Positions 1-64,000 of a DNA stretch of 64,000 nt are shown in pieces (position 1 is the stretch's first letter; every line of letters starts with the position of its first letter). The notes under the pieces are model-generated. The model saw only the letters and a list, made by a program, of their open reading frames with translations. It had not been told where the DNA came from and did not search any database. The translations under genes were made by a program, and so were the position numbers. Source of the stretch: Rhizobium sp. Leaf371 (lineage in GTDB: Bacteria; Pseudomonadota; Alphaproteobacteria; Rhizobiales; Rhizobiaceae); the NCBI RefSeq assembly GCF_001424045.1, contig NZ_LMQB01000028.1:254765-318764 (forward strand), read 5' to 3'.

Positions 1-123
1 TTCGTTCAGCCGGGCACGCGGATCTCGGTTTCCGGTACGCTGGACGTCGGCACGTGGACGGATCCCGAGACCGGCTTCGTCAGTCGCCTGCGCCTGCGCG
101 ACGCCCACTACTGGTCGGTGTGA
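1..123 (+). CDS. C-terminal end of a DUF3299-type protein (partial)
   Basis: Only the last 40 codons lie in the window, in frame 1, ending at TGA 121-123. The fragment contains the stretch GTWTDPETGFVSRLRL, which resembles the end of DUF3299 proteins, small exported proteins often found beside LolD/FtsX-type ABC transporters. The stop is three bases before the ATG of the ABC ATPase, so the genes are surely co-transcribed. Family assignment rests on a short tail and on context, so it is tentative. The reading frame itself is secure because of the spacing and the absence of any other start. Confidence 0.5.
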   Translation, partial: FVQPGTRISVSGTLDVGTWTDPETGFVSRLRLRDAHYWSV

Positions 124-126
124 ACG

Positions 127-810
127 ATGCTGTCTCTGACGCTCAAGGACATTACCGTGTCCTACTCCGGGCTTGTCGCACCGGTCCTCTCCGTCCCGCG
201 TCTGCAGGTCGACGCGGGGGAGAGTATTGCGGTGACGGGCGCCTCGGGCTCCGGCAAGAGCACCTTCGTCAATCTCATCTCGGGTCTGGAGCCTGTCCGT
301 ACGGGGCAGGTGGAGTGGAGCGGAACCGACCTCGTGCGCCTTGCGGAGCATCGGCGTGACCGGTGGCGCGGGGAGCATGTCGGTCTCGTCATGCAGGATT
401 TCCATCTCTTCCCCGGGCTGTCGGCGCTCGATAACGTGCTGTTGCCGGCGCGCCTTGCCGCGCAGGCGTCGGCCGCGGTGAAGCGGAGGGCACGCGATCT
501 CCTCGCCGAAATGGGGCTCGATCGGCCCGGGCAGGCGGTGGAGACGATGTCGCGCGGCGAAATGCAGCGCGTCGCCATTGCGCGCGCGCTGGTTCGCGCA
601 CCGGGCGTGGTCATTGCCGACGAGCCCACGGCAAGCCTTGATCGAGAGAGCGGACAGGTCATCGCCGACGTTCTGATCTGCCTGGCCGGTGCAGCCGGGG
701 CGACGCTGATCGTGGTCTCGCACGATCCCGGCCTGATCGCGCGCCTGCCGCGCCGGATCACCCTTGAAAGCGGGCAGATCGCGCATGACAGCCGGGCGGT
801 AACGCCATGA
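127..810 (+). CDS. LolD/MacB-like ABC transporter ATP-binding protein
   Basis: A 227-residue single-domain ABC ATPase. Walker A is GASGSGKST near residue 38, the signature is MSRGEMQRVAIARAL near 142, and Walker B is VVIADEPTASLD near 163, followed by the switch histidine in VVSHD. Length and motif spacing match the LolD/FtsE class, which powers FtsX-like permeases that move lipids, peptides or proteins across the envelope and do not import small solutes. It starts three bases after the upstream DUF3299-like gene and overlaps the next permease by ATGA at 807-810. This partnership resembles the zinc-linked ZrgA-E type systems of gammaproteobacteria, but the substrate is not shown by the sequence. 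Confidence 0.93.
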   Translation: MLSLTLKDITVSYSGLVAPVLSVPRLQVDAGESIAVTGASGSGKSTFVNLISGLEPVRTGQVEWSGTDLVRLAEHRRDRWRGEHVGLVMQDFHLFPGLSALDNVLLPARLAAQASAAVKRRARDLLAEMGLDRPGQAVETMSRGEMQRVAIARALVRAPGVVIADEPTASLDRESGQVIADVLICLAGAAGATLIVVSHDPGLIARLPRRITLESGQIAHDSRAVTP

Positions 811-2045
811 TCGGCTTCATTCTAGCAGACATCCGCCGGCACAAGGCTGGAACCATCGCCATTCTGCTGCTGGTCGCCTTTGCGGTGGCGCTCGCCGTCT
901 CGGTGACGCTGCAGGAGCGGGCGTTGCGGCTCGGCAGCGCACGGGCGGCAAACGCGTTCGACCTCGTGATCGGCGCCGCGGGGAGCGAGACGCAGCTGGT
1001 TCTCTCCTCGGTGTTCCTTCAGGCAGCGCCGTTGCCGCTGATGGACGGCGCCGTGCTGCAGCGGCTCGCAGCCGATCCGCGGGTGGCGTTCGCAGCGCCG
1101 ATCGGCTTTGGAGACAGCTTTTCGGGCTATCCCCTGGTCGGCACCTCGACGGCGCTCGTGGCGCATCTTTCACCGCAGTTGCAGGACGGCGCAAGCTTCC
1201 GGCAGGAGGGTGACGCCGTCATCGGCTCGGCGGTCGATCTCACCCTGGGTGCCGTGATCAAGCCGATGCATGGCACGGCGGAGGAGGGTGGCCATACCCA
1301 TACCGGCCTTGCCTATGCCGTCGTCGGCCGGATGAAGCCGACCGGCACGCCCTGGGACCGGGCGATCCTCGTGCCCATCCAGGCCGTGTGGGAGCTGCAC
1401 GGGATGGGCCATACGGAGACGGATCACTCGGAGCCTGCACACGCCGAGGGCGATCAGGAGCACAGCGCGGACGCGACGGCCGCGGTCGATGAGGATTGGG
1501 CGGAACACGCCGCCGGCCTCCCGGCCGTGCTGGTCAAGCCGAAGACGATTTCGGACGCCTACAAGCTTCGCCAGGATTATCGCCGCGACACGACGCTTGC
1601 CGTCTTCCCCGGCGAGGTCCTGACGCGGCTTTATGCGACGCTCGGAGACGCCAAGGTCTTGCTGCTGGCGGTTGCGGTGGGCACGCAGATCCTGATCGCC
1701 GCAGCCCTCCTGCTGGTCACGATCATGCATGTCGGGCAGCGTCGGCGCCAGATCGGCGCACTGCGCGCCTTCGGCGCGCCGCGCACGGTCGTGTTTCGGA
1801 TCGTCTGGCTGCAGCTTTTTGCAATCAGCCTGGCCGGCATTCTTCTCGGCTTCGGCCTCGGCTACCTCGTTTCCGAAATCATCGGCGGCATCGTCTCGCG
1901 CCAGAACGGCTTCACCATGCCCGTGGCGTTCGACCGGCAGGACATCGCGTTTGCGGCCTCGGTCACGGCGTTTGTAGCGGTGCTTGCCATCGTCCCGGCC
2001 GTGCTCGCCTATCGGCAGTCGCCCGCAGCAGCGCTGAAGGGTTGA
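807..2045 (+). CDS. FtsX-like ABC transporter permease with His-rich loop
   Basis: A 412-residue inner-membrane protein with the FtsX/MacB layout: one N-terminal membrane helix (about residues 14-32), a large periplasmic domain, then three C-terminal helices (about 282-305, 328-355, 376-398). The periplasmic domain carries a GGHTHTG stretch near residue 154 and a His/Asp/Glu-rich segment at roughly 195-220 (HGMGHTETDHSEPAH), which looks suited to binding a transition metal such as zinc. It overlaps the ATPase gene by four bases, so translation is coupled. The metal link is inference. The permease class is clear. Confidence 0.88.
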   Translation: MIGFILADIRRHKAGTIAILLLVAFAVALAVSVTLQERALRLGSARAANAFDLVIGAAGSETQLVLSSVFLQAAPLPLMDGAVLQRLAADPRVAFAAPIGFGDSFSGYPLVGTSTALVAHLSPQLQDGASFRQEGDAVIGSAVDLTLGAVIKPMHGTAEEGGHTHTGLAYAVVGRMKPTGTPWDRAILVPIQAVWELHGMGHTETDHSEPAHAEGDQEHSADATAAVDEDWAEHAAGLPAVLVKPKTISDAYKLRQDYRRDTTLAVFPGEVLTRLYATLGDAKVLLLAVAVGTQILIAAALLLVTIMHVGQRRRQIGALRAFGAPRTVVFRIVWLQLFAISLAGILLGFGLGYLVSEIIGGIVSRQNGFTMPVAFDRQDIAFAASVTAFVAVLAIVPAVLAYRQSPAAALKG

Positions 2046-2059
2046 GGGCCGCTTCGTCG

Positions 2060-2530
2060 TCAGACGGCCGAGGGCGGGCGCTCGAGCGGAAAGACGAGGA
2101 GGGTCGATGTCGCGCTGGCGCAAAGCCGCCCGTCGCGATCGGTCAGCGTCGCCTCGGCAAACGCCGCCCGCCGCCCGATCGACAGAATGCGACCTTCGGC
2201 ACGAACCGGGCCGCTCGCTTCGGTCAGCGGGCGGTGATAGGCGATCTTGAGTTCGAGCGTCGTGTAGCCCTGGTCGGCGGATAGCTTGGAATGGACGGCG
2301 CAGCCGCAGGCGCTGTCGAGCAGCGTTGCGGCATAACCGCCATGCACCGAACCGATCGGATTGTAGACGCTGCGATCCGGGCTTCCTTCGAAGACGACTC
2401 GACCTTCCTCGATTTCGGTCAGCACGAACTTCATCGTCTCGTTGATCGGCGGCGGCGTATTCGTTGCCAGCAAGGCCTGCAACTGGGCGAGACCCGAAAG
2501 GCCCGCCTGATTGTTCCTGAGGACGTCCAT
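2060..2530 (-). CDS. PaaI-family hotdog thioesterase
   Basis: A 156-residue protein of the PaaI/YdiI acyl-CoA thioesterase family (hotdog fold). The segment PIGSVHGGYAATLLDSACG near residues 57-75 holds the HGG motif that forms the oxyanion region in the family, and TTLELKIAYHRP near 89 is the conserved second strand motif. No signal peptide, so it acts in the cytosol on acyl-CoA, possibly phenylacetyl-CoA or another aromatic CoA. It is convergent with the ABC permease (14 bases between stops) and has no operon partner. The specific substrate cannot be read from the sequence. Confidence 0.85.
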   Translation of the reverse strand: MDVLRNNQAGLSGLAQLQALLATNTPPPINETMKFVLTEIEEGRVVFEGSPDRSVYNPIGSVHGGYAATLLDSACGCAVHSKLSADQGYTTLELKIAYHRPLTEASGPVRAEGRILSIGRRAAFAEATLTDRDGRLCASATSTLLVFPLERPPSAV

Positions 2531-3141
2531 GCTTGTTCCTGACTATCGAGAGGGTTCGAAGATGCGAGGCGCATCACGGTGAGCGATTACGAAGCGGGCG
2601 CGGACGAGGGTAAGCGGAATCTTTTCGAGAGTTGGCGCCTCATCGGCTCGACATCGGTGCCACGACCGCTGTAGCCGGAACCACGGCTTCGCTTCCTCCC
2701 GTCATCTGTGAGGACGTTTTAATATGACGATGATCATTTAACAAGGGCACCCGCGAAGCCGGTGGCTCGGCGGTTCATGGCTTGCATAAGGCGGCCTTCG
2801 TGAGGGCAACTGCAGAAAAGACATCGGCGTGTTGACTCTGTCTCTGAAAAAAATTTCGCGGAGGAAACCACACGAATTATGCGAAGCTCGTAAAGCTGGC
2901 GCTGCGATGGTTGTAGTTTTAGCTGTTTTTTTGGCTCGCTATGGAACGGCCTGCCTCAGCGAGCCGGAAAAATTCCCTTAATCTAGGGTTAATTGCTCGC
3001 GGTGGTACACGCTCTCCAAGGCTGCCAAGTCGTTGTTTCCGTGGTGCTACACTACCATGGTAGCTTGACCTTAACGTGTGTTTTCGCTAACGCTTGTACA
3101 CGTAATGCCTTCCCGCCATTTCCAGCTTCGGACCTGTAACG
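2531..3141. other. Intergenic region between thioesterase and GH3 genes
   Basis: About 610 bases with no supported gene, between divergent genes. It is visibly more AT-rich than the flanking coding DNA, with runs such as the A-tract near 2848 and the T-tract near 2925, as expected of a long regulatory region. A perfect 12-base palindrome lies at 3052-3063, and interrupted ACGTGT/ACACGT arms lie about 3074-3103, both close to the GH3 start. No promoter matches a sigma-70 consensus well enough to call. Confidence 0.6.
3052..3063. promoter_or_regulatory. Palindrome CTACCATGGTAG upstream of GH3 gene
   Basis: A perfect 12-base inverted repeat 78 bases before the GH3 start codon. Its position suits an operator for a sugar-responsive repressor, but no regulator gene adjoins it and the sequence matches no consensus I can name with confidence. 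Perfect 12-mers occur by chance, so this is a weak call. Confidence 0.3.
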
Positions 3142-5517
3142 ATGACCGCATTGTATAAGAGTTCTGCCCAATCCATTGAAAACCGTGTTGTCGATCTTCT
3201 CGGCCGAATGAGCATCGAGGAAAAGATCGCACAGATGCATGCCTTCTGGCTGCTTCTGTCGGAAGATGGAAAGCACGCGGTGCGCGCGGACGAATTTACA
3301 GGTGCTGCCGATGCGGACCGACTGAAGGAAAAGCTCTCTTTCGGTCTCGGGCAGATCACCCGGCCCCTCGGCAGCCGCCCGGTCGCGCCGGCTGCCGGCG
3401 TTCGGGCACTCAACAGCCTCCAGAAGTTCCTTGTCGAGGAAACGCGGCTTGGCATCCCCGTAATCTCTCACGAGGAATGTCTGTCCGGCATCATGGCGCA
3501 AGGCGGTACGCTGTTCCCCTCCTCGCTTGCCTTCGGCGCAACCTTCGATCCACTCCTGATCGAGGAGGTCGGTAAGGTCATCGGCCAGGAGGCACGCTCG
3601 ATCGGCTGTCGCCAGGGGCTTGCCCCGGTTCTCGACGTGGCACGCGACGCCCGCTGGGGTCGCACGGAAGAGACGTTCGGCGAGGATCCCTATCTCGTCG
3701 GCCTGATGGCCACCAGCTATGTCCGCGGTCTGCAGGGCAGCGACCGCGACTTCCTGGCGACGCTCAAGCATTATGCCGGTCACTCGCTTTCGGAGGGCGC
3801 GCGAAACCATGCGCCAGTCAATCTCGGCTGGCGGGAACTCAACGATACGTTCCTGCTCCCCTTCGAAATGGCCGTGCGGCTTGCGGATGCCGGATCGGTC
3901 ATGCCCGCTTATCACGATATCGACGGCGAGCCGTGCCATTCCTCCCATCATCTGCTGACGAAGGTCCTGCGGTCGGACTGGGGTTTCGATGGTCTCGTCG
4001 TTGCGGACTACATCGGCATCAGCCTGCTCTACAAGCATCACGGCGTCGCGGCCGATCCGGCAGAAGCGGCCGCCCTTGCCTTCAATGCGGGGCTCGACGT
4101 CGAGCTCCCGGGCGACGACTGCGCCCGTCATCTGAAGCAGGCTCTGGAACGGGGCCTGATCGGCATCGACACGATCGATGCGATCGTGCGGCGGATCCTC
4201 ACCGAAAAGATGCGCTTCGGTCTTTTTGAAAACCCCTACACGGACGAGGGCGGGATCGCATTGCAGACCCCGGAGGCGATCGACGTCGCGCGCCGCGTGG
4301 CCGACCAGTCGATCACCATCCTCTCGAACGACGGTGTTCTTCCGCTGGCGGAAGGACGGACCATCGCCCTGATCGGCCCGACGGCGGACGATCCGCTGGC
4401 GCTGCTTGGAGATTATTCCTTCCCTGTCCACCTGATCGTCAGCGATATCGCGGATTCCGCTTCGGCCGTGGTCACGCCGCGCGCAGCCTTCGAAGCGCGG
4501 TTCGGCAAGGAGAGCATTCGCTACGCCAAGGGTTGCCACATTCTGGAGTCCCGTCAATCCGGCGCGCCGGTGTTTCCGGGCGACGTTCCTGACATGACGA
4601 CGCTCTCGCAGACCTCTCCGATCTCGACCAGCCTCGATCTTATTCCTGCCGCCGTCGCGGCTGCGCGACAGGCCGATGTGGCGATCGTCTGCGTCGGAGA
4701 TCTCTCGGGCATCTTCCAGACCGGCACGGTGGGCGAAGGCTCGGACACCGACACCCTGGCACTGCCCGGCGTCCAGCAGGCCTTGCTGCAGGCGGTGGTG
4801 GAGACGGGGACACCCGTCGTCGTCGTCATCACCTCCGGCCGACCCTACAATCTCGGCGGGCTCGAGGATCGTGTGGCGGCTCAGGTTATGGCCTTCTTCG
4901 GTGGCCAGGAGGGCGGTCCCGCTTTGTGCGACGTGCTCACCGGCGCCGTCGAACCGTCCGGCCGCCTGACCGTTTCCGTGCCGCGCAGCGGCGGCGCCGC
5001 ACCCTATTTCTATAACCACAAGTTCAAGAGCGCGGGCACGCCTGTCGCGCGCCATTTCGGCAGCCGCTACCCCTTCGGCCACGGGCTCTCCTATACGAGT
5101 TTCGCCTACGAGGACGTGGCGCTGGACCGCTCGACCGTCCAGAGCGAGAACGGCAGCGTCGGGCTCTCCTTCACGCTGCGCAATACGGGCGATAGAGCCG
5201 GGTTCGAGGTGCCGCAGCTCTACGTCCGGGACCTCCAGAGTTCCGTCGTCCGCCCGATCAAGGAGTTGAAGGCGTTCAGGCGCGTGCATCTGGAACCGGG
5301 CGAAAGCGCGTGCGTCACCTTCCGCGTGCCAACGGATATGCTGTCTTTCACGGGGCCCGAGGGCGTTCGCATCGTCGAGCCGGGCACCTTCGAACTGATG
5401 GTCGGTTCCTCGAGCGCGGCCATTCATCTGCGCGGGGAAATCGAGGTCACGGGTCCGGTGCGCCGCATCGAGGGCGACTGGAAGATGGTCAGCCGGGTCT
5501 GTGTCTGTCATCCCTGA
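3142..5517 (+). CDS. Glycoside hydrolase family 3 beta-glycosidase
   Basis: A 791-residue GH3 enzyme (beta-glucosidase/beta-xylosidase type). The N-terminal barrel starts with LLGRMSIEEKIAQMH; FGEDPYLVG and LKHYAGHSLSEGARN are the conserved substrate-binding segments; the nucleophile is Asp289 in GLVVADYIGIS. The alpha/beta sandwich domain follows with SDTDTLALPGVQ and TSGRPYNL, then a C-terminal fibronectin-III-like domain (about residues 645-790). No signal peptide, so it hydrolyses imported oligosaccharides in the cytosol. Length is typical for the three-domain form. No transporter adjoins it. The start has only a weak ribosome site, but the N-terminus aligns with the family. Exact sugar specificity is not determinable here. 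Confidence 0.93.
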   Translation: MTALYKSSAQSIENRVVDLLGRMSIEEKIAQMHAFWLLLSEDGKHAVRADEFTGAADADRLKEKLSFGLGQITRPLGSRPVAPAAGVRALNSLQKFLVEETRLGIPVISHEECLSGIMAQGGTLFPSSLAFGATFDPLLIEEVGKVIGQEARSIGCRQGLAPVLDVARDARWGRTEETFGEDPYLVGLMATSYVRGLQGSDRDFLATLKHYAGHSLSEGARNHAPVNLGWRELNDTFLLPFEMAVRLADAGSVMPAYHDIDGEPCHSSHHLLTKVLRSDWGFDGLVVADYIGISLLYKHHGVAADPAEAAALAFNAGLDVELPGDDCARHLKQALERGLIGIDTIDAIVRRILTEKMRFGLFENPYTDEGGIALQTPEAIDVARRVADQSITILSNDGVLPLAEGRTIALIGPTADDPLALLGDYSFPVHLIVSDIADSASAVVTPRAAFEARFGKESIRYAKGCHILESRQSGAPVFPGDVPDMTTLSQTSPISTSLDLIPAAVAAARQADVAIVCVGDLSGIFQTGTVGEGSDTDTLALPGVQQALLQAVVETGTPVVVVITSGRPYNLGGLEDRVAAQVMAFFGGQEGGPALCDVLTGAVEPSGRLTVSVPRSGGAAPYFYNHKFKSAGTPVARHFGSRYPFGHGLSYTSFAYEDVALDRSTVQSENGSVGLSFTLRNTGDRAGFEVPQLYVRDLQSSVVRPIKELKAFRRVHLEPGESACVTFRVPTDMLSFTGPEGVRIVEPGTFELMVGSSSAAIHLRGEIEVTGPVRRIEGDWKMVSRVCVCHP

Positions 5518-5559
5518 TGCAGAACAGATCGTCCGGTTCGGACACGACCCCGACGGGCG

Positions 5560-6798
5560 CTAAAGCTTCGGCTTTGCCTGTCTCATCAGGGGCGGCTTTG
5601 CCGACCAGACCAGTGCGGCACCGGCAAGAAGCAGGATGCTGGTGCCGATGAAGACGACGGGCATGCCGATATGGCCGCCGATGAAACCGCCCAACAACGG
5701 TCCCGCGACCTGGCCGACATATTGCGCGGAAACGGAGAGACCGAGTGCGGTTCCGGCGGACCGATCCGGCACGGCGTGCCGGATGACCGCCGCAATGCAG
5801 GGGAGGAGGCCGCCGAGCGCCACACCCATCAGGAAGCGCAGCAGGATCAACTGCCAGACGCTGGTGACGAAGGCCTGCGGCACCAACAGAATACCGGCGG
5901 CAACAAGGGCACCGGCGATGACCGGCCAATGGCCGATGCGGTCTGCAAGCCGCCCCAGACGGGAGGCGGACAGGATGCTGCCGAGGGCGGCCGTCGACAT
6001 GACCAGCCCGGCCCACATCGTCACCGTTTCCGGCCTCGCGACCAGTTGCGCCACATAGACCGTGATGATCGGCTCGATCGACATATTGGCGAGCATCAGC
6101 AGCATGCCTGTCGCGAGCATGGCGATGACGGGCGCCTTGTCCGGTATGGCGGCCCAGCCGCCACCCGCCTTGGCTGCCTGCCTGCGGCCGGGAACGGATT
6201 CCTCCTTGATGAGAAAAGTTGTTGCGAGGAAGGCGAGAAAGATCAGCCCGCCTGCGGCGAGGAAGGTGTTGCGGATGCCGATCAGCGGCGGCAGCACGCC
6301 GCCGATCAGCGGTCCCACGAGGTTGCCGGCCATGATGCCGGACGACAGCATGCCGAGCGCCCAGGCCGAGCGATCCCGCGGCGTCTGCGTCGCCACGAGC
6401 ACCATGGAACCCGAGGAATAGCCACCGGCAAGACCGACGAACAGCCGCAAGGCAACAAGCTGCCAGACGTTTTCGGCAACGCCCATCAGCCCGATGGCGA
6501 CCGTCATGCCGAGGCTTGCCCGCACCAGCATCAGCTTGCGCCCGTAGATATCGCCGAGACGTCCCCAGAGGGGCGCGACGAGCGCGGCCGCAAAGAAGGT
6601 GGCGCCATAGGCGATCCCCGACCATTGCACGATGGCCGCGTGATCGGTCACGCCGAGCTCCTCGACATAAAGCGGCAGGAACGGAAGCAGCAGCGTCATC
6701 GCGATGATGGTGGTGAACGAGCCGACAAGCGAGACCGCAAGGTTTCGCTTCCAGTGAATGGAGCCGCCTGCGGCCGTTCCCGGGTTTGCATCCGTCAT
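5560..6798 (-). CDS. MFS efflux transporter, MdtG-like
   Basis: A 412-residue major facilitator with twelve predicted hydrophobic segments. The N-terminal part (WKRNLAVS, LLLPFLPLYVEELGV, PLWGRLGDIYGRKLMLVRA) matches the MdtG/YceE branch of drug:proton antiporters closely, including the loop 2-3 motif G-x-L-x-D-x-x-G-R-K. It would export hydrophobic drugs or metabolites across the inner membrane. It is convergent with the GH3 gene (42 bases apart) and stands alone, with about 90 bases to glcF. The substrate is unknown. Confidence 0.88.
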   Translation of the reverse strand: MTDANPGTAAGGSIHWKRNLAVSLVGSFTTIIAMTLLLPFLPLYVEELGVTDHAAIVQWSGIAYGATFFAAALVAPLWGRLGDIYGRKLMLVRASLGMTVAIGLMGVAENVWQLVALRLFVGLAGGYSSGSMVLVATQTPRDRSAWALGMLSSGIMAGNLVGPLIGGVLPPLIGIRNTFLAAGGLIFLAFLATTFLIKEESVPGRRQAAKAGGGWAAIPDKAPVIAMLATGMLLMLANMSIEPIITVYVAQLVARPETVTMWAGLVMSTAALGSILSASRLGRLADRIGHWPVIAGALVAAGILLVPQAFVTSVWQLILLRFLMGVALGGLLPCIAAVIRHAVPDRSAGTALGLSVSAQYVGQVAGPLLGGFIGGHIGMPVVFIGTSILLLAGAALVWSAKPPLMRQAKPKL

Positions 6799-6891
6799 CG
6801 TTTTCGCCTGTTCGAGGTGAGCCTCCCCTATCGCGCCACACTTGCGGTGACAAGGTCGGGGAACCCGACGCCCGGCGCGTCGCTGGCCGGA

Positions 6892-8184
6892 TCAGCCGCC
6901 CAGTTTGGAAGGCCTTGGCCCGCCATAGGCCCAATCGAGGAGCTCGACCGTATGGACGATCGGGATCGCCGTTCCCGAGCCGATCTGTGTCAGGCAACCG
7001 ATGTTTCCGGCCGCGATCACATCGGGTTTCGTGGCTTCAAGGTTTTTGACCTTTCGCCGCTTCAGCGTCGCCGATATCTCCGGCTGGAGGATGTTGTAGG
7101 TTCCGGCCGAGCCGCAGCAGAGATGACCTTCCGCCGGATCGCGAACGGTGAACCCAGCCGTCTTCAGAAGGAGTTTTGGCAGGGCCGTGATCTTCTGACC
7201 GTGCTGCAGCGAGCAGGCGGAATGATAGGCGACGACGAGATCGCGTTTCGGCAGGGGTTCGAGATCGAGCGTCGAGAGATATTCGGTGATGTCCCTGGCG
7301 AGCGCCGACACCCGTGCCGCCTTCGCCGCATAGAGCGGATCGAGGCGCAGCATGTGGCCGTAATCCTTGATAGTGGTGCCGCAGCCCGACGCGGTGATGA
7401 GGATGGCGTCAAGCCCGCCCGCCTCGATCTCCCGCGTCCAGGCATCGATATTGCGGCGGGCGAAATCGAGCGCTTGTGGCTCGCGGCCCATGTGATGCAC
7501 CAGCGCACCGCAGCAGCCTTCGCCCTTCGGCGTGGCGATGGCAACGCCGCGCCGGGTCAACAGCCGGACTGTGGCGGCATTGATGCCGGGGTCGAGCGCG
7601 GGCTGGGCACAGCCTTCCAGCAGGATCACGCGGCCATGGGCTGCCGGATGATCGCCTGATGCAGGCGCCGGTCTGCGCTTCGCCGCGCGACGCGGCGCCA
7701 GATCGAGCATGGCCGCAAGCGGCGCCAGAGGTTTTACCCGCCGCAGGAGCGGAGCGAGGGGTCGGGCCACTCGCGCCAGTGCGAGCGCTGCGCGAAACCG
7801 GGCGGGATAGGGGAGGACGGCCGCCAGCAGGCCGCGGATCATCCGGTCTCCGAGCGGGCGTTGATACGTTTGCTCGATATGCACACGGGCGTGGTCGATC
7901 AGGTGCATGTAGTCCACGCCGGACGGACAGGTCGTCGTGCAGGCGAGGCAGGAGAGGCAGCGATCGATATGCGTCACGACCTCGCGATCCGCAGGCCGGT
8001 CGTTCTCGAGCATGTCCTTGATGAGATAGATGCGACCGCGCGGACTGTCGAGCTCGTTGCCGAGCGTGACATAGGTCGGGCAGGTGGCGGTGCAGAAGCC
8101 GCAATGGACGCAACGCCGCAGGATCTTTTCGGATTCCGCCACATGCGGGTCTGCCAGCTGTTCGGGTGTGAAGGAGGTTTGCAT
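6892..8184 (-). CDS. glcF: Glycolate oxidase iron-sulfur subunit GlcF
   Basis: A 430-residue protein carrying electrons from GlcD/GlcE to the membrane quinone pool during glycolate to glyoxylate oxidation. Two [4Fe-4S] motifs lie at the N-terminus, CVHCGFCTATCPTY near residue 21 and CLSCLACTTTCPSG near 73. Two CCG domains follow, with GEGCCGALVHHMG and GHLCCGSAGTYNI. Length agrees with E. coli GlcF (407). It starts six bases after the glcE stop and is the last gene of the glcDEF operon. Confidence 0.95.
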   Translation of the reverse strand: MQTSFTPEQLADPHVAESEKILRRCVHCGFCTATCPTYVTLGNELDSPRGRIYLIKDMLENDRPADREVVTHIDRCLSCLACTTTCPSGVDYMHLIDHARVHIEQTYQRPLGDRMIRGLLAAVLPYPARFRAALALARVARPLAPLLRRVKPLAPLAAMLDLAPRRAAKRRPAPASGDHPAAHGRVILLEGCAQPALDPGINAATVRLLTRRGVAIATPKGEGCCGALVHHMGREPQALDFARRNIDAWTREIEAGGLDAILITASGCGTTIKDYGHMLRLDPLYAAKAARVSALARDITEYLSTLDLEPLPKRDLVVAYHSACSLQHGQKITALPKLLLKTAGFTVRDPAEGHLCCGSAGTYNILQPEISATLKRRKVKNLEATKPDVIAAGNIGCLTQIGSGTAIPIVHTVELLDWAYGGPRPSKLGG

Positions 8185-8190
8185 CTCTGG

Positions 8191-9435
8191 CTATCCCGTC
8201 ATTCCGATCGGCCCGGCTTTCGCGCCAAGAACGGTCGCCATCCTCCCCGGTGAGAAGATGCCGGCCGGATCGAGCTTGGCCTTGATGCGCGCGGAGAGGG
8301 CCGCGATCGGCTCCGGCTGCGGCTCGAACGCGGAAACGCCGGATCGCTGGTCATCGGATGCGCGGATCAGCGTCGCGTGTCCGCCACCGACGGCCGCGAT
8401 CGTCCGGCGCACGACGTCCGCCTGCGGCTGCCCGCTCATCTGCAGCCAGACGAGACCGCCCTGCCAGTCGTAGAGCGCGGCGATGTCGGCTTGCTGCCGA
8501 AGTGCGGCCACCAGCCTGTGGCCGGCGGTCGGCGCGACGGATACCCGCCACAGCGGCAGATCCTGTCGCACCTGCAACGGCGTCACGTCGCGAATGGCGC
8601 GCCATAAGGTGTTGCTGGCCAGGGCATCGAGCGTCTCGACGGATGCGAAAGCCGAGAGCCTCGCTGCGAGCGCGGTGACGCGCACGGCAACCGATGCCGA
8701 CAGGCCTTCGAGGCGCAGAGCCGTCCAAACTGTCTTCCGGCCAAGGATATCGGAGAACGGCTGCGCCAAGGCCTGCGGAATGTGGGCCGCAGCGGAAACG
8801 TCGCTTGCCTGCGCCATGGCTGCCGCCATCGCCTGGCTGGCCGTCGCGTCATCGAGGCCCGGCAAGAGGATCGTCGCTTCCGTTTCCGGCCGTGGCAGCA
8901 CGCGGAAGGTCACCTCGGTAACGAAGCCGAGCGTGCCGTGCGATCCTGCCAGGAGCTTGACGAGATCGAGGCCCGTCACATTCTTCATCACCCGCCCGCC
9001 GGCACGGATCGCCTCGCCGCGTCCATTGACGAAACGCAGTCCGAGCAGGCTGTCGCGCGCCGCCCCGGCCGACAGGCGGCGCGGGCCCGAGGCGTTGGAG
9101 AGGAAGACGCCGCCGATGGTCGGAGCGCCCTGCGTGTTCAGAAGGCCGCGATGGTCGATCGGCTCGAAGGCGAGCATCTGGTTGTTGGCGGCAAGAACCG
9201 CCTCTAGGTCGGACAGCGGCGTTCCGGCCCGAGCCGTCATCACCATCTCGCCGGGGTCGTAATCGACAATGCCGGCAAGGCCGGTGGAACAGAGCACGGC
9301 CCGCGCTTGCACGCGATTGCCGAGACCCGCCCGCGTGTTGCCGCCGAGGAGGGAGAGGGCCGTGCCCGTGCCGGCCGCATGGCGGATCACCTCGCAGGCT
9401 TCCGCCTCGGTTTGCGGACGATGGACATCGCTCAT
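8191..9435 (-). CDS. glcE: Glycolate oxidase FAD-binding subunit GlcE
   Basis: A 414-residue FAD-binding (PCMH-type) protein, second subunit of glycolate oxidase. The FAD region includes LSLLGGNTRAGLGNRVQ near residue 25, RAGTPLSDLEAVLA near 74 and GGVFLSNASGPRR near 111. The start at 9435 gives MSDVHRPQ and overlaps the glcD stop by ATGA (9432-9435). The open frame extends upstream antisense to codon-biased DNA, but that extension lies inside glcD and is not coding. Somewhat longer than E. coli GlcE (350), as usual in rhizobia. Confidence 0.93.
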   Translation of the reverse strand: MSDVHRPQTEAEACEVIRHAAGTGTALSLLGGNTRAGLGNRVQARAVLCSTGLAGIVDYDPGEMVMTARAGTPLSDLEAVLAANNQMLAFEPIDHRGLLNTQGAPTIGGVFLSNASGPRRLSAGAARDSLLGLRFVNGRGEAIRAGGRVMKNVTGLDLVKLLAGSHGTLGFVTEVTFRVLPRPETEATILLPGLDDATASQAMAAAMAQASDVSAAAHIPQALAQPFSDILGRKTVWTALRLEGLSASVAVRVTALAARLSAFASVETLDALASNTLWRAIRDVTPLQVRQDLPLWRVSVAPTAGHRLVAALRQQADIAALYDWQGGLVWLQMSGQPQADVVRRTIAAVGGGHATLIRASDDQRSGVSAFEPQPEPIAALSARIKAKLDPAGIFSPGRMATVLGAKAGPIGMTG

Positions 9436-10871
9436 GCTGCGGGCCGTCCTTCCAGCGGGAAGACCTTGGACGGGTTCAACAGCCAGTCCGCGTCGAAGGC
9501 GTAGCGCACGGCCATCTGCTGGGCGAGATCGGCATCCGAGAACTGAAAGCGCATCAGGTCGCGCTTCTCGATGCCGACGCCGTGTTCGCCGGTCAGGCAG
9601 CCGCCCGCCTCCACGCAGACCTTGAGGATTTCGTTGCCCGCATCTTCGGCCTTGGCGGCTTCCGCCGGGTCGTTGGCGTCGAAGAGGATGAGCGGATGCA
9701 TATTGCCGTCGCCGGCATGGAACACGTTGGCGACGCGCAGGCCGAGCCCGGTGCAGATTTCCTCCGTCCGCTGCAGCACGTGCGACAGCTTGCCGAGCGG
9801 CACCGTGCCGTCCATGCAGATATAGTCGGCGATGCGCCCGGTCGCGCCGAACGCCGACTTGCGACCCTTCCAGATCAGCGCGGCCTCGGTTGCCGACTGG
9901 CTTTCGCGCACCGTCATAACGCTGTGGCGGCGGGCGATGGTGACGATCGCGGCCAGCATCGCCTCCATCTCCGCCTCCGAACCCTCGACCTCGATGATCA
10001 GCAGCGCGCCGACATGGAGCGGATAGCCCGCCTTGGCAAAGGCCTCGCAGATCTCGATCGCCTGGCGGTCCATGAACTCGATCGCGACCGGAATGATGCC
10101 GGCGCCGATAATCTCGGCGACGCAGGCGCCGGCCTCCTGCGATGTGGCAAAGCCGAACAGCACCGGCCGGGCGCCCTCGGCTTTCGCCAGAATCCGCACA
10201 GTCGCCTCGGTGACGATGCCGAGCTGCCCTTCCGAGCCGCAGACGAGCCCAAGCAGGTCGTAGCCTGCGGCATCGAGATGGGCGCCGCCGAGCGTGATGA
10301 CGGTACCATCCATCAGCACCATGGTCACGCCGAGCAGATTGTTGGTGGTGACGCCATATTTGAGGCAATGCGCGCCGCCCGAGTTCATGCCGATATTGCC
10401 GCCGATGGTGCAGGCAAGCTGGGAACTGGGGTCCGGCGCATAGAAGAAGCCCTCCGGCCCGACCGTCTCGGAAATCGACAGGTTGGTGACCCCCGCCTGC
10501 ACCCGCGCGACCCGGTTGTCGAGATCGACGTCGAGGATGGCGGACATGCGCGACAGACCGAGCACCACGGCATCCGGTTGCGGAATGGCTCCGCCGCAGA
10601 GCGAGGTGCCCGCGCCGCGCGGCACGACGGGAATGCCGTGACGGTTGCAATAGGCGAGTACGGCGGACACTTCCTGCGTCGTGCGGGGCAGGGCGACGGC
10701 GAGCGGCAGCTGGCGATAGGCGACATAGGCATCCGTCTCGAACGGCACCAGTTCGCGTGCTTCGTGCACCAGTCCGCCATCCGGCAGAAGAGCGGCGAGA
10801 TCGGCGATGATCCGCGCCCGCTGCGACAACACTGCGGCACGCGGCGGCAGAAAGGCGATGGGTTGCGACAC
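9432..10871 (-). CDS. glcD: Glycolate oxidase catalytic FAD subunit GlcD
   Basis: A 479-residue FAD-linked oxidase of the glycolate/D-lactate family, oxidising glycolate (or a related 2-hydroxy acid) to the 2-oxo acid. The FAD-binding segment includes VVPRGAGTSLCGGAIPQ near residue 71 and CTIGGNIGMNSGGAH near 150. The C-terminal oxidase domain contains GDGNMHPLI and GEHGVGIEKRD, the conserved flavin-contact motifs. I chose the GTG at 10869-10871 because GGAGGAGA sits six bases upstream and the length then fits E. coli GlcD (499); longer in-frame starts lack this site. It is the first gene of glcDEF and follows the aldehyde dehydrogenase by 128 bases. Confidence 0.95.
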   Translation of the reverse strand: MSQPIAFLPPRAAVLSQRARIIADLAALLPDGGLVHEARELVPFETDAYVAYRQLPLAVALPRTTQEVSAVLAYCNRHGIPVVPRGAGTSLCGGAIPQPDAVVLGLSRMSAILDVDLDNRVARVQAGVTNLSISETVGPEGFFYAPDPSSQLACTIGGNIGMNSGGAHCLKYGVTTNNLLGVTMVLMDGTVITLGGAHLDAAGYDLLGLVCGSEGQLGIVTEATVRILAKAEGARPVLFGFATSQEAGACVAEIIGAGIIPVAIEFMDRQAIEICEAFAKAGYPLHVGALLIIEVEGSEAEMEAMLAAIVTIARRHSVMTVRESQSATEAALIWKGRKSAFGATGRIADYICMDGTVPLGKLSHVLQRTEEICTGLGLRVANVFHAGDGNMHPLILFDANDPAEAAKAEDAGNEILKVCVEAGGCLTGEHGVGIEKRDLMRFQFSDADLAQQMAVRYAFDADWLLNPSKVFPLEGRPAA

Positions 10872-10999
10872 GGTCTCTCCTCCCCGTGAATGGTGCTCGT
10901 TGCATCCGTGAGGGGAGTATAGGCATCCTGCCGTGGTGCGCGAGAGGAAATGCGGATCGGGCGATAAAAGACCGGATCGCGGTCCGACCCGGAGAGGCC

Positions 11000-12457
11000 T
11001 CAGCGGCCCTCGTCCGGGCCCGGCTTGCGCGCTTTCGACAGGCGGCCGATCTTGTGCCACGCAGAGAGCCGCGCGAGCCGCCCATAGGGCGGCATCATGC
11101 CAGCGAGCCTCGCAATGTCCATGCGGGGTTGGATGTAGATCGACCTTGCATGGCTGAAGGTCCGGAACCCGTCCCGTCCGTGATAGGCGCCCATCCCCGA
11201 GGGGCCGATGCCACCGAAGGGAAGGTCGTCCGGAAGCGCGTGAAAAAGAACGTCGTTGATGGTCACGCCACCGGAAATCGTGCGCTCGACCACGTGGCGC
11301 TGTTCCGTGGTGTCCTCTCCGAAGTAATAGAGGGCGAGGGGATGCGCGCGTCGATGAACCTGCGCAATCGCGTCCGCCATATCGTGGTAGCGCCGGATCG
11401 GAAGGATCGGGCCGAAAATCTCTTCCTGCATCACCCGCATGTCGTCGGTCGCGCCGCGGATGATGTGCAGAGGCATCTTGCGCCCGTTCGCACGGGAAAA
11501 ATCCTCCTTGGCGGGATTGACGACCTCGATCTCGGCGCCCTTTGCGCGAGCGTCGTCCATCAGGCCGGTCAGGCGTGAGATATGCCGGTCGCTGATGATC
11601 GACGTGTAGTCCGGATTGTCGAGCATGGTCGGGTACATCCTCTCGACAGCGGCTTTCAGCCCCGCAACGACGGCGTCTTCATCCGCATCGCGCACCAGCA
11701 TGTAATCGGGTGCAAGGCACACCTGTCCGGCATTCAGCATTTTTCCCAGTGCCACGCGTCCGGTCGCGCGGGCGATATCGGCGCCGCTTCCGATGATGAC
11801 CGGCGATTTTCCGCCGAGTTCCAGCGTGACCGGGACAAGATTGTCGGCGGCGGCATGAAGGATATGGCGGGCAATATCCGTTGCCCCGGTGAAGATCAGA
11901 TGATCGAAGCGGAGTGCCGAGAAGGTCCGGCCGACGTCGGCACCCCCTGTCACGAAGCTCACTTCATCGTCTTCGAAATAGCGACCGGCCACCGCCGAGA
12001 AGACGGCATTGGTTGCCGGTGTGTATTCGCTGGTCTTGACCATCGCGCGGTTGCCGGCCGCGAGAACGCCGGCCATCGGCGTCATGATGAGGTTGATCGG
12101 AAAATTCCAGGGCGCGATGATCCCCACGACACCCTTCGGCTGATACTCGACCTGTGCCCGCGCGCCGAGCAGTGAGAGCGGAAACTGCAGGGGCCGCCGC
12201 TCCGGCTTCGACCATGCGTGCAGGTTCTTTGCGGCGTGGTCGAGCGCACCGATCGAGACGGCGATATCGGTCAGCATGGATTGCTCGACGCTGCGATGCC
12301 CGAAATCCTCCGAGAGTGCTGCGCAGAAGGTTTTGGCATTGTCTCGGATCATCGATGCCGCGCGCTTCAGTCGATCAATGCGAAGAGAGACCGGCTCCGG
12401 CAGGGCGGTCAGGAAGGCGCGGCGTTGTTTGGCGAGAAGGGCGTCGAGATCGGTCAT
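11000..12457 (-). CDS. Aldehyde dehydrogenase, coniferyl-aldehyde-dehydrogenase-like
   Basis: A 485-residue NAD(P)-dependent aldehyde dehydrogenase. Motifs: GIIAPWNFPINL near residue 110, the general-base glutamate in LELGGKSP, and the catalytic cysteine in NAGQVCLAPDY. The pattern, with the C-terminal GGVTINDVLFH and FGGIGPSGMGAYHG stretches, fits the coniferyl aldehyde dehydrogenase (CalB)/class 3 branch. Start ATG at 12457 begins MTDLDALLAKQRRAF. The GMC oxidoreductase gene ends eight bases upstream, so alcohol and aldehyde oxidation are encoded in tandem. The natural aldehyde is not evident. Confidence 0.9.
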   Translation of the reverse strand: MTDLDALLAKQRRAFLTALPEPVSLRIDRLKRAASMIRDNAKTFCAALSEDFGHRSVEQSMLTDIAVSIGALDHAAKNLHAWSKPERRPLQFPLSLLGARAQVEYQPKGVVGIIAPWNFPINLIMTPMAGVLAAGNRAMVKTSEYTPATNAVFSAVAGRYFEDDEVSFVTGGADVGRTFSALRFDHLIFTGATDIARHILHAAADNLVPVTLELGGKSPVIIGSGADIARATGRVALGKMLNAGQVCLAPDYMLVRDADEDAVVAGLKAAVERMYPTMLDNPDYTSIISDRHISRLTGLMDDARAKGAEIEVVNPAKEDFSRANGRKMPLHIIRGATDDMRVMQEEIFGPILPIRRYHDMADAIAQVHRRAHPLALYYFGEDTTEQRHVVERTISGGVTINDVLFHALPDDLPFGGIGPSGMGAYHGRDGFRTFSHARSIYIQPRMDIARLAGMMPPYGRLARLSAWHKIGRLSKARKPGPDEGR

Positions 12458-12465
12458 GGCTGACT

Positions 12466-14070
12466 CTATCGGTTCACGGAGCGCAGGATCAAGTCGGCGG
12501 CCCGCTCGCCGATCATGGCACTCGGCGCTTGGGTATTGCCGCTGACGAGTGTCGGCATGATCGAAGCGTCTGCGATACGCAGGCCCGAGACGCCGCGGAC
12601 GCGCAGCTCCGGATCGACAACGGACGCCGGATCGCTGCCCATCCGGCAGGTACCGACAGGGTGGTAGATCGTATCGGCGTGGTTGCGAATGCTTGCCTCG
12701 ATCGCTGCATCGTCCTGCGGATCGAGCGCACGGAACGGGCGACCCCTGTGCTGCTCGAAAGCCGGTTGCCGGAGGATATGCTCGGCGATGCGCACGCCCT
12801 CGATCAGCGTCCGAAGGTCGCCGGCATCGGAGAGATAGCGCGGATCGATGAGGAGCGGGCGCGTCGGATCGGCATTCGCCAGCGTTACGGTGCCCCGGCT
12901 GGCGGGACGCAGAACGCAGACGTGAAGCGAGATGCCTGTCTTGAGGAGGATGCGGCGCGCATGATCGTCCACCAGACCGATGGTGAAATGAAACTGAAGA
13001 TCCGGCCGATCCACCAGGGGCGAGGATCGCACGAACCCGCCCGCTTCTGCAAAGTTGCTGGAGAGGCTTCCCCGCCGTCTCCGCAGGAACGGCAGGATGC
13101 CGCGCACCAGCGGAATCGATCCGAGAGGCGTCGTTCCGATTGCTCCGCCGCCGCGGATGAGCCTGCTGCTGATATGGTCGAGATGATCCTGCAGGTTGGC
13201 ACCCACCTGCGTCCTGTCGGAGATGACGGCGATCCCATGCCGGCGCAGATTTTCCGCCGGGCCGACGCCGGAGAGCATGAGAAGTTGCGGTGTACCGAAG
13301 GCGCCGCCGGCCAGCACGATTTCGCCGCGTGCGGTGATGGTGCGGGTTCGTCCGCCGTGTCGGACCTCCACTCCGGTGGCCCTGTTCTGCTCGAAGGTCA
13401 GGCGCACGGCCTGCGTATCGGACAGCACTGCGAGGTTCGGGCCGCGCCGCGTGTGGATATAGGCCCGGCCGGCATCGAAGCGGCGGCCGTCTTTCTGGAA
13501 CAGCTGGTATGCACCGAACCCCTCCTGGGTCGGCCCGTTGAAGTCGCTGTTCAGCGGATAGCCCGCCTGTTCTGCCGCGGTGATGAAATCGCCGGTCAGC
13601 GCGACATCCGTCCACAGGTCGTCCACGTGCAGAGGTCCGCCTTTTCCGTGAAAGGCGTCCGCTCCGCGGGTATTGTCCTCCCCGCGCAGAAAAAGCGGCA
13701 GGACGTCGCGCCAGCCCCAGCCGATGCATCCCGCGGCCGCCCAGCCATCGTAGTCTTCCGCCTGCCCGCGCATGTAGATCATCGCATTGATGAGGCTGCT
13801 GCCCCCGACGCCGCGGCCACGCGGCTGGAAGCCGCGCCGACCGTTGAGTTCCGGCTGCGGAACAGTCTCATAGGCATAATTGTGGCGATTGCGACGGCCG
13901 ACGAGGCCGCTGATGCCGGCCGGTATGGAGACCAGCATGTTGCCCGTTGCCGGCCCCGTCTCGACCAGTGCGATCCGCCAGTCGGGCCGGGCCTCCGAGA
14001 TCCGCGCCGCCGTCGCGCAACCTCCGGGGCCCGCGCCGATCACGATGATGTCGAAAACATCCGCGCTCAT
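12466..14070 (-). CDS. GMC-family FAD alcohol dehydrogenase (choline-dehydrogenase-like)
   Basis: A 534-residue glucose-methanol-choline oxidoreductase. The N-terminal dinucleotide fold is IIVIGAGPGGCATA, followed by the GMC signatures RGVGGSSLINAMIYMRG near residue 75 and GAFGTPQLLMLSGVGP near 250. The catalytic histidine region NHADTIYHPVGTCRMG is near 450 and a second catalytic residue lies in SGNTQAPS. It oxidises a primary alcohol to the aldehyde, presumably feeding the downstream aldehyde dehydrogenase. Start ATG at 14070 (MSADVFDIIV) overlaps the stop of a possible 70-codon gene by ATGA. Related enzymes act on choline, polyethylene glycol or alkanols; I cannot decide among these. Confidence 0.92.
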   Translation of the reverse strand: MSADVFDIIVIGAGPGGCATAARISEARPDWRIALVETGPATGNMLVSIPAGISGLVGRRNRHNYAYETVPQPELNGRRGFQPRGRGVGGSSLINAMIYMRGQAEDYDGWAAAGCIGWGWRDVLPLFLRGEDNTRGADAFHGKGGPLHVDDLWTDVALTGDFITAAEQAGYPLNSDFNGPTQEGFGAYQLFQKDGRRFDAGRAYIHTRRGPNLAVLSDTQAVRLTFEQNRATGVEVRHGGRTRTITARGEIVLAGGAFGTPQLLMLSGVGPAENLRRHGIAVISDRTQVGANLQDHLDHISSRLIRGGGAIGTTPLGSIPLVRGILPFLRRRRGSLSSNFAEAGGFVRSSPLVDRPDLQFHFTIGLVDDHARRILLKTGISLHVCVLRPASRGTVTLANADPTRPLLIDPRYLSDAGDLRTLIEGVRIAEHILRQPAFEQHRGRPFRALDPQDDAAIEASIRNHADTIYHPVGTCRMGSDPASVVDPELRVRGVSGLRIADASIMPTLVSGNTQAPSAMIGERAADLILRSVNR

Positions 14071-14279
14071 GCCGCGCGCCGCAGGATTTCGACCCGGCAA
14101 TGTCTCCTCGGACGGGAGAACCGGACGGCGTCTACCATCGGCAGCGACGGTTTCAGATTGTCGGCAGAGGCGCTCCACCGCCAACCCTGCTCACGGCACG
14201 CGACCGCCAGGGCTCGGCGCCATGGCGCAGATCGCACCTCTCCTGCGGGCGTCACGGTCACGTGGATCCTCCCTCCCAT
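14067..14279 (-). CDS. Possible small basic protein upstream of GMC gene
   Basis: A 70-codon frame not recognised as any family. It is Arg/Trp-rich with no membrane segment. Two features favour it being real: a GGGAGG ribosome site placed about five bases before its ATG, and an ATGA overlap with the GMC start, a coupling pattern used throughout this window. Against it are its lack of recognisable homology and biased composition. The rest of the gap up to 14465 (about 185 bases) holds no feature I can support. Confidence 0.35.
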   Translation of the reverse strand: MGGRIHVTVTPAGEVRSAPWRRALAVACREQGWRWSASADNLKPSLPMVDAVRFSRPRRHCRVEILRRAA

Positions 14280-14465
14280 CGCGGCCTCCCATTCCGGATC
14301 GCTATTTTAGCGATGCCGGAACGGTGGGCGCTCGCCGCCCGTCTGTCAAGCGCTTGTCTCGCGGCGGAAGCAAGGCATGCGCATCGGCACGGCGGGGCCT
14401 GTCGCACCGGCCATGGCGCACGGGTCTATTGACGCGTGGGGGAAGAATGGAAAGCCGATCGGTTC

Positions 14466-15071
14466 TCAGCAGAATCCGTTGAGCTTCAGGATCTTGTGGG
14501 CTTCGATCGTCGCCTGAAGGTCGGTCTCCGAGGAGCGGTTTCCGGCGTTCGCATCGGGGTGATGGAGCTTGATTCGCTCCTTGTAGCGCCGGTTGATCTG
14601 ATCCGCCGTGGCATCGTGCGGCAGGCCGAGCGTTTCGAAGGCCTTCGCTTCGAGCACTTTCAGTTTCCGCGCCTGTGCCTCCCGCTTCTGCATCAGGCGT
14701 TCGGCCGCACTCTTCCGGGCGTTCAGGGACTTTGCCGAACCCGAGCGCACGGTAAAGGGCATCGGCAGTTCGGTTGCTTCCTGGATCGGCTTGCCGAAGC
14801 TCGGCCGCGCGCCGCTGATCGCGTCGCGCTGGTAGCGCGCAACGACCGGGTCGGAGAGATCAGGTGAGAAGTTGTAGCCCTTGTTGTATTCCTTGATGTG
14901 GTCGAGGCAGAACATCAGGAACAGGCCTTCACCGCCGAGACCGACCGGTGCGCGATGCGTCCCGGTCTTCTCGCACCCCTGCCATTGACACTGCGGCCCC
15001 GTGGGCGCCTCAGAGGCTTTGGACTTCTTCTTGGCCGACTTGAGGCCGACGAAAATTCGTGAATCAGACAT
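14466..15071 (-). CDS. J-domain protein with N-terminal Cys/His motif
   Basis: A 201-residue protein with a C-terminal J-domain (about residues 140-198). AFETLGLPHDATADQINR and the HPD tripeptide in LHHPDAN are clear. J-domains normally stimulate the ATPase of DnaK; here the domain is at the C-terminus, not the N-terminus. The N-terminal part has CQWQGCEKTGTHRAP and FCLDHIKEYN, a C-x4-C ... C-x2-H arrangement that could bind zinc. A basic, coiled-coil-prone linker (about 105-140) joins them. This architecture is common as a conserved uncharacterised protein in Hyphomicrobiales. It stands alone. Confidence 0.88.
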   Translation of the reverse strand: MSDSRIFVGLKSAKKKSKASEAPTGPQCQWQGCEKTGTHRAPVGLGGEGLFLMFCLDHIKEYNKGYNFSPDLSDPVVARYQRDAISGARPSFGKPIQEATELPMPFTVRSGSAKSLNARKSAAERLMQKREAQARKLKVLEAKAFETLGLPHDATADQINRRYKERIKLHHPDANAGNRSSETDLQATIEAHKILKLNGFC

Positions 15072-15180
15072 GCAGGGCTTATGCGATCAGACGCGCGATC
15101 CCGCAAGACCGCTTTGTGGGGTCAAGATCATTCTCTGGCGGTTCAGCACTTCACAATGTCGCGCGGCGCGGGTCGATCTC

Positions 15181-16128
15181 TCAGGCTTTGTGCTTTGCGA
15201 AGAGTGGTGCGGCGGCCAAAACCAGGAGGACGACGATGCCACCAAGGATCGCGCCGAAAACCGCTTGCACCAGCGTTGCCGCCAGCCAATGGACGACGTC
15301 GGGCAGGACGGGAACGACCGTCTGCGCAAACGCAGCGGTTGCCTCGACGATATGTTCCGGCTGCGCGATGCCGAATTCGGCAAGGCCATGAATGACGATG
15401 CTCCCGCCGACCCAGAGCATGGCGGCGGTTCCCACGATCGCGAGGATCTGCAGGAAGACCGGAACGCCCTTGACGAGGCCGTGCCCGACGGACCGGCCGA
15501 TACCGCCGCCTGTCGCGACCAGATGCAGGCCGATATCGTCGGCTTTGACGATGAAGGCCACGACACCGTAGACGGCGACCGTGATCAGGATGCCGACGGC
15601 GGCCAGCACCGCAACCTGCGTCACGAGGTTCGAGGCGGAGACGCCGGCAAGCGTCAGCGCCATGATTTCGGCCGAAAGAATGAAGTCCGTCCGAATGGCG
15701 CCGGAGACCTTCTGCTCTTCGAGCGTCGCCGGATCGACGGTCGAGGCCGCGGTCGCGTCGGCATGGCCGTGTCCCGACAGCGCGGAATGGATTTTCTCCG
15801 CGCCCTCGAAGCAGAGATAGGTGCCGCCGATCATCAGCAGCGGGGTGATCAGCCACGGCGCGAAGCTGCCCATGAGCAGACAGGCGGGCAGCAGGAAGAC
15901 GAGCTTGTTGCGCAAGGAGCCCTTGGCGATCCGCCAGATGATCGGCAGTTCCCGGCTTGGCGACAGTCCGACCACATAGGTCGGTGTTACCGCGGTATCG
16001 TCGATGACGACGCCTGCGGCCTTGATGCTGGCCTTCGCGGTCTGCGCCCCGACATCGTCGAGAGAGGCGGCCGCAAGCTTTGCGATGGCCGCGATGTCAT
16101 CCAGTAGCGCTATCAAGCCTGTCGCCAA
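15181..16128 (-). CDS. DUF808 (YedI-like) inner-membrane protein
   Basis: A 315-residue polytopic membrane protein of the DUF808/YedI family, function unknown. The N-terminus LIALLDDIAAIAKLAAASLD and the segment KAAGVVIDDTAVTPTYV are diagnostic. Several hydrophobic helices follow from about residue 85, including two long ones at the C-terminus. No ATG fits the conserved N-terminus. I chose TTG at 16126-16128 because AAAGG lies eight bases upstream and it gives M-A-T-G-L-I, matching relatives. It is divergent from ppk2 across 285 bases that hold no gene. Confidence 0.88.
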   Translation of the reverse strand: MATGLIALLDDIAAIAKLAAASLDDVGAQTAKASIKAAGVVIDDTAVTPTYVVGLSPSRELPIIWRIAKGSLRNKLVFLLPACLLMGSFAPWLITPLLMIGGTYLCFEGAEKIHSALSGHGHADATAASTVDPATLEEQKVSGAIRTDFILSAEIMALTLAGVSASNLVTQVAVLAAVGILITVAVYGVVAFIVKADDIGLHLVATGGGIGRSVGHGLVKGVPVFLQILAIVGTAAMLWVGGSIVIHGLAEFGIAQPEHIVEATAAFAQTVVPVLPDVVHWLAATLVQAVFGAILGGIVVLLVLAAAPLFAKHKA

Positions 16129-16413
16129 CGCAACGTCCTTTCCCGTCCGATGCCGGACCCGGACCCGGGAACATGCTGGCATCGCAATGCAATTGCAGTT
16201 TCGATCGCTGTGCAGCGTTATTGGCTGCGCACGCAGACAGGGCCGCAAGACGGCTTTCGAGTCAACGTCCAAGTCTCTGCATTCGAACGATGATCCGCAA
16301 AAATCAGGACAATGCGGCCTTGCATCGTCGGCCATGAGACGATCGTCATTCTGCTGACACAGGAAAGGCTGTAACGTCCCGCATTGCTTGACCTTATCCT
16401 TTCCGGAGCCTCC

Positions 16414-17370
16414 ATGAACATCAACGACCCGGCCCAGCTCGCACGAATCAAGGCGGAAATCATCGACAGTTTCGACGAAGAGCTGGAAATGCAGATGGAA
16501 GAGGATCGCCTGGACGATCTTCTTGACGATGGCGTGGAGCCGACGGCCGAGCAGCTGCTCGATCGCAAGGTCTATTTCCGAGAGCTGTTCCGCCTTCAGC
16601 ATGAGCTGGTGCGTCTGCAGGATTGGGTCCAGCACAAGAAGCTGAAGGTCGTCGTGCTGTTCGAGGGACGCGATTCCGCCGGCAAGGGTGGGGCCATCAA
16701 GCGCGTGACGCAGAGGCTCAACCCGCGCGTCTGCCGCGTGGTCGCGCTGCCGGCGCCGTCCGAGCGCGAGCGTCACCAGTGGTATTTCCAGCGATACGTG
16801 CAGCATCTGCCGACCGCCGGCGAGATCGTGCTGTTCGACCGCAGCTGGTACAACCGGGCCGGCGTGGAGCGCGTGATGGGCTTCTGCACGCCCGACGAGC
16901 TGGAGGAGTTCTTCCAGTCCGTTCCCCAGTTCGAGACCATGCTCGTTCGCTCGGGCATCATCCTCATCAAATACTGGTTCTCGATCACCGACGAGGAGCA
17001 GGCCTTCCGCTTCAACATGCGGATCCGCGACCCCTTGAAGCAGTGGAAGCTGTCTCCGATGGACCTGGAGAGCCGCATTCACTGGGAGGCCTACACCAAG
17101 GCCAAGGAGGATATGCTGGAGCGCACGCACCGCCCGGAGTCCCCCTGGTGGGTGGTGGATGCCGTCGACAAGCGCAAGGCGCGCCTGAACTGCATTTCGC
17201 ATCTCCTGCAGCAGATCCCCTACGAGGACGTGCCGAAGACGTCGATCGAACTGCCGGATCGCACCCGCAATGCCGATTACTACCGCAAGCCCGTGCCGAC
17301 GGACATGTACGTGCCGGACGAATATGGCGGCGCGACGGGCACGGACATGGCTCGGAAGAGCGGTCGCTAG
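16414..17370 (+). CDS. ppk2: Polyphosphate kinase 2 (class I PPK2)
   Basis: A 318-residue one-domain PPK2, which uses polyphosphate to phosphorylate nucleoside diphosphates (ADP or GDP). Walker A is EGRDSAGKGGAIKR near residue 88, the Walker B/lid region is LFDRSWYNRAGVERVMGF near 142, and RIRDPLKQWKLSPMDLES follows. Length and the single domain indicate class I. I chose the ATG at 16414 with CCGGAG just upstream; a TTG 30 bases earlier is also open but has no ribosome site. It is convergent with the esterase gene. Confidence 0.93.
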   Translation: MNINDPAQLARIKAEIIDSFDEELEMQMEEDRLDDLLDDGVEPTAEQLLDRKVYFRELFRLQHELVRLQDWVQHKKLKVVVLFEGRDSAGKGGAIKRVTQRLNPRVCRVVALPAPSERERHQWYFQRYVQHLPTAGEIVLFDRSWYNRAGVERVMGFCTPDELEEFFQSVPQFETMLVRSGIILIKYWFSITDEEQAFRFNMRIRDPLKQWKLSPMDLESRIHWEAYTKAKEDMLERTHRPESPWWVVDAVDKRKARLNCISHLLQQIPYEDVPKTSIELPDRTRNADYYRKPVPTDMYVPDEYGGATGTDMARKSGR

Positions 17371-17391
17371 GCTTCAGGCAACAAGCCGCCC

Positions 17392-18619
<1,228 letters not shown>

Positions 18620-18763
18620 TCAACCTCATCCCACAGGAAAACTACATCCGCGCGGCCTGTTTTCAACGGCGGCTCTGCAGGTTTCGATCGGGTGGCCTTC
18701 GTCCGGGACATCGAAGCGTCTCGAACGAAGGGGTGATGCGATGGCCGGGCGAAAGGCTCGCCG

Positions 18764-19552
18764 CTATCCCTCCGTCACCTCCGGCCACAATGCGGCGGTG
18801 GCCTCCAGAAGCGATGCGGTGCCTGCCGCGATCCAGGGAATGTCGGTCTCGCCGTCCGGGCCGGTGCGCAGTCCGATGCGGACGTCGAGACCGGCCTCGC
18901 GGGCAAGCACGGCGCCGCCGGCGATGTCCCACATGGTGGTCAATTTCTGGAGGTGCCCGTCGAAGATGCCGCGGGCGGCGAACACCAGCGAGACCGACGT
19001 GGTGTGCAGCGCTTCGACCACCCATCCGGCTTCGCGCAGGCCGGTGTGCAGCGCCCCGATCTCCGCGATGTCGTCCTTTGCGCTGTCGCCGAGCGAGACG
19101 ACGCGGACGTCGCTGAGGGGCGCTCCGCGGGCAAGTGGCGCGCCGTTGCGCAGCAGGCCGGTACCCTCGGCGGCGCCGTAGACTTCGCCGAACACGGGGA
19201 GGGCGACCACGCCGAGATCGGGACGCCCGTCGGTGACATGCCCGAGCGAGATGCCCCAGAGCGGCGATCCGCGCAGAAAGTTCGCGGTGCCGTCGATCGG
19301 ATCGATGATCCAGTAGGCGTTTCCACCCGCGCCACCGAGCTCTTCACCGACGATGGCTTCTCCCGGAAAGGCTGCAGCAAGCCGTTTCCGGATCAGGGTC
19401 TCGATACTGGTATCGGCTTCGGAAACGAAATCCTGGAAACCCTTTTCCCGCGTGGCGATCGTCTCGCGGGCGGCAAAGAAGGTCATCGCCTCGTGCAGGG
19501 CCTCTTCCACGATGCCCGTCGCCCTTGCCAGGCGGTTTTCTGCCTCCGTCAT
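18764..19552 (-). CDS. Inositol-monophosphatase-family phosphatase
   Basis: A 262-residue member of the Mg-dependent inositol monophosphatase/FBPase superfamily. Metal-binding motifs are present in order: VGEELGG near residue 67, WIIDPIDGTANF near 80, and WDIAGGAVLAREAGLD near 205. It hydrolyses a sugar or polyol phosphate in the cytosol. Its start overlaps the stop of the glycerophosphodiesterase gene by ATGA (19549-19552), and it is the last gene of the binding-protein-dependent transporter operon. This context suggests it dephosphorylates the product of the imported phosphodiester. The substrate is not certain. Confidence 0.92.
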   Translation of the reverse strand: MTEAENRLARATGIVEEALHEAMTFFAARETIATREKGFQDFVSEADTSIETLIRKRLAAAFPGEAIVGEELGGAGGNAYWIIDPIDGTANFLRGSPLWGISLGHVTDGRPDLGVVALPVFGEVYGAAEGTGLLRNGAPLARGAPLSDVRVVSLGDSAKDDIAEIGALHTGLREAGWVVEALHTTSVSLVFAARGIFDGHLQKLTTMWDIAGGAVLAREAGLDVRIGLRTGPDGETDIPWIAAGTASLLEATAALWPEVTEG

Positions 19553-20472
19553 GCCGAAGCTCCCTCCTGTCGGGTCGCCCAGGCCCGGAAGGCCTCGACC
19601 TCGTCGGTCTGGATGGCGCCGACGCCCGCCTGAGCCAGCCGGCCCCAGACCGACTGTGGATCGCGAAGGGCCCGGCTGTCGTTGTAGTCGAGGCAGTGGG
19701 AAACATCGAGCGTATTGATCCAGACGCGGATGTTCTGGCGGTCGAGTTCGTCGCGTGCCGCGGCCACATCGTCGAGATCGTCGAACCGGACCTCGATCAT
19801 CGGCGCGCGGAGCGGCGCGATGCGCCGGAGATCCTCGGCAAAGCGCCCCTTGCGCACCCGGAACATCGGCATGTGCGGGATCTGGCCGAACCAGTCCTCG
19901 CCGAGCAGCGGGAAGGTCGTCGCGTCGATGTCGATATCGGTCTTGACGAGGACCTGCGCTGCGACGCCGAGGCGAAGCACCGTTTCCATGACGCGCGGAA
20001 GATCGCGCTCAAACTTCGTGTCGATGTTGACCGCGATGCGCCCGCGTGCGGCCTCCAGGATCTCTTCCAGCGTCGGCACGGGTTCGGCCGCCGGCGCGGC
20101 GTTTTTGCCCCCGGCGCCGACCTTCAGTCGGGCCTTCCGGACGATCTCGAACGGCAATTCGGCGACGATGCCGGAGCCGGTCGTCGTGCGCTCCAGCGTC
20201 TTGTCATGGATGACGACGAGGTGCCCGTCGGCGGTTGCCTGGGTGTCGATCTCGACCATCTCGACGCCAAGCGCGATGGCGGCTTCGATCGAGGCGATCG
20301 AATTCTCCGCCGTCGTCTTCCAGAAGCCGCGATGGGCGATGGTGAGGATGCCGGGATTGTCGCGCGAGGCCATGAGGAGGACGTCGGGCCGGTGCGACGG
20401 GGTGGCGGCGAGGCGGCTTTGCGAGTTGGGCATGAGGTCTTGCTTTCGGCTGGTGGGAAGGCTTGTGGACAT
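19549..20472 (-). CDS. Glycerophosphodiester phosphodiesterase family protein
   Basis: A 307-residue GDPD-fold enzyme. The family motif HRG is in ILTIAHRGFWKTTAENS near residue 46, the metal ligands lie in EMVEIDTQATADGHLVV near 71, and the second catalytic His in VVIHDKTLERTT. It hydrolyses glycerophosphodiesters or a related phosphodiester. There is no signal peptide, so it would act on the imported molecule. The ATG overlaps the permease stop by one base, and an internal ATG at residue 14 is a possible alternative start. Position between the importer and the phosphatase supports a shared catabolic role. Confidence 0.9.
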   Translation of the reverse strand: MSTSLPTSRKQDLMPNSQSRLAATPSHRPDVLLMASRDNPGILTIAHRGFWKTTAENSIASIEAAIALGVEMVEIDTQATADGHLVVIHDKTLERTTTGSGIVAELPFEIVRKARLKVGAGGKNAAPAAEPVPTLEEILEAARGRIAVNIDTKFERDLPRVMETVLRLGVAAQVLVKTDIDIDATTFPLLGEDWFGQIPHMPMFRVRKGRFAEDLRRIAPLRAPMIEVRFDDLDDVAAARDELDRQNIRVWINTLDVSHCLDYNDSRALRDPQSVWGRLAQAGVGAIQTDEVEAFRAWATRQEGASA

Positions 20473-21341
20473 CAGATCTTGCCCATGCCCGCGGCCATCA
20501 GGTCGTCGCGCAGCACGCGGCCGGCGATGACGAAGACGATGAGGGCGGGCAGGAGCAGGAGGAAGGAGACGATGGAGGCGAGCGGCAGCTGCATCGAATA
20601 GGGATCGAGATACATGTAGAGCTTGATCGGAAGGGTCTCGACCACGGGAGCGCCGACGATGAACGACTTGTCGAACTCCTCGAAGCTGCCGACGAAGGAC
20701 ATGAGACCGCCGGCGAGAAGGCCGGGCACGGCTAGCGGCAGCACGATGTGCCTGACGATGCCGGGCGTGCCGGCGCCGAGCGAGCGGGCGGCGTGGATCA
20801 GGTCGTCGGGAATGGTCTCGAGCGCGGCCGTCATCAGGCGGATCATCAGCGGCAGGGTGCCGACGATCTGGACGAGGATGACTCCGGCCACCGAATAGGC
20901 GAGCCCGAGCGCGAGGAAGATCTGCCCGATGCCGACGGCCACCACGATGCCGGGGATGATGATCGGCGCGAGGATGAAGACCTCCACCACCCGTTTCAGC
21001 CGAAAGGGAAACCGCGCCATGGCCCAGGCCGTGGGCAAGGCGATGATCGCCGTGGCGAAGGTGACGACGATCGCGATGACGACGCTGTTGATCGCCGCGC
21101 GCAACAGCCCGTCATCGGCGAGCACGTCCGCCCATCTCGCCGCTGTATAGGCCTGCGGCAGCAGGTTCGGCGGGCGCCAGCCGTCGGCGATGCTCCAGAG
21201 GAACATCAGGCCGAGCGGAAGGGCGATCGCCAGGAACAGCGAGGCATAGAGGCTGATCGCGACCGGGAGCCGGTCGTCGCTCGTGAAGCGCAAGCTGCGG
21301 GCTTGGCGAAGCGCTGGCGCGTGGTCTGAAAGGGCGGTCAT
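20472..21341 (-). CDS. ABC transporter inner-membrane permease (PotC/ThiP-like)
   Basis: A 289-residue permease with six predicted helices and the cytoplasmic EAA-type loop AARSLGAGTPGIVRHIVLPL near residue 196, which contacts the ATPase. It belongs to the binding-protein-dependent group that includes polyamine, iron and 2-aminoethylphosphonate importers. ATG at 21341 overlaps the preceding permease stop by ATGA. The start before MTALSDHAP was rejected as it lies in the partner gene. Confidence 0.92.
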   Translation of the reverse strand: MTALSDHAPALRQARSLRFTSDDRLPVAISLYASLFLAIALPLGLMFLWSIADGWRPPNLLPQAYTAARWADVLADDGLLRAAINSVVIAIVVTFATAIIALPTAWAMARFPFRLKRVVEVFILAPIIIPGIVVAVGIGQIFLALGLAYSVAGVILVQIVGTLPLMIRLMTAALETIPDDLIHAARSLGAGTPGIVRHIVLPLAVPGLLAGGLMSFVGSFEEFDKSFIVGAPVVETLPIKLYMYLDPYSMQLPLASIVSFLLLLPALIVFVIAGRVLRDDLMAAGMGKI

Positions 21342-22198
21342 CGGGCGTCTCCGCGTCCATGCGCATCGCCGATGCGCGATGTGAGGGTGTAGTAGGCGAC
21401 GAGTACGGCGACCGCGAAGGCGCTGAGCACCATGCCCATGGCGAAAACCTGAGGAAAGCGGCCGAGGTTGAATTCCTCGACCATCAGCACCGACAGCGGC
21501 CTTGCGGTCGGCGGGCCGACGATATCGGGGATGGCATAGGAGCCCATGGAGCCGATGAAGGTGAGGAGCACGGCCGCCGTGATACCGGGCATCGCAAGCG
21601 GGACCTCCACGAAGAAGAACGTGGCAAGGCGTGACGCCCCGAGCGTTCTCCCGGCAAAACGGATATCTTCCGGGATCGCGGCGAAGGCACTGGTGATGAT
21701 CAGCGTCATGAAGGGGATCTGCTTCCAGACGCTGGCGAGAATGACGCCGACGCCCCAATCGTCCCGCACGAGCTTCGGCAGGCCGAAACCGAGCGGGGCG
21801 ATCGCCCGATCGATAAAACCGCCGCGTTCGAAGAGCACGATGATCATCAGGCCGACGATGATGCCCGGCACCGCGAGTGGCAGCTTGTAGAGGCCGCTGA
21901 ACAGCTTTCGCCCGACGAAATGCCGCCGGATGGCCAGCGACAACGGCACGGAGACGAGGAGCGAGACGACGACCGGCGCCACCCCGAAATAGATGGACGT
22001 GCCGAGACCGCGCAGCATGGAGGGCCGCGTGAAGATGCGGCTGTACCAGTCGAGCGTGAAGCTGCCGTCCTCCAGGCGCAGGCTGCCGATGAAGGCGGAG
22101 GCGAGCGGCCCGCCGAAGAAGAGGAGGAGATAGCCGACGCCGGGCGCCAGAAGCAGCGGCAGGAGCATGCGCCGATCGCGCAGGAGCATCGACATCAT
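21338..22198 (-). CDS. ABC transporter inner-membrane permease (PotB-like)
   Basis: A 286-residue permease with six hydrophobic segments and the EAA loop AGRTLGASRLATFFFVEVPL near residue 178. It pairs with the next permease to form the membrane channel of the importer. ATG 22198 overlaps the ATPase stop by ATGA; two further methionines lie within four codons, so the start could be a few residues later. Co-transcribed with the ATPase upstream. Confidence 0.92.
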   Translation of the reverse strand: MMSMLLRDRRMLLPLLLAPGVGYLLLFFGGPLASAFIGSLRLEDGSFTLDWYSRIFTRPSMLRGLGTSIYFGVAPVVVSLLVSVPLSLAIRRHFVGRKLFSGLYKLPLAVPGIIVGLMIIVLFERGGFIDRAIAPLGFGLPKLVRDDWGVGVILASVWKQIPFMTLIITSAFAAIPEDIRFAGRTLGASRLATFFFVEVPLAMPGITAAVLLTFIGSMGSYAIPDIVGPPTARPLSVLMVEEFNLGRFPQVFAMGMVLSAFAVAVLVAYYTLTSRIGDAHGRGDAR

Positions 22199-23262
22199 GC
22201 CGCCTCCCGGTCGGGGGCGCGGTCCTCGAGCAGCGGCAGGCGGTCCGGAAAACTCAGCGCGACGGTGCGGCCGGGCTCGATCAGCGCATCGCCGCCCGCC
22301 TGGCTCACCTTCAGGAGCGTATCGCCGATGGCCACCGTGTAGAGCGCGCTCGCACCCATGAAGGAAACGCCGGCGACCGTTGCCGGCGCGCATGAGCCGG
22401 TGTCCCGCCCGCCGCGATCGCAGGCGCGGATGCCGATGCTTTCGGGGCGCACGGACACCTGGCCCGGGCCTGCGGCGTCTTCGGCCAGATCGACCAACTG
22501 TCCCCAGGGCAGGTGCGCCTTGCGGCCGGACGCGGTGACGGCGAGAAGGTTGGTCTGTCCGAGGAAACCGGCCGTGAAGGCCTGTCGCGGCGATCGGTAG
22601 AGCTCCAGCGGCGTCCCGACCTCGATCACGCGGCCGGCATTCATGACGACGATCCGGTCCGACATGGCCATCGCCTCGGCCTGGTCGTGCGTGACGTAGA
22701 GGCTGGTCGCGCCGATGCGCCGGTGCAGCGCAACGAGTTCGTGGCGCAGCGTGTCGCGCAGTTTCGCATCGAGATTGGACAGCGGCTCGTCGAAGAGCAG
22801 CAGGTTCGGCTGCATGACGATGGCGCGGGCCAGCGCAACGCGCTGCTGCTGCCCGCCGGAAAGCTGGCGCGGCATGCGGCTCGACAGGCCCGTCAGCGTG
22901 CAGATCTCCATGGCATGTGCGATCCGCCTTTGCTGCTCCGCCTTGGCCACGTTCTTCATTCGCAGGCCGAAGCGAAGGTTCTGCTCCACGGTCATATGCG
23001 GAAAGAGGGCGTAGGATTGAAACACCATGGCGATGTCGCGCCGTTCCGGCGGCAGCATATCGATGCGCTTTCCGGCAAGGCGGATCTCGCCGCCGCTCTG
23101 CTGGCTGATGCCCATAACGATCCGCAGGAGCGAGGACTTTCCGCATCCGGACGGGCCGAGAATGGTGACGAACTCGCCCTCGTCGACGGACAGCGAGACC
23201 GGATGAAGGGCACGGCTGGCGCCGTAATCCTTGGTGATATCGGTGATCTCAAGCATGCTCAT
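22195..23262 (-). CDS. ABC importer ATP-binding protein with TOBE-like C-terminus
   Basis: A 355-residue ATPase of the PotA/UgpC/FbpC class. Walker [10 protein letters not shown] near residue 36, Q-loop [14 protein letters not shown] near 81, signature [15 protein letters not shown] near 134, Walker [13 protein letters not shown] near 154, and switch His in [14 protein letters not shown]. The last 110 residues form the TOBE-type regulatory domain. It energises the two downstream permeases. 98 bases separate it from the binding-protein gene. Confidence 0.94.
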
Positions 23263-23360
23263 GGCGGTTTCCTGATGGATCGATCGGGGCGGCGTCGAGG
23301 GAGGATCGCGGCTTGCGCAGCCCCGGCAGCGACATGCCGCCGCCGGGGATGGCCGAACGG

Positions 23361-24590
23361 CTATTGGTTGAGGACCTTCTCATCCAGCACGTTGGACAGC
23401 GCGGTGGCCATGTCCCAGAAGGGCGTGACGGTGAGGCGCGGATAGACGCTGGCCGGCAGCATCTGCGCTTGCTTGTCGGCCGGCACCTGGGCGCTCGTCA
23501 CATCCGTGCGCGGCGAGCGCGAGGCCTTGGTCTCGAGCTTCCAGAGCTGAAAATCCTTGCTCATCGCCAGGTCGATCAGGAGAAGAGCCGCGGCCACATG
23601 CCGGGCGTTGGCCGGCACGAACATCGCATCGCCCGAACCGACCTGACCCTTTTCGAGCAGGGTCAGCCGCATGGTTTCCGGGAGCTGCTTCGTCCCGAGG
23701 AAGGTCATCACCTGATCCTCCCAGACCGTACCCATGGCAAGCTGGCGATTGTTGATGAGGTTCAGCGTATCCGCATTGCCGTTGGTCAGTTCGGCGACGG
23801 CCAGCAGACGACGGTAATAGTCCCAGACCGGGTCGAGGCAATCCGTGTCCATGGCCCAGTCCTCGGCCTCTTGCGCGGTCTGGCGCGTGTCGGTCAGCTG
23901 CGTCTTGCAGTCGCCGGTGAGACGGTCGAGCGCCAACGAATAGAGAAACCCGCTGCCCGAACCGCCCTTGGCCGGCGAGGTGATGCCGACGCGCTTGGGG
24001 TTCTTTTCTGCCCAGACGAGCAGATCCTCGAAGGTCCCGGGCACGTCCGAAGCCGCGACCACGGCGCTGTCATACCCGATGGCGGTCTGGTTGAGATGGA
24101 CGAGCGGGAAGCTGCCGCCATGGGGCTTGCCGAAGACGCTGTCGCTCAGAACCGGGTCGTAGTGGTCCATATTGGGCAGGATCTTCGTCAACGCGATCTT
24201 GCCGACGACACCCTTGGACGACAGCAGCGGATAACCGCCGCCCCCTGCGAAATAGACATCGACCGGAGAATCCTGGCCGGCGGCCTGCACGGCGATGAGC
24301 TGCTGGTTCGCCTGGTCGCCCTTCACGTCGCTATAGGTGACCTTGATGCCGTATGTCTCCTCGAAGCGGCGGATGAGTTCCTTCCACGTATCGCCGAAGC
24401 TGCCGGCGAAGTTGTACATCGTCACCGCGCCTTCGGCCTTCGCCGCAGGCACGACGATGTCGTAGAAATTCTCGCGGGTGACCGACGAGAGATCGAAGCT
24501 GAGGTTCTTCATGTTGGTTTCGGCGCCACGTGCGGGCACGGTGGCTGCCGTCAGCATCAAGGCAGTCGCTGCAAGAAGGGTCCGGAACAT
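23361..24590 (-). CDS. Periplasmic extracellular solute-binding protein
   Basis: A 409-residue type 2 binding protein with a Sec signal peptide (about residues 1-23, cleavage near VPARG-AE). The mature part includes GAVTMYNFAGSFGDTW and GIKVTYSDVKGDQANQ, similar in style to the YnjB/polyamine/phosphonate binding proteins. It is the first gene of the importer operon and is divergent from the ROK regulator gene across 216 bases. The ligand is not evident. The downstream phosphodiesterase and phosphatase favour a phosphodiester such as a glycerophospho-polyol. Confidence 0.9.
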   Translation of the reverse strand: MFRTLLAATALMLTAATVPARGAETNMKNLSFDLSSVTRENFYDIVVPAAKAEGAVTMYNFAGSFGDTWKELIRRFEETYGIKVTYSDVKGDQANQQLIAVQAAGQDSPVDVYFAGGGGYPLLSSKGVVGKIALTKILPNMDHYDPVLSDSVFGKPHGGSFPLVHLNQTAIGYDSAVVAASDVPGTFEDLLVWAEKNPKRVGITSPAKGGSGSGFLYSLALDRLTGDCKTQLTDTRQTAQEAEDWAMDTDCLDPVWDYYRRLLAVAELTNGNADTLNLINNRQLAMGTVWEDQVMTFLGTKQLPETMRLTLLEKGQVGSGDAMFVPANARHVAAALLLIDLAMSKDFQLWKLETKASRSPRTDVTSAQVPADKQAQMLPASVYPRLTVTPFWDMATALSNVLDEKVLNQ

Positions 24591-24806
24591 GGGGTCTCCT
24601 GTGATCCGAGGAAGGGTCGTGATGGGGCTGTCGTGCCTCTGGAGGCATGCGCGTTGACGTCGGCGGAGTAATACTACGCCTTGAGTGTAATATTTATGAC
24701 GGTTTGATGAATTTCACGATTTGCCTTGCCGGTCGTTGCCGGGCGGGACCCGGCGCGATATCCAGCGGCCGTGACGTGAGAGCCGAGACGGCCGGAGGAC
24801 GAGGAC

Positions 24807-25946
24807 ATGCCAGCGGAACGGGACGCGCTTTCGCAGATGCCGCTGGCCAGCGACAACGAGCGCATGATCCTCGATGTCCTGCGTCGCCACGGCGCGATGG
24901 CGCGATCGACCATCACGAGCCACACGAACCTGACGCAGCAGTCGGTCCACCGGCTGGTCGAGGGGCTGGTAGAGCGTGGCCTGTTGCGAACCGGGGCGCC
25001 GATCGGCGGCATGCGGGGTCAGCCGAGCCCGACGATCGAACTGGCGCGCGGCGGGGCAAGCGCGATCGGCCTCTCCGTCAACACGGACTCGGTCGTCCTC
25101 TGCATCACCGATCTTGCCTGCGACATCATCGTGCACGAGAGGATGGACCTGAACCCGAGCGACCGGGAAACGACCCTGCAGGCGATCTCCACACGGCTCG
25201 ACGCGCTGCTGGAGCAATACCGGGTTCCGAAAAGCACCCTTGCCGGGCTGGGCTTTTCGATGTCGGGTTTCTTCGTGTCGGAGGATCGCGCCTTCAATGC
25301 ACCGGAACCGCTCGCCGACTGGTCCTTGCGCAATCTGCGCCCGGAGCTGGAACAGGCGTTCGGCCTGCCGGTCTGGCTGGAGAACAACGCGACGACGGCG
25401 GCGATCGGCGAGAGCATGCGGGGCGTCGGCCTCTGGTGCCGGACCTTCGCCTTCCTCTCCTTCAACTATGGCTTCGGCGGCGGTCTGATCCTCGACGGCA
25501 AGCCGTTCCACGGCTTCCATGGCAATGCCGGCGAGCTCAGCGGCATCTACATGCCCGGCGAATCCGAACGACGCCCGGCGTTGCAATATCTTCTGGCGCG
25601 GCTGCAGGAGAACGGCATCGACATCGATAGCGTGGAAGTGCTGCGCCGGGATTTCGACCCATCATGGCCGGGCGTCGAGGCCTGGCTGACGGACACCATG
25701 CCGCAGGTCGATCGCCTGATCGCAACGCTCATCGCCGTGCTCGACCCCCAGGCCATCGTCTTCGGCGGCCAGCTTCCGCCCGCCCTCGGCCGCATGATGA
25801 TCGAGCGCGCCCATCTTCCCTCCGCGCGCATCCACCGCTACGGCATCGGGCCGCCCGAGGCGCAACTCGTGCTCAGCGAAACCGCCGGCGACCCCGCCGC
25901 CATCGGCGCCGCCGTCCTGCCGCTGAAGCTGCGGTATTTTGCGTGA
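24807..25946 (+). CDS. ROK-family transcriptional regulator
   Basis: A 379-residue NagC/XylR-type repressor. The N-terminal winged helix (about residues 15-75) contains ARSTITSHTNLTQQSVHRLV. The ROK domain follows, with LGFSMSGFF near 150 and ENNATTAAIGES near 192. The cysteine-rich zinc motif (GH...C-x-C-G...C) of many ROK repressors is missing: the equivalent GNAGELSGIYMPGE is followed by no cysteines. It is divergent from the binding-protein gene and probably controls that operon. The intergenic stretch 24668-24695 has two GTAATA repeats that might be part of its operator. Confidence 0.92.
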   Translation: MPAERDALSQMPLASDNERMILDVLRRHGAMARSTITSHTNLTQQSVHRLVEGLVERGLLRTGAPIGGMRGQPSPTIELARGGASAIGLSVNTDSVVLCITDLACDIIVHERMDLNPSDRETTLQAISTRLDALLEQYRVPKSTLAGLGFSMSGFFVSEDRAFNAPEPLADWSLRNLRPELEQAFGLPVWLENNATTAAIGESMRGVGLWCRTFAFLSFNYGFGGGLILDGKPFHGFHGNAGELSGIYMPGESERRPALQYLLARLQENGIDIDSVEVLRRDFDPSWPGVEAWLTDTMPQVDRLIATLIAVLDPQAIVFGGQLPPALGRMMIERAHLPSARIHRYGIGPPEAQLVLSETAGDPAAIGAAVLPLKLRYFA

Positions 25947-26118
25947 GTCACGCTGATGAACACATCGGTGATGCCGTGGGCACTTTTCGACTGATCAAGG
26001 CGATGCTTTGAGTCCAAGTTGAGCGCAAAGCCTTGAATGAGGCAAACGCCGATGCAGCACTGTTTGCTCGTCCGAGAGCAATCCAAACGCAATCACGCTT
26101 GCGACGTCGTTGCTACCT

Positions 26119-27030
26119 CTACCGCTCGAACGGCTCGCCGAGCGAGGCGACGCCGTTGAGTTTGAGGAGGCGCCGGTCGGCCGAGATGATGCCGAGGACG
26201 ATGATGGTGACGAGGTAGGGGAGGCTGGACAGGAGTTGCGAGGGCAGGTCGAGGCCTGTGGCCTGTGCGGCAAGCGACATCAGCGACACCGCCCCGAACA
26301 GGCAGGCGCCGAGGAAGATGCGGCCGGCGAGCCAGGTGCCGAACACGACGAGCGCGATCGCGATCCATCCGCGGCCGGCGATCATGCCGTCGGCCCAGAG
26401 CGGCGTGTAGACCGCGGCCGCATAGGCGCCGGCAAAGCCCGCCATCATGCCGCCGAAGGCGATGGCCGCGACCCGCACGGCGATCACGGGATAGCCGATC
26501 GCATGGGCCGCCTTCGGGTTCTCTCCGACCGCGCGAAGGACGAGCCCGACCCGGGTCAAGGCAAAGGTGGCCCAGATCGCCAGCGTCGCGGCAAGGGACA
26601 GCCAGACGACCATGTCCTGCACGAAGAGACCGCCGACGATCGGGATTTCGGACAGGCCGGGCACGGCAAGTTTCGGCAGGCCCTTGATCGTCAGGCTCTC
26701 GTAGCTTTTGCCGAACAGCGCCGAGAGGCCCTGTCCGAGAATGCCGATAGCAAGACCGGTGGCGACCTGATTGGCCCGAAAGCCGAGAGCGACGAAGGCG
26801 AAGACGAGCGAGAGGAGAGCACTCGCCGCACCCGCCGCGAGGAACCCGAGGATATGGCCCCCGCCGTGATAGACGGTGATGAAGGCGATGACGGCGCCGA
26901 GCGCCATGAGGCCTTCCACCCCCAGATTGAGGACGCCGGCGCGCTCGACCACCATTTCGCCGAGCGCTGCGAGCAGGAAGGGGGTGGCCGCGGCCAGCAT
27001 GCCGGCCAGGATGAACTCGATCGCGTTCAT
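26119..27030 (-). CDS. BMP-type nucleoside ABC importer permease (second)
   Basis: A 303-residue permease of the BPD_transp_2 family (YufQ/NupC-like half of basic membrane protein importers). Eight or so hydrophobic segments; AERAGVLNLGVEGLMALGA near residue 28 is the conserved family signature. With the upstream permease, ATPase and BMP protein it forms a nucleoside or purine-type importer. ATG overlaps the previous stop by ATGA (27027-27030). It is the last gene of the eight-gene operon, and 172 bases without a gene separate it from the convergent ROK gene. Confidence 0.92.
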   Translation of the reverse strand: MNAIEFILAGMLAAATPFLLAALGEMVVERAGVLNLGVEGLMALGAVIAFITVYHGGGHILGFLAAGAASALLSLVFAFVALGFRANQVATGLAIGILGQGLSALFGKSYESLTIKGLPKLAVPGLSEIPIVGGLFVQDMVVWLSLAATLAIWATFALTRVGLVLRAVGENPKAAHAIGYPVIAVRVAAIAFGGMMAGFAGAYAAAVYTPLWADGMIAGRGWIAIALVVFGTWLAGRIFLGACLFGAVSLMSLAAQATGLDLPSQLLSSLPYLVTIIVLGIISADRRLLKLNGVASLGEPFER

Positions 27031-28124
27031 GTCGGGTTCCTTGTGGCGGTCGGCCAGGCGAGACGGTAGCGCACGAAGGACACCGCGATCAGATAGGACA
27101 GAAGCAGGACACCCTGGAAGACCCGCACCACGGCAATGGGCAGGTTGGCCGACACCATCGCATTGTCGCCGCCGATATAGATGACCGCCATGACCAGCGA
27201 GGAAACGATGATGCCGAGCGGATGCAGGGCCCCGAGATAGGCGACGATGATCGCGGCATAGCCGTAACCCGTGGGGATGGAGCGCTGCAACTGCCCGAGC
27301 GGGCCGGCAACCTCCGCCGCGCCGGCCAGACCCGCCGCAAAGCCGCCGATCAGGAGCGACAGCCAGATCGCGCGGCCTTCGCTGAAGCCGGCATAGCGCG
27401 CGGCGCGCGGCGCCATGCCGCCCACCTGCAGCGTGTAGCCCATGAAGCTCTTCTGCATGAACACCCAGGCGGCGAGAGACGCGGCGAAGGCGAGGAGCAG
27501 CGAGACGTTGACCCGGGTGCCCGGGATGAGGGTCGGCACCATCGCATCATATTGAAACAGCACCGATTGGGGAAAGTTGAAGCCGTTCGGGTCCTTCCAG
27601 GGCCCGAGCAGCAGAAAATAGAGAAACTGGATCGCCACCAGGCTCAGCATCAGCGAGACGAGGATCTCGTTCGCATTCAGCCGGACCCGCCAGAAGGCCG
27701 CGATCGAGGCCCAGAGTGCACCGCCGACGGCCCCGAGCAGCAGCATCGATGGCCAGATCCAGCCGCCTGTCGCCTGCGGAAACCAGACCGGAATGGCCGA
27801 GGCGAAAATGGCGCCGAGCACGAACTGGCCCTCCGCCCCGATATTGAAGACCCGCGCGCGAAAGCCGATCGCAAGCCCCTGTGCGATCAGCAGCAGGGGC
27901 CCCGTCTTCAGGAGCACCTCGGAGAAGGAGGCCCAGGACAGAAAAGGCTCGAGAAGCATCGCGTGCAGCACCGTGGCCGGATCCCGATCGATGGCCACGG
28001 ACAGGAGCAGATTGAGAAGGATCGCAACGGCGAGCGCGATCGGCGGTGCGATGAGCGTTGCGGTCAGCGACGCACGGTCGCGGCGCACGAGGGAGGGGAA
28101 GAGATCGAGGAGAGATCGTGTCAT
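27027..28124 (-). CDS. BMP-type nucleoside ABC importer permease (first)
   Basis: A 365-residue permease of the same BPD_transp_2 family (YufP-like), with about nine hydrophobic segments. The signature stretch GFRARVFNIGAEGQFVLG near residue 86 is clear. The family imports nucleosides, purines or related heterocycles. It overlaps the ATPase stop by ATGA at 28121-28124 and the next permease in the same way, so the membrane unit is made by coupled translation. Confidence 0.92.
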   Translation of the reverse strand: MTRSLLDLFPSLVRRDRASLTATLIAPPIALAVAILLNLLLSVAIDRDPATVLHAMLLEPFLSWASFSEVLLKTGPLLLIAQGLAIGFRARVFNIGAEGQFVLGAIFASAIPVWFPQATGGWIWPSMLLLGAVGGALWASIAAFWRVRLNANEILVSLMLSLVAIQFLYFLLLGPWKDPNGFNFPQSVLFQYDAMVPTLIPGTRVNVSLLLAFAASLAAWVFMQKSFMGYTLQVGGMAPRAARYAGFSEGRAIWLSLLIGGFAAGLAGAAEVAGPLGQLQRSIPTGYGYAAIIVAYLGALHPLGIIVSSLVMAVIYIGGDNAMVSANLPIAVVRVFQGVLLLSYLIAVSFVRYRLAWPTATRNPT

Positions 28125-29644
28125 GCCGTGGTCTTTCCGCCCTGCGCCTGTGCGCCGATCATGTAGCGGCCGATCTCCTCCGGCAGGGTGTCCCGCGTGA
28201 TCAACGGCCGGCTGAGCGTTCCGTGGTAGAGCACCTGGATCGTGTCGCAGAGCTCGAACAGCTCTTCGAGTTCCTCGGAGATGACGAGGATGGCCATGCC
28301 GGCATTGCGCAGCGCGATGAGCCGCTGGCGGATGGCCGAGGCGGCGCCGATGTCCACGCCCCAGGTCGGTTGCGCGACGAAGAGCAGCTTCGGCGCCAGC
28401 ATGATCTCGCGTCCGACGATAAATTTCTGGAGATTGCCGCCCGAGAGCGAGCCGGCTTCGCTTTCCGGCCCGCCCGTGCGGACGTCGAAGTCGCGGATGC
28501 AGTCGGTCGTGAACGCGCGCGCCCGGGCGCGATCGACGAGGCCCCGTTTCAGGAGGTTCAGCGGATGCGCCGTCAACAGGCTGTTGAGCACCAGCGACAT
28601 TTCGGGGACCGTGCCGCGGCCCAGGCGGTCTTCCGGCACGAAAGCGAATCCAAGGGCACGCCGCTCCGCCGGGCGCAGCGGCCCGACATCCCGGCCCATC
28701 ATGAAGATGCGGTCCGGATGCTCGCGGCCGAGCCGGGTCTCGCCCGAAATCAGGCCCGCCAACTCCCTCTGGCCGTTGCCGGAAACGCCGGCAATGCCCA
28801 GGATTTCGCCGGCGCGGACGGACATCGTGATCTGGGAGAGGGGGACGGCGAAAGGATCATCGGGCGTGTGGTCGAGGCCGATGATCTCCAGCTGCTTGTC
28901 TCCGTCCGCAAAGGGCACGGCCGGGATCGGCTCGGGCATGTCGCGGCCGATCATCATCCGCGCGAGATCCTGCGCATCGTGCTCGCGCGGATCGACGTGG
29001 CCCGTCACCCGGCCGCCGCGCAGGATCGTCGCCCGATCGCAGATCGCCCGGATCTCGTCCAGCTTGTGGGAGATGAAGAGGATGGAGACGCCACCGTCAC
29101 GCAGGCGTCGCAGCGTCTCGAACAATTTTTCCACCAGCTGCGGCGGCAGCACGGAGGTGGGTTCGTCGAGGATCAGAAGTTTCGGATCGGTCATCAGGCA
29201 ACGGATGATCTCCACCCGCTGGCGTTCCCCCACGGAGAGCGCATGTACCTGGGCCAGCGGATCGACGTCGAGGCCGAAGCTGCGCCCGAGCGTGCGGATG
29301 CGGTCGACCAGCGCGGCCTTGCGGCCGGGCACGACGAGCCGGATGTTGTCGACCACCGTCAGGGTCTCGAACAGCGAGAAGTGCTGGAAGACCATGCCGA
29401 TGCCCTTGCGCCGCGCGTCCGCCGGCGACGCAAGGCTTAAGGGTTCGCCCTGCCAGACGGCGGCTCCGCCATCCGGCTTTTCCACGCCGTAGATGAGTTT
29501 CATCAGCGTCGATTTGCCGGCCCCGTTTTCGCCGAGGATCGCATGGATCGAGCTTTCGCCCACATCGAGATCGATCTCCCGATTGGCCTTGATCGGACCA
29601 TAGCTCTTCGAAATGCCGCGAAGCGACAGAAGCGGGGCTGTCAT
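28121..29644 (-). CDS. BMP-type nucleoside ABC importer ATPase (two ABC domains)
   Basis: A 507-residue protein with two ABC domains, like YufO and the sugar importer RbsA. First domain: Walker A GENGAGKSTLMK near residue 38, signature LSVGERQRVEIIRCL near 144, Walker B LLILDEPTSVL. Second domain: degenerate Walker A GVSGNGQRELA near 284, signature LSGGNLQKFIVGREI near 403. The second site is expected to be poorly active, which is usual for this family. Stop of the BMP protein gene lies three bases upstream. Confidence 0.94.
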   Translation of the reverse strand: MTAPLLSLRGISKSYGPIKANREIDLDVGESSIHAILGENGAGKSTLMKLIYGVEKPDGGAAVWQGEPLSLASPADARRKGIGMVFQHFSLFETLTVVDNIRLVVPGRKAALVDRIRTLGRSFGLDVDPLAQVHALSVGERQRVEIIRCLMTDPKLLILDEPTSVLPPQLVEKLFETLRRLRDGGVSILFISHKLDEIRAICDRATILRGGRVTGHVDPREHDAQDLARMMIGRDMPEPIPAVPFADGDKQLEIIGLDHTPDDPFAVPLSQITMSVRAGEILGIAGVSGNGQRELAGLISGETRLGREHPDRIFMMGRDVGPLRPAERRALGFAFVPEDRLGRGTVPEMSLVLNSLLTAHPLNLLKRGLVDRARARAFTTDCIRDFDVRTGGPESEAGSLSGGNLQKFIVGREIMLAPKLLFVAQPTWGVDIGAASAIRQRLIALRNAGMAILVISEELEELFELCDTIQVLYHGTLSRPLITRDTLPEEIGRYMIGAQAQGGKTTA

Positions 29645-29647
29645 GAC

Positions 29648-30751
29648 TTACTTGGGCAAGGGGGTGGCGACACCCTTGACGTGCCAGTTCATGGCGATGA
29701 TTTCCGCATCCGCCATCGTCGCGCCGGCTGCCACGCCCTCGCTGCCATCCGCCTTGGCGATCGGCCCGGTGAACGGCGAGAAGCTGCCGGCCGCGATCTT
29801 GGCCTCCAGGTCCTTGATCTTCGCCATGGTGTCGGCGGGGATGGCCGGGTTCCAGTCCACGACCTCCACGACCTTTTCCGCAACGCCGAGAAACGCGTTC
29901 GCGCCCTTGAACGTGCCGGCCACATGGGCATCGACGGACGCCTTGAAGAAGGGCGACCAGTCGGTCGCGACGCAGCCGAGATAGGTCTTCTCGGCATATT
30001 TCTTCATCGAGGAATTCAGGTTGAAGGCGTAAATGCCGGCCTCTTCGCAGGCTGCGACCACCGAGGGCGTGTCCTGCGCGTTGGAGAAGATCACATCGCA
30101 TGTCTGTGCGATCAGCGCCTTGGCGGCCTCCTGCTCCTTGGCCGGGTCGAACCAGGAATTGACCCAGACCACGGAGACCTCGATCGCAGGATTGACCGCC
30201 TGCGCGCCGAGCGTGAAGGCATTGATCGAGGTGATGAGTTCCGGAATGGCGAAGGCCGAGACCGAGCCGAGCTTGCCGGTCTTGGACAGGGCGGCGGCGG
30301 CCATGCCGAGCAGGTAGGTGCCCTGGAAATACTTGGCGGCAAACGGCGAGAAGTTCGGCGCAACCTGAAAGCCGGAGGCGTGCAGAACGGTGACGCTCGG
30401 GTCGCGGCGGGCGATCTGCAGCGCCCCGTTCTGGTATCCGAAGGAGCCGGCGATCAGCACCTTGTTCCCGTCGGCAACCGTTTTGGTCATGATGCGGTCG
30501 GCATCGGGGCCTTCGGCGATGTTTTCGAGAATAGTGACCTTCACCTTGTCGCCATAGGCGGCCTTGATCGGCTCGAGGCCGGCGGCGAGCGCGTGGCCCC
30601 AGCCCACATCGCCGACCGGCGAGGGGATGACGAGGGCAATGCCCAGCGGCTCGTCGGCGGCAAAGGCAAGGCGGCTGCCCAGCGCACCGGCAAGGCCGGT
30701 TGCCGCAGCGGCTTTCATCATGTGTCGGCGTGTCAGTTCGGTGTTCACCAT
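29648..30751 (-). CDS. BMP-family substrate-binding lipoprotein-type protein with Tat signal
   Basis: A 367-residue basic membrane protein (Med/PnrA) family binding protein. The N-terminus has a twin-arginine motif, LTRRHMMKAA, followed by a hydrophobic stretch ending near AFA (about residue 31), so export by Tat is likely. The family binds purine nucleosides, allantoate-like compounds or other heterocycles. Conserved features include IVIPSPVGDVGWGHA-like N-terminal strand residues and AGSFGYQNGALQIARR near 112. It lies between the amidohydrolase and the ATPase genes. The linkage points to a purine-type ligand, though the sequence does not identify it. Confidence 0.92.
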   Translation of the reverse strand: MVNTELTRRHMMKAAAATGLAGALGSRLAFAADEPLGIALVIPSPVGDVGWGHALAAGLEPIKAAYGDKVKVTILENIAEGPDADRIMTKTVADGNKVLIAGSFGYQNGALQIARRDPSVTVLHASGFQVAPNFSPFAAKYFQGTYLLGMAAAALSKTGKLGSVSAFAIPELITSINAFTLGAQAVNPAIEVSVVWVNSWFDPAKEQEAAKALIAQTCDVIFSNAQDTPSVVAACEEAGIYAFNLNSSMKKYAEKTYLGCVATDWSPFFKASVDAHVAGTFKGANAFLGVAEKVVEVVDWNPAIPADTMAKIKDLEAKIAAGSFSPFTGPIAKADGSEGVAAGATMADAEIIAMNWHVKGVATPLPK

Positions 30752-30775
30752 TGTCGGTTCCCTTTGTTATCGTTC

Positions 30776-32155
30776 TTAGAATTCAACGGTTGCGAGCGCG
30801 GCTTCGGCTTCGGCGGCCAGTTTCGCCTCGTCCAGCCCCGGAAACTCGCCGTTCTGCCAGACGACACGGCCATTGATCATCGTCATGTCCACCGTGGCGC
30901 CGATGCCGACGCGCGCAATCAGGCTCAGCGGGTCGTGCCGTGTGCCGACATAGTCCATGCGGCGCGTGTCGATGGCGAAGAGATCCGCGGCCATGCCGGG
31001 CGCGAGGCGGCCGATGTCGCGGCGACCGAGCAGGCTCGCCCCGCCGCTCGTGCCATAGCGCAGGAAATCGACCGGCGGCGGCACGGGATGCGCGCGGGTG
31101 GACGAAACCAGGCACTGGAGCATGTAGGCCGAGTGCAGGCAGTGCATCAGGTTGGAATTGTCGTTGGAGGCCGCACCGTCGCAGCCGAGCCCGAGGCGCA
31201 GGCCGAAGGCGGACATGGCGGGGATATCGGTCACCTCGGCGCCGACGAGATAGACCGGTTCCGGGCAATGGGAGACACCCGTGCCGCTCGCCGCCATCGT
31301 CCGCAGTTCGTCATGGGTCAGCTCCCAGCAATGGGCGTAGAAGGTGTCCGGCCCGGCAAAGCCGAGGTCTTCCAGATAATCGACGGTGCGCCGCCCGTGC
31401 CGCGCCTGCATGACCGGGCTTTCGCCTTCGCCGACATGGGTGTGCAACATCACGCCGCGGTCCCGCGCCAGCGCCACGGACTCCACGAAGGTCTCGCGGT
31501 AGCAATTGACCGGCTGGCAGGGCGCGACGACGACCTGCCGCATGCTGAACGGGCCGGCGTCGTGATAGGTGTCGATCAGGCGGTCGCAATCGGCGATGAA
31601 TTCGTCCGTCGTCTCCAGCATCTCGTCGGGGATCGTCGATCCCTCCGATTTCGGCAGCGTATTGCCGCCGCGACCGGCGTGGAACCGCATGCCCAGGAGA
31701 TCGGCAGCCTCGAACTGACGGTCGATCAGCCGCTTTCCGGCGTGGCGGGGAAAATTGTACTGGTGGTCGAAGGCGGTGGTGCAGCCGTGCTTGATCAGTT
31801 CGGCCATGGCGGTCAGCGACGATTGGTAGAAACAGGCCTCGTTGAGCTGTGAAAAGATCGGATAGATGCGATCGAGCCATTCGATCACCGACAGCTTCGT
31901 CCAGTCGAGGTCGGCCCGGTTGCGCACGAAGCACTGGAAGAAATGGTGATGCGTGTTCACGAGGCCGGGGTAGACGAACCAGCCGCTGGCATCCTGCTCG
32001 ACGGTGCCGGCCGGCAGAGATCCGAGCGCGAGATCGGCGCCGATGGCGGAAATGGCGGACCCTCGCGTGAGGAGATCGACATTGCGGCGCACGAAAGGAC
32101 CGTCGCCCTCGTCCACGATCACGGCCGCACAATTTCTGAGGAGATAGCCGCTCAT
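30776..32155 (-). CDS. 8-oxoguanine-deaminase-like amidohydrolase
   Basis: A 459-residue amidohydrolase of the COG0402 deaminase group. Metal and substrate motifs in order: VNTHHHFFQCF near residue 65, MLHTHVGEGES near 237, FYAHCWELTHDE near 271, SHCPEPV near 291, and LGCDGAASNDNSNL near 319. The HHHFFQ and DGAASND versions are those of 8-oxoguanine/isoxanthopterin-type deaminases, distinct from cytosine or guanine deaminases. It removes an exocyclic amino group from a purine- or pterin-like ring in the cytosol. One base separates it from the GST gene. Annotation as hydroxyatrazine ethylaminohydrolase is a common database alternative. Confidence 0.85.
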   Translation of the reverse strand: MSGYLLRNCAAVIVDEGDGPFVRRNVDLLTRGSAISAIGADLALGSLPAGTVEQDASGWFVYPGLVNTHHHFFQCFVRNRADLDWTKLSVIEWLDRIYPIFSQLNEACFYQSSLTAMAELIKHGCTTAFDHQYNFPRHAGKRLIDRQFEAADLLGMRFHAGRGGNTLPKSEGSTIPDEMLETTDEFIADCDRLIDTYHDAGPFSMRQVVVAPCQPVNCYRETFVESVALARDRGVMLHTHVGEGESPVMQARHGRRTVDYLEDLGFAGPDTFYAHCWELTHDELRTMAASGTGVSHCPEPVYLVGAEVTDIPAMSAFGLRLGLGCDGAASNDNSNLMHCLHSAYMLQCLVSSTRAHPVPPPVDFLRYGTSGGASLLGRRDIGRLAPGMAADLFAIDTRRMDYVGTRHDPLSLIARVGIGATVDMTMINGRVVWQNGEFPGLDEAKLAAEAEAALATVEF

Positions 32156-32156
32156 G

Positions 32157-32816
32157 TCAGACCTCGCTCTGTTCGAGATTTGGTTCGGGTTTCAGCTCAT
32201 GCAGGCGGTGAATGCCGGGCATCTCGATGAAGCCGGGGAGCGCGCGAAGCGCGCGCGACCAGAGGCGGATCGCCGGATAGGGATCGAGCGACACGCCGCC
32301 GTCCGGCGCCAGCGCCACATAAGGGAAGCAGGCGATATCGGCGACGGTCGGCCGGTCGGACACGAGGAAATTCCGGCCCCGCAGCCGCTGCTCGACGAGA
32401 CCCGCCTCCAGTTCGCGAAGTGCGGCGATGCCCGCCGCCTGCAAAGCGGCGAGATCGCCCGGACGCAGCAACATTTCGTGCAGACGCGCACCACCGAGGC
32501 TCGTCGTCAGCCGGCCCGAGAAGGACAGCCACTGCTGCTCGCGCGCAGCATCTTCCGCCGAGGCGCGCCCGAGCCATTCCGGCGCTGCTTTGGCGGCGAG
32601 ATAGACGAGGATCGCCGCGGACTCCGTGAGGATCAGGTCGCCATCGACCAGGATCGGGATGGAGCCGCCCGGGTTGAGCGAAAGCAGTTCCGGGCCGCGA
32701 TGCTCCCCGCCGGGGTGGAAATCGACGGCCCTGAGGTCGAGTGTCGCGCCGGCAAGCGCTGCCATCAGGCGAACTTTGTAGCAGCTGGGCGAGAGGATAT
32801 AGTCGTAGAGTTTCAT
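32157..32816 (-). CDS. Glutathione S-transferase family protein (possible NdmE-like scaffold)
   Basis: A 219-residue two-domain GST. The thioredoxin-like N-terminal domain has LSPSCYKVRLMAALAG near residue 8, the cis-Pro region GGSIPILVDGD and the glutathione-binding ES in LTESAAI near 64; an all-helical C-terminal domain follows (about 90-205). It shares a stop/start overlap (TAATG) with the cluster-less oxygenase gene upstream. In the Pseudomonas 7-methylxanthine demethylase a GST homologue, NdmE, holds oxygenase and reductase together. The same gene company here suggests a similar structural role, but ordinary glutathione transfer is equally compatible with the sequence. Confidence 0.88.
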   Translation of the reverse strand: MKLYDYILSPSCYKVRLMAALAGATLDLRAVDFHPGGEHRGPELLSLNPGGSIPILVDGDLILTESAAILVYLAAKAAPEWLGRASAEDAAREQQWLSFSGRLTTSLGGARLHEMLLRPGDLAALQAAGIAALRELEAGLVEQRLRGRNFLVSDRPTVADIACFPYVALAPDGGVSLDPYPAIRLWSRALRALPGFIEMPGIHRLHELKPEPNLEQSEV

Positions 32817-33682
32817 TATCGCGCCACCAGCTGAGCGCCGTAGGTGAAATTGTGCCGCTTCAGCCAGCGCCGATAGGCGATGGACGTCAGGTCGGCCCGT
32901 GTCGGAATTTCCATGCCGGGATCGAGCGGCAGGAGCCGGGGGATCTGGTTCTCAAGGATCGAGCGATCCTGCAGGAAGATCATCTGCTGGAAATGGATGA
33001 GATCCGTCATCGATGTCTCATCGTCGAACAGCGCCATCCAGGGCCAGACGTCACACCGATCCTCGGCCAGCGGCTGGACGAAGAGCGTGATCACATCCCA
33101 TTCGCTCGGCCGCGGCGGGCAGGTCTTGTAGAGCACGGAACAGGTCGGCGCGGGCACGCGGTACATATATTCGGTCGTGATGCCCCCGCTGGCCGACTTC
33201 GAGGCCTGTGGCTGGTAAAATTTGACCTGGGTCGCCCAGACCTCGTCCACATCGGGCCGGATCTCGGCCGTGTAGTTCAAGACCTCGGTATGCGGTTCGG
33301 CGCCGAGCACATCGGTGTGGACGAACGGAAAATGGGCGATGTCGAGGAAATTCTCGACCGCGCGCAGCGGCGAGCAGCGCACCCGCACGACGCCGACATC
33401 CACAAAGCGCCGACCCGGCTGATCGGCCTCCGGAATCGGGAAGATATCCTTCGTCGGTGCGCCGACCGACGACCAGACATGACCATAGCGGACCTTGACC
33501 GGCAGGATGCGACCGTTGCCGCCCGTGACGATCGGACGGCCGTCGGCATCGCCGGCGACCACGATCGGCTCGCCCATGAGCGCCGTGTGCCGGCCGGCCC
33601 TGTCGAGCTGGCTGACGAGGCCGACGGGATACCATTCGTCGAGCATGGCTTGACGGTAGGGGGCGGGATCAGATCCTGTCAT
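32816..33682 (-). CDS. Rieske-type oxygenase catalytic subunit lacking the Rieske cluster (NdmC-like)
   Basis: A 288-residue homologue of VanA/NdmA-type mononuclear iron oxygenases. The catalytic domain is intact: ENFLDIAHFPFVHTD near residue 105 holds the two iron histidines, and LQDRSILENQ near 237 supplies the likely Asp ligand. The N-terminal 80 residues start like a Rieske oxygenase (LDEWYPVGLV, LMGEPIVVAGD), but the section that should hold C-x-H and C-x2-H is replaced by GGNGRILPVKVRYGHVW, with no cysteines. It therefore needs an external Rieske cluster, and the adjacent upstream gene encodes one, overlapping it by ATGA. The length is close to NdmC (about 280). Substrate unknown; a purine is suggested by context. 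Confidence 0.85.
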   Translation of the reverse strand: MTGSDPAPYRQAMLDEWYPVGLVSQLDRAGRHTALMGEPIVVAGDADGRPIVTGGNGRILPVKVRYGHVWSSVGAPTKDIFPIPEADQPGRRFVDVGVVRVRCSPLRAVENFLDIAHFPFVHTDVLGAEPHTEVLNYTAEIRPDVDEVWATQVKFYQPQASKSASGGITTEYMYRVPAPTCSVLYKTCPPRPSEWDVITLFVQPLAEDRCDVWPWMALFDDETSMTDLIHFQQMIFLQDRSILENQIPRLLPLDPGMEIPTRADLTSIAYRRWLKRHNFTYGAQLVAR

Positions 33683-34344
33683 TGCACGTTCCCATTTGCA
33701 GAGGCCGTCTCCGCCATCCGCCGCAGCCTCTCGACGTTGCGCGAAGCCGCGATGCGTTGAGGCGCGTGGCTTCCCGTCGCCACCAGCACATGGACAACCG
33801 TCCGGACACCGGTCTGGCTTTGTTGCGAACCGGACAGCAGCAGACAGAGATCCTCGCCGTCCCGCGTAATCTCGATCAAGCCGTCGGCGTTTGCCGGTAC
33901 ACCGGCAGCAGCCTCGATCGCTGCGCGGTCGGCCTCGATTGTCAGCGAGCGCAAGGGGGTCAACCCGTCCAGCGATGGCGGATCCGACGCGGGCGTGCCT
34001 TCCGCGACCCAGACGACACCTCCGGCATCTCGCACCGCATGTGTCGCCACGCGGATCGTCTCGGGCGGCGTCAGGCCGGGATGCGCGGGAATGCGAACAC
34101 AGTGTCCGCTCATCCCGTAGCTCCATCCATGATAGATGCAGGAAAGCGCCTCGCCGCGGACAAAACCATGCGACAGGCTCATGCCGCGATGGGGACAGCG
34201 ATCCGCCGAAGCTGCGATCTGTCCGGCCTGGCTTCGCCACAGGGCGATGGTGCCGGCGGAGACATGGGCCGGAATGACAGTTCTGGAGGGAATGTCGGCA
34301 GAAAGGGCGACTGGCGTCCAAAAGCCTGTCGTATCGGAGCGCAT
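33679..34344 (-). CDS. Stand-alone Rieske [2Fe-2S] protein
   Basis: A 221-residue protein with a complete Rieske motif near residues 47-72: CPHRG and CIYHGWSY, spaced C-x-H-x16-C-x2-H. The domain covers about residues 8-115. The remaining hundred residues hold no iron-ligand motif and no reductase domains. It is the first gene of the eight-gene operon and overlaps the cluster-less oxygenase gene by ATGA. I infer that it delivers electrons to that oxygenase in trans. In NdmD the comparable Rieske domain is fused to an FMN/NADH/ferredoxin reductase; here no reductase gene follows. Confidence 0.85.
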   Translation of the reverse strand: MRSDTTGFWTPVALSADIPSRTVIPAHVSAGTIALWRSQAGQIAASADRCPHRGMSLSHGFVRGEALSCIYHGWSYGMSGHCVRIPAHPGLTPPETIRVATHAVRDAGGVVWVAEGTPASDPPSLDGLTPLRSLTIEADRAAIEAAAGVPANADGLIEITRDGEDLCLLLSGSQQSQTGVRTVVHVLVATGSHAPQRIAASRNVERLRRMAETASANGNVQ

Positions 34345-34509
34345 GCGTTCATTTCCCGGGAAGATTCAACTCTCTCAAGGGGACGATACGGCTCGTGCCG
34401 CCGGACCCTCAGCTCCGTCCGGCTTAGGTTTGCATATAAAAACCGCATTGGCAATCATGGTCAAATAACGGGCAACAAGATTCTGTACGCCCCGGCCAAG
34501 CCGTTGTTT

Positions 34510-34779
34510 TCACGCCAGTCGTCGCGTCTCCAGTGGCTGGCGGTCGATCGTCTCCACCCAGACATCGATCGGACCCAGAAGGCAGCCGACCTCCAGCATG
34601 TCGATCAGCTCTTCCGGTCCACGCAGGTCGAGTTCGATCCGCCGGTTATCGGCATGGGAAATCGTCTGGCGCAAACCCAGCTTGGCGGCATGCCGGTTGA
34701 TCCAGGGGAGGAAGGCGGCGATATCGAGGTCGCCGAGGATCGTCATCCGCTGCTGCAGCTCGTCCCGCTCGTCCTGCAT
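34510..34779 (-). CDS. Acylphosphatase-like small protein
   Basis: An 89-residue conserved-looking protein with an acylphosphatase-like pattern: FLPWINRHAAKLGLRQTI near residue 23, then RIELDLRGPEELIDML and LLGPIDVWVETI. True acylphosphatases have a catalytic Arg in GRVQGVGFR and an Asn in the next strand; the Arg-containing loop is absent here, so the enzyme activity is doubtful. It is divergent from the phospholipase D gene. The gap upstream to the Rieske gene (34345-34509) holds nothing I can name. Confidence 0.6.
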   Translation of the reverse strand: MQDERDELQQRMTILGDLDIAAFLPWINRHAAKLGLRQTISHADNRRIELDLRGPEELIDMLEVGCLLGPIDVWVETIDRQPLETRRLA

Positions 34780-34883
34780 CGTCCCGACTCCGTTCTTTCG
34801 CGTTTTTGACCGGAGTATCCTCGACCATCAAGTGCTTGGGATCAATCCGTCGCGGATGAAGAGGACAACTTCCGGGTTCGGAG

Positions 34884-36386
34884 ATGGCCAGGCGACGAAC
34901 CGACCCTATCTCTGCTGCTGAAAAGTTCAGGGAGCGGGGTGCGATGCAGACAATTCTGGCGGAAGGTGAGACCTGCTGGCGGACCGCCCGCGCTGACAGG
35001 CTTTCGGTCATCGTCGATGCCGAGGCCTTCTTTCGCCATGCGCGGACGGCGATGATGAAAGCCAAACGATCGATCGTGCTGATCGGCTGGGATTTCGACA
35101 CGCGCATCGACCTGGTGCCGGGCAAGAGCACGGACGGTTCGCCTGACAAGCTCGGCCGGTTTTTCAACTGGCTCGCCAAGCGCAACGACGCGCTGAACAT
35201 CCGCATCCTCAAATGGGACATGGGCCTGTTTGCCTCGCTCGTGCGGGGCGAGACCCCGGTCTACATGCTGGGCTGGCTGTTTTCGGATCGCGTCAGCCTG
35301 AAGCTCGACAGCGCCCACCCGGCCATGTCCGCGCATCATATGAAACTGCTGGTCATCGATGACGCGGTCGCCTTCTGCGGCGGCATCGACATGACGGTCG
35401 GACGGTGGGACACGACGGATCACATCGAAAAGGACAAGCGCCGCCGTTCGCCGCTCGGCTTTCCGCAGGACCCCTGGCATGACGCGACGACCTGCTTTTC
35501 CGGTGAGGCCGCGGCGGCTCTGGCCGAACTCGCGCGCTCCCGCTGGCAGGAGGCCACGTGGGAAACTCTGGAGCCCGTCGAGAGCGGATCGGACGCCTGG
35601 CCGGACGATCTCGCCGTGGGTTTTCGGGATATCGATCTGGGCATCGCCCGCACTCTGCCGCAATACGACGAGCGCCAGCAGGTGGTCGAGATCGAGACGG
35701 CAACGCTCGCGATCATCGCCGCGGCGCAGAAGACACTCTATATCGAAAGCCAGTATTTCGCATCGCGTCGGATCGCCGAAGCCCTGGCCGGGCGTCTGGC
35801 GGAGCCGGAAGGCCCAGAGATCGTCGTCATCAATCCGGAAGGCGCGAACGGCTGGCTCGAGGCGCAGGTCATGGACTCCGCCCGTATCCGCCTGATGAAG
35901 CTCGTGCGCGATGCCGACGGGTTCGACAGGTTCCGCATCCTCTATCCGGTCAACGATGCGGGTACGCCGATCTATGTCCACGCCAAGATCATGATCGCCG
36001 ACGACCGCATCCTCAAGCTCGGCTCCGCCAACCTCAACAATCGGTCCATGGGCTACGACACGGAATGCGACGTGCTGATCGAAGCGCCGGAAAACCGGCC
36101 GGAGACGGCGCAGACGATCTTGGCCTGTCGCAACGCGCTGATCGGCGAACATCTCGGGCGCACCGAGCACGAGGTGGCCGCGGCCATCACCGAGCATGGC
36201 TCGCTGATCAAGGCCATCGAGGGGCTCACGGCCGAGACGGGACGGCGGCTGGTGCCGGTGGTCATGCGGGAGCTCACGACGGCGGAGGAACTGATGGCGG
36301 AGTCGGATATCGCCGATCCCGAACGGCCGGCCGGTGTCAAATACAAGACGGCAAAATTCCTCAAACGGCGGTTCCGTCGGCCCTGA
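34884..36386 (+). CDS. Phospholipase D-family protein with two HKD motifs
   Basis: A 500-residue PLD superfamily enzyme. First catalytic motif: SAHHMKLLVIDDAVAFCGG near residue 150 (H-x-K-x4-D). Second: YVHAKIMIADDRILKLGSA near 363, followed by NLNNRSMG. No clear signal peptide. Members hydrolyse phosphatidylcholine-like lipids or transfer phosphatidyl groups. The start at 34884 (MARRRTDP) could be later, at the Met 21 residues on. A promoter region with the divergent small gene precedes it. Confidence 0.9.
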   Translation: MARRRTDPISAAEKFRERGAMQTILAEGETCWRTARADRLSVIVDAEAFFRHARTAMMKAKRSIVLIGWDFDTRIDLVPGKSTDGSPDKLGRFFNWLAKRNDALNIRILKWDMGLFASLVRGETPVYMLGWLFSDRVSLKLDSAHPAMSAHHMKLLVIDDAVAFCGGIDMTVGRWDTTDHIEKDKRRRSPLGFPQDPWHDATTCFSGEAAAALAELARSRWQEATWETLEPVESGSDAWPDDLAVGFRDIDLGIARTLPQYDERQQVVEIETATLAIIAAAQKTLYIESQYFASRRIAEALAGRLAEPEGPEIVVINPEGANGWLEAQVMDSARIRLMKLVRDADGFDRFRILYPVNDAGTPIYVHAKIMIADDRILKLGSANLNNRSMGYDTECDVLIEAPENRPETAQTILACRNALIGEHLGRTEHEVAAAITEHGSLIKAIEGLTAETGRRLVPVVMRELTTAEELMAESDIADPERPAGVKYKTAKFLKRRFRRP

Positions 36387-36412
36387 GGACACGTGCCAAC
36401 GGAGCTCAGGGC
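36380..36412. terminator. Possible bidirectional hairpin between convergent genes
   Basis: Eight-base perfect arms (GCCCTGAG and CTCAGGGC) with a 17-base loop span the stop codons of the phospholipase D and alcohol dehydrogenase genes. No T-tract follows on either strand, and both arms touch coding sequence, so termination is only suggested. Confidence 0.3.
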
Positions 36413-37425
36413 ACGACGAGGACGCGGATCTCACCGTTTCCGGCAGGGTGGGAAATGGCCTCGGCGGCATCATCGAGGCGGATCGTGCGGCTGACGAGTT
36501 CGGCGACCTTGACCGTGCCCGAGGCGATGAGGGCGGCCGCCCGGGCATGGGTAAACGGGTTCAGGAACGAGGGGATGACCCTGACTTCGCGAAACAGGAG
36601 GTCGAACGGCGAGAACGCGACCGTCGTGCCCTGCGGGAGAACGCCAAGGAGGATGACGGTTCCGCCGCGTCGCGCGAGGTGAGGCGCCTGTTCGACGGTT
36701 TCAGTCAGTCCGGCGCATTCGAACACCACATCCGCCCCACCGGCTATCACGCCCTGAGCCCCGACGGTGCGGTCGATGACATCGCCCGAAGAAGGATCGA
36801 GCGTTGCCGTCGCGCCGAGATTTTCGGCAAGTCTGCGCTTGCTCTCGCTGCGCGTGACGAGGACGACATCGGTTGCGCCCGCCAGCCGTGCGAGTTGCAC
36901 GACGAGCAGCCCGATGACGCCGCCGCCGATGACGATGACGGAGGCTCCCGGTTTGATCTCCGCCAGATCGACGCCGTGCAGGCAGCAGGCGAGAGGTTCG
37001 CAGAAGGCGCCATGCAGGGAATCGAGCGTCTGGGGCAGGACGAAAGCCTGCGTTTCCGGCAGGATGACGAATTCCGCAAAGCCGCCATTGCGATGAATGC
37101 CGATGGCCTGAAGGTTGTGGCAGAGATTGACACGGCCCCGGTGACACTCCGGGCAGCGGCCGCAGGCGATGTTCGGATCGCCGGTCACGCGCATGCCGGG
37201 CGCAAAACCCGAGACGTGCTCGCCGATGGCTTCGATGACACCGGAGAATTCGTGCCCCAGCGTGACCGGCGGTTTTGCGGGAAACTCTCCGAGATAGAGA
37301 TGCCGGTCCGTGCCGCAAATGCCGCAGGCCTCCACGCGTACGAGGAGGTCATGCGGACCGGGCTCGGGCCTGGCGGTCTCCCGCAAGGCCAATTGTCCGA
37401 CATCATCGAGAAAAAGCGCTTTCAT
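36406..37425 (-). CDS. Zinc-dependent medium-chain alcohol dehydrogenase
   Basis: A 339-residue MDR-family dehydrogenase with both zinc sites: catalytic Cys in ACGICGTDRH near residue 35 and His in TLGHEFSG near 57; structural cysteines in CGRCPECHRGRVNLC near 88. The nucleotide fold carries VIGGGVIGLL near 168. It resembles sorbitol/L-idonate/threonine-type dehydrogenases that act on polyols or sugar acids. It follows the lyxose isomerase gene by 20 bases and ends the FadR-linked sugar operon. Substrate undetermined. Confidence 0.9.
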   Translation of the reverse strand: MKALFLDDVGQLALRETARPEPGPHDLLVRVEACGICGTDRHLYLGEFPAKPPVTLGHEFSGVIEAIGEHVSGFAPGMRVTGDPNIACGRCPECHRGRVNLCHNLQAIGIHRNGGFAEFVILPETQAFVLPQTLDSLHGAFCEPLACCLHGVDLAEIKPGASVIVIGGGVIGLLVVQLARLAGATDVVLVTRSESKRRLAENLGATATLDPSSGDVIDRTVGAQGVIAGGADVVFECAGLTETVEQAPHLARRGGTVILLGVLPQGTTVAFSPFDLLFREVRVIPSFLNPFTHARAAALIASGTVKVAELVSRTIRLDDAAEAISHPAGNGEIRVLVVP

Positions 37426-37445
37426 CCTATTCCTCCATCCTGCGT

Positions 37446-38144
37446 TCAGGAGAGCCAGGCCGCATAGTCGGAAACGAGCAGCCGGGCCGGGGCCTCGTCC
37501 TCCTCGATCCCGGAAAACCGGGTCACATCGGGGTTCTCGAAGATATTGTCGGCGGTATCGTCGTTGACGGTCGAGACCTCCGCGACGAAGACGTCCGCCG
37601 TTTCCGCCCAGAAGGCATGCCAGTCGCCAGGCCGCAGCGTCACGCTCTCTCCAGGGGCAAGCGCGAGCTTTGCGCCCGGCGGCAGCACGCGCTCGATGCC
37701 ATCGCAGAGCACGGTCGTGCCCCGGGTCCGGTCGCAGCGCCCGTCGGTGTCGCCGAAGAGCTCGATGACCAGCGTTCCCCCGCCGCGATTGATGATGTCC
37801 TCGGTCTTCAGGACATGCGTGTGGCTGGGCGTGACCTGATGTTCCCGCGAGATCATCGCCTTTTCGGCGTAGAGCATGCCGCCGCCGCGCTTCAGGTCGG
37901 CCAGTCGGCCGTTGCGGGTCGTGAACAGAAGAAGCCCGGTTCGCGCGAAATCGCCGAGGCCGAAATCGGTCATGTCCCAGCCGAGACCCGCATCGATGAT
38001 GTTGCCGATCTCGCCCCGGCGCGCCTGCATCTCGGCGGGCGTCCAGTTGGCGAAGGGCGGCAGGATGTAACCGTGGGAGGCCATGAAGGCCTGGGCCTCA
38101 CGCAGGATGCGGTTGATGTCGCTTCTCAGCAGCTTGTTCGTCAT
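37446..38144 (-). CDS. D-lyxose isomerase
   Basis: A 232-residue cupin-type D-lyxose ketol-isomerase (interconverts D-lyxose/D-xylulose and often D-mannose/D-fructose). The family stretch EKAMISREHQVTPSHTHV near residue 93 supplies the metal-binding Glu and His residues, followed by KTEDIINRGGG and RPGDWHAFWAE near 165. Length agrees with the family (about 225). It lies 19 bases after the SDR gene stop and 20 before the alcohol dehydrogenase, so it is in the same operon as the FadR regulator. Confidence 0.92.
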   Translation of the reverse strand: MTNKLLRSDINRILREAQAFMASHGYILPPFANWTPAEMQARRGEIGNIIDAGLGWDMTDFGLGDFARTGLLLFTTRNGRLADLKRGGGMLYAEKAMISREHQVTPSHTHVLKTEDIINRGGGTLVIELFGDTDGRCDRTRGTTVLCDGIERVLPPGAKLALAPGESVTLRPGDWHAFWAETADVFVAEVSTVNDDTADNIFENPDVTRFSGIEEDEAPARLLVSDYAAWLS

Positions 38145-38163
38145 GGCAGTTCTCCCGGATGTT

Positions 38164-38961
38164 TCAACGCACGCCGATGCCGGCGGTGAGACCGCCGTCT
38201 ATGCGGTGGTCGGAGCCTGTGATGAAGGCGGCCTTGTCGGAGACGAGGAAGGCGACGAGATCCGCCACTTCTTCCGGCTCGCCGATCCGCCCGATCGGGT
38301 GGGCGGCGCCGAACCGGCGGAAAACCTCTTCGATATCCGCGTCCGGTCCCTCGAATGTGCGCGCCGCCAGCGCCAGAATGGGCGAGCGCACCGAACCGGG
38401 GCTGATCGAGACGACGCGGATGCGGTCCGCGGCGAAATCGAGCGCCATCGCCCGGGTCATCGCGTGAATGGCGCCCTTGGAGGCGACATAGGCGGAAACG
38501 CCGCTCTGGCAGGCATGGCCCTGGACGCTCGACAGGTTGACGATAACGCCGCCGCCGCGCCTGCGCATCTCGGGCACGCCGAACTGTGCCGTCAGGTGGA
38601 TGGAGCCGACATTGACCGCCATGCAGCGCAGAAAATCCTCGAACGGCGTCTGCGTCGCATTACCATAGGGATGGATCGCGGCGGCATTGACGATGATATC
38701 GATGCCGCCGCCGGGCGCAGCAGCGGTCGCGATCGCCTGTTCGACGGCTGTGGGGACGGACACATCGACGTCGAGCACCGACATCGCAAGGCCGATCGAA
38801 CCGGCGTCGTCGCGCAGCGCCGCATTGGCCGCCTGGTCGATCCCGAGAGCAAACACCGTCGCTCCGCTCTCGCCGAGATTAAGGGCAACGGCCCGTCCGA
38901 TGCCGGTCGTGCCGGTGACGACGGCGATTTTTCCCGCCAACGCGCGCATCTCTTCACTCAC
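38164..38961 (-). CDS. Short-chain dehydrogenase/reductase
   Basis: A 265-residue classical SDR with the cofactor motif VVTGTTGIGRAVA near residue 14, catalytic Ser in NLSSVQGHA and the YVASK motif near 152. I chose GTG at 38961 because AGGAGA lies six bases before it; the ATG at 38949 has a much poorer site. The start overlaps the FadR regulator stop by eight bases. It may act as the oxidoreductase that makes mannonate or fructuronate for the divergent mannonate dehydratase, but the sequence alone does not prove this. Confidence 0.88.
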   Translation of the reverse strand: MSEEMRALAGKIAVVTGTTGIGRAVALNLGESGATVFALGIDQAANAALRDDAGSIGLAMSVLDVDVSVPTAVEQAIATAAAPGGGIDIIVNAAAIHPYGNATQTPFEDFLRCMAVNVGSIHLTAQFGVPEMRRRGGGVIVNLSSVQGHACQSGVSAYVASKGAIHAMTRAMALDFAADRIRVVSISPGSVRSPILALAARTFEGPDADIEEVFRRFGAAHPIGRIGEPEEVADLVAFLVSDKAAFITGSDHRIDGGLTAGIGVR

Positions 38962-39703
38962 GTTCCGTCTCCTGCTGCTGTCCGGATCGATATGTCTCAG
39001 CGCCGGGCATGAAGACGAGCCCTGCACTCAAGTGCCGGTCCATGTGGTAGGCAAAGCCGATCCGGTCGCGGCTGCGCAGCGCCTCCACGATCGCCTGATG
39101 CTCGATGAAGACGTGCTCCAGCGTGGATCGCTTGGTCTTGCCCGCCATCATCAGCCGGCGGATGACCGGTTTCAGCATGCCATAGGTCTCCGTCAGCGTG
39201 CGATTGCCAGCCGCAGCGACGAGCGCCATGTGAAAGGCATAATCGCGCTCCGAGGCCTCGTCGGCGCTGCCGGCCGTGGGTATGGCGGCGTTGATGGCCT
39301 CCAGCCGGGCCAGAGCCTCCGCATCAAGGTGCGCCATCAGCAGGTCGAAGAGGTTCATCTCGGTCAGGCGCCGAAAGCCCTGAATGTCCTGGAACGCATC
39401 CGTCGAGACCTCCATCGCAAAGGCGAAGAGGTCCTGCATGGCCGTGTTGTGCCCGTCTGTGAGGACCGCGCCGAGCTTCTGGCGGGATTCCGCAATGCCG
39501 TAGGCCTTCAGTGTGCGGATGGCTTCGCGGATCGTGCCGCGGCTGGTCGCGAACATATCGGCAAGTTCGACCTCGCCCGGCAGGACGTCGCCGATGCCCA
39601 TGCGGCGGTCGCGGATCATGGCGCGGATCTGGATCACCACTTCATCCACGGCCGACGCCTTCGTGTCCGGCATGTGGGATGTCGCAGTCACTCTTGCAGC
39701 CAT
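38954..39703 (-). CDS. FadR-subfamily GntR transcriptional regulator
   Basis: A 249-residue regulator with an N-terminal winged helix (about residues 20-85; ELADMFATSRGTIREAIRTL) and an all-helical FCD ligand domain. It is divergent from uxuA and starts its own operon with SDR, lyxose isomerase and alcohol dehydrogenase genes. A sugar acid such as glucuronate-derived fructuronate or mannonate is a plausible effector. Confidence 0.92.
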   Translation of the reverse strand: MAARVTATSHMPDTKASAVDEVVIQIRAMIRDRRMGIGDVLPGEVELADMFATSRGTIREAIRTLKAYGIAESRQKLGAVLTDGHNTAMQDLFAFAMEVSTDAFQDIQGFRRLTEMNLFDLLMAHLDAEALARLEAINAAIPTAGSADEASERDYAFHMALVAAAGNRTLTETYGMLKPVIRRLMMAGKTKRSTLEHVFIEHQAIVEALRSRDRIGFAYHMDRHLSAGLVFMPGAETYRSGQQQETERE

Positions 39704-39782
39704 CTCGACGGCCTCGACGTTATGTTAGGCATTTTCGCCTGGAAATGGTTTGATCTTGCATTTCCATCCCTCTGATGTGTTT

Positions 39783-39795
39783 ATTGTCCTACATT
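39783..39795. promoter_or_regulatory. Candidate FadR/GntR operator upstream of uxuA
   Basis: ATTGTCCTACATT fits the GT-N3-AC core of FadR-subfamily operators (T-N-GT-N3-AC-N-A/T). It lies 17 bases before the uxuA ATG, just ahead of the GAGGAGA ribosome site. A related inverted half-copy (ATGTTAGGCAT) occurs at about 39723-39733 near the regulator start. Binding by the adjacent FadR-type protein is inferred. Confidence 0.5.
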
Positions 39796-39812
39796 AAATC
39801 GAGGAGACGTCA

Positions 39813-41003
39813 ATGCTGGAAAGTTGGAGATGGTTCGGCGAGAGCGACCCGGTGACCCTGTCGCATGCGCGCCAAGCCGGTGCGCAGGGCATCGTCACGG
39901 CCCTGCACCACATCTATGACGGTCGCGCCTGGTCTCTCGAGGACGTTTCCGAGCGGAAGGCTGCCATCGAGCGTGCCGGCATGGTCTGGTCGGTCTGCGA
40001 ATCCATTCCGGTCAACTCCGCGATCAAGCTGCGCAACGGGCAATGGCGCGACTATGTCGATCGCTGGAAGGTGAGTCTTGCCAATCTGGGCCGCGCCGGC
40101 ATTCCCGTCGTCTGCTACAATTTCATGCCGGTGGTCGATTGGACGCGTACGGATCTGCGGTATCCGACCGCGACCGGCGGGCTCGCCCTGCGGTTCGATA
40201 TGGCCGATTTTGCCGCCTACGATCTGTTCGTGCTGAAGCGCGCCCGAGCTGAGGAAAGCTACCGGCCCGATCTCGTGGAAACGGCGCGCCGGCGCTTCGA
40301 GGCTCTGTCCGACGACGCCTTGCTGCGGCTCGAGACCAATATTATCGCGGGCCTCCCGGGCAAGGAGGATACGCATACGCGCGAGGGTATCCGCACCCAG
40401 ATTGCCAGTTTCGACGAGATCTCCTCGGCCGACATGCGCGCCAATCTCATCGCGTTCCTGAAAGAGGTCGTGCCGGTTGCGGCCGAGCACGGGGTTCGCC
40501 TTGCGATCCACCCCGACGACCCGCCGTTCTCGCTGTTCGGCCTGCCGCGTGTCGTCTCGACCGCCGAAGACATCTCGGCCATCCTTGAGAGTGTCGATCA
40601 TGAGGCCAACGGGTTGACGCTGTGTGCCGGCTCCTACGGCTCGCGACCTGACAACGACCTGACGCAGATGGCGACGCGGTTTGCCGACCGGATCCATTTC
40701 GTGCATCTGCGCAACGTCCGCAAGGAAGCGGACGGGTCTTTCATCGAGTCGGATCATCTCGATGGCGATGTCGATATGGTCGCACTGGCGACCGCGCTGC
40801 GGCGCGAAGAACGGCGGCGCGAAGCGGCGGGACGGACAGACAGCGTCATCCCCTTCCGCCCCGACCACGGCCATCTCCTGATCGACGATCAGGCGAAGAC
40901 CGTCAATCCGGGCTATTCCTGCATCGGTCGGCTCAAGGGGCTGGCCGAGCTGCGCGGCGTCATCGCCGCCGTCGATGCATTCGACGGCGCGCGTCCCGTC
41001 TGA
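39813..41003 (+). CDS. uxuA: Mannonate dehydratase
   Basis: A 396-residue UxuA-family TIM-barrel enzyme that dehydrates D-mannonate to 2-keto-3-deoxygluconate in hexuronate breakdown. It starts MLESWRWFGESDPVTLSHA and contains VWSVCESIPVNSAIK near residue 55, GIPVVCYNFMPVVDWTR near 98 and the metal-binding region AIHPDDPPFSLFGLPR near 230. GAGGAGA sits seven bases before the ATG. Length matches E. coli UxuA (394). It is transcribed away from the FadR-SDR-isomerase operon. Confidence 0.95.
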   Translation: MLESWRWFGESDPVTLSHARQAGAQGIVTALHHIYDGRAWSLEDVSERKAAIERAGMVWSVCESIPVNSAIKLRNGQWRDYVDRWKVSLANLGRAGIPVVCYNFMPVVDWTRTDLRYPTATGGLALRFDMADFAAYDLFVLKRARAEESYRPDLVETARRRFEALSDDALLRLETNIIAGLPGKEDTHTREGIRTQIASFDEISSADMRANLIAFLKEVVPVAAEHGVRLAIHPDDPPFSLFGLPRVVSTAEDISAILESVDHEANGLTLCAGSYGSRPDNDLTQMATRFADRIHFVHLRNVRKEADGSFIESDHLDGDVDMVALATALRREERRREAAGRTDSVIPFRPDHGHLLIDDQAKTVNPGYSCIGRLKGLAELRGVIAAVDAFDGARPV

Positions 41004-41037
41004 GGTATCGTGTCTCCAGCGGCGACTACCTGGCCGA

Positions 41038-41301
41038 CTACATGGCCGACATATCGTCCAGAAGGTTCTGCGCGAGTTCGCTGATGGCGACCTCGGCTTC
41101 TTCGAGACCCCAGCCGACCTTCTCGGCCTCTTTCGCCAAGCGCTGGAACGGCGGCGGAAGGCGGCCGGAGGCGGTCTCGACGATGTTTTCCGGCGTCAGA
41201 CCCTTGGCGATGTCGAGGAACGTCTGCTCCACGGCTTCCTGGCAGGCGATGTCCCTATCGGGATAAGGCCCTTTTCCGCGCGGCTTGTTCAGTAGCAGCA
41301 T
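41038..41301 (-). CDS. Uncharacterised 87-residue acidic protein
   Basis: Not recognised. The product is 87 residues, soluble, with a mostly helical acidic C-terminus (KEAEKVGWGLEEAEVA, then SELAQNLLDD) and a basic N-terminus (LLLNKPRGKGPYPDRD). AGGAG lies nine bases before the ATG. It is separated from the DUF3429 gene by about 33 bases and may be the distal member of that group. It shows normal codon bias. Confidence 0.6.
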   Translation of the reverse strand: MLLLNKPRGKGPYPDRDIACQEAVEQTFLDIAKGLTPENIVETASGRLPPPFQRLAKEAEKVGWGLEEAEVAISELAQNLLDDMSAM

Positions 41302-41334
41302 GTCTTCTCGCTCCTGTCGTTATCCGGTGCGGGT

Positions 41335-41760
41335 CTAAGCCAGTCGGTAGAGCATCGCAACATAGGCAATCGCGACGACGACGGTCACGCCGGTGCGAAG
41401 CCTGACATACCATCTCTGTCCGACATCCGCTGCAAAGACGATCCTGTCGGCGAGAAGCAGGAGGCCGAAGACGATCAGCTGAAGCCCGGCCGAGAGCGCG
41501 GGCTGCTGTAGAAGCAGCGTGGCGAAGGAGAGGAGTGCGAGAACATTGCTCGCGATAATGGTCGCAAGCCCCGCCCCGCCCCTCTGCGCCACACCCCAGA
41601 GCGTGCCGGCCATGAAGGCCGAGATGACGGCGCCATAGGCAAGGAATGCCTCCACCATATCGATGCCGAAGAGGCTCGCGGGCGCCAGGAGCAGCAACCA
41701 GAACGGCAGGGCGCCGGCATAGGTCAGCAGGGTGGATGTGGCTTTCGACATCGGCGTCAT
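41335..41760 (-). CDS. DUF3429 membrane protein
   Basis: A 141-residue membrane protein with five hydrophobic segments, about residues 12-30, 37-56, 65-85, 88-105 and 118-138. ATLLTYAGALPFWLLLL-type start and FLAYGAVISAFMAGTLWGV near 37 are typical of DUF3429. Function unknown. ATG 41760 overlaps the flavoprotein stop by ATGA, so the two are translationally coupled. Confidence 0.82.
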   Translation of the reverse strand: MTPMSKATSTLLTYAGALPFWLLLLAPASLFGIDMVEAFLAYGAVISAFMAGTLWGVAQRGGAGLATIIASNVLALLSFATLLLQQPALSAGLQLIVFGLLLLADRIVFAADVGQRWYVRLRTGVTVVVAIAYVAMLYRLA

Positions 41761-42770
41761 TCGGCTGGTTTCCTCAGCATCGGAACGAGCGCGTCCGCCA
41801 ACTGGCTGGCGCTCTGAAAGGCGGCTTCGACGCGGCCGGCGATGCACCAATCTCCGCAACAGGCGAGGTGGCGCTCCGGATCGAGCAGAAACGGCCGGCC
41901 GGCAGACCGTGCGACATTGGCATAGCGCCAGCGCTTGATGACGGCGCCCGCAGCCTCGCCGGCATCGAGCGGCACATAGCGACGCAGGGCGTCGATCATC
42001 TCCGCCTTCACACCGTCCAGCGGCGCCTCGATATGCGCGTCCGACCAGTGCGGACTGGCATTCACGACAAGACACGGCGGCTCCCCACGGCCGGGTTTGC
42101 GATCGTTGCGCGAGATCCAGCTGAGGACCGGATCATCGAGGCGCGCAGCTGCAAAGGGCGTGTCAGCGCCGGCGCGCAGGGTCACCATCAGGGTGAAGCA
42201 GGCATTCATTGCTGTTTTCTGCACAGCATCGCGATGACCGAAGGTCGATGGCAACAGCCTGGCCGACTGTGGTGCCGGTGCGGTTGCGATCACCCAGTCG
42301 AAGGGGCCGATGTCTCCCGTTTCCGTCTTTAAGATCCAGTTTCGTGGCGTCCCGGTGATCGACGCGATCTCGACATTAAAGGCGATATCGCAGTCTTTCG
42401 CCATCCAGGCCGGCAAGGCTTTCATCGATGGCGCGCCGACATATCGCGCCTCGCTTTGCCGCGGCGCGCTTGCCGTCGCAGGACCGTCTGCGGGTGTGGC
42501 GGGCAGAGAGACGATGTCGGCGTTCCAACGGTCTGCAGCGCCGTCCGCGATCGCCCCGTCCAGCAGGCTGCGAAAGCGCGGGTCGCGGAGGGTGAAGTAT
42601 TGAGCCCCGTGATCGAACGACACGCCCCCGATCCGTCTCGTCGCCATCCGGCCGCCGACAGCCTTGCTCTTCTCGAAGATACGGACGGAGGCGTGGCTGG
42701 AGAGAACCCTTGCGAGCGTCAGCCCGGCCATTCCCGCACCGATGATCGCCACGCGTTTCGGATTGCTCAT
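41757..42770 (-). CDS. Renalase-like NAD/FAD-dependent amine oxidase-type flavoprotein
   Basis: A 337-residue flavoprotein with an N-terminal FAD fold, VAIIGAGMAGLTLARVL near residue 6, followed by GGRMATRRIGGVSFDHGAQY near 39, the pattern of renalase and related oxidoreductases. The C-terminal ACCGDWCIAGRVEAA near 298 is the second FAD contact. The ATG at 42770 has GGGAGA nine bases upstream; a farther ATG at 42824 lacks a site. It is co-transcribed with the DUF3429 gene. Bacterial renalases oxidise 2- or 6-dihydro-NAD(P) isomers, but this one could have another substrate. Confidence 0.87.
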   Translation of the reverse strand: MSNPKRVAIIGAGMAGLTLARVLSSHASVRIFEKSKAVGGRMATRRIGGVSFDHGAQYFTLRDPRFRSLLDGAIADGAADRWNADIVSLPATPADGPATASAPRQSEARYVGAPSMKALPAWMAKDCDIAFNVEIASITGTPRNWILKTETGDIGPFDWVIATAPAPQSARLLPSTFGHRDAVQKTAMNACFTLMVTLRAGADTPFAAARLDDPVLSWISRNDRKPGRGEPPCLVVNASPHWSDAHIEAPLDGVKAEMIDALRRYVPLDAGEAAGAVIKRWRYANVARSAGRPFLLDPERHLACCGDWCIAGRVEAAFQSASQLADALVPMLRKPAE

Positions 42771-42868
42771 CTTTCTCCCGATCCGTTCTTGCGCCTCTGC
42801 GCACGTGGCGAGCCGCTGATCCACGATCTAACGCCGCCGCCCGTGACGGCAACTGCCGGGATGACGCT

Positions 42869-43216
42869 TCATCGAAACAGGCGCTGCAGACGCGGGCGGA
42901 CCCGAAGGAATCCCCGATAGGCCATGTCGAAGAGGGGCGTTACCGGTTTCCAGCCGGCGGCGATGCCAAGCGGCCGCAGCACCGGGATCGCCCGCCACAT
43001 GGCCGCGAAGGCCGCCGCGCCCGACAACAGCCGGCCGTTCTCTTCGGCATGGAAGCGTGCGAGGATCTCGCCTCTGTCGATCGGGCAGGACGCACGGGGG
43101 TCGCAGGCATCGACGAAGCGAATGGCACCTCTCCGGTCGAGCCGTCGCATCAGCGAAATCTCGCGCTGGCAGAGCGGGCAGCTGCTATCGAACCAGACGG
43201 TGACGGTCTCGACCAT
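42869..43216 (-). CDS. DCC-family (DUF393) thiol-disulfide protein
   Basis: A 115-residue YuxK-like DCC protein. The name-giving motif is the FDSSCPLCQREI stretch near residue 9 with two redox cysteines (C-P-L-C). It resembles a thioredoxin-like fold without known partner. About 98 bases separate it from the renalase-like gene, probably in one operon of redox proteins. Confidence 0.85.
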   Translation of the reverse strand: MVETVTVWFDSSCPLCQREISLMRRLDRRGAIRFVDACDPRASCPIDRGEILARFHAEENGRLLSGAAAFAAMWRAIPVLRPLGIAAGWKPVTPLFDMAYRGFLRVRPRLQRLFR

Positions 43217-43354
43217 GCCTCGGAACTCCAGAAGCCGCGTGGCCCAGCAGGCCCGAAGGTTGATCGCGGTGTCTGCGAGATACGGGACTGCTGTCTCTCC
43301 GGATCAAGCGTTCACCTTTCATAACCTCGAAATCGGCTTGCTTTGATCGGTGAT

Positions 43355-43366
43355 GTTTGATCAAAC
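43355..43366. promoter_or_regulatory. Palindromic operator candidate GTTTGATCAAAC
   Basis: A perfect 12-base palindrome 25 bases before the GTG start of the GntR regulator, with an extra TTTGATC copy at 43342-43348. TTGATCAA-type sites are recognised by several GntR (FCD) proteins. Autoregulation by the neighbouring gene product is plausible. Confidence 0.5.
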
Positions 43367-43390
43367 TTTCTGCCTAGAGGAGCTTGGCTT

Positions 43391-44149
43391 GTGGTGACGA
43401 AGGTGCGTGGCATCGTGGGATCGGATCGCTCGGATGACGGCAGGGAGGAGGTCGCGCTCTCTCCGGTCGGGCGCGAGACGCTGCAGGATCGCGTCTACGC
43501 CCAGCTTCGCCATTCGCTGATCAACGGCATGTTCGATGCCGGCGACGTGCTGCGCATCGTCGATCTCGCCGAACGGCTTCAGACGAGCACCATGCCGGTT
43601 CGCGAGGCGCTGGGGCGTCTCGTCTCGGAAAAGGCGCTGGAATCCCTGCCCAACCGCTCCGTTCGCGTGCCGTTGATCACCCGCTCCCGGCTTGACGATC
43701 TCGCCCGCGCCCGTATCCTGATCGAAGGGCGGATGGTCTCGCTGGCGCTGCCGCATCTGACGCGCGACGATCTCTCCGTTCTGAAGCAGGCCAATCTCGA
43801 TTGCGATGCGGCCTTCGAGGAACATGGCCGGGATATCGGCCAAGTTACGTCCGCGCTGAATCAGCGCTTCCATTTCCACCTCTACAGCGTCGGGCGCTCG
43901 CCTGTACTCCTGTCGATCGTCGAGAGCCTCTGGCTGCAATCCGGCGCGATCATCCGGCAGGCGGCGCAGATCCACGACGCGCAAGGCGGGCTGGCCGCGA
44001 CGGACCATCACTGGGCGCTGATTGCAGCCCTGGAAGCCGGCGACGAGGCGGCCGCGCTGCAATCGCTCACCAATGATATCAGCCGCTCGTTCAACCTCAT
44101 CCGCGGACGGCTGGACACGCAGGAGACAGCGGAGGTGCGATATGGCTGA
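43391..44149 (+). CDS. GntR-family (FCD) transcriptional regulator
   Basis: A 252-residue GntR regulator. The winged helix spans about residues 33-95 (LQDRVYAQLRHSLINGMF and STMPVREALGRLV), followed by the FCD helical domain. I use GTG 43391 with GGAG eight bases upstream. It heads a five-part arrangement with the TIGR04076 protein, an aldo/keto reductase and a LIV-type binding protein, which it probably controls. Its stop overlaps the next gene by eight bases. Confidence 0.9.
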   Translation: MVTKVRGIVGSDRSDDGREEVALSPVGRETLQDRVYAQLRHSLINGMFDAGDVLRIVDLAERLQTSTMPVREALGRLVSEKALESLPNRSVRVPLITRSRLDDLARARILIEGRMVSLALPHLTRDDLSVLKQANLDCDAAFEEHGRDIGQVTSALNQRFHFHLYSVGRSPVLLSIVESLWLQSGAIIRQAAQIHDAQGGLAATDHHWALIAALEAGDEAAALQSLTNDISRSFNLIRGRLDTQETAEVRYG

Positions 44150-44495
44150 GGCTGGCGACGACGGTTTCGACCTCTACGATCTGCGCGTCGATATCGTCAT
44201 TCCCGAGGGCGGCGTCGTCTATTGCGGCGCGAGGCCGGGAGACCATTTCGAGCTGCGCGGCGAGATGCTGCATCTGCCGGAGGGGCAGGGTTTCTCGATC
44301 TATTCCCTCGCATCCGTGCTGCCGCTCCTCGCCGCCAAGCAGAGGCCGACGCATCGCAACGACTGGATGACGACGGACACGGAGATCGCCTGCCCGGACC
44401 CCAACTGCTCGACCCGACTGCGGATCACGCGGCTGCGCCACCGGCGTTTCAGCCATGCCGCCACCACCGCCGTCCCCCTGACCGACGAAACATAG
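44142..44495 (+). CDS. TIGR04076-family protein
   Basis: A 117-residue protein of the TIGR04076 type: short N-terminal strand, GDHFELRGEMLHLPEGQG near residue 29, then a C-terminal CPDPNCSTRLRI-type motif near 84 with cysteines. Function unknown; members are seen with aldo/keto reductases and transporters. ATG 44142 is preceded by GGAGGT with five bases between. The coding frame overlaps the regulator tail by eight bases. Confidence 0.8.
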   Translation: MAEAGDDGFDLYDLRVDIVIPEGGVVYCGARPGDHFELRGEMLHLPEGQGFSIYSLASVLPLLAAKQRPTHRNDWMTTDTEIACPDPNCSTRLRITRLRHRRFSHAATTAVPLTDET

Positions 44496-44505
44496 GCTTC
44501 CCGAC

Positions 44506-45558
44506 ATGCAACGCTTTGCCATCGCCCCCGACTACGAGATTTCCCGCGTCATCCGCGGCGGCTGGCAGCTGGCCGGCGGCCATGGAGCCATCGATGCCGA
44601 TGCGGCGGTGGACGACATGATCGCCTTTGCCGATGCCGGCATCACGACGTTCGACTGTGCCGATATCTACACCGGCGTCGAAGAGCTGATCGGCCGCTTC
44701 CGGCTTGCCTATGGTCGCCTGCGCGGTGCGGAAGCCCTGTCGCGCATTCGTGTCCATACCAAGTTCGTACCCGATCTCACGGTCCTCCCGACCATCGACA
44801 AGGCCTATGTCGAGAGCGTCATCGATACCTCGCGCAAGCGGCTGAACCTCGAAACGCTCGACCTGGTCCAGTTCCACTGGTGGGCGCTCGATGTTCCCGG
44901 CTGGCTGGAGACGGCGGGATGGCTGCGGGAGCTTTCGGAGGAAGGCCGGATCGGAAAGGTGAGTCTCACCAATTTCGATACCGACCACGTGGCGGCCATC
45001 ATCGAGGCCGGCGTTCCCGTCGCCTCGCTGCAGCTGCAATATTCGCTGCTCGACCGACGGCCGGAAAAGCGCATGGTCGATCTCGCCCGCGACAAGGGCT
45101 TTGCCCTGTTCTGCTACGGCACGGTCGCCGGCGGCTTTCTCAGCGATCGCTGGCTGGGGCAGTTGGAACCCGAGCATCCGCTCGAAAATCGATCGCTGAC
45201 GAAGTACAAGCTGATCATCGACGATTTCGGCGGATGGGATCTCTTCCAGTCCCTGCTCGCCACGCTGCGCAGCATCGCCGACCGCCATGGAACCGATATC
45301 GCGACGGTTGCGAGCGCTGCCCTGCTGACGAAGCCCGCCGTCGCTGCCGTGATCGTCGGCGCCCGTAACCGCAGCCATCTGCCGGCCAATCTCGCCATCT
45401 CCGATATCGCGCTCGATGGCAGCGACCATGCGGCTCTCGATGCCGTGCTGGCCGAGGCGCTGCCGCTGGACGGCGATGTCTATGCGCTGGAGCGCGACCG
45501 CACGGGTCGCCACGGTTCCATCATGAAATACAATCTCAACAAAGGGGAATCAAAATGA
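44506..45558 (+). CDS. Aldo/keto reductase
   Basis: A 350-residue AKR with the catalytic tetrad visible: Asp and Tyr in FDCADIYTG near residue 48, Lys in RVHTKFVP near 84, His in LVQFHWW near 122. It uses NADP(H) to interconvert carbonyl and alcohol groups of sugars or small aldehydes. Its stop overlaps the next binding-protein ATG by four bases. A role in converting the ligand of that binding protein, or in L-fucose oxidation with the downstream cluster, is possible but unproved. Confidence 0.9.
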   Translation: MQRFAIAPDYEISRVIRGGWQLAGGHGAIDADAAVDDMIAFADAGITTFDCADIYTGVEELIGRFRLAYGRLRGAEALSRIRVHTKFVPDLTVLPTIDKAYVESVIDTSRKRLNLETLDLVQFHWWALDVPGWLETAGWLRELSEEGRIGKVSLTNFDTDHVAAIIEAGVPVASLQLQYSLLDRRPEKRMVDLARDKGFALFCYGTVAGGFLSDRWLGQLEPEHPLENRSLTKYKLIIDDFGGWDLFQSLLATLRSIADRHGTDIATVASAALLTKPAVAAVIVGARNRSHLPANLAISDIALDGSDHAALDAVLAEALPLDGDVYALERDRTGRHGSIMKYNLNKGESK

Positions 45559-46814
45559 GATCGTCCTATCTGCTCGCCGCCCTGTTCACGACGCTGGCCG
45601 CATCCGCATCGCCCGCCCTTTCCGCCGATTGCGACATCACGGTCGGTCTGGTGATGGAATTGACGGGGCCGGCCGGCGAGTATGGCCAGGCAGGTGCGAA
45701 ATCCGTCGAGATGGCCTTCCGCGACATCAACGAGGCCGGCGGCGTGGCGGGCTGCAAGCTGGTGGCGGACACGCGCGACAGCCAGAGCCAGGGCAACGTT
45801 GCCGTCGATCAGGCGACGCAGCTCGTCAACATCAAGAAAGTGCCGGTCATCATCGGCGGCATCATCTCCTCCGTCTCCATTCCGATCCTGACCTCGGTGA
45901 CCGCGCCGGCCGGCGTCGTGCAGGTGTCCCCGGCCTCTTCTTCGCCGACGCTCACCGCGCTCGGTCGCGACGGCAAGACCAACGGCGTCTTCTTCCGCAC
46001 CATCACCTCGGACGCGCTGCAGGGAACGGCGGCGGCGAAATACGCGATCGACCAGGGTTTGAAAAAGATCGCCATCATCAACGTCAACAACGACTTCGGC
46101 GTCAACATGGTGCGCGAATTCAAGACGGCCTACGAAAAGCTTGGCGGCACGATCACCACGACGACCCCCTATAACGAGAAACAGTCGAGCTACGCCTCCG
46201 AGGCGAGTGCCGCGATGGCCGGCGAACCGGATGCGCTCTATCTCGTCAGCACGCCGGTGGACGGCGCCACGATCGCCCGCGCCTGGATTTCCGGCGGCGG
46301 CAAACAGACTTTCCTCCTGAACGACGGCATGAACTCCAAGGACTTCATTGAGAGCGTCGGCGCGCAATATCTCGAAAACGCCTATGGCACCTCCTCGGGC
46401 ACCAGCCCGACGGCCTCGACCGAATATTTCAACGCCAATTATGAGGCCTTCTCCGGCGGTATCGCACCCTCGGCGCCGGCCGCCGATCGGTCCTATGACG
46501 CCGGCGCGATCGTCGGCCTCGCCATTGCCAAGGCCGGCAAATCGGATGCGGCGGCCATCAAGACCGCGATGCGCGAGGTCGTGGCCGCGGGCGGCACGCC
46601 GATCCATGCGGGCAAGGAGGAGTTCGTCAAGGCCCTGTCCCTGATCAAGGAGGGCAAGCCGGTGAAATATGAAGGCGTCATCGGCCCCGTCAGCTTCGAC
46701 CAGTACGGCGATATCACCGGTCCGTTCCGCCTGTGGAAAATCACCAATGGCGACGTCACCACCGTGGGCGAACTGAGTGCCGACGAGGTCGGCAAACTGA
46801 AAGACGGCAAGTAA
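45555..46814 (+). CDS. LIV-type ABC substrate-binding protein (no cognate transporter nearby)
   Basis: A 419-residue type 1 periplasmic binding protein of the Leu/Ile/Val family, with a Sec signal peptide (about residues 1-24, ending SPALSA). GLVMELTGPAGEYGQAG and AGVVQVSPASSSP near 120 are characteristic. It starts with an ATGA overlap with the aldo/keto reductase. No LivH, LivM, LivG or LivF genes are in the window, so it either uses a distant membrane unit or acts as a sensor protein for another system. Confidence 0.9.
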   Translation: MRSSYLLAALFTTLAASASPALSADCDITVGLVMELTGPAGEYGQAGAKSVEMAFRDINEAGGVAGCKLVADTRDSQSQGNVAVDQATQLVNIKKVPVIIGGIISSVSIPILTSVTAPAGVVQVSPASSSPTLTALGRDGKTNGVFFRTITSDALQGTAAAKYAIDQGLKKIAIINVNNDFGVNMVREFKTAYEKLGGTITTTTPYNEKQSSYASEASAAMAGEPDALYLVSTPVDGATIARAWISGGGKQTFLLNDGMNSKDFIESVGAQYLENAYGTSSGTSPTASTEYFNANYEAFSGGIAPSAPAADRSYDAGAIVGLAIAKAGKSDAAAIKTAMREVVAAGGTPIHAGKEEFVKALSLIKEGKPVKYEGVIGPVSFDQYGDITGPFRLWKITNGDVTTVGELSADEVGKLKDGK

Positions 46815-46826
46815 GCTTCTGAAGGT

Positions 46827-46866
46827 GCGAGGGGACCGGCAGGCGCTGTCCTGCCGGACCCCTCGC
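46827..46866. terminator. Strong GC hairpin after LIV binding-protein gene
   Basis: Arms of 17 bases (GCGAGGGGACCGGCAGG and its near-perfect complement, one A:A mismatch) enclose a six-base loop, starting 12 bases after the TAA stop. No T-tract follows, so it may act as a Rho-dependent end or as 3-prime mRNA protection in place of a classical intrinsic terminator. Confidence 0.55.
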
Positions 46867-47269
46867 AGCCATCTTGCGAAGCGGATGCGCGTCGGCGTGT
46901 CCTTCGCGATCGTCTTCTTGGCGGATGCCCGCCTGCTTGTCTCGGCATCGCCGCCAAACGTGACGATGCTGTCATGGCCCCGGTTCGATGGCGGGCAGCC
47001 ATTTGCCATCATCTGAACGCGTATGATGCGCCGTGATGCTGCCGCGCGCCGGCGGCATGCCGAGCGGGTCTGGTCGTCCCGTCTCCTTGGCGAAGGACGA
47101 CGCCGAGGTCAGGCTCTCCGCCTAGCCGAAAACCTTCCGAATTGCCGTTGATGTCGTGCCCGTCCAAGATGACGGAGAGACTGTCGCGTTCAGCCGCGTT
47201 TTTCCGAGTCCCTCGCGGTCCGGAGCGGCACGCTCCTGTGTGATCGTCACCCCTTGTAAATGTCATCCA

Positions 47270-47292
47270 TATGTGAACACTATATTCACATA
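47270..47292. promoter_or_regulatory. Inverted repeat TATGTGAA-N7-TTCACATA
   Basis: Perfect eight-base arms with a seven-base spacer, 138 bases before the CoA-transferase start. The left side (TCCATATGTGAA, 47266-47277) resembles TCCATATACGAA near the IclR gene at 51567, so the IclR protein is a candidate binder. The adjacent GntR protein is an alternative. Confidence 0.5.
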
Positions 47293-47430
47293 AGAAGGCA
47301 TGAGGCGGGCCATCGGGAGATGTACAGCAGCCTTGCTGCTGGCACGCTCCCGCCTGGAACGGTCTGGCCAGCCGTCCGATCGCTCCTCTGAAAACCTCGG
47401 CGATCTCGCCGTCATCGAAAAGTCAGCGTC

Positions 47431-48642
47431 ATGCCCCTGTCCGATCTCCCGACCTCCGTTTCCTCCTTCGCCACCACAGCGGAGAGAGATGGTTCAGACC
47501 TTCCCTTGAGCGGACTGCTCGTCTTGGACATGAGCCAGTTCCTGTCCGGCCCGTATTGTTCGCTGCGGCTGATGGATCTCGGCGCCCGCGTCATCAAGAT
47601 CGAGCGTCCCGATGGGGGCGACCTTTCGCGGCGGCTTTATCTGAGCGACACCGAGATCGGCGGCGATTCCACGATCTTCCATGCGATCAACCGTGCCAAG
47701 GAAAGCCTGGCGATCGACCTGAAGAACACGGACGACCTTGCAGCGCTGTGCAAGCTGCTGGAGCGCGCCGACGTCGTCATCCAGAATTTCCGCCCCGGCG
47801 TCATCGAGCGGCTGGGGCTCGACTATCCCAAGGTCAGGGCGATCAATCCCCGCATCGTGTTCTGCTCGATCAGCGGCTACGGCACTGAAGGTCCATGGGT
47901 ATCGCGGCCGGGCCAGGATCTTCTGGCGCAGTCGCGGTCGGGCGTCATGTGGCTGAACGGCGACGAGGGGCAGGGGCCGGTGCCCTTCGGGCTTGCCATC
48001 GGCGACATGCTGGCCGGCGCGGCCGCAGCGCAGGGGATTCTCGCAGCACTCGTTCGCCGCGGCGTCACGGGCAAGGGCAGCCATGTCGAAACCAGTCTGC
48101 TCGAAGCGCTGGTCGATCTGCAGTTCGAAGTCCTGACCACGCATCTGAACGACGGCCGTCGCTTGCCGAAGCGCTCGGATTTCCGCAGCGCGCACGCCTA
48201 TCTCTCGGCCCCCTACGGCGTCTATCCCGCAGCCGACGGTTATCTCGCCATCGCGATGACGCCGATCCCTAAGCTCGCGGACCTTCTGGAGATGGACGAG
48301 CTCGCGCCGTTCCGGGACGACCCCGCGAGCTGGTTCACCGCCCGCGACGCGATCAAGGCGCTGATCGCCAAACGCATCTTGGAAAAGACCATCGACGAAT
48401 GGCTCGCCATCCTGGAGCCGGCCGATATCTGGTGCGCCAAGGTGATGGACTGGAACGAGCTGATGGAAAGCGACGGCTTCCGGCATCTCGACATGCTGCA
48501 GACGGTCACGCGCGACGATGGCGTCTCCATCCACACCACGCGCTCGCCGCTGCGCATCGACGGCGTGCGCCCGACGTTCGCGCGTGCCGCCCCGAAGATC
48601 GGGGAGCAGAGTGCCGCCATCCGCAAGGAGTTCGGCCTGTGA
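47431..48642 (+). CDS. CaiB/BaiF family III CoA-transferase
   Basis: A 403-residue class III CoA-transferase. VLDMSQFLSGPYCSLRLMDL near residue 31 is the conserved N-terminal core and ARVIKIERPDGGDL near 54 follows; the catalytic Asp is probably in the NGDEGQGPVPFGLAIGDMLA part near 195. It transfers CoA between carboxylic acids or activates a carboxylic acid. The first 24 residues look like an extension without homology, so the start is uncertain. It overlaps the next gene by four bases (GTGA). Confidence 0.88.
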   Translation: MPLSDLPTSVSSFATTAERDGSDLPLSGLLVLDMSQFLSGPYCSLRLMDLGARVIKIERPDGGDLSRRLYLSDTEIGGDSTIFHAINRAKESLAIDLKNTDDLAALCKLLERADVVIQNFRPGVIERLGLDYPKVRAINPRIVFCSISGYGTEGPWVSRPGQDLLAQSRSGVMWLNGDEGQGPVPFGLAIGDMLAGAAAAQGILAALVRRGVTGKGSHVETSLLEALVDLQFEVLTTHLNDGRRLPKRSDFRSAHAYLSAPYGVYPAADGYLAIAMTPIPKLADLLEMDELAPFRDDPASWFTARDAIKALIAKRILEKTIDEWLAILEPADIWCAKVMDWNELMESDGFRHLDMLQTVTRDDGVSIHTTRSPLRIDGVRPTFARAAPKIGEQSAAIRKEFGL

Positions 48643-49784
48643 GCGCGCAATCCATCACGCTCAAGGGCATGACCTGGAACCATCCGCGCGGTTATGATCC
48701 CCTGGTCGCCTGCGCGCGTCTCTGGCAAGAACGGACGGGTGTCACCGTTACCTGGGACAAACGGTCCCTGCAGGATTTCGAGACCTATCCTGTCGAGGAG
48801 CTGGCGCGCGCCTACGATCTCATCGTCATCGACCATCCGCATGTCGGCCAGATCACGCGCGAGAATTGCCTCGCGCCGCTCGACGTGCCCGGCAAGGCAG
48901 CCGAGGCCGAAGCGCTTCGTGCCGGCAGTGTCGGTGCGTCCTTTCCGAGCTATCATTGGCAAGGTCGGCAATGGGCGCTCCCGATCGACGCCGCGACGCA
49001 GGTGCAGGCGTTCCGGCCGGATCTCCTGTCCGCACCCCCGCAGCGATGGGGCGAGGTGTTGGAGCTCGCTCGTGCGAGCCGCGTGCTGCTGCCCCTTCGT
49101 CCGCCGCACAGCCTCATGAGTTTCTACACGCTGGCGGCCAACCTCGGCACGCCGTGCGTTGTCGATGGCGACATGTTGATCACACCCGAGGCCGGCGCGG
49201 CTGCGTTCGAGGCGCTGCGGGAGCTTGCCGCGCTCGTGCCTTCGTCGTGTTTCGAGATGGACCCGATCGCCGTCCTCGAAGCCATGGCGGATAACCGCTC
49301 GGCGCATGCCTTGTCGCCGCTGATCTACGGCTATGTCAGCTATGCCATGAAGGGCTTCCGGGAAAAGCCAATCCATTTTCACGACATACCGTCCGCGGGT
49401 CACGAAGGGCCGGTCGGCTCTGCCCTCGGTGGCACCGGCATCGCTGTCTCCGCTTTCTCGGCCTCGCCGCGCGAGGCGCTCGATTTCGCCTACTGGATCG
49501 CGAGCGGCGATGTCCAGAAGACCGCCTATGCGGCTTCCGGCGGGCAGCCGGGACACGCCGCAGCCTGGGAAGACGAGACGGTGAACGCCGCGACCGCCGA
49601 TTTCTATCGTGCCACGCGGGCAACGCTGGAGGCGGCCTGGGTTCGGCCACGCCATGATGGCTACATAGCGTTCCAACAGGCGGCGTCTGAGACGATCAAT
49701 CGCGGCCTTCTGGAAAGGCGGCCGGCCTCGGCGGTCGTCGCCGACCTCAACGGCCTTTTTCGCGAGAGTTTCAAGGCGCGCTAG
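48639..49784 (+). CDS. Solute-binding-protein-like protein without signal peptide
   Basis: A 381-residue protein with the fold pattern of extracellular solute-binding family 1 proteins, such as WNHPRGYDPLVAC near residue 12 and GVTVTWDKRSLQDFE near 33. The start is GTG 48639, overlapping the CoA-transferase stop. No N-terminal hydrophobic signal can be built from any in-frame start that avoids the upstream gene, so the product probably stays in the cytosol. It may be a ligand-binding accessory to the CoA-transferase. It could also be a divergent lyase-like enzyme. Confidence 0.75.
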   Translation: MSAQSITLKGMTWNHPRGYDPLVACARLWQERTGVTVTWDKRSLQDFETYPVEELARAYDLIVIDHPHVGQITRENCLAPLDVPGKAAEAEALRAGSVGASFPSYHWQGRQWALPIDAATQVQAFRPDLLSAPPQRWGEVLELARASRVLLPLRPPHSLMSFYTLAANLGTPCVVDGDMLITPEAGAAAFEALRELAALVPSSCFEMDPIAVLEAMADNRSAHALSPLIYGYVSYAMKGFREKPIHFHDIPSAGHEGPVGSALGGTGIAVSAFSASPREALDFAYWIASGDVQKTAYAASGGQPGHAAAWEDETVNAATADFYRATRATLEAAWVRPRHDGYIAFQQAASETINRGLLERRPASAVVADLNGLFRESFKAR

Positions 49785-49795
49785 TCACCTCGTCC

Positions 49796-50650
49796 TCATC
49801 CCCGCCTGGGGAGGTCGAGGCTCCAGAGCTTCAGGGCGTTGCCGGCGAGCAGCGCGTGGCGCTCGGCGTCGCTGCTGGTTGCCAGCAGAGCATGCGTGGC
49901 GGCAACCCAGGTCGAGAGACTGCCGGCGAGCGTGCAGACCGGCCAGTCGCTGCCCCAGACCACCCGGTCCCAGCCAAACTGCAGGATCGCAGTTTCCACG
50001 TAAGGTCGGATCGTTTCCACCGACCAGCTGTCGGGATCCGTATAGGCGATCAGCCCGGAGATCTTGCAAACGACGTTCGGCCGGCGTGCAACGTTCTTCA
50101 ACTCGTCCCGCCACAGCGACATGTCGCCCGAACGGATATCGGGCACGCCGCAATGGTCGAGGATGAACGTCACGTCCGGCGCGAGGTCGGCCAGCGCGGC
50201 CGCATGACCCAGCTGCCGCGGCAGGGTGCAGAGATCGAAGGTGAGGCCGGTACCCCCGAGACGTTTGATGTTGTCACGAAAAACGGCGCTTTCCGAAAGC
50301 GAGTCCGGCATGACGTGCAGGACGCGGCGAAACCCCTTGACGAGCGGATTGTCGCGCTGGCGCTCCAGCATCGCGGGAAACGTCTCATCCTCCGGCCGGC
50401 AGGCGGCGATAGCGCCGACGATCAGGCTTTCGGGCGTTGCTGCCAGTTGCCCGACATGCCGCGTCTCCGCCTCGATCTCGTCAGCGGCGACATCGACCTC
50501 CATGTGCAGGCTTGCGGCGATACCGCAACGGAGCGCCTCCTGGCGATAGGTTTCATAAAGATAGTCCCGATCGAGCGCCGGCACTGCGGAAAGCCAGGGA
50601 TAGGTGAGCGCCGTCTTGTCGATCAGATGAAGATGGGTGTCGATGATCAT
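49796..50650 (-). CDS. L-fuconolactonase-like amidohydrolase
   Basis: A 284-residue metal-dependent hydrolase of the Amidohydro_2 group. The N-terminal metal pair is in MIIDTHLHLID, further motifs are ILDHCGVPDIR near 167 and VVWGSDWPVCT near 230. Close relatives open L-fucono-1,4-lactone or 2-pyrone-4,6-dicarboxylate. With L-fuconate dehydratase 4 kb away, fuconolactonase is the best guess. It is convergent with the binding-protein-like gene (11 bases apart) and lies downstream of the IclR gene in the same direction, separated by 94 bases. Confidence 0.85.
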   Translation of the reverse strand: MIIDTHLHLIDKTALTYPWLSAVPALDRDYLYETYRQEALRCGIAASLHMEVDVAADEIEAETRHVGQLAATPESLIVGAIAACRPEDETFPAMLERQRDNPLVKGFRRVLHVMPDSLSESAVFRDNIKRLGGTGLTFDLCTLPRQLGHAAALADLAPDVTFILDHCGVPDIRSGDMSLWRDELKNVARRPNVVCKISGLIAYTDPDSWSVETIRPYVETAILQFGWDRVVWGSDWPVCTLAGSLSTWVAATHALLATSSDAERHALLAGNALKLWSLDLPRRG

Positions 50651-50744
50651 GGATGCTCCTCCCCGGGCAATGCGCGCGCAACACTCTCACAGGCAGGCAG
50701 AGGTTTCAAATAAGAATGCAGTCGCCCGCCGACAGTGCGGAGCC

Positions 50745-51542
50745 TCAAGCCTCTGCCGGCGCATCGTGCTGCACATCGGAGCCTGCCAGAAGGGAGAGCT
50801 GCTCGGCGGTCTTCTGCAGGAGAGAGATCGTGGTCGAGATGTCCGGCGCCGTCGGTGCGTTGACGAGGCTGATATAGGGAACGGTCAGAGCGGCGATGCT
50901 GCGGCGGTCCGGCCCGAGAATGGGCGCCGACAGGTTGAACACGCCAGCCGTCTGGGCGCTCGCCATCATCTCGTAGCCGCGGGCGCGGATTTCGTCCAGG
51001 CGCACGAAGAACTCCGGCGTCAGCCCGATCTCCGTCCGGCTCTTCACATGCTCGGAAATCATCATCTCCCGTTCCTCCGGCGGGCGAAAGGCGAGGAGCA
51101 CATGGCCCGAGCCGGTATCGAACAGACTGATATGCGAGCCGACACGAATGGAAATGCCCCAGTAATCCGGGGCTTCCTGTTGCGCGATGACGACGGCCGA
51201 GCCACGGTCGAACACCGCGAGCTGGTTTGCCTGCCGCGTCCGCTGGGCGAGATCGCGCATCAGCGGCGTCGCATAGGCGGCGAGACGACGCGTCGGCGCG
51301 TGCAATTGCGCCAACCCGAACAGCTTGAGCGTCAGCGAAAATCGGTCGCCATCGATGCGGGTGATGTAGCCGCGCCGCACGAGGCGATCGAGCATCCGGT
51401 AGAACTCGTTGGGGCTGCGATTGAGTTTTTTGGAAATCTCCGCCTGTGTCAGCCCACCATCGACACCGGCCAGAAGCTCGAGGATATCCAGCCCCTTGTC
51501 CAGCGCCGGTGCGCGGTAGCGATCGTCTTCTGCGTCCGACAT
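50745..51542 (-). CDS. IclR-family transcriptional regulator
   Basis: A 265-residue IclR protein. N-terminal winged helix (about 10-75): ALDKGLDILELLAGVDGG and QAEISKKLNRSPNEFYRML. The effector domain follows (about 95-255). I use ATG 51542, with AGGGGAT just upstream. It is divergent from the sugar-acid operon starting at 51767, and its lactonase neighbour on the same strand suggests a sugar lactone or acid effector. Confidence 0.92.
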   Translation of the reverse strand: MSDAEDDRYRAPALDKGLDILELLAGVDGGLTQAEISKKLNRSPNEFYRMLDRLVRRGYITRIDGDRFSLTLKLFGLAQLHAPTRRLAAYATPLMRDLAQRTRQANQLAVFDRGSAVVIAQQEAPDYWGISIRVGSHISLFDTGSGHVLLAFRPPEEREMMISEHVKSRTEIGLTPEFFVRLDEIRARGYEMMASAQTAGVFNLSAPILGPDRRSIAALTVPYISLVNAPTAPDISTTISLLQKTAEQLSLLAGSDVQHDAPAEA

Positions 51543-51566
51543 GTCGGATCCCCTGTGAATATCGAA

Positions 51567-51579
51567 TTCCATATACGAA
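51567..51579. promoter_or_regulatory. Element TTCCATATACGAA in the IclR divergent region
   Basis: Lies just upstream of the IclR ATG. Read on the other strand (TTCGTATATGGAA) it shares ten of thirteen bases with TTTGTATATGAAT at 51632-51644, and its core resembles the inverted repeat before the CoA-transferase gene. A set of binding sites for the IclR protein is the simplest explanation, but each is short. Confidence 0.4.
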
Positions 51580-51631
51580 GATCGAGAGGCCGACAAAACA
51601 AACTTGTGCTTGACGCCGCGTGAGAATAGCG

Positions 51632-51644
51632 TTTGTATATGAAT
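51632..51644. promoter_or_regulatory. Element TTTGTATATGAAT in the IclR divergent region
   Basis: Second copy of the GTATATG element, opposite in orientation to the one at 51567 and 55 bases away from it. It lies 122 bases before the start of the Gfo/Idh/MocA gene. Candidate IclR binding site for the plus-strand operon. Confidence 0.4.
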
Positions 51645-51766
51645 GAACTTCTCGTGGATGGGAGGAACGGCTTCCGAGGAGGCATTCGGTGGAGAACGCC
51701 TCATGAAGACGCAGCCGTGCGACCCACGCATTCGCGAATGGGCAATGATGGACGAGGTCTTCCATC

Positions 51767-52864
51767 ATGACGGATGAGGTTGAACGCAGCCCGGACTTCG
51801 ATCCCGCGAGCTTGCAGCAATGGTGGCCGCAGCCGAGCCGGCCGCGTCCGATCGTCATTTTCGGCGCCGGCAGCATCGTCGGCGATGCACATTTGCCTGC
51901 TTACCGGAAGGCAGGCTTCCCCGTCGCCGGGATCTACGATCCGGACCTGGAGAAGGCCCGTGCGATGGCCGCCCGCTTTGGGGTCGAGGTCTTCGCCTCC
52001 GCCGAGGAGGCCGCCGCCGTCGAGGGCGCGATCTTCGATCTGGCGACACCGCCCGCAGCACATGCGCGCAGTCTCGCTCTGCTCCCTGAAGGCGCTTATG
52101 TCCTCATCCAGAAGCCGATGGGTGCGGATCTGAATGCTGCGACCGAGATCCTCGATCTTTGCCGGCGGCGCAAGTTGCAGGCCGCCGTGAACTTCCAGCT
52201 CCGCTTCGCGCCGATGATGCTGGCGCTGCGCGATGCCATCCAGTCTGGATGGCTCGGCGAGGTCGTCGATTTCGATGCGCATCTCGCGCTCGCAACGCCA
52301 TGGGGCCTGTGGCCGTTTCTCAAAGGCCTGCCACGCATCGAGATCGCCATGCATTCGATCCACTATCTCGATCTCATCCGCGGTCTGCTCGGCGATCCCC
52401 AAGGCATTCACGCAAAGACCATCGGCCATCCCAACCACGATGTCGCGCAGACGCGCACGAGCGCGATCCTCGACTATGGCGACCACGTGCGCTGCGCCCT
52501 GTCGATCAATCACGACCAGGATTTCGGACGGACGTTTCAGGCCAGCGAATTCCGCATCTGCGGCACCAACGGTGCGGCCTATGTGAAGCTCGGGGTCAAT
52601 CTCGACTATCCCAGGGGCGAGCCGGACGAACTCTGGATCTTTCCCGCCGGCGGTGATGGCTGGGTCGAGATCCCGCTTGAAGGCACCTGGTTTCCCGACG
52701 CCTTCATCGGCCGGATGGCGAATTTGCAGCGCTTCGCGCTCGGCGAGGACGAGACGCTGGTCGGCGCGGTGGACGACGCCTGGCGGACCATGGCACTGGT
52801 GGACGCCGCCTATCAATCGAGCGCACAGCCGGCGACGCCCGTACGTCCGCTGCCGGAGGCCTGA
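51767..52864 (+). CDS. Gfo/Idh/MocA-family oxidoreductase
   Basis: A 365-residue NAD(P)-dependent oxidoreductase. The N-terminal nucleotide fold has [20 protein letters not shown] near residue 30, followed by [16 protein letters not shown] near 113 (conserved E/Q-K-P) and the substrate domain with [17 protein letters not shown] near 188. It oxidises or reduces a sugar-related compound. It begins the plus-strand operon and is probably governed by the divergent IclR regulator. One base lies between its stop and the MaoC-type start. Confidence 0.9.
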
Positions 52865-52865
52865 G

Positions 52866-53315
52866 ATGATCGAGCAGACGCTGTATTTCGAAGATTACGA
52901 CCTCGGCCACGCCCGGCTGACGACGGGGCGGACCATCACCGAGACGGATTTCGTCGTGCATGCCGGCCATACCGGCGATTTCTTTCCGCATCACATGGAC
53001 AGCGAATTCGCAAAGACGCTGCCCGGCGGACAGCGGATCGCGCATGGCACGATGATCTTCTCGATCGGCATCGGAATGACGGCATCGCTCATCAATCCGG
53101 TCGCCTTTTCCTACGGTTACGATAGGTTGAGGTTCGTGCGCCCGGTGCATATCGGCGATACGATCAGGACCCGGGTGACGATCTGCGCCAAGGAGGACGA
53201 TCCCAAGCGGGCGGACAGGGGCCGGGTCATCGAACGCTGCGAGGTGCTGAACCAGCGCAACGAGGTGGTGCTGGCCGCAGACCATATTCTGCTCGTCGAA
53301 CGAAAACAGAAGTAG
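52866..53315 (+). CDS. MaoC-like hotdog dehydratase
   Basis: A 149-residue MaoC/hotdog protein. [19 protein letters not shown] near residue 28 holds the conserved hydratase-type Asp/His segment, and [15 protein letters not shown] near 89 the second strand. It hydrates or dehydrates an enoyl-CoA or related acid. Its presence among sugar-acid genes is unusual and links with the CoA-transferase 4 kb upstream. It starts one base after the oxidoreductase stop. Confidence 0.87.
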
Positions 53316-53324
53316 GAGAAACCC

Positions 53325-54059
53325 ATGACGACGACAATGACGGGCAGGACGGTGTTGATCACCGCCGCGGCCCAGGGGATCGGCCGGGCGACGGCTCTCG
53401 CTTTCGCCAAGGCGGGCGCGACCGTTCACGCGACCGACATCAACCTCGACATCCTGTCCGAAATCGCCAATGAGCCGGGCATCCTCACGCACAAGCTCGA
53501 CGTCCTCGACGAAGCCGCGGTCAAGGCGATCGTCGCCGAGATCGGTGCCGTGGACGTGCTCTTCAATTGCGCCGGCGTCGTTCACTCCGGCTCGATCCTC
53601 GATATGCCGGACAAGGATCTCGACTTCGCCTTCGACCTCAACGTCAAGGCGATGATCCGCACCATCCGGGCGGTCCTGCCGGCCATGATGGAGCGCAAGG
53701 ACGGCGCCATCATCAACATGGCCTCCGTCGCCTCCAGCATCAAGGGCGTGCCGAACCGCTTCGCCTATGGCACGACGAAGGCCGCCGTCATCGGCCTCAC
53801 CAAGGCGGTTGCCGCCGATTACGTCTCGGCCGGCATCCGGTGCAATGCGATCTGCCCGGGCACGGTCGAAAGCCCCTCGCTCGAAGGACGCATGCGCGCC
53901 CAGGGCGACTACGAGACGGCGCGCGCCGCCTTCATCGCCCGCCAGCCGATGGGCCGGCTCGGCACGGCGGAGGAGATCGCCGATCTCGCCGTCTATCTCG
54001 CCGGCGCCACCTATACGACCGGCCAGGCCTATGCCATCGACGGTGGCTGGTCGATCTGA
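53325..54059 (+). CDS. SDR, 2-keto-3-deoxy-L-fuconate dehydrogenase-like
   Basis: A 244-residue classical SDR: cofactor motif LITAAAQGIGRATALAF near residue 11, catalytic Ser in NMASVASS and YGTTKAA near 146. The N-terminal pattern (AAAQGIGRA, and DINLDILSEI) is that of the DHRS6/2-keto-3-deoxy-L-fuconate dehydrogenase branch. It oxidises the C4 hydroxyl of 2-keto-3-deoxy-L-fuconate in the Xanthomonas-type pathway. The ATG is nine bases after the MaoC stop with AGGAG upstream. The next gene begins 40 bases on. Confidence 0.88.
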   Translation: MTTTMTGRTVLITAAAQGIGRATALAFAKAGATVHATDINLDILSEIANEPGILTHKLDVLDEAAVKAIVAEIGAVDVLFNCAGVVHSGSILDMPDKDLDFAFDLNVKAMIRTIRAVLPAMMERKDGAIINMASVASSIKGVPNRFAYGTTKAAVIGLTKAVAADYVSAGIRCNAICPGTVESPSLEGRMRAQGDYETARAAFIARQPMGRLGTAEEIADLAVYLAGATYTTGQAYAIDGGWSI

Positions 54060-54099
54060 CCGCCCGCCCGCCCTTTCAAAGAACTGCAAGGATAATTCC

Positions 54100-54945
54100 A
54101 TGAAATTCGTTCGTTACGGTGCCGAGGGCGCCGAGAAGCCCGGCCTGATCGACGCAGCCGGCGCCATTCGCGACCTCTCAGGTCATATCTCCGATCTCTC
54201 CGGCGCCGCCATCGATCCCGATGCGCTGGCGAAACTTTCCTCGGTCGATCCGGCATCGCTGCCGCTGGTCTCTGCCGACGAGCGGCTCGGCGCCTGCGTG
54301 GCCGGCACGGGCAAGTTCATCTGCATCGGCCTCAACTATTCCGACCACGCCGCCGAAACCGGCGCGACCGTGCCGCCCGAGCCGATCATCTTCATGAAGG
54401 CGACCTCGGCGATCTCAGGCCCGAACGACGATCTCCTCATCCCGCGCGGCTCGGAGAAGACCGACTGGGAGGTCGAACTCGGCATCGTCATCGGCCGCAA
54501 GGCGAAATATGTGAGCGAGGCGGAAGCGCTCGACTATGTCGCGGGCTATTGCACGATCCACGATGTCAGCGAGCGCGCCTTCCAGACGGAACGCTCGGGC
54601 CAGTGGACCAAGGGCAAGTCCTGCGACACGTTCGGGCCGACCGGGCCCTGGCTGGTGACGAAGGACGAGGTTCCCGATCCGCAGGATCTGCGCCTCTGGC
54701 TGACGGTCAACGGCGAGACGATGCAGGACGGCACGACGAAGACCATGGTCTACGGCGCGGCCTATCTCGTGTCCTATCTTTCGCAGTTCATGTCGCTGCA
54801 ACCGGGCGATATCATCTCGACGGGCACGCCGCCCGGCGTCGGCATGGGCATGAAGCCGCCGCGCTACCTCAAGCCCGGCGACGTGATCGAACTGGGGATC
54901 GACGGTCTCGGTTCGCAGCGCCAGACCGCCCGCGCCGACGCCTGA
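54100..54945 (+). CDS. FAH-family hydrolase, 2,4-diketo-3-deoxy-L-fuconate hydrolase-like
   Basis: A 281-residue FumA-type hydrolase. Start ATG 54100 (MKFVRYGAEGAEK) follows AAGGA. Motifs: CIGLNYSDHAAETGA near residue 73, IFMKATSAISGPND near 95, the metal ligands E-x-E in WEVELGIVIG near 122, and DTFGPTGPWLVT near 175. This branch splits 2,4-diketo-3-deoxy sugar acids (from L-fucose or L-rhamnose) into pyruvate and lactate. It lies between the SDR and L-fuconate dehydratase genes, as expected for the fucose route. The ureidoglycolate lyase label often given to this family is a weaker alternative. Confidence 0.9.
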   Translation: MKFVRYGAEGAEKPGLIDAAGAIRDLSGHISDLSGAAIDPDALAKLSSVDPASLPLVSADERLGACVAGTGKFICIGLNYSDHAAETGATVPPEPIIFMKATSAISGPNDDLLIPRGSEKTDWEVELGIVIGRKAKYVSEAEALDYVAGYCTIHDVSERAFQTERSGQWTKGKSCDTFGPTGPWLVTKDEVPDPQDLRLWLTVNGETMQDGTTKTMVYGAAYLVSYLSQFMSLQPGDIISTGTPPGVGMGMKPPRYLKPGDVIELGIDGLGSQRQTARADA

Positions 54946-54972
54946 TCTCCCTCAACCCTCTCCGGAGCCCCC

Positions 54973-56250
54973 ATGACCCGCATTACAGACCTGCGCGTGT
55001 TCGACCTGCGCTTTCCGACGTCCCAGAGCCTCGACGGCTCGGATGCCATGAATCCCGATCCGGATTACTCGGCAGCCTATGTCATTCTCGACACGGACAC
55101 GCCCGGTCTCTCGGGTCATGGCCTGACCTTCACCATCGGCCGCGGCAACGAGATCTGCTGCATGGCCATCCAGGCGATGCGGCATCTCGTCGTGGGCACC
55201 GAGCTTTCCAAGGTTCTGGAAAACCCCGGCCGCTACTGGCGGCATCTGACGAGCGACAGCCAGTTGCGCTGGATCGGGCCTGAGAAAGGCGCAATGCACC
55301 TGGCAACCGGCGCGGTCGTCAATGCCGTCTGGGACCTGCTCGCCAAGCAAGCCGGCAAGCCGGTGTGGCAGATGGTCGGCGAGATGTCGCCCGAAGAGAT
55401 CGCCGACATCGTCGATTACCGCTATCTCACCGACGTGCTGACCCGCGACGAGGCGATCGGCATCCTCACGCGCGCCGAGCCCGGCAAGGCCGAGCGCATG
55501 GCCGTGCTGCGGAAGGAAGGCTACACCTGCTACACGACGTCGGCCGGCTGGCTCGGCTATGACGACGACAAGCTGCGCCGGCTCTGCCAGGAGGCGATCG
55601 ATGCGGGGTTCAACCACGTCAAGATGAAGGTGGGCCGCGATCTCGAGGACGATATCCGTCGCCTGACGATCGCGCGTGAGGTGATCGGCCCCGATCGCTA
55701 TCTGATGATCGACGCCAACCAGGTCTGGGAGGTCGGCGAGGCGATCGACTGGGTCAAACAACTCGCCTTCTGCAAACCCTTCTTCATCGAGGAGCCGACG
55801 AGCCCCGACGATGTTGCCGGCCACCGCAAGATCCGGCAGGCGATCGCGCCGGTCAAGGTCGCAACCGGCGAGATGTGCCAGAACCGCATCATGTTCAAGC
55901 AGTTCATCGCCGAGGGCGCGATCGACATCGTGCAGATCGACAGCTGCCGCATGGGCGGGCTGAACGAGGTTCTCGCCGTCCTGCTCGTCGCCGCGAAATA
56001 CGAGCTGCCGGTCTGGCCGCATGCCGGCGGCGTCGGGCTGTGCGAATATGTCCAGCATCTCTCGATGATCGACTATATCGCCGTGTCCGGCACGAAGACC
56101 GACCGCGTCATCGAATATGTCGATCATCTGCACGAGCATTTCCTCGAGCCCTGCGTGATCGAAAACGCCGCCTACATGCCCCCGACCCAGCCGGGATTCT
56201 CCATCGAGATGAAGGCGCAGTCGATCGCGGATTATACGTTCAAGGGCTGA
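54973..56250 (+). CDS. L-fuconate dehydratase
   Basis: A 425-residue enolase-superfamily dehydratase converting L-fuconate to 2-keto-3-deoxy-L-fuconate. ITDLRVFDLRFPTSQSLDG at the N-terminus and GLTFTIGRGNEICC near 50 are those of the FucD/ENOSF1 branch. Catalytic Lys lies in HVKMKVGRDLEDD near 217; metal ligands Asp in LMIDANQVWE, Glu in FIEEPTSPDD near 274 and Glu in VATGEMCQNR near 300; His in WPHAGGVGLCEY near 350. Length agrees with the family. It ends the operon, followed by an intrinsic terminator. Confidence 0.95.
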   Translation: MTRITDLRVFDLRFPTSQSLDGSDAMNPDPDYSAAYVILDTDTPGLSGHGLTFTIGRGNEICCMAIQAMRHLVVGTELSKVLENPGRYWRHLTSDSQLRWIGPEKGAMHLATGAVVNAVWDLLAKQAGKPVWQMVGEMSPEEIADIVDYRYLTDVLTRDEAIGILTRAEPGKAERMAVLRKEGYTCYTTSAGWLGYDDDKLRRLCQEAIDAGFNHVKMKVGRDLEDDIRRLTIAREVIGPDRYLMIDANQVWEVGEAIDWVKQLAFCKPFFIEEPTSPDDVAGHRKIRQAIAPVKVATGEMCQNRIMFKQFIAEGAIDIVQIDSCRMGGLNEVLAVLLVAAKYELPVWPHAGGVGLCEYVQHLSMIDYIAVSGTKTDRVIEYVDHLHEHFLEPCVIENAAYMPPTQPGFSIEMKAQSIADYTFKG

Positions 56251-56701
56251 TCGAGGGCTCTGCTTCTCGTGAGTTTCCGAAGCCGGGCTGTTCGCAGCCC
56301 GGCTTTTTCGTGCGCGGAAGGAACGCCGCGTACGGGCGGTGGAAGAAGCACATTTCATAGAAGCCACCGCCATCGACGACGATCCGTTCGATGTCATCGT
56401 GCCAGGTCGTGGCGCCGGGGACGTAGGTCTGCCATTCCCCAAGAAAGGTCCGATGTGCACTGTTCGGCGCGACGAAATGGCGGATCGGTCCGAGCTCTTC
56501 CCGTTGCCGGAGAAGCATGGCGAAAAACCGGGTCGGCGAATGCACCCAGAGCCCACCGTCTGCCAATCGAGCGATCGTCATCCGCACCGGCAGGGGAAGA
56601 ATGCCCATGGCCATCATCGGGCCGCTGTCGACGATCCAGACATTCGCGGCGACCTGCTTCGGTCGGTCGAGCGGTGGATCGGTGTTCTGTCTGGGTGGCA
56701 T
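56240..56701 (-). pseudogene. Truncated DUF4336 protein gene
   Basis: The frame starts MPPRQNTDPP with AGAGGA seven bases before the ATG. The first 100 residues look like DUF4336 (MTIARLADGGLWVHSP near 53, then GPIRHFVAPNSAHRTFLGEW). The usual middle section between the GEWQ and the HRP parts is shortened by roughly 40 residues, and after FFHRPYAAF the frame runs into the antisense of the fuconate operon terminator and ends inside the dehydratase gene. Family members are about 230-250 residues; this one has 153. It looks like a remnant, though expression of a shortened protein cannot be excluded. Confidence 0.75.
56281..56308 (+). terminator. Rho-independent terminator of the fuconate operon
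   Basis: A perfect 10-base-pair stem AGCCGGGCTG/CAGCCCGGCT closed by a TTCG tetraloop and followed by TTTT, 30 bases after the dehydratase stop. It is the clearest intrinsic terminator in the window. Confidence 0.93.
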
Positions 56702-56772
56702 GGCGCGATCCTCTGTTCGCGCCACAACCGCCATTACGCCGGCGGGGTCCCTCCGGGCGTGATGTCCGGCCG

Positions 56773-58440
56773 TCAGGCGACGCGGCGCAGTCGCGGTTCG
56801 CTATAGGTGAAGGCTGCGAGAAGCTGGCGAAGCGCCGTCGTCTGCGCCGCCAGTTCCACGCTTGCAGCCGTGCTCTCTTCCGCCATGGCGGCATTCTGTT
56901 GCGTCGCCTGGTCCATGGCGTTGACCGCGATGTTGATCTCGCGAAGGCCGACCGCCTGCTCCCGACCCGCCTGGACGATCGCTGTAATGTTGACGTCGAT
57001 CAGGCCGACCTTGCTGACGATGTCCTCCAGCGCGCGCCCGGTCTGGCCGACCAGATCGACGCCGTTGCGCACGATGCCGTTCGAAGCGGCGATCAGGGCG
57101 CCGATCTCCTTGGCTGCCTGCGCCGAACGTTGCGCCAGTTCGCGAACTTCCTGCGCCACGACGGCGAACCCTCGGCCCGCCTCGCCGGCACGTGCGGCTT
57201 CGATGCCGGCGTTGAGTGCGAGCAGGTTCGTCTGGAACGCGATCTCGTCGATGACGCCGATGATGCTCGTGATCGATTGCGACGAAGAGGCGATTTCGGC
57301 CATGGCGGAGACGGCGCGCTCGACCACGGCGCCGGAACGCTCGGCGCCGCTGCGCGTCTGGTTGACGAGGCTGCCGGCTTCCTGCGCACGGGCGCTCGTG
57401 TCGTTGACGGTGGTGGTGATCTCTTCGAGTGCTGCGGCCGTCTCTTCGAGGCTTGCCGCATTTTGTTCGGTACGGCGCGACAGGCTGCCGGCGTTCTGGC
57501 TGATCTCGTTCGATCCGTCTGCGATGGCAGCGACGCTGATGCCGATATTCTCCATCGTGCTGCGCAACTGCGCCATCGTCGCATTGAAGTGATGGCGGAG
57601 GTCCTCCATCGAGGGGACGAACGACCTGTCCAGCGTGTGGGTCAGGTCGCCATCGGACATGGCCTTCATCGCGCTGCCGATCTCGGCGATGGCGCTCATG
57701 CGCTCGGTCACGTCGGTCGCGAACTTGACGACCTTGCAGACCTTACCGCGGGAATCCAGAATCGGATTGTAAGCGGCTTGAATCCAGATTTCCTTGCCAC
57801 CCTTGCCGATACGCACGAATTCGTTCGCGATGAACTCTCCGCCGGCCAGCCTGGTCCAGAAGCTCTTATATTCCGGCGTGGAGACATGATCCTTTCGGCA
57901 GAACATGCTGTGGTGCCGTCCGGCGATCTCGCTCAGCGCGTAGCCGAGCGTCTTGCAGAAATTCTCGTTTGCCGTGATGATCTCGCCGGTCGGGTGGAAT
58001 TCGATGACGGCCTGAGAGCGCGAGATGGCATCGAGCTTGCCGGCATCCTCGATGGCCTTTTCCTTCGCCGCGGTGATGTCAGCGGCGAATTTCACCACCT
58101 TGTAAGGCTTTCCGTTCTTCATCACGGGATTGTAGGTCGCCTGGATCCAGATCTCGCGACCGCCTTTGCCGATGCGCTTGTAGGCTCCGGCGTCGAAGGT
58201 GCCGCTGCCCAGCCGCTTCCAGAATGCCACGTATTCGAAGGAGGCCGTCGTCTGAGGATCGCAGAAGAGACGATGATGCTGGCCGACGATCTCCCCCATC
58301 GTATAGCCAAGCGCCCGGCAGAAATTCTCGTTCGCCCGCAGGATGTTCCCCTCAAGGTCGAATTCGATGATCGCCTGAGATTTGGAGAGCGCATCCGAGA
58401 TATCGGATCCCTGTCCCGCGGCCTGGTTCAATCCAAACAT
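56773..58440 (-). CDS. Soluble methyl-accepting chemotaxis receptor with two PAS domains
   Basis: A 555-residue chemoreceptor without membrane helices, so cytoplasmic. Two PAS domains at about residues 20-130 and 142-252 repeat the same pattern ([20 protein letters not shown] and [20 protein letters not shown]). A short HAMP-like linker follows, then the signalling domain with [20 protein letters not shown] near 410. It would relay cytoplasmic redox or ligand signals to CheA/CheW. I chose ATG 58440 (MFGLNQ), typical of rhizobial relatives; a GTG three codons earlier is open too. It has no genes linked in operon. Confidence 0.92.
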
Positions 58441-59279
58441 GTGCCCCACTCGTTTCTCAAAGGTTCGTCACTCTGTCGACGCGAAGCTCCCGCGCGCCGC
58501 AGACCGTCGCCGATTTCAGTTGCTGCCGTTCGAAGAATGAAACCCCATGGACGACCGCCGTCCCTGAGTGATCTGCAGAGACCGTCGCGGTCGGTCAGTC
58601 GGGATATGCCAAGCAATGTCTCGAAACGCGAGGCCCGCGCCAATGGCGGGTCTGACCGCAGCAGGCGCTGCGGCGTCACGCAAAAGACGTGACATGTTCA
58701 ACATCCCCAAACCTCAAAGTTGCCGTTCAACCAAGCCCCCTCGGTCAATCGTAAGTTTGCGCTTAATTGTCTAATGGGCCGTTAACTGTCGAGCCCCCTT
58801 TCCTTGCATGTGTCGCGCTTTTCTATCTGAAGTTATTATCATCCTGTAAAATCATCATAGACGAGCCATTCGTGGACGCACGCCTCCCGGCGTTTGGACG
58901 ATGATGTGCAATCGCGGCGCCTTCGTGCCGATCCAGGCGTGTGTTACCCTCATCGACATTCCACCACGTTTCTTTAAGAAATACCTTATATATACGACTG
59001 TCCGTCCAGAGGGACGTCTTTTCCGCGCGGCCGGCGGCTCGGTCACCATCGACGGATGCGTTTTAACGCAGGTTTGGCCCGCAAGCTGCGGCTGGCAGGC
59101 ATGACGGCCGTCCCAGACACACTGTCGATATCATCATATTCATAAATCGTCTTGTATGATGATTGGATATCTGCTGTTATCGTCGCCAAGCGCGGTGATC
59201 GGCGAACGCAGACCCCCGCGTCGTGAAGCAGACTTGCCGCGGTGCGGCGGGATCGGATCGAACCCAGTTGGAGGCGTTG
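58441..59279. other. Long AT-rich intergenic region
   Basis: About 840 bases between the chemoreceptor gene and the FadR-type regulator. Its base composition drops clearly below the coding average around 58690-58860 and 58960-59000. Two short frames (64 and 67 codons) overlap on opposite strands near 58855-59104 without homology. A strong inverted repeat lies at 59130-59163. No tRNA or known RNA was recognised. Confidence 0.6.
59130..59163. promoter_or_regulatory. Inverted repeat ATCATCATA-N16-TATGATGAT
   Basis: Perfect nine-base arms separated by 16 bases, 116 bases before the FadR-type regulator start. It is in an AT-rich setting, suiting a promoter. Likely operator for the regulator and the galactonate dehydratase transcript, though not a standard GT-N3-AC site. 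Confidence 0.5.
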
Positions 59280-60056
59280 ATGAGAAGACCGCGGGATCGT
59301 GTCGTATTTCTGACGGAGACGCCCAGCAGCGACGCCGCGGTCAAGCGTCCGCGCGTGCAGAAGAACGTGACGCGGTCTCTGGCCACCGATATCTGCAACG
59401 ATCTCTTTCCGCCCAACGGCATGTTGCCGACGGAAGGCGAGCTTTGTATCCGCTACGGTGTCAGCCGCACGGTGATCCGGGAATCGCTCAAGATTCTCGA
59501 ATCCAAGGGTATGGTGCGCGGGCGCTCGCGCATCGGCACCCAGATCTGCCCGCGTGAGGACTGGAACCTCCTCGACCGGCAGGTGCTGGAATGGATCGGC
59601 CCCCGAATCTTCGATCTCGATCTTCTCCAGAGCATCCTCGACGCGCGCCGCGCGACGGAGCCCTATGCCGCGGAACTGGCTGCCGAGCGCGCGACCGTGC
59701 AGGAGATCGCGGACATCGAGAGCGCGTGGCAGCGCATGAAAGAGGCCGAAGGTGATGTCGAAGCCTTTACGGCGGCCGATGTCGCGTTTCACACCAATCT
59801 GATGAAGGCGAGCCACAACCAGGTCTTCATGCAACTGTCGAGCATCATCCAGGCCGCGCTCGAATTTTCCCTTCACGCCTCCAACGAGGCTGTCGATGCC
59901 AGGGACGAGGCGGTGGAGATCCATCGCGCCTTGATCGAAGCCTTGAGGGTGCGGGACAAGGCCGCCGCTCGGGCCTCGTCGTTGCAGATGCTGGATCTTG
60001 CGGCTCGCGATCTCGCAACCGCACTGCGAAAACATCCGCGCCATCCCTCGTCCTGA
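59280..60056 (+). CDS. FadR-subfamily GntR regulator linked to galactonate dehydratase
   Basis: A 258-residue regulator. The winged helix is near residues 20-90 ([20 protein letters not shown]), then an FCD domain with three likely metal-binding histidines ([14 protein letters not shown] near 180). I chose ATG 59280 with GGAGG five bases upstream in place of GTG 59223, which lacks a site. It lies 44 bases ahead of dgoD on the same strand, fitting DgoR-like control of galactonate use. Confidence 0.9.
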
Positions 60057-60100
60057 AACCGACCCCGTCACCGTCAAACGCCAACCTAGAGACAACCCTC

Positions 60101-61249
60101 ATGAAAATCACGAAACTGACCACCTACATCGTGCCGCCGCGGTGGATGTTCCTCAAGATCGAGACCGACGAGGGCATCACGGGCTGGGGCGAGCCCGTGG
60201 TCGAGGGCCGGGCGCTGACCGTGCAGGCGGCCGTCCACGAGCTTGAAGACTACCTGATCGGCAAGGACCCGTTCCTGATCGAGGACCACTGGAACGTGAT
60301 GTATCGCGGCGGCTTCTACCGCGGCGGCGCGATCCACATGAGCGCCATCGCCGGCATCGACCAGGCGCTGTGGGACATCAAGGGCAAGGCGCTCGGCCAG
60401 CCGATCCACTCGCTGCTGGGCGGCCAGGTCCGCGACAAGATCAAGGTCTATTCCTGGATCGGCGGCGATCGTCCGAGCGATGTCGCGAACAATGCCCGTG
60501 AGGTCGTCGCACGCGGCTTCAAGGCCATCAAGCTGAACGGCTGCGAGGAAATGCAGATCGTCGATAGCTGGGACAAGGTCGAGCGTGCCGTCGAGACGAT
60601 CGCCATCATCCGCGAGGCGATCGGTCCGCATATCGGCATCGGCGTCGATTTCCACGGCCGCGTGCACCGGCCGATGGCCAAGGTGTTGGCAAAGGAGCTG
60701 CAGCCCTACAATCTGATGTTCATCGAAGAGCCCGTGCTTTCGGAAAACCGCGAGGCGCTGAAGGAAATCGCCAATCATTGCTCGACGCCGATCGCGCTCG
60801 GAGAGCGGCTCTATTCGCGCTGGGATTTCAAGCAGGTGCTCTCCGACGGCTATGTCGATATTCTCCAGCCGGATCTGTCGCATGCCGGCGGCATCACGGA
60901 ATGCCGCAAGATCGCCGCGATGGCCGAAGCCTATGATGTGGCGCTGGCGCCGCATTGCCCGCTCGGACCCATCGCGCTGGCCGCCTGCCTGCAGGTCGAT
61001 GCCGTCAGCTACAACGCATTCATCCAGGAGCAGAGCCTCGGCATCCACTACAACAAGGGCAACGATATCCTCGACTACATCTCCAACAAGGAGGTCTTCC
61101 ACTACGAGGACGGCTTCGTTTCCATTCCGCAGGGACCGGGCCTCGGCATCGAAGTGGACGAGGACTATGTGATCGCCCGCGCCGCCGAGGGTCACCGCTG
61201 GCGCAACCCGCTGTGGCGTCATTCCGACGGCAGCGTTGCCGAATGGTAG
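60101..61249 (+). CDS. dgoD: D-galactonate dehydratase
   Basis: A 382-residue enolase-superfamily enzyme converting D-galactonate to 2-keto-3-deoxygalactonate. [20 protein letters not shown] near residue 70 and [16 protein letters not shown] near 98 are DgoD signatures; metal ligands lie in [12 protein letters not shown] near 184, [10 protein letters not shown] near 208 and [12 protein letters not shown] near 232; the catalytic His in [12 protein letters not shown] near 285. Length matches E. coli DgoD (382). No KDGal kinase or aldolase gene is near. Confidence 0.95.
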
Positions 61250-61354
61250 GCGTCCGATCGCTCTAGTTCTTTCTTGTGAAAGCATTGTGCGACACCGAAG
61301 CGATCCCGCTTCGGCCGAAAATGCTTCATTGGCCTTCTAGACATCAAAAGCATC

Positions 61355-61389
61355 CCGACCGCCGGTGCCCCAGGGGTATCGGCGGTCGG
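61355..61389. terminator. Hairpin between dgoD and rutF
   Basis: Ten-base perfect arms CCGACCGCCG/CGGCGGTCGG with an inner CCCC/GGGG pair, lying between the convergent ends of dgoD and rutF. On the minus strand it is followed by GATGCTTTTG, so it more likely ends the rut transcript. Confidence 0.6.
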
Positions 61390-61392
61390 CGT

Positions 61393-61917
61393 CTACACCG
61401 CGTGATAGGCGCGGTCGAAGTAGAACAGCGCCTTGCCCTCCGCGCGGGACGCGGTGGAGACCACGCGGCAGAACAGAACGTCGTGCGTGCCCTGCGCGAC
61501 CGTACTTTCGATCACGCAGTCGAAGGAGACGAGCGCGTCGTCCAGTGCCGGGGCGCCCGTTGAGAGGACAGACCAGTCGGCGGCCGCGAAGCGCTCATCC
61601 GCCGGGGTCTTTCCCCCGAAGAGCTGCGACAGCGCCTGATGCCCGGCGGTCAGCGTGTTGACGCAGAGCACCTTGTTGGACGTTACGGCGCCGTAGACCG
61701 AGGCCGAGCGGTTGAGGCAGACGAGGAGGGTCGGCGGGTCGTCGGTGACGCTGCAGACGGCGGACGCCGCAAAGCCTGTCCGTCCGCCCGGGCCATCCGT
61801 GGTGATGATGTTGACCGCGGCGCCAAGCTTCGCCATCGCGCCGCGGAAAGCCGCACGCCGTGCATCGCTGTCTGTGATCTCCGCAAGATCCGTTCGAATG
61901 GAAGCGGCAATATTCAT
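61393..61917 (-). CDS. rutF: Flavin reductase RutF
   Basis: A 174-residue flavin reductase-like domain protein that supplies reduced FMN to the RutA pyrimidine monooxygenase. [17 protein letters not shown] near residue 47 and [12 protein letters not shown] near 98 match RutF/HpaC-type reductases. The ATG overlaps the rutD stop by ATGA (61914-61917). It is the last rut gene in this arrangement; no rutE lies between rutD and rutF. Confidence 0.92.
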
Positions 61918-62714
61918 GAAGCGTTGACCTTCGTGTGGTTCGAACCCGTGAGAAACCGCTGCAGCCGGAGATTGAAGAGGCTGGGATCGACCACGTTGAC
62001 GGCATGGCCGCCGTGATCGACGAGATCCAGTGCGGCATTCGGTAGCCCATCTGCCAGCCTTTGCGAGCGTGTCCAGGGAACGAGAAGATCGTCCTTGGTC
62101 GCGATCACCAGCGTCTCGTGGGGGATGTCGGAAAGCCTGGCATCGACGTCGAACGCGCGGAGCGCGGCGATGCGGCGCAGGACGTTCGTTTTGCCTTGAA
62201 AATGCGCGATACCATGCGCTTCGTCCGCCGCAATCCGGTCGGCATGTTCCGCCATCCAGACCGCTGGGTAGAGAAACAGCGGCTGCGCCTTGACGAAGGC
62301 GGGCACGCCGGATTTTTCCAGAAGTTCGATGCGGATGTCGAAGCAGCGGCCCGAATGCGGATCGGCCTTGCTCCAGGCATTGATGAGCACCAGACGGCCG
62401 ACGCGGCCCGGTTGGCGCAGCGCGAGATCGAGACCGATGAGCCCGCCCAGCGCGTGACCGACGAAATCGACCTGGTCGATCTCCAGCCTATCGAGAAGAT
62501 CCAGCACGTCATCCGCCATCGCCGCGATGCCGCCGGTCTCCGGCACTTCGCCGCCCGTTCGCCCCGTGCCGCGATGATCATAGGTCACTATGCGGAAATC
62601 ATCCGCCAATGCCGGAATCTGCTCCGCCCAATAGGTGCCAGACCCGCCGAGGCCGGAGGACAGCAGGAGGGTGCGGGCGGCCGGATCCGTCCGGCCGTGG
62701 AGTTCGAAATGCAT
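61914..62714 (-). CDS. rutD: Alpha/beta hydrolase RutD (aminoacrylate hydrolase)
   Basis: A 266-residue alpha/beta hydrolase, identical in length to E. coli RutD. It acts on 3-aminoacrylate in uracil breakdown. [18 protein letters not shown] near residue 17, [10 protein letters not shown] near 46, and the nucleophile region [14 protein letters not shown] near 85 (here the expected nucleophile Ser is Ala, as known in RutD), ending with the His in DHGGHAVNV near 240. Start ATG 62714 ([10 protein letters not shown]). Confidence 0.92.
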
Positions 62715-62788
62715 GTCCTGGCCCTTCCAGAGCGTTTCTGCTTGTCCTCGAACCGCGAAAACGCGTCGCACGTTTTCTGGGCGTGCCG

Positions 62789-63172
62789 TCAACGGATATG
62801 GGCGATGGTCGCGATCTCGATCAGCGCGTCGGGCTTGACGAGGCCGCACTGGATGCAGAACCGGGCCGGCTTGTCGCCCGGGAAGTATTCGGCATAGACG
62901 GCATTCACGGCCTGATAGTTCGCCCAATCGGTGAGGAAGATGTGGTTCATGGTCACGTCGTCCATCGTGCCGCCGGCGGTCTCGATCACCGACTTGATGG
63001 TTTCGAGCACATGGCGCGTTTGCGCGCCGGCGTCGCCGATGTGGACCACGTCGTTGTTCTTGTCGAAGGGCAGGGTGCCCGAGACATAGACGACGCCATC
63101 CGCAAGGGTGCCTGGCGAAAACGGGGCGATCGGCTTGTGCGTGCCTTCCGGGACGATGATGGACTTCGGCAT
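62789..63172 (-). CDS. rutC: RutC, Rid-family aminoacrylate deaminase
   Basis: A 127-residue YjgF/Rid-family protein (E. coli RutC 128). It begins [20 protein letters not shown], and the family's substrate Arg lies in [20 protein letters not shown] near residue 101. It handles aminoacrylate peracid or aminoacrylate between RutB and RutD. It lies 42 bases after rutB and 74 before rutD. Confidence 0.93.
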
Positions 63173-63214
63173 GGTGTCTCCTTGAACGGACGTTGTGTAT
63201 TGTGGTTTCCGGGT

Positions 63215-63955
63215 TCAGATCTTGTCGGGTGCGACCTGCGAGATCGCGCCGCAGAAATCGTTGACGGTCGATACCCAGCCGAAAAACTTTTCGACATTGT
63301 AGACCGTGGCCTGCTGGATGAAATCCGGGCCGAGATGATGCGTCGCATCCTCCAGCATGATCCCGAAATATTCGAGATGGAAGGCATCGCGCAGCGAGCT
63401 TTCCACGCAGACATTGGTGGCGATGCCGACGAAGACGAGATTGCGAATGCCGCGCGCACGCAACACGCTGTCCATATTGGTGTTGAAAAACCCGCTATAG
63501 CGCGTCTTCGGCACGAGGATATCGCCCGGCTGGGGCTGCAGCTCGTCCACGATCGCATAATCCCAGGTGCCCTTGGCGAGGAGCTGCCCCTGCAATTCCG
63601 GGCGCGCGCGCATCGTCTTCAGCGCATTCGACTTGTGCCAGTTCGGTGAACCCGGGCCGCCGGCCTCCACATAATCCTTGTCCCAGCCGTTCTGAAAATA
63701 GACGACGAGCACGCCGGCCGCGCGGGCCGCATCCAGCGTCTTCTTGATGTTGGCGATCGTGCCCTTGGCGCCGGCGATGTCGAAGCCGGCGAGATCGACA
63801 TAGCCGCCCTCGGTCGAGTAGGCGTTCTGCATATCCACGACCACCACGGCCGTTTCGTTCGGCTTCAGGCTGATCGGCTCTGGCCGCGCCGGCAGGGTCA
63901 CGCTCTGCACGTGGCGGCGAGGCAACTGGTAGCCGGCGGTGACGGTGTCGCTCAT
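63215..63955 (-). CDS. rutB: RutB, ureidoacrylate amidohydrolase
   Basis: A 246-residue isochorismatase-fold amidohydrolase. The triad is visible: Asp in [11 protein letters not shown] near residue 41, Lys in [10 protein letters not shown] near 148, and the nucleophile Cys in [11 protein letters not shown] near 180. It cleaves ureidoacrylate peracid from the RutA reaction to aminoacrylate peracid and carbamate. The ATG overlaps the rutA stop (63952-63955). Confidence 0.95.
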
Positions 63956-64000
63956 TGTGCGGCCTCCAGTGTCATCGTGCGCACATGTTGGCGGCAGGCC
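63952..64000 (-). CDS. rutA: C-terminal end of RutA pyrimidine monooxygenase (partial)
   Basis: Only the last 15 codons plus stop are present (ending [15 protein letters not shown]). The frame and the ATGA overlap with rutB fit the usual rutA-rutB junction. The rest of the flavin monooxygenase gene would lie beyond the window edge. Confidence 0.65.

Follow-up and report, generated by a model that had tools for sequence, protein, structure and literature searches.

A putative multi-subunit Rieske oxygenase of the NdmC kind, with its two metal centers on separate proteins, in Rhizobium sp. Leaf371

Introduction

Among described Rieske oxygenases, the closest to the locus presented here is NdmCDE, the 7-methylxanthine N7-demethylase of Pseudomonas putida CBB5, with which it shares a cluster-less oxygenase, a Rieske domain located on another protein, a GST homologue and a purine context. 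In NdmCDE, the Rieske domain belongs to NdmD, where it is joined to an FNR-type reductase. This enzyme is reported to be specific for 7-methylxanthine and to form a 3:3:3 complex (PMC10380055), and a 2026 text terms its structure unsolved (PMC13237722). Partial ndm gene sets have been treated as well (PMC8055839), and 18 ndmCDE homologue clusters, mostly from Sinorhizobium and Mesorhizobium, were listed by Summers (2013), as relayed in PMC4408171; some members of the branch described below may be mentioned among them. Searches through titles and the first lines of abstracts, a scope that leaves most subscription papers outside, retrieved neither a description of a split system of this branch nor a methylguanine demethylase of this kind.

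The second point of comparison is provided by SxtT and SxtDIOX (GxtA), unsplit Rieske oxygenases which carry both metal sites on one chain. A 2025 review gives ~12 Å between the Rieske cluster and the iron of adjacent subunits (PMC12445004).

Gene organization

In the window, that is, the whole 64,000-nucleotide stretch of DNA analyzed, nine genes run on the minus strand from 34779 to 26119, probably as one operon, in the following order:

34510..34779, minus strand: acylphosphatase-fold protein of 89 aa without the catalytic residues, a fourth, conserved component (ORF of 270 bases)
33679..34344, minus strand: stand-alone Rieske [2Fe-2S] protein of 221 aa with a putative C-terminal remnant of a catalytic domain (Pfam Rieske, 72.2 bits)
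32816..33682, minus strand: NdmC-like oxygenase of 288 aa, iron ligands intact, Rieske domain predicted to be a cluster-less remnant (Pfam VanA_C, 66.6 bits)
32157..32816, minus strand: NdmE-like GST homologue of 219 aa (Pfam GST_N and GST_C)
30776..32155, minus strand: 459-aa amidohydrolase, 8-oxoguanine-deaminase family, predicted to be the pathway deaminase (NCBIfam PRK08203)
29648..30751, minus strand: substrate-binding protein of the BMP/PnrA type, TAT-like signal (Pfam Bmp, 138.8 bits)
28121..29644, minus strand: ABC transporter ATPase, double domain (Pfam ABC_tran, two stretches)
27027..28124, minus strand: ABC permease (Pfam BPD_transp_2)
26119..27030, minus strand: ABC permease (Pfam BPD_transp_2)

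From the Rieske gene through the amidohydrolase gene, neighbors either overlap or are one base apart. The oxygenase and Rieske genes overlap by 4 bases (33679-33682) and base 32816 is common to the oxygenase stop and the GST start, the latter overlap having been noted in an earlier sequence-only reading, whose coordinates and frames for these three genes proved correct. That reading had not mentioned the 270-base gene at 34510-34779 or the remainder of the operon, which extends to 26119. Between the acylphosphatase-like gene and the Rieske start lie 165 bases. The amidohydrolase scores 366.4 bits against PRK08203, below the cut-off of 532, and its best PDB match, 7ww2 (E 1.3e-85), is named 8-oxoguanine deaminase / hydroxydechloroatrazine ethylaminohydrolase. 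The signal of the binding protein is slightly below the Pfam TAT_signal cut-off (21.9 vs 22.7 bits).

Metal sites and relation to NdmCDE

The two metal centers are located on separate proteins. VanA_C is the only Pfam match of the oxygenase, with no Rieske match along its 288 aa, and its iron-site residues N111, D114, H117, H122 and D239 are invariant in 24/24 aligned relatives. Conversely, Rieske is the sole Pfam match of the 221-aa protein, in which no reductase domain is found, and none of the 51 aligned sequences departs from the ligands C50-x-H52 and C69-x2-H72. It is confirmed, as the sequence-only reading had claimed, that one gene encodes an intact mononuclear-iron domain devoid of a Rieske cluster and the other a stand-alone Rieske protein which, unlike NdmD, is not fused to a reductase. 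The locus departs from unsplit enzymes of the VanA/SxtT type, in which the cluster and the mononuclear iron are on one chain, and, as judged by Pfam, from three-component oxygenases, in which the alpha subunit has its own Rieske cluster and is accompanied by a ferredoxin. The best PDB matches of both window proteins are SxtT and SxtDIOX (GxtA), complementary parts of which are matched by sequence and whole chains by fold.

As a reference for NdmCDE, we used the NdmC-D-E-like genes of the Pseudomonas putida plasmid pPPUT-Tik1-1, which are not those of the characterized CBB5 proteins; they are annotated as oxygenase, Rieske protein and GST, and the Ndm names were assigned here from gene order and domains. 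Identity to this set is 43.6% over 280 aa, nearly the full length, for the oxygenase, 42% over 105 aa for the Rieske protein and 41% over 205 aa for the GST, which supports, with the amendments given below, the NdmCDE-like assembly initially suggested. That the oxygenase might be an ordinary Rieske oxygenase is at odds with its near-full-length alignment to the NdmC-like protein, ordinary enzymes being just distant relatives. The window thus has the cluster-less oxygenase with intact iron ligands and the dedicated GST homologue of NdmCDE, whereas it lacks the Rieske-reductase fusion, possesses an additional acylphosphatase-like gene and encodes an oxygenase that falls outside the NdmC branch (with the NdmC-like protein of locus L023 as reference, not NdmC of CBB5).

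This placement comes from a tree of 83 oxygenases, 16 of them unsplit, in which 24 of 80 GTDB loci were used and from which L022, L031, L032, L047, L145, fragments shorter than 150 aa and weak matches were excluded. The window belongs to a clade of 46 rows (support 95/98), to which the two-oxygenase loci and a single Komagataeibacter module also belong. Neither the NdmC-like protein of Pseudomonas nor the Rhizobium/Sinorhizobium Rieske-reductase fusions fall within it. The distinct branch suspected earlier is hence recovered and, to judge from these sequences, the window is part of an alphaproteobacterial branch outside the NdmC-like one and mostly without a linked reductase. The 16 unsplit oxygenases are on one side of a branch with support 92/89, not starred; because this value falls short of the tool's mark, a single origin of the split is favored rather than established.

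Other arrangements are found among relatives. Within the window's clade, the stretches covered for L042, L146, L147 and L149 show no acylphosphatase-like gene and no reductase. Both are present in L144, also of this clade, where the reductase is a gene of its own and the acylphosphatase-like gene is located ~5 kb further on. Seven loci (L029, L037, L038, L040, L041, L047 and L138) contain two oxygenases per acylphosphatase-Rieske-GST set, and L039 and L045, with one oxygenase in the stretch fetched, group with them. Rieske-reductase fusions occur in several clades, the oxygenase of Variovorax L028 is itself fused to a reductase, unlike that of the window, and in Komagataeibacter L026 a free VanB-type reductase sits between two modules; the modules have thus undergone repeated recombination.

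Co-occurrence and distribution

Co-occurrence of the oxygenase, Rieske and GST genes across genomes, which the sequence-only reading implied, was found in all 112 loci examined (a few being duplicates). At least 528 stretches of GTDB contigs encode a relative; the best 80, all at least 61% identical, were kept, and the Rieske and GST genes are at the oxygenase locus in 80/80 of them, as well as in 16/16 (L031-L045, L047) and 16/16 (L136-L151) split loci of two further samples. Three loci were counted both among the 80 and in these samples, L048, L057 and L126 being taken as repeats of L031, L032 and L145. This gene grouping is therefore not due to chance and points to co-inheritance. Four more module loci outside the 112 (L199-L202) all contain the acylphosphatase-like, Rieske, oxygenase and GST genes. 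Next to 11 unsplit relatives, the GST model had 0/11 matches, 10 of these stretches being just 10 kb long.

Among the best 80 loci, the acylphosphatase-like gene is present in 78 (absent from L057 and L093) and a homologue of the window amidohydrolase is next in line in 70. Within up to 10 kb on each side, a reductase gene is present in 1/80, L101; it was not counted as a partner, being PaaE-like (403.5 bits for a cut-off of 420.8).

Regarding the wider distribution, module matches are a minority, in 28/101 related genomes, 24/398 genomes of a phylum sample and 13/385 of a class sample, all three counts including unsplit kin; the split locus of genome G001 was covered by a partial stretch only. 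By tblastn, relatives were detected in 273 plasmid records, including 128 from Rhizobium and 123 at 80-90% identity. The laboratory Rhizobium strain 3841 is one of those with an orthologous operon.

A fourth component

The first gene of the run encodes a protein related to acylphosphatases and is a fourth dedicated gene of the module. The 89-aa window protein scores 17.0 bits against Pfam Acylphosphatase, below the cut-off of 22.5, its homologue in L035 reaches 30.6 bits and the one in L026 has no Pfam match. The Arg and Asn residues, which we take to be the catalytic ones in acylphosphatases, are kept in 1/102 and 0/102 rows, respectively (a few rows being duplicates), at positions set by alignment to a solved acylphosphatase through a weak match (E 0.39). 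Across the same 102 rows, no variation is seen at G16, G54 and L68-G69-P70.

A profile search of 101 genomes gave at least 73 bits in 14, in every case at the module, and at most 58 bits elsewhere; the gene is accordingly present in 14 of the 16 genomes with this branch's module (not in G017 and G070) and in none of the 85 others. No such gene was found beside any of the 11 loci to which our scoring assigned a Rieske-reductase fusion (L023, L027, L030, L043, L044, L136, L137, L139, L140, L142 and L148). The proposal of a three-part oxygenase hence holds in that its three genes are together in all loci examined and has to be extended by at least one further dedicated gene, 34510-34779, for which no description was found: our literature search returned no paper linking a Rieske oxygenase, an acylphosphatase and a GST.

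Among 67 split rows, 40 have the acylphosphatase-like gene only, 16 a reductase only, 3 both (L026 twice, and L144) and 8 neither. The protein was also considered as a stand-in for the reductase, which was not supported, the 4 independent pairs on starred branches being too few.

Electron donor

No cognate reductase linked to the window operon was found. Elsewhere in the same genome, a single VanB-like gene is located 80 kb before the window, where its neighbor is a frame of 367 aa with a Rieske domain. Another FNR-type frame has a Rieske-domain neighbor of 418 aa, and a gene for a PNPOx-FNR-Fer2 protein lies beside that of a GST. A VanB-type reductase as obligate donor was rejected, 6 of the 16 module-bearing genomes (G015, G018, G025, G070, G081 and G099) being without a VanB-like hit at E 1e-15. 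Moreover, once two genomes with fused reductases are set aside, VanB-like genes are not enriched (10/16 genomes with the module vs 40/83 without). In G015, G025 and G070, other FNR-type frames contain a plant-ferredoxin motif and could act as donor. This motif was not seen in the NAD-binding hits that were examined, namely 3 of 3 in G081, 3 of 4 in G099 and 4 of 7 in G018. We infer a donor of a general kind, for example a ferredoxin with ferredoxin-NADP reductase.

Purine context and candidate reactions

Genes for purine metabolism recur around relatives. Guanine deaminase is encoded above the curated cut-off in L035, L111, L029 and L151 and recognized by similarity in L037-L040, L123, L124 and L138, a CDA-type deaminase is present in L126, L145, L151 and L045, and HpxO, allantoinase and a xanthine dehydrogenase family protein are also found, and pucC and pucD, two xanthine dehydrogenase models, are matched by a frame of L041 with scores under the cut-offs. 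Five related loci (L136, L137, L139, L143 and L144) have a formaldehyde dehydrogenase; L144, the only one of the five in the window's clade, passes TIGR02818 narrowly (545.2 vs 543.95), and the window operon itself showed no formaldehyde gene. Xanthine dehydrogenase is above cut-off in 10/10 module genomes. As the genome under study has a separate guanine deaminase (566 bits, cut-off 375.4) near its xanthine dehydrogenase, the operon deaminase probably serves a modified base. Taken together, guanine deaminase, formaldehyde dehydrogenase, the purine genes and xanthine dehydrogenase therefore favor demethylation of a methylated guanine or xanthine. We consider it fairly probable that the product of the locus is an NdmC-kind Rieske oxygenase of several subunits, which acts as an N-demethylase on such a base and feeds the purine pathway.

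An unlikely alternative would be hydroxylation of a purine ring carbon, guanine being converted to 8-oxoguanine and then to urate through the 8-oxoguanine-deaminase-like enzyme. Such a reaction would suit an operon deaminase whose nearest relatives are 8-oxoguanine deaminases, and HpxD, annotated as a subunit of a molybdenum-independent xanthine hydroxylase, is a distant relative (~30% over 60% of the query). However, NdmC-like proteins are much closer relatives, a true guanine deaminase is in the operon of some relatives, five related loci encode a formaldehyde dehydrogenase, and a molybdenum xanthine dehydrogenase is present in 10/10 module genomes.

Equally improbable, in our opinion, is that the BMP transporter imports a different N-alkyl or ring substrate, such as a modified nucleoside, a pterin or a cytokinin-like base. 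BMP-type importers and this deaminase family are known for varied ligands, and the NCBI models nearest to the transporter are termed 'putative B6', although they are matched below their cut-offs; against this, the guanine deaminase, xanthine dehydrogenase, allantoinase and urate hydroxylase that recur around relatives indicate purine bases.

Origin of the two proteins

The initial description as a split Rieske oxygenase was right in that the two centers are on separate proteins; a simple cut of one enzyme is not what the Rieske half suggests, since it contains a remnant catalytic domain. Indeed, profiles, AlphaFold models and Foldseek comparisons show that the Rieske protein and the oxygenase each retain a remnant of the domain used by the partner, and the two look like reciprocally decayed copies.

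By sequence, SxtDIOX residues 12-130 align to the Rieske protein and 108-333 to the oxygenase (phmmer against PDB). Between the oxygenase family and unsplit Rieske oxygenases, the alignment begins at the first Rieske strand of the latter and continues through to their end (E 1e-67), the cluster-bearing stretch alone being missing. The first part of the Rieske family (5-47, 43 positions) aligns with the N-terminus of the oxygenase (13-55; E 0.00027, hhalign probability 41.5). After its Rieske domain, the Rieske protein has ~90 further residues, which are common to NdmD-type proteins, where they stand between the Rieske and reductase domains. The match of this region to the catalytic domain falls on its FVQP strand and scores 28.7 over 20 columns (probability 26.4), while 40 column shuffles gave at most 15.0 and the GST, acylphosphatase-like and reductase controls 15.8, 10.9 and 12.9, respectively. 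When the whole Rieske family profile was compared to unsplit relatives, only the Rieske part was aligned (E 6e-40); the sequence signal of the remnant is therefore weak on its own and the evidence at this level, with probabilities of 41.5 and 26.4, is modest.

Regarding the predicted folds, in the Rieske protein model (pLDDT 94.6) the strands and the long helix at the C-terminus come in catalytic-domain order, the stretch concerned being residues 128-218, and Foldseek aligns this model to whole SxtT/GxtA chains over 253 to 279 columns with TMq up to 0.73. The oxygenase model aligns to the same chains with TMq up to 0.83; its pLDDT is 81.7, falling below 50 at 117-130, the stretch that holds two iron ligands. 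The sequence alignments for the family models used 50/66 (Rieske) and 31/32 (oxygenase) non-redundant rows. That an ordinary Rieske ferredoxin was recruited beside a cluster-less oxygenase, by fission or replacement and with no reciprocal decay, would agree with a small, separate protein reminiscent of three-component systems and with a C-terminal match of just 20 columns, but is highly improbable, as its Rieske domain best matches the oxygenase-type SxtDIOX/SxtT and its C-terminal region resembles a catalytic domain by both sequence profile and predicted fold.

Proposed mechanism and perspectives

In the favored N-demethylase reading, the four genes from 34779 to 32157 would specify the subunits of a single NdmC-kind Rieske oxygenase, derived from an ancestral full-length enzyme in two copies, one of which would have kept the [2Fe-2S] cluster and the other the mononuclear iron. 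Electrons would flow from an unlinked donor to the Rieske protein and then to the oxygenase iron across a protein-protein interface, in a manner resembling the crossing of subunit interfaces in ordinary trimers. The GST-like protein would hold the Rieske/oxygenase pair together and the acylphosphatase-like protein would be a non-catalytic partner. The complex would act on a methylated purine brought in by the importer, with 7-methylguanine or 7-methylxanthine as the most likely candidates, and release its N-methyl group as formaldehyde; the operon deaminase would handle the amino group and the product would enter the housekeeping route to urate. A more ambitious version, which we regard as rather unlikely at this stage, is a reductase-less oxygenase of four subunits, two of them the reciprocally decayed copies, in which the non-catalytic acylphosphatase-like subunit docks a housekeeping ferredoxin, the shared Rieske/GST/acylphosphatase unit powers interchangeable oxygenases, as the two-oxygenase loci suggest, and the whole salvages methylguanine from RNA turnover in plant-associated bacteria.

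With the two centers on separate proteins, each can be titrated, mutated or swapped independently. Moreover, the locus adds to these systems a component without a retrieved description and suggests a role for enzymes of the NdmC kind outside caffeine. Finally, it predicts that a salvage route for purine methyl groups would be present on many Rhizobium plasmids.

Reductase Fusions and Linked Reductases

Among the loci of relatives compared with the window, reductases were found fused to, or encoded beside, oxygenase modules, and a reductase also adjoins a GST gene in the genome of Leaf371 itself:

L028 (Variovorax plasmid), 7659-9617: fusion of an oxygenase domain with an FNR/Fer2 reductase
L026 (Komagataeibacter plasmid, kombucha source), 5966-11456: two oxygenase modules flanking one VanB-type reductase
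L158 (own genome, contig C4), 3006-5732: GST gene followed directly by a PNPOx-FAD-NAD-Fer2 fusion reductase

On the Variovorax plasmid, a free Rieske protein and a GST adjoin the oxygenase-reductase fusion. The pair in L158 is a second GST-reductase pairing in the window's own genome.

Genomic Surroundings and Relatives of the Operon

Beside the operon, the window encodes the following:

34884-36386: a gene pointing away from the operon, for a phospholipase D-like protein
36406-41003: a group of sugar-acid genes, comprising a zinc dehydrogenase, a D-lyxose isomerase, an SDR, a GntR/FCD regulator and a mannonate dehydratase

In several loci (L029, L037, L038, L040, L041, L047 and L138), two oxygenase genes apparently share one set of acylphosphatase-like, Rieske and GST genes; L039 and L045, each with a single oxygenase within the stretch fetched, were placed with them by kinship. 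An amidohydrolase, in some cases a guanine deaminase, adjoins several of these two-oxygenase loci. In L122, a complete chromosome assembly, an operon copy (9.9-15.0 kb) is split into several frames, perhaps through decay or sequencing error.

Finally, BMP-type transporter genes lie near unsplit oxygenase relatives, carrying Rieske cluster and mononuclear iron on one chain, in L046, L152-L155 and L159-L161, and these relatives are perhaps kin of the ancestor.
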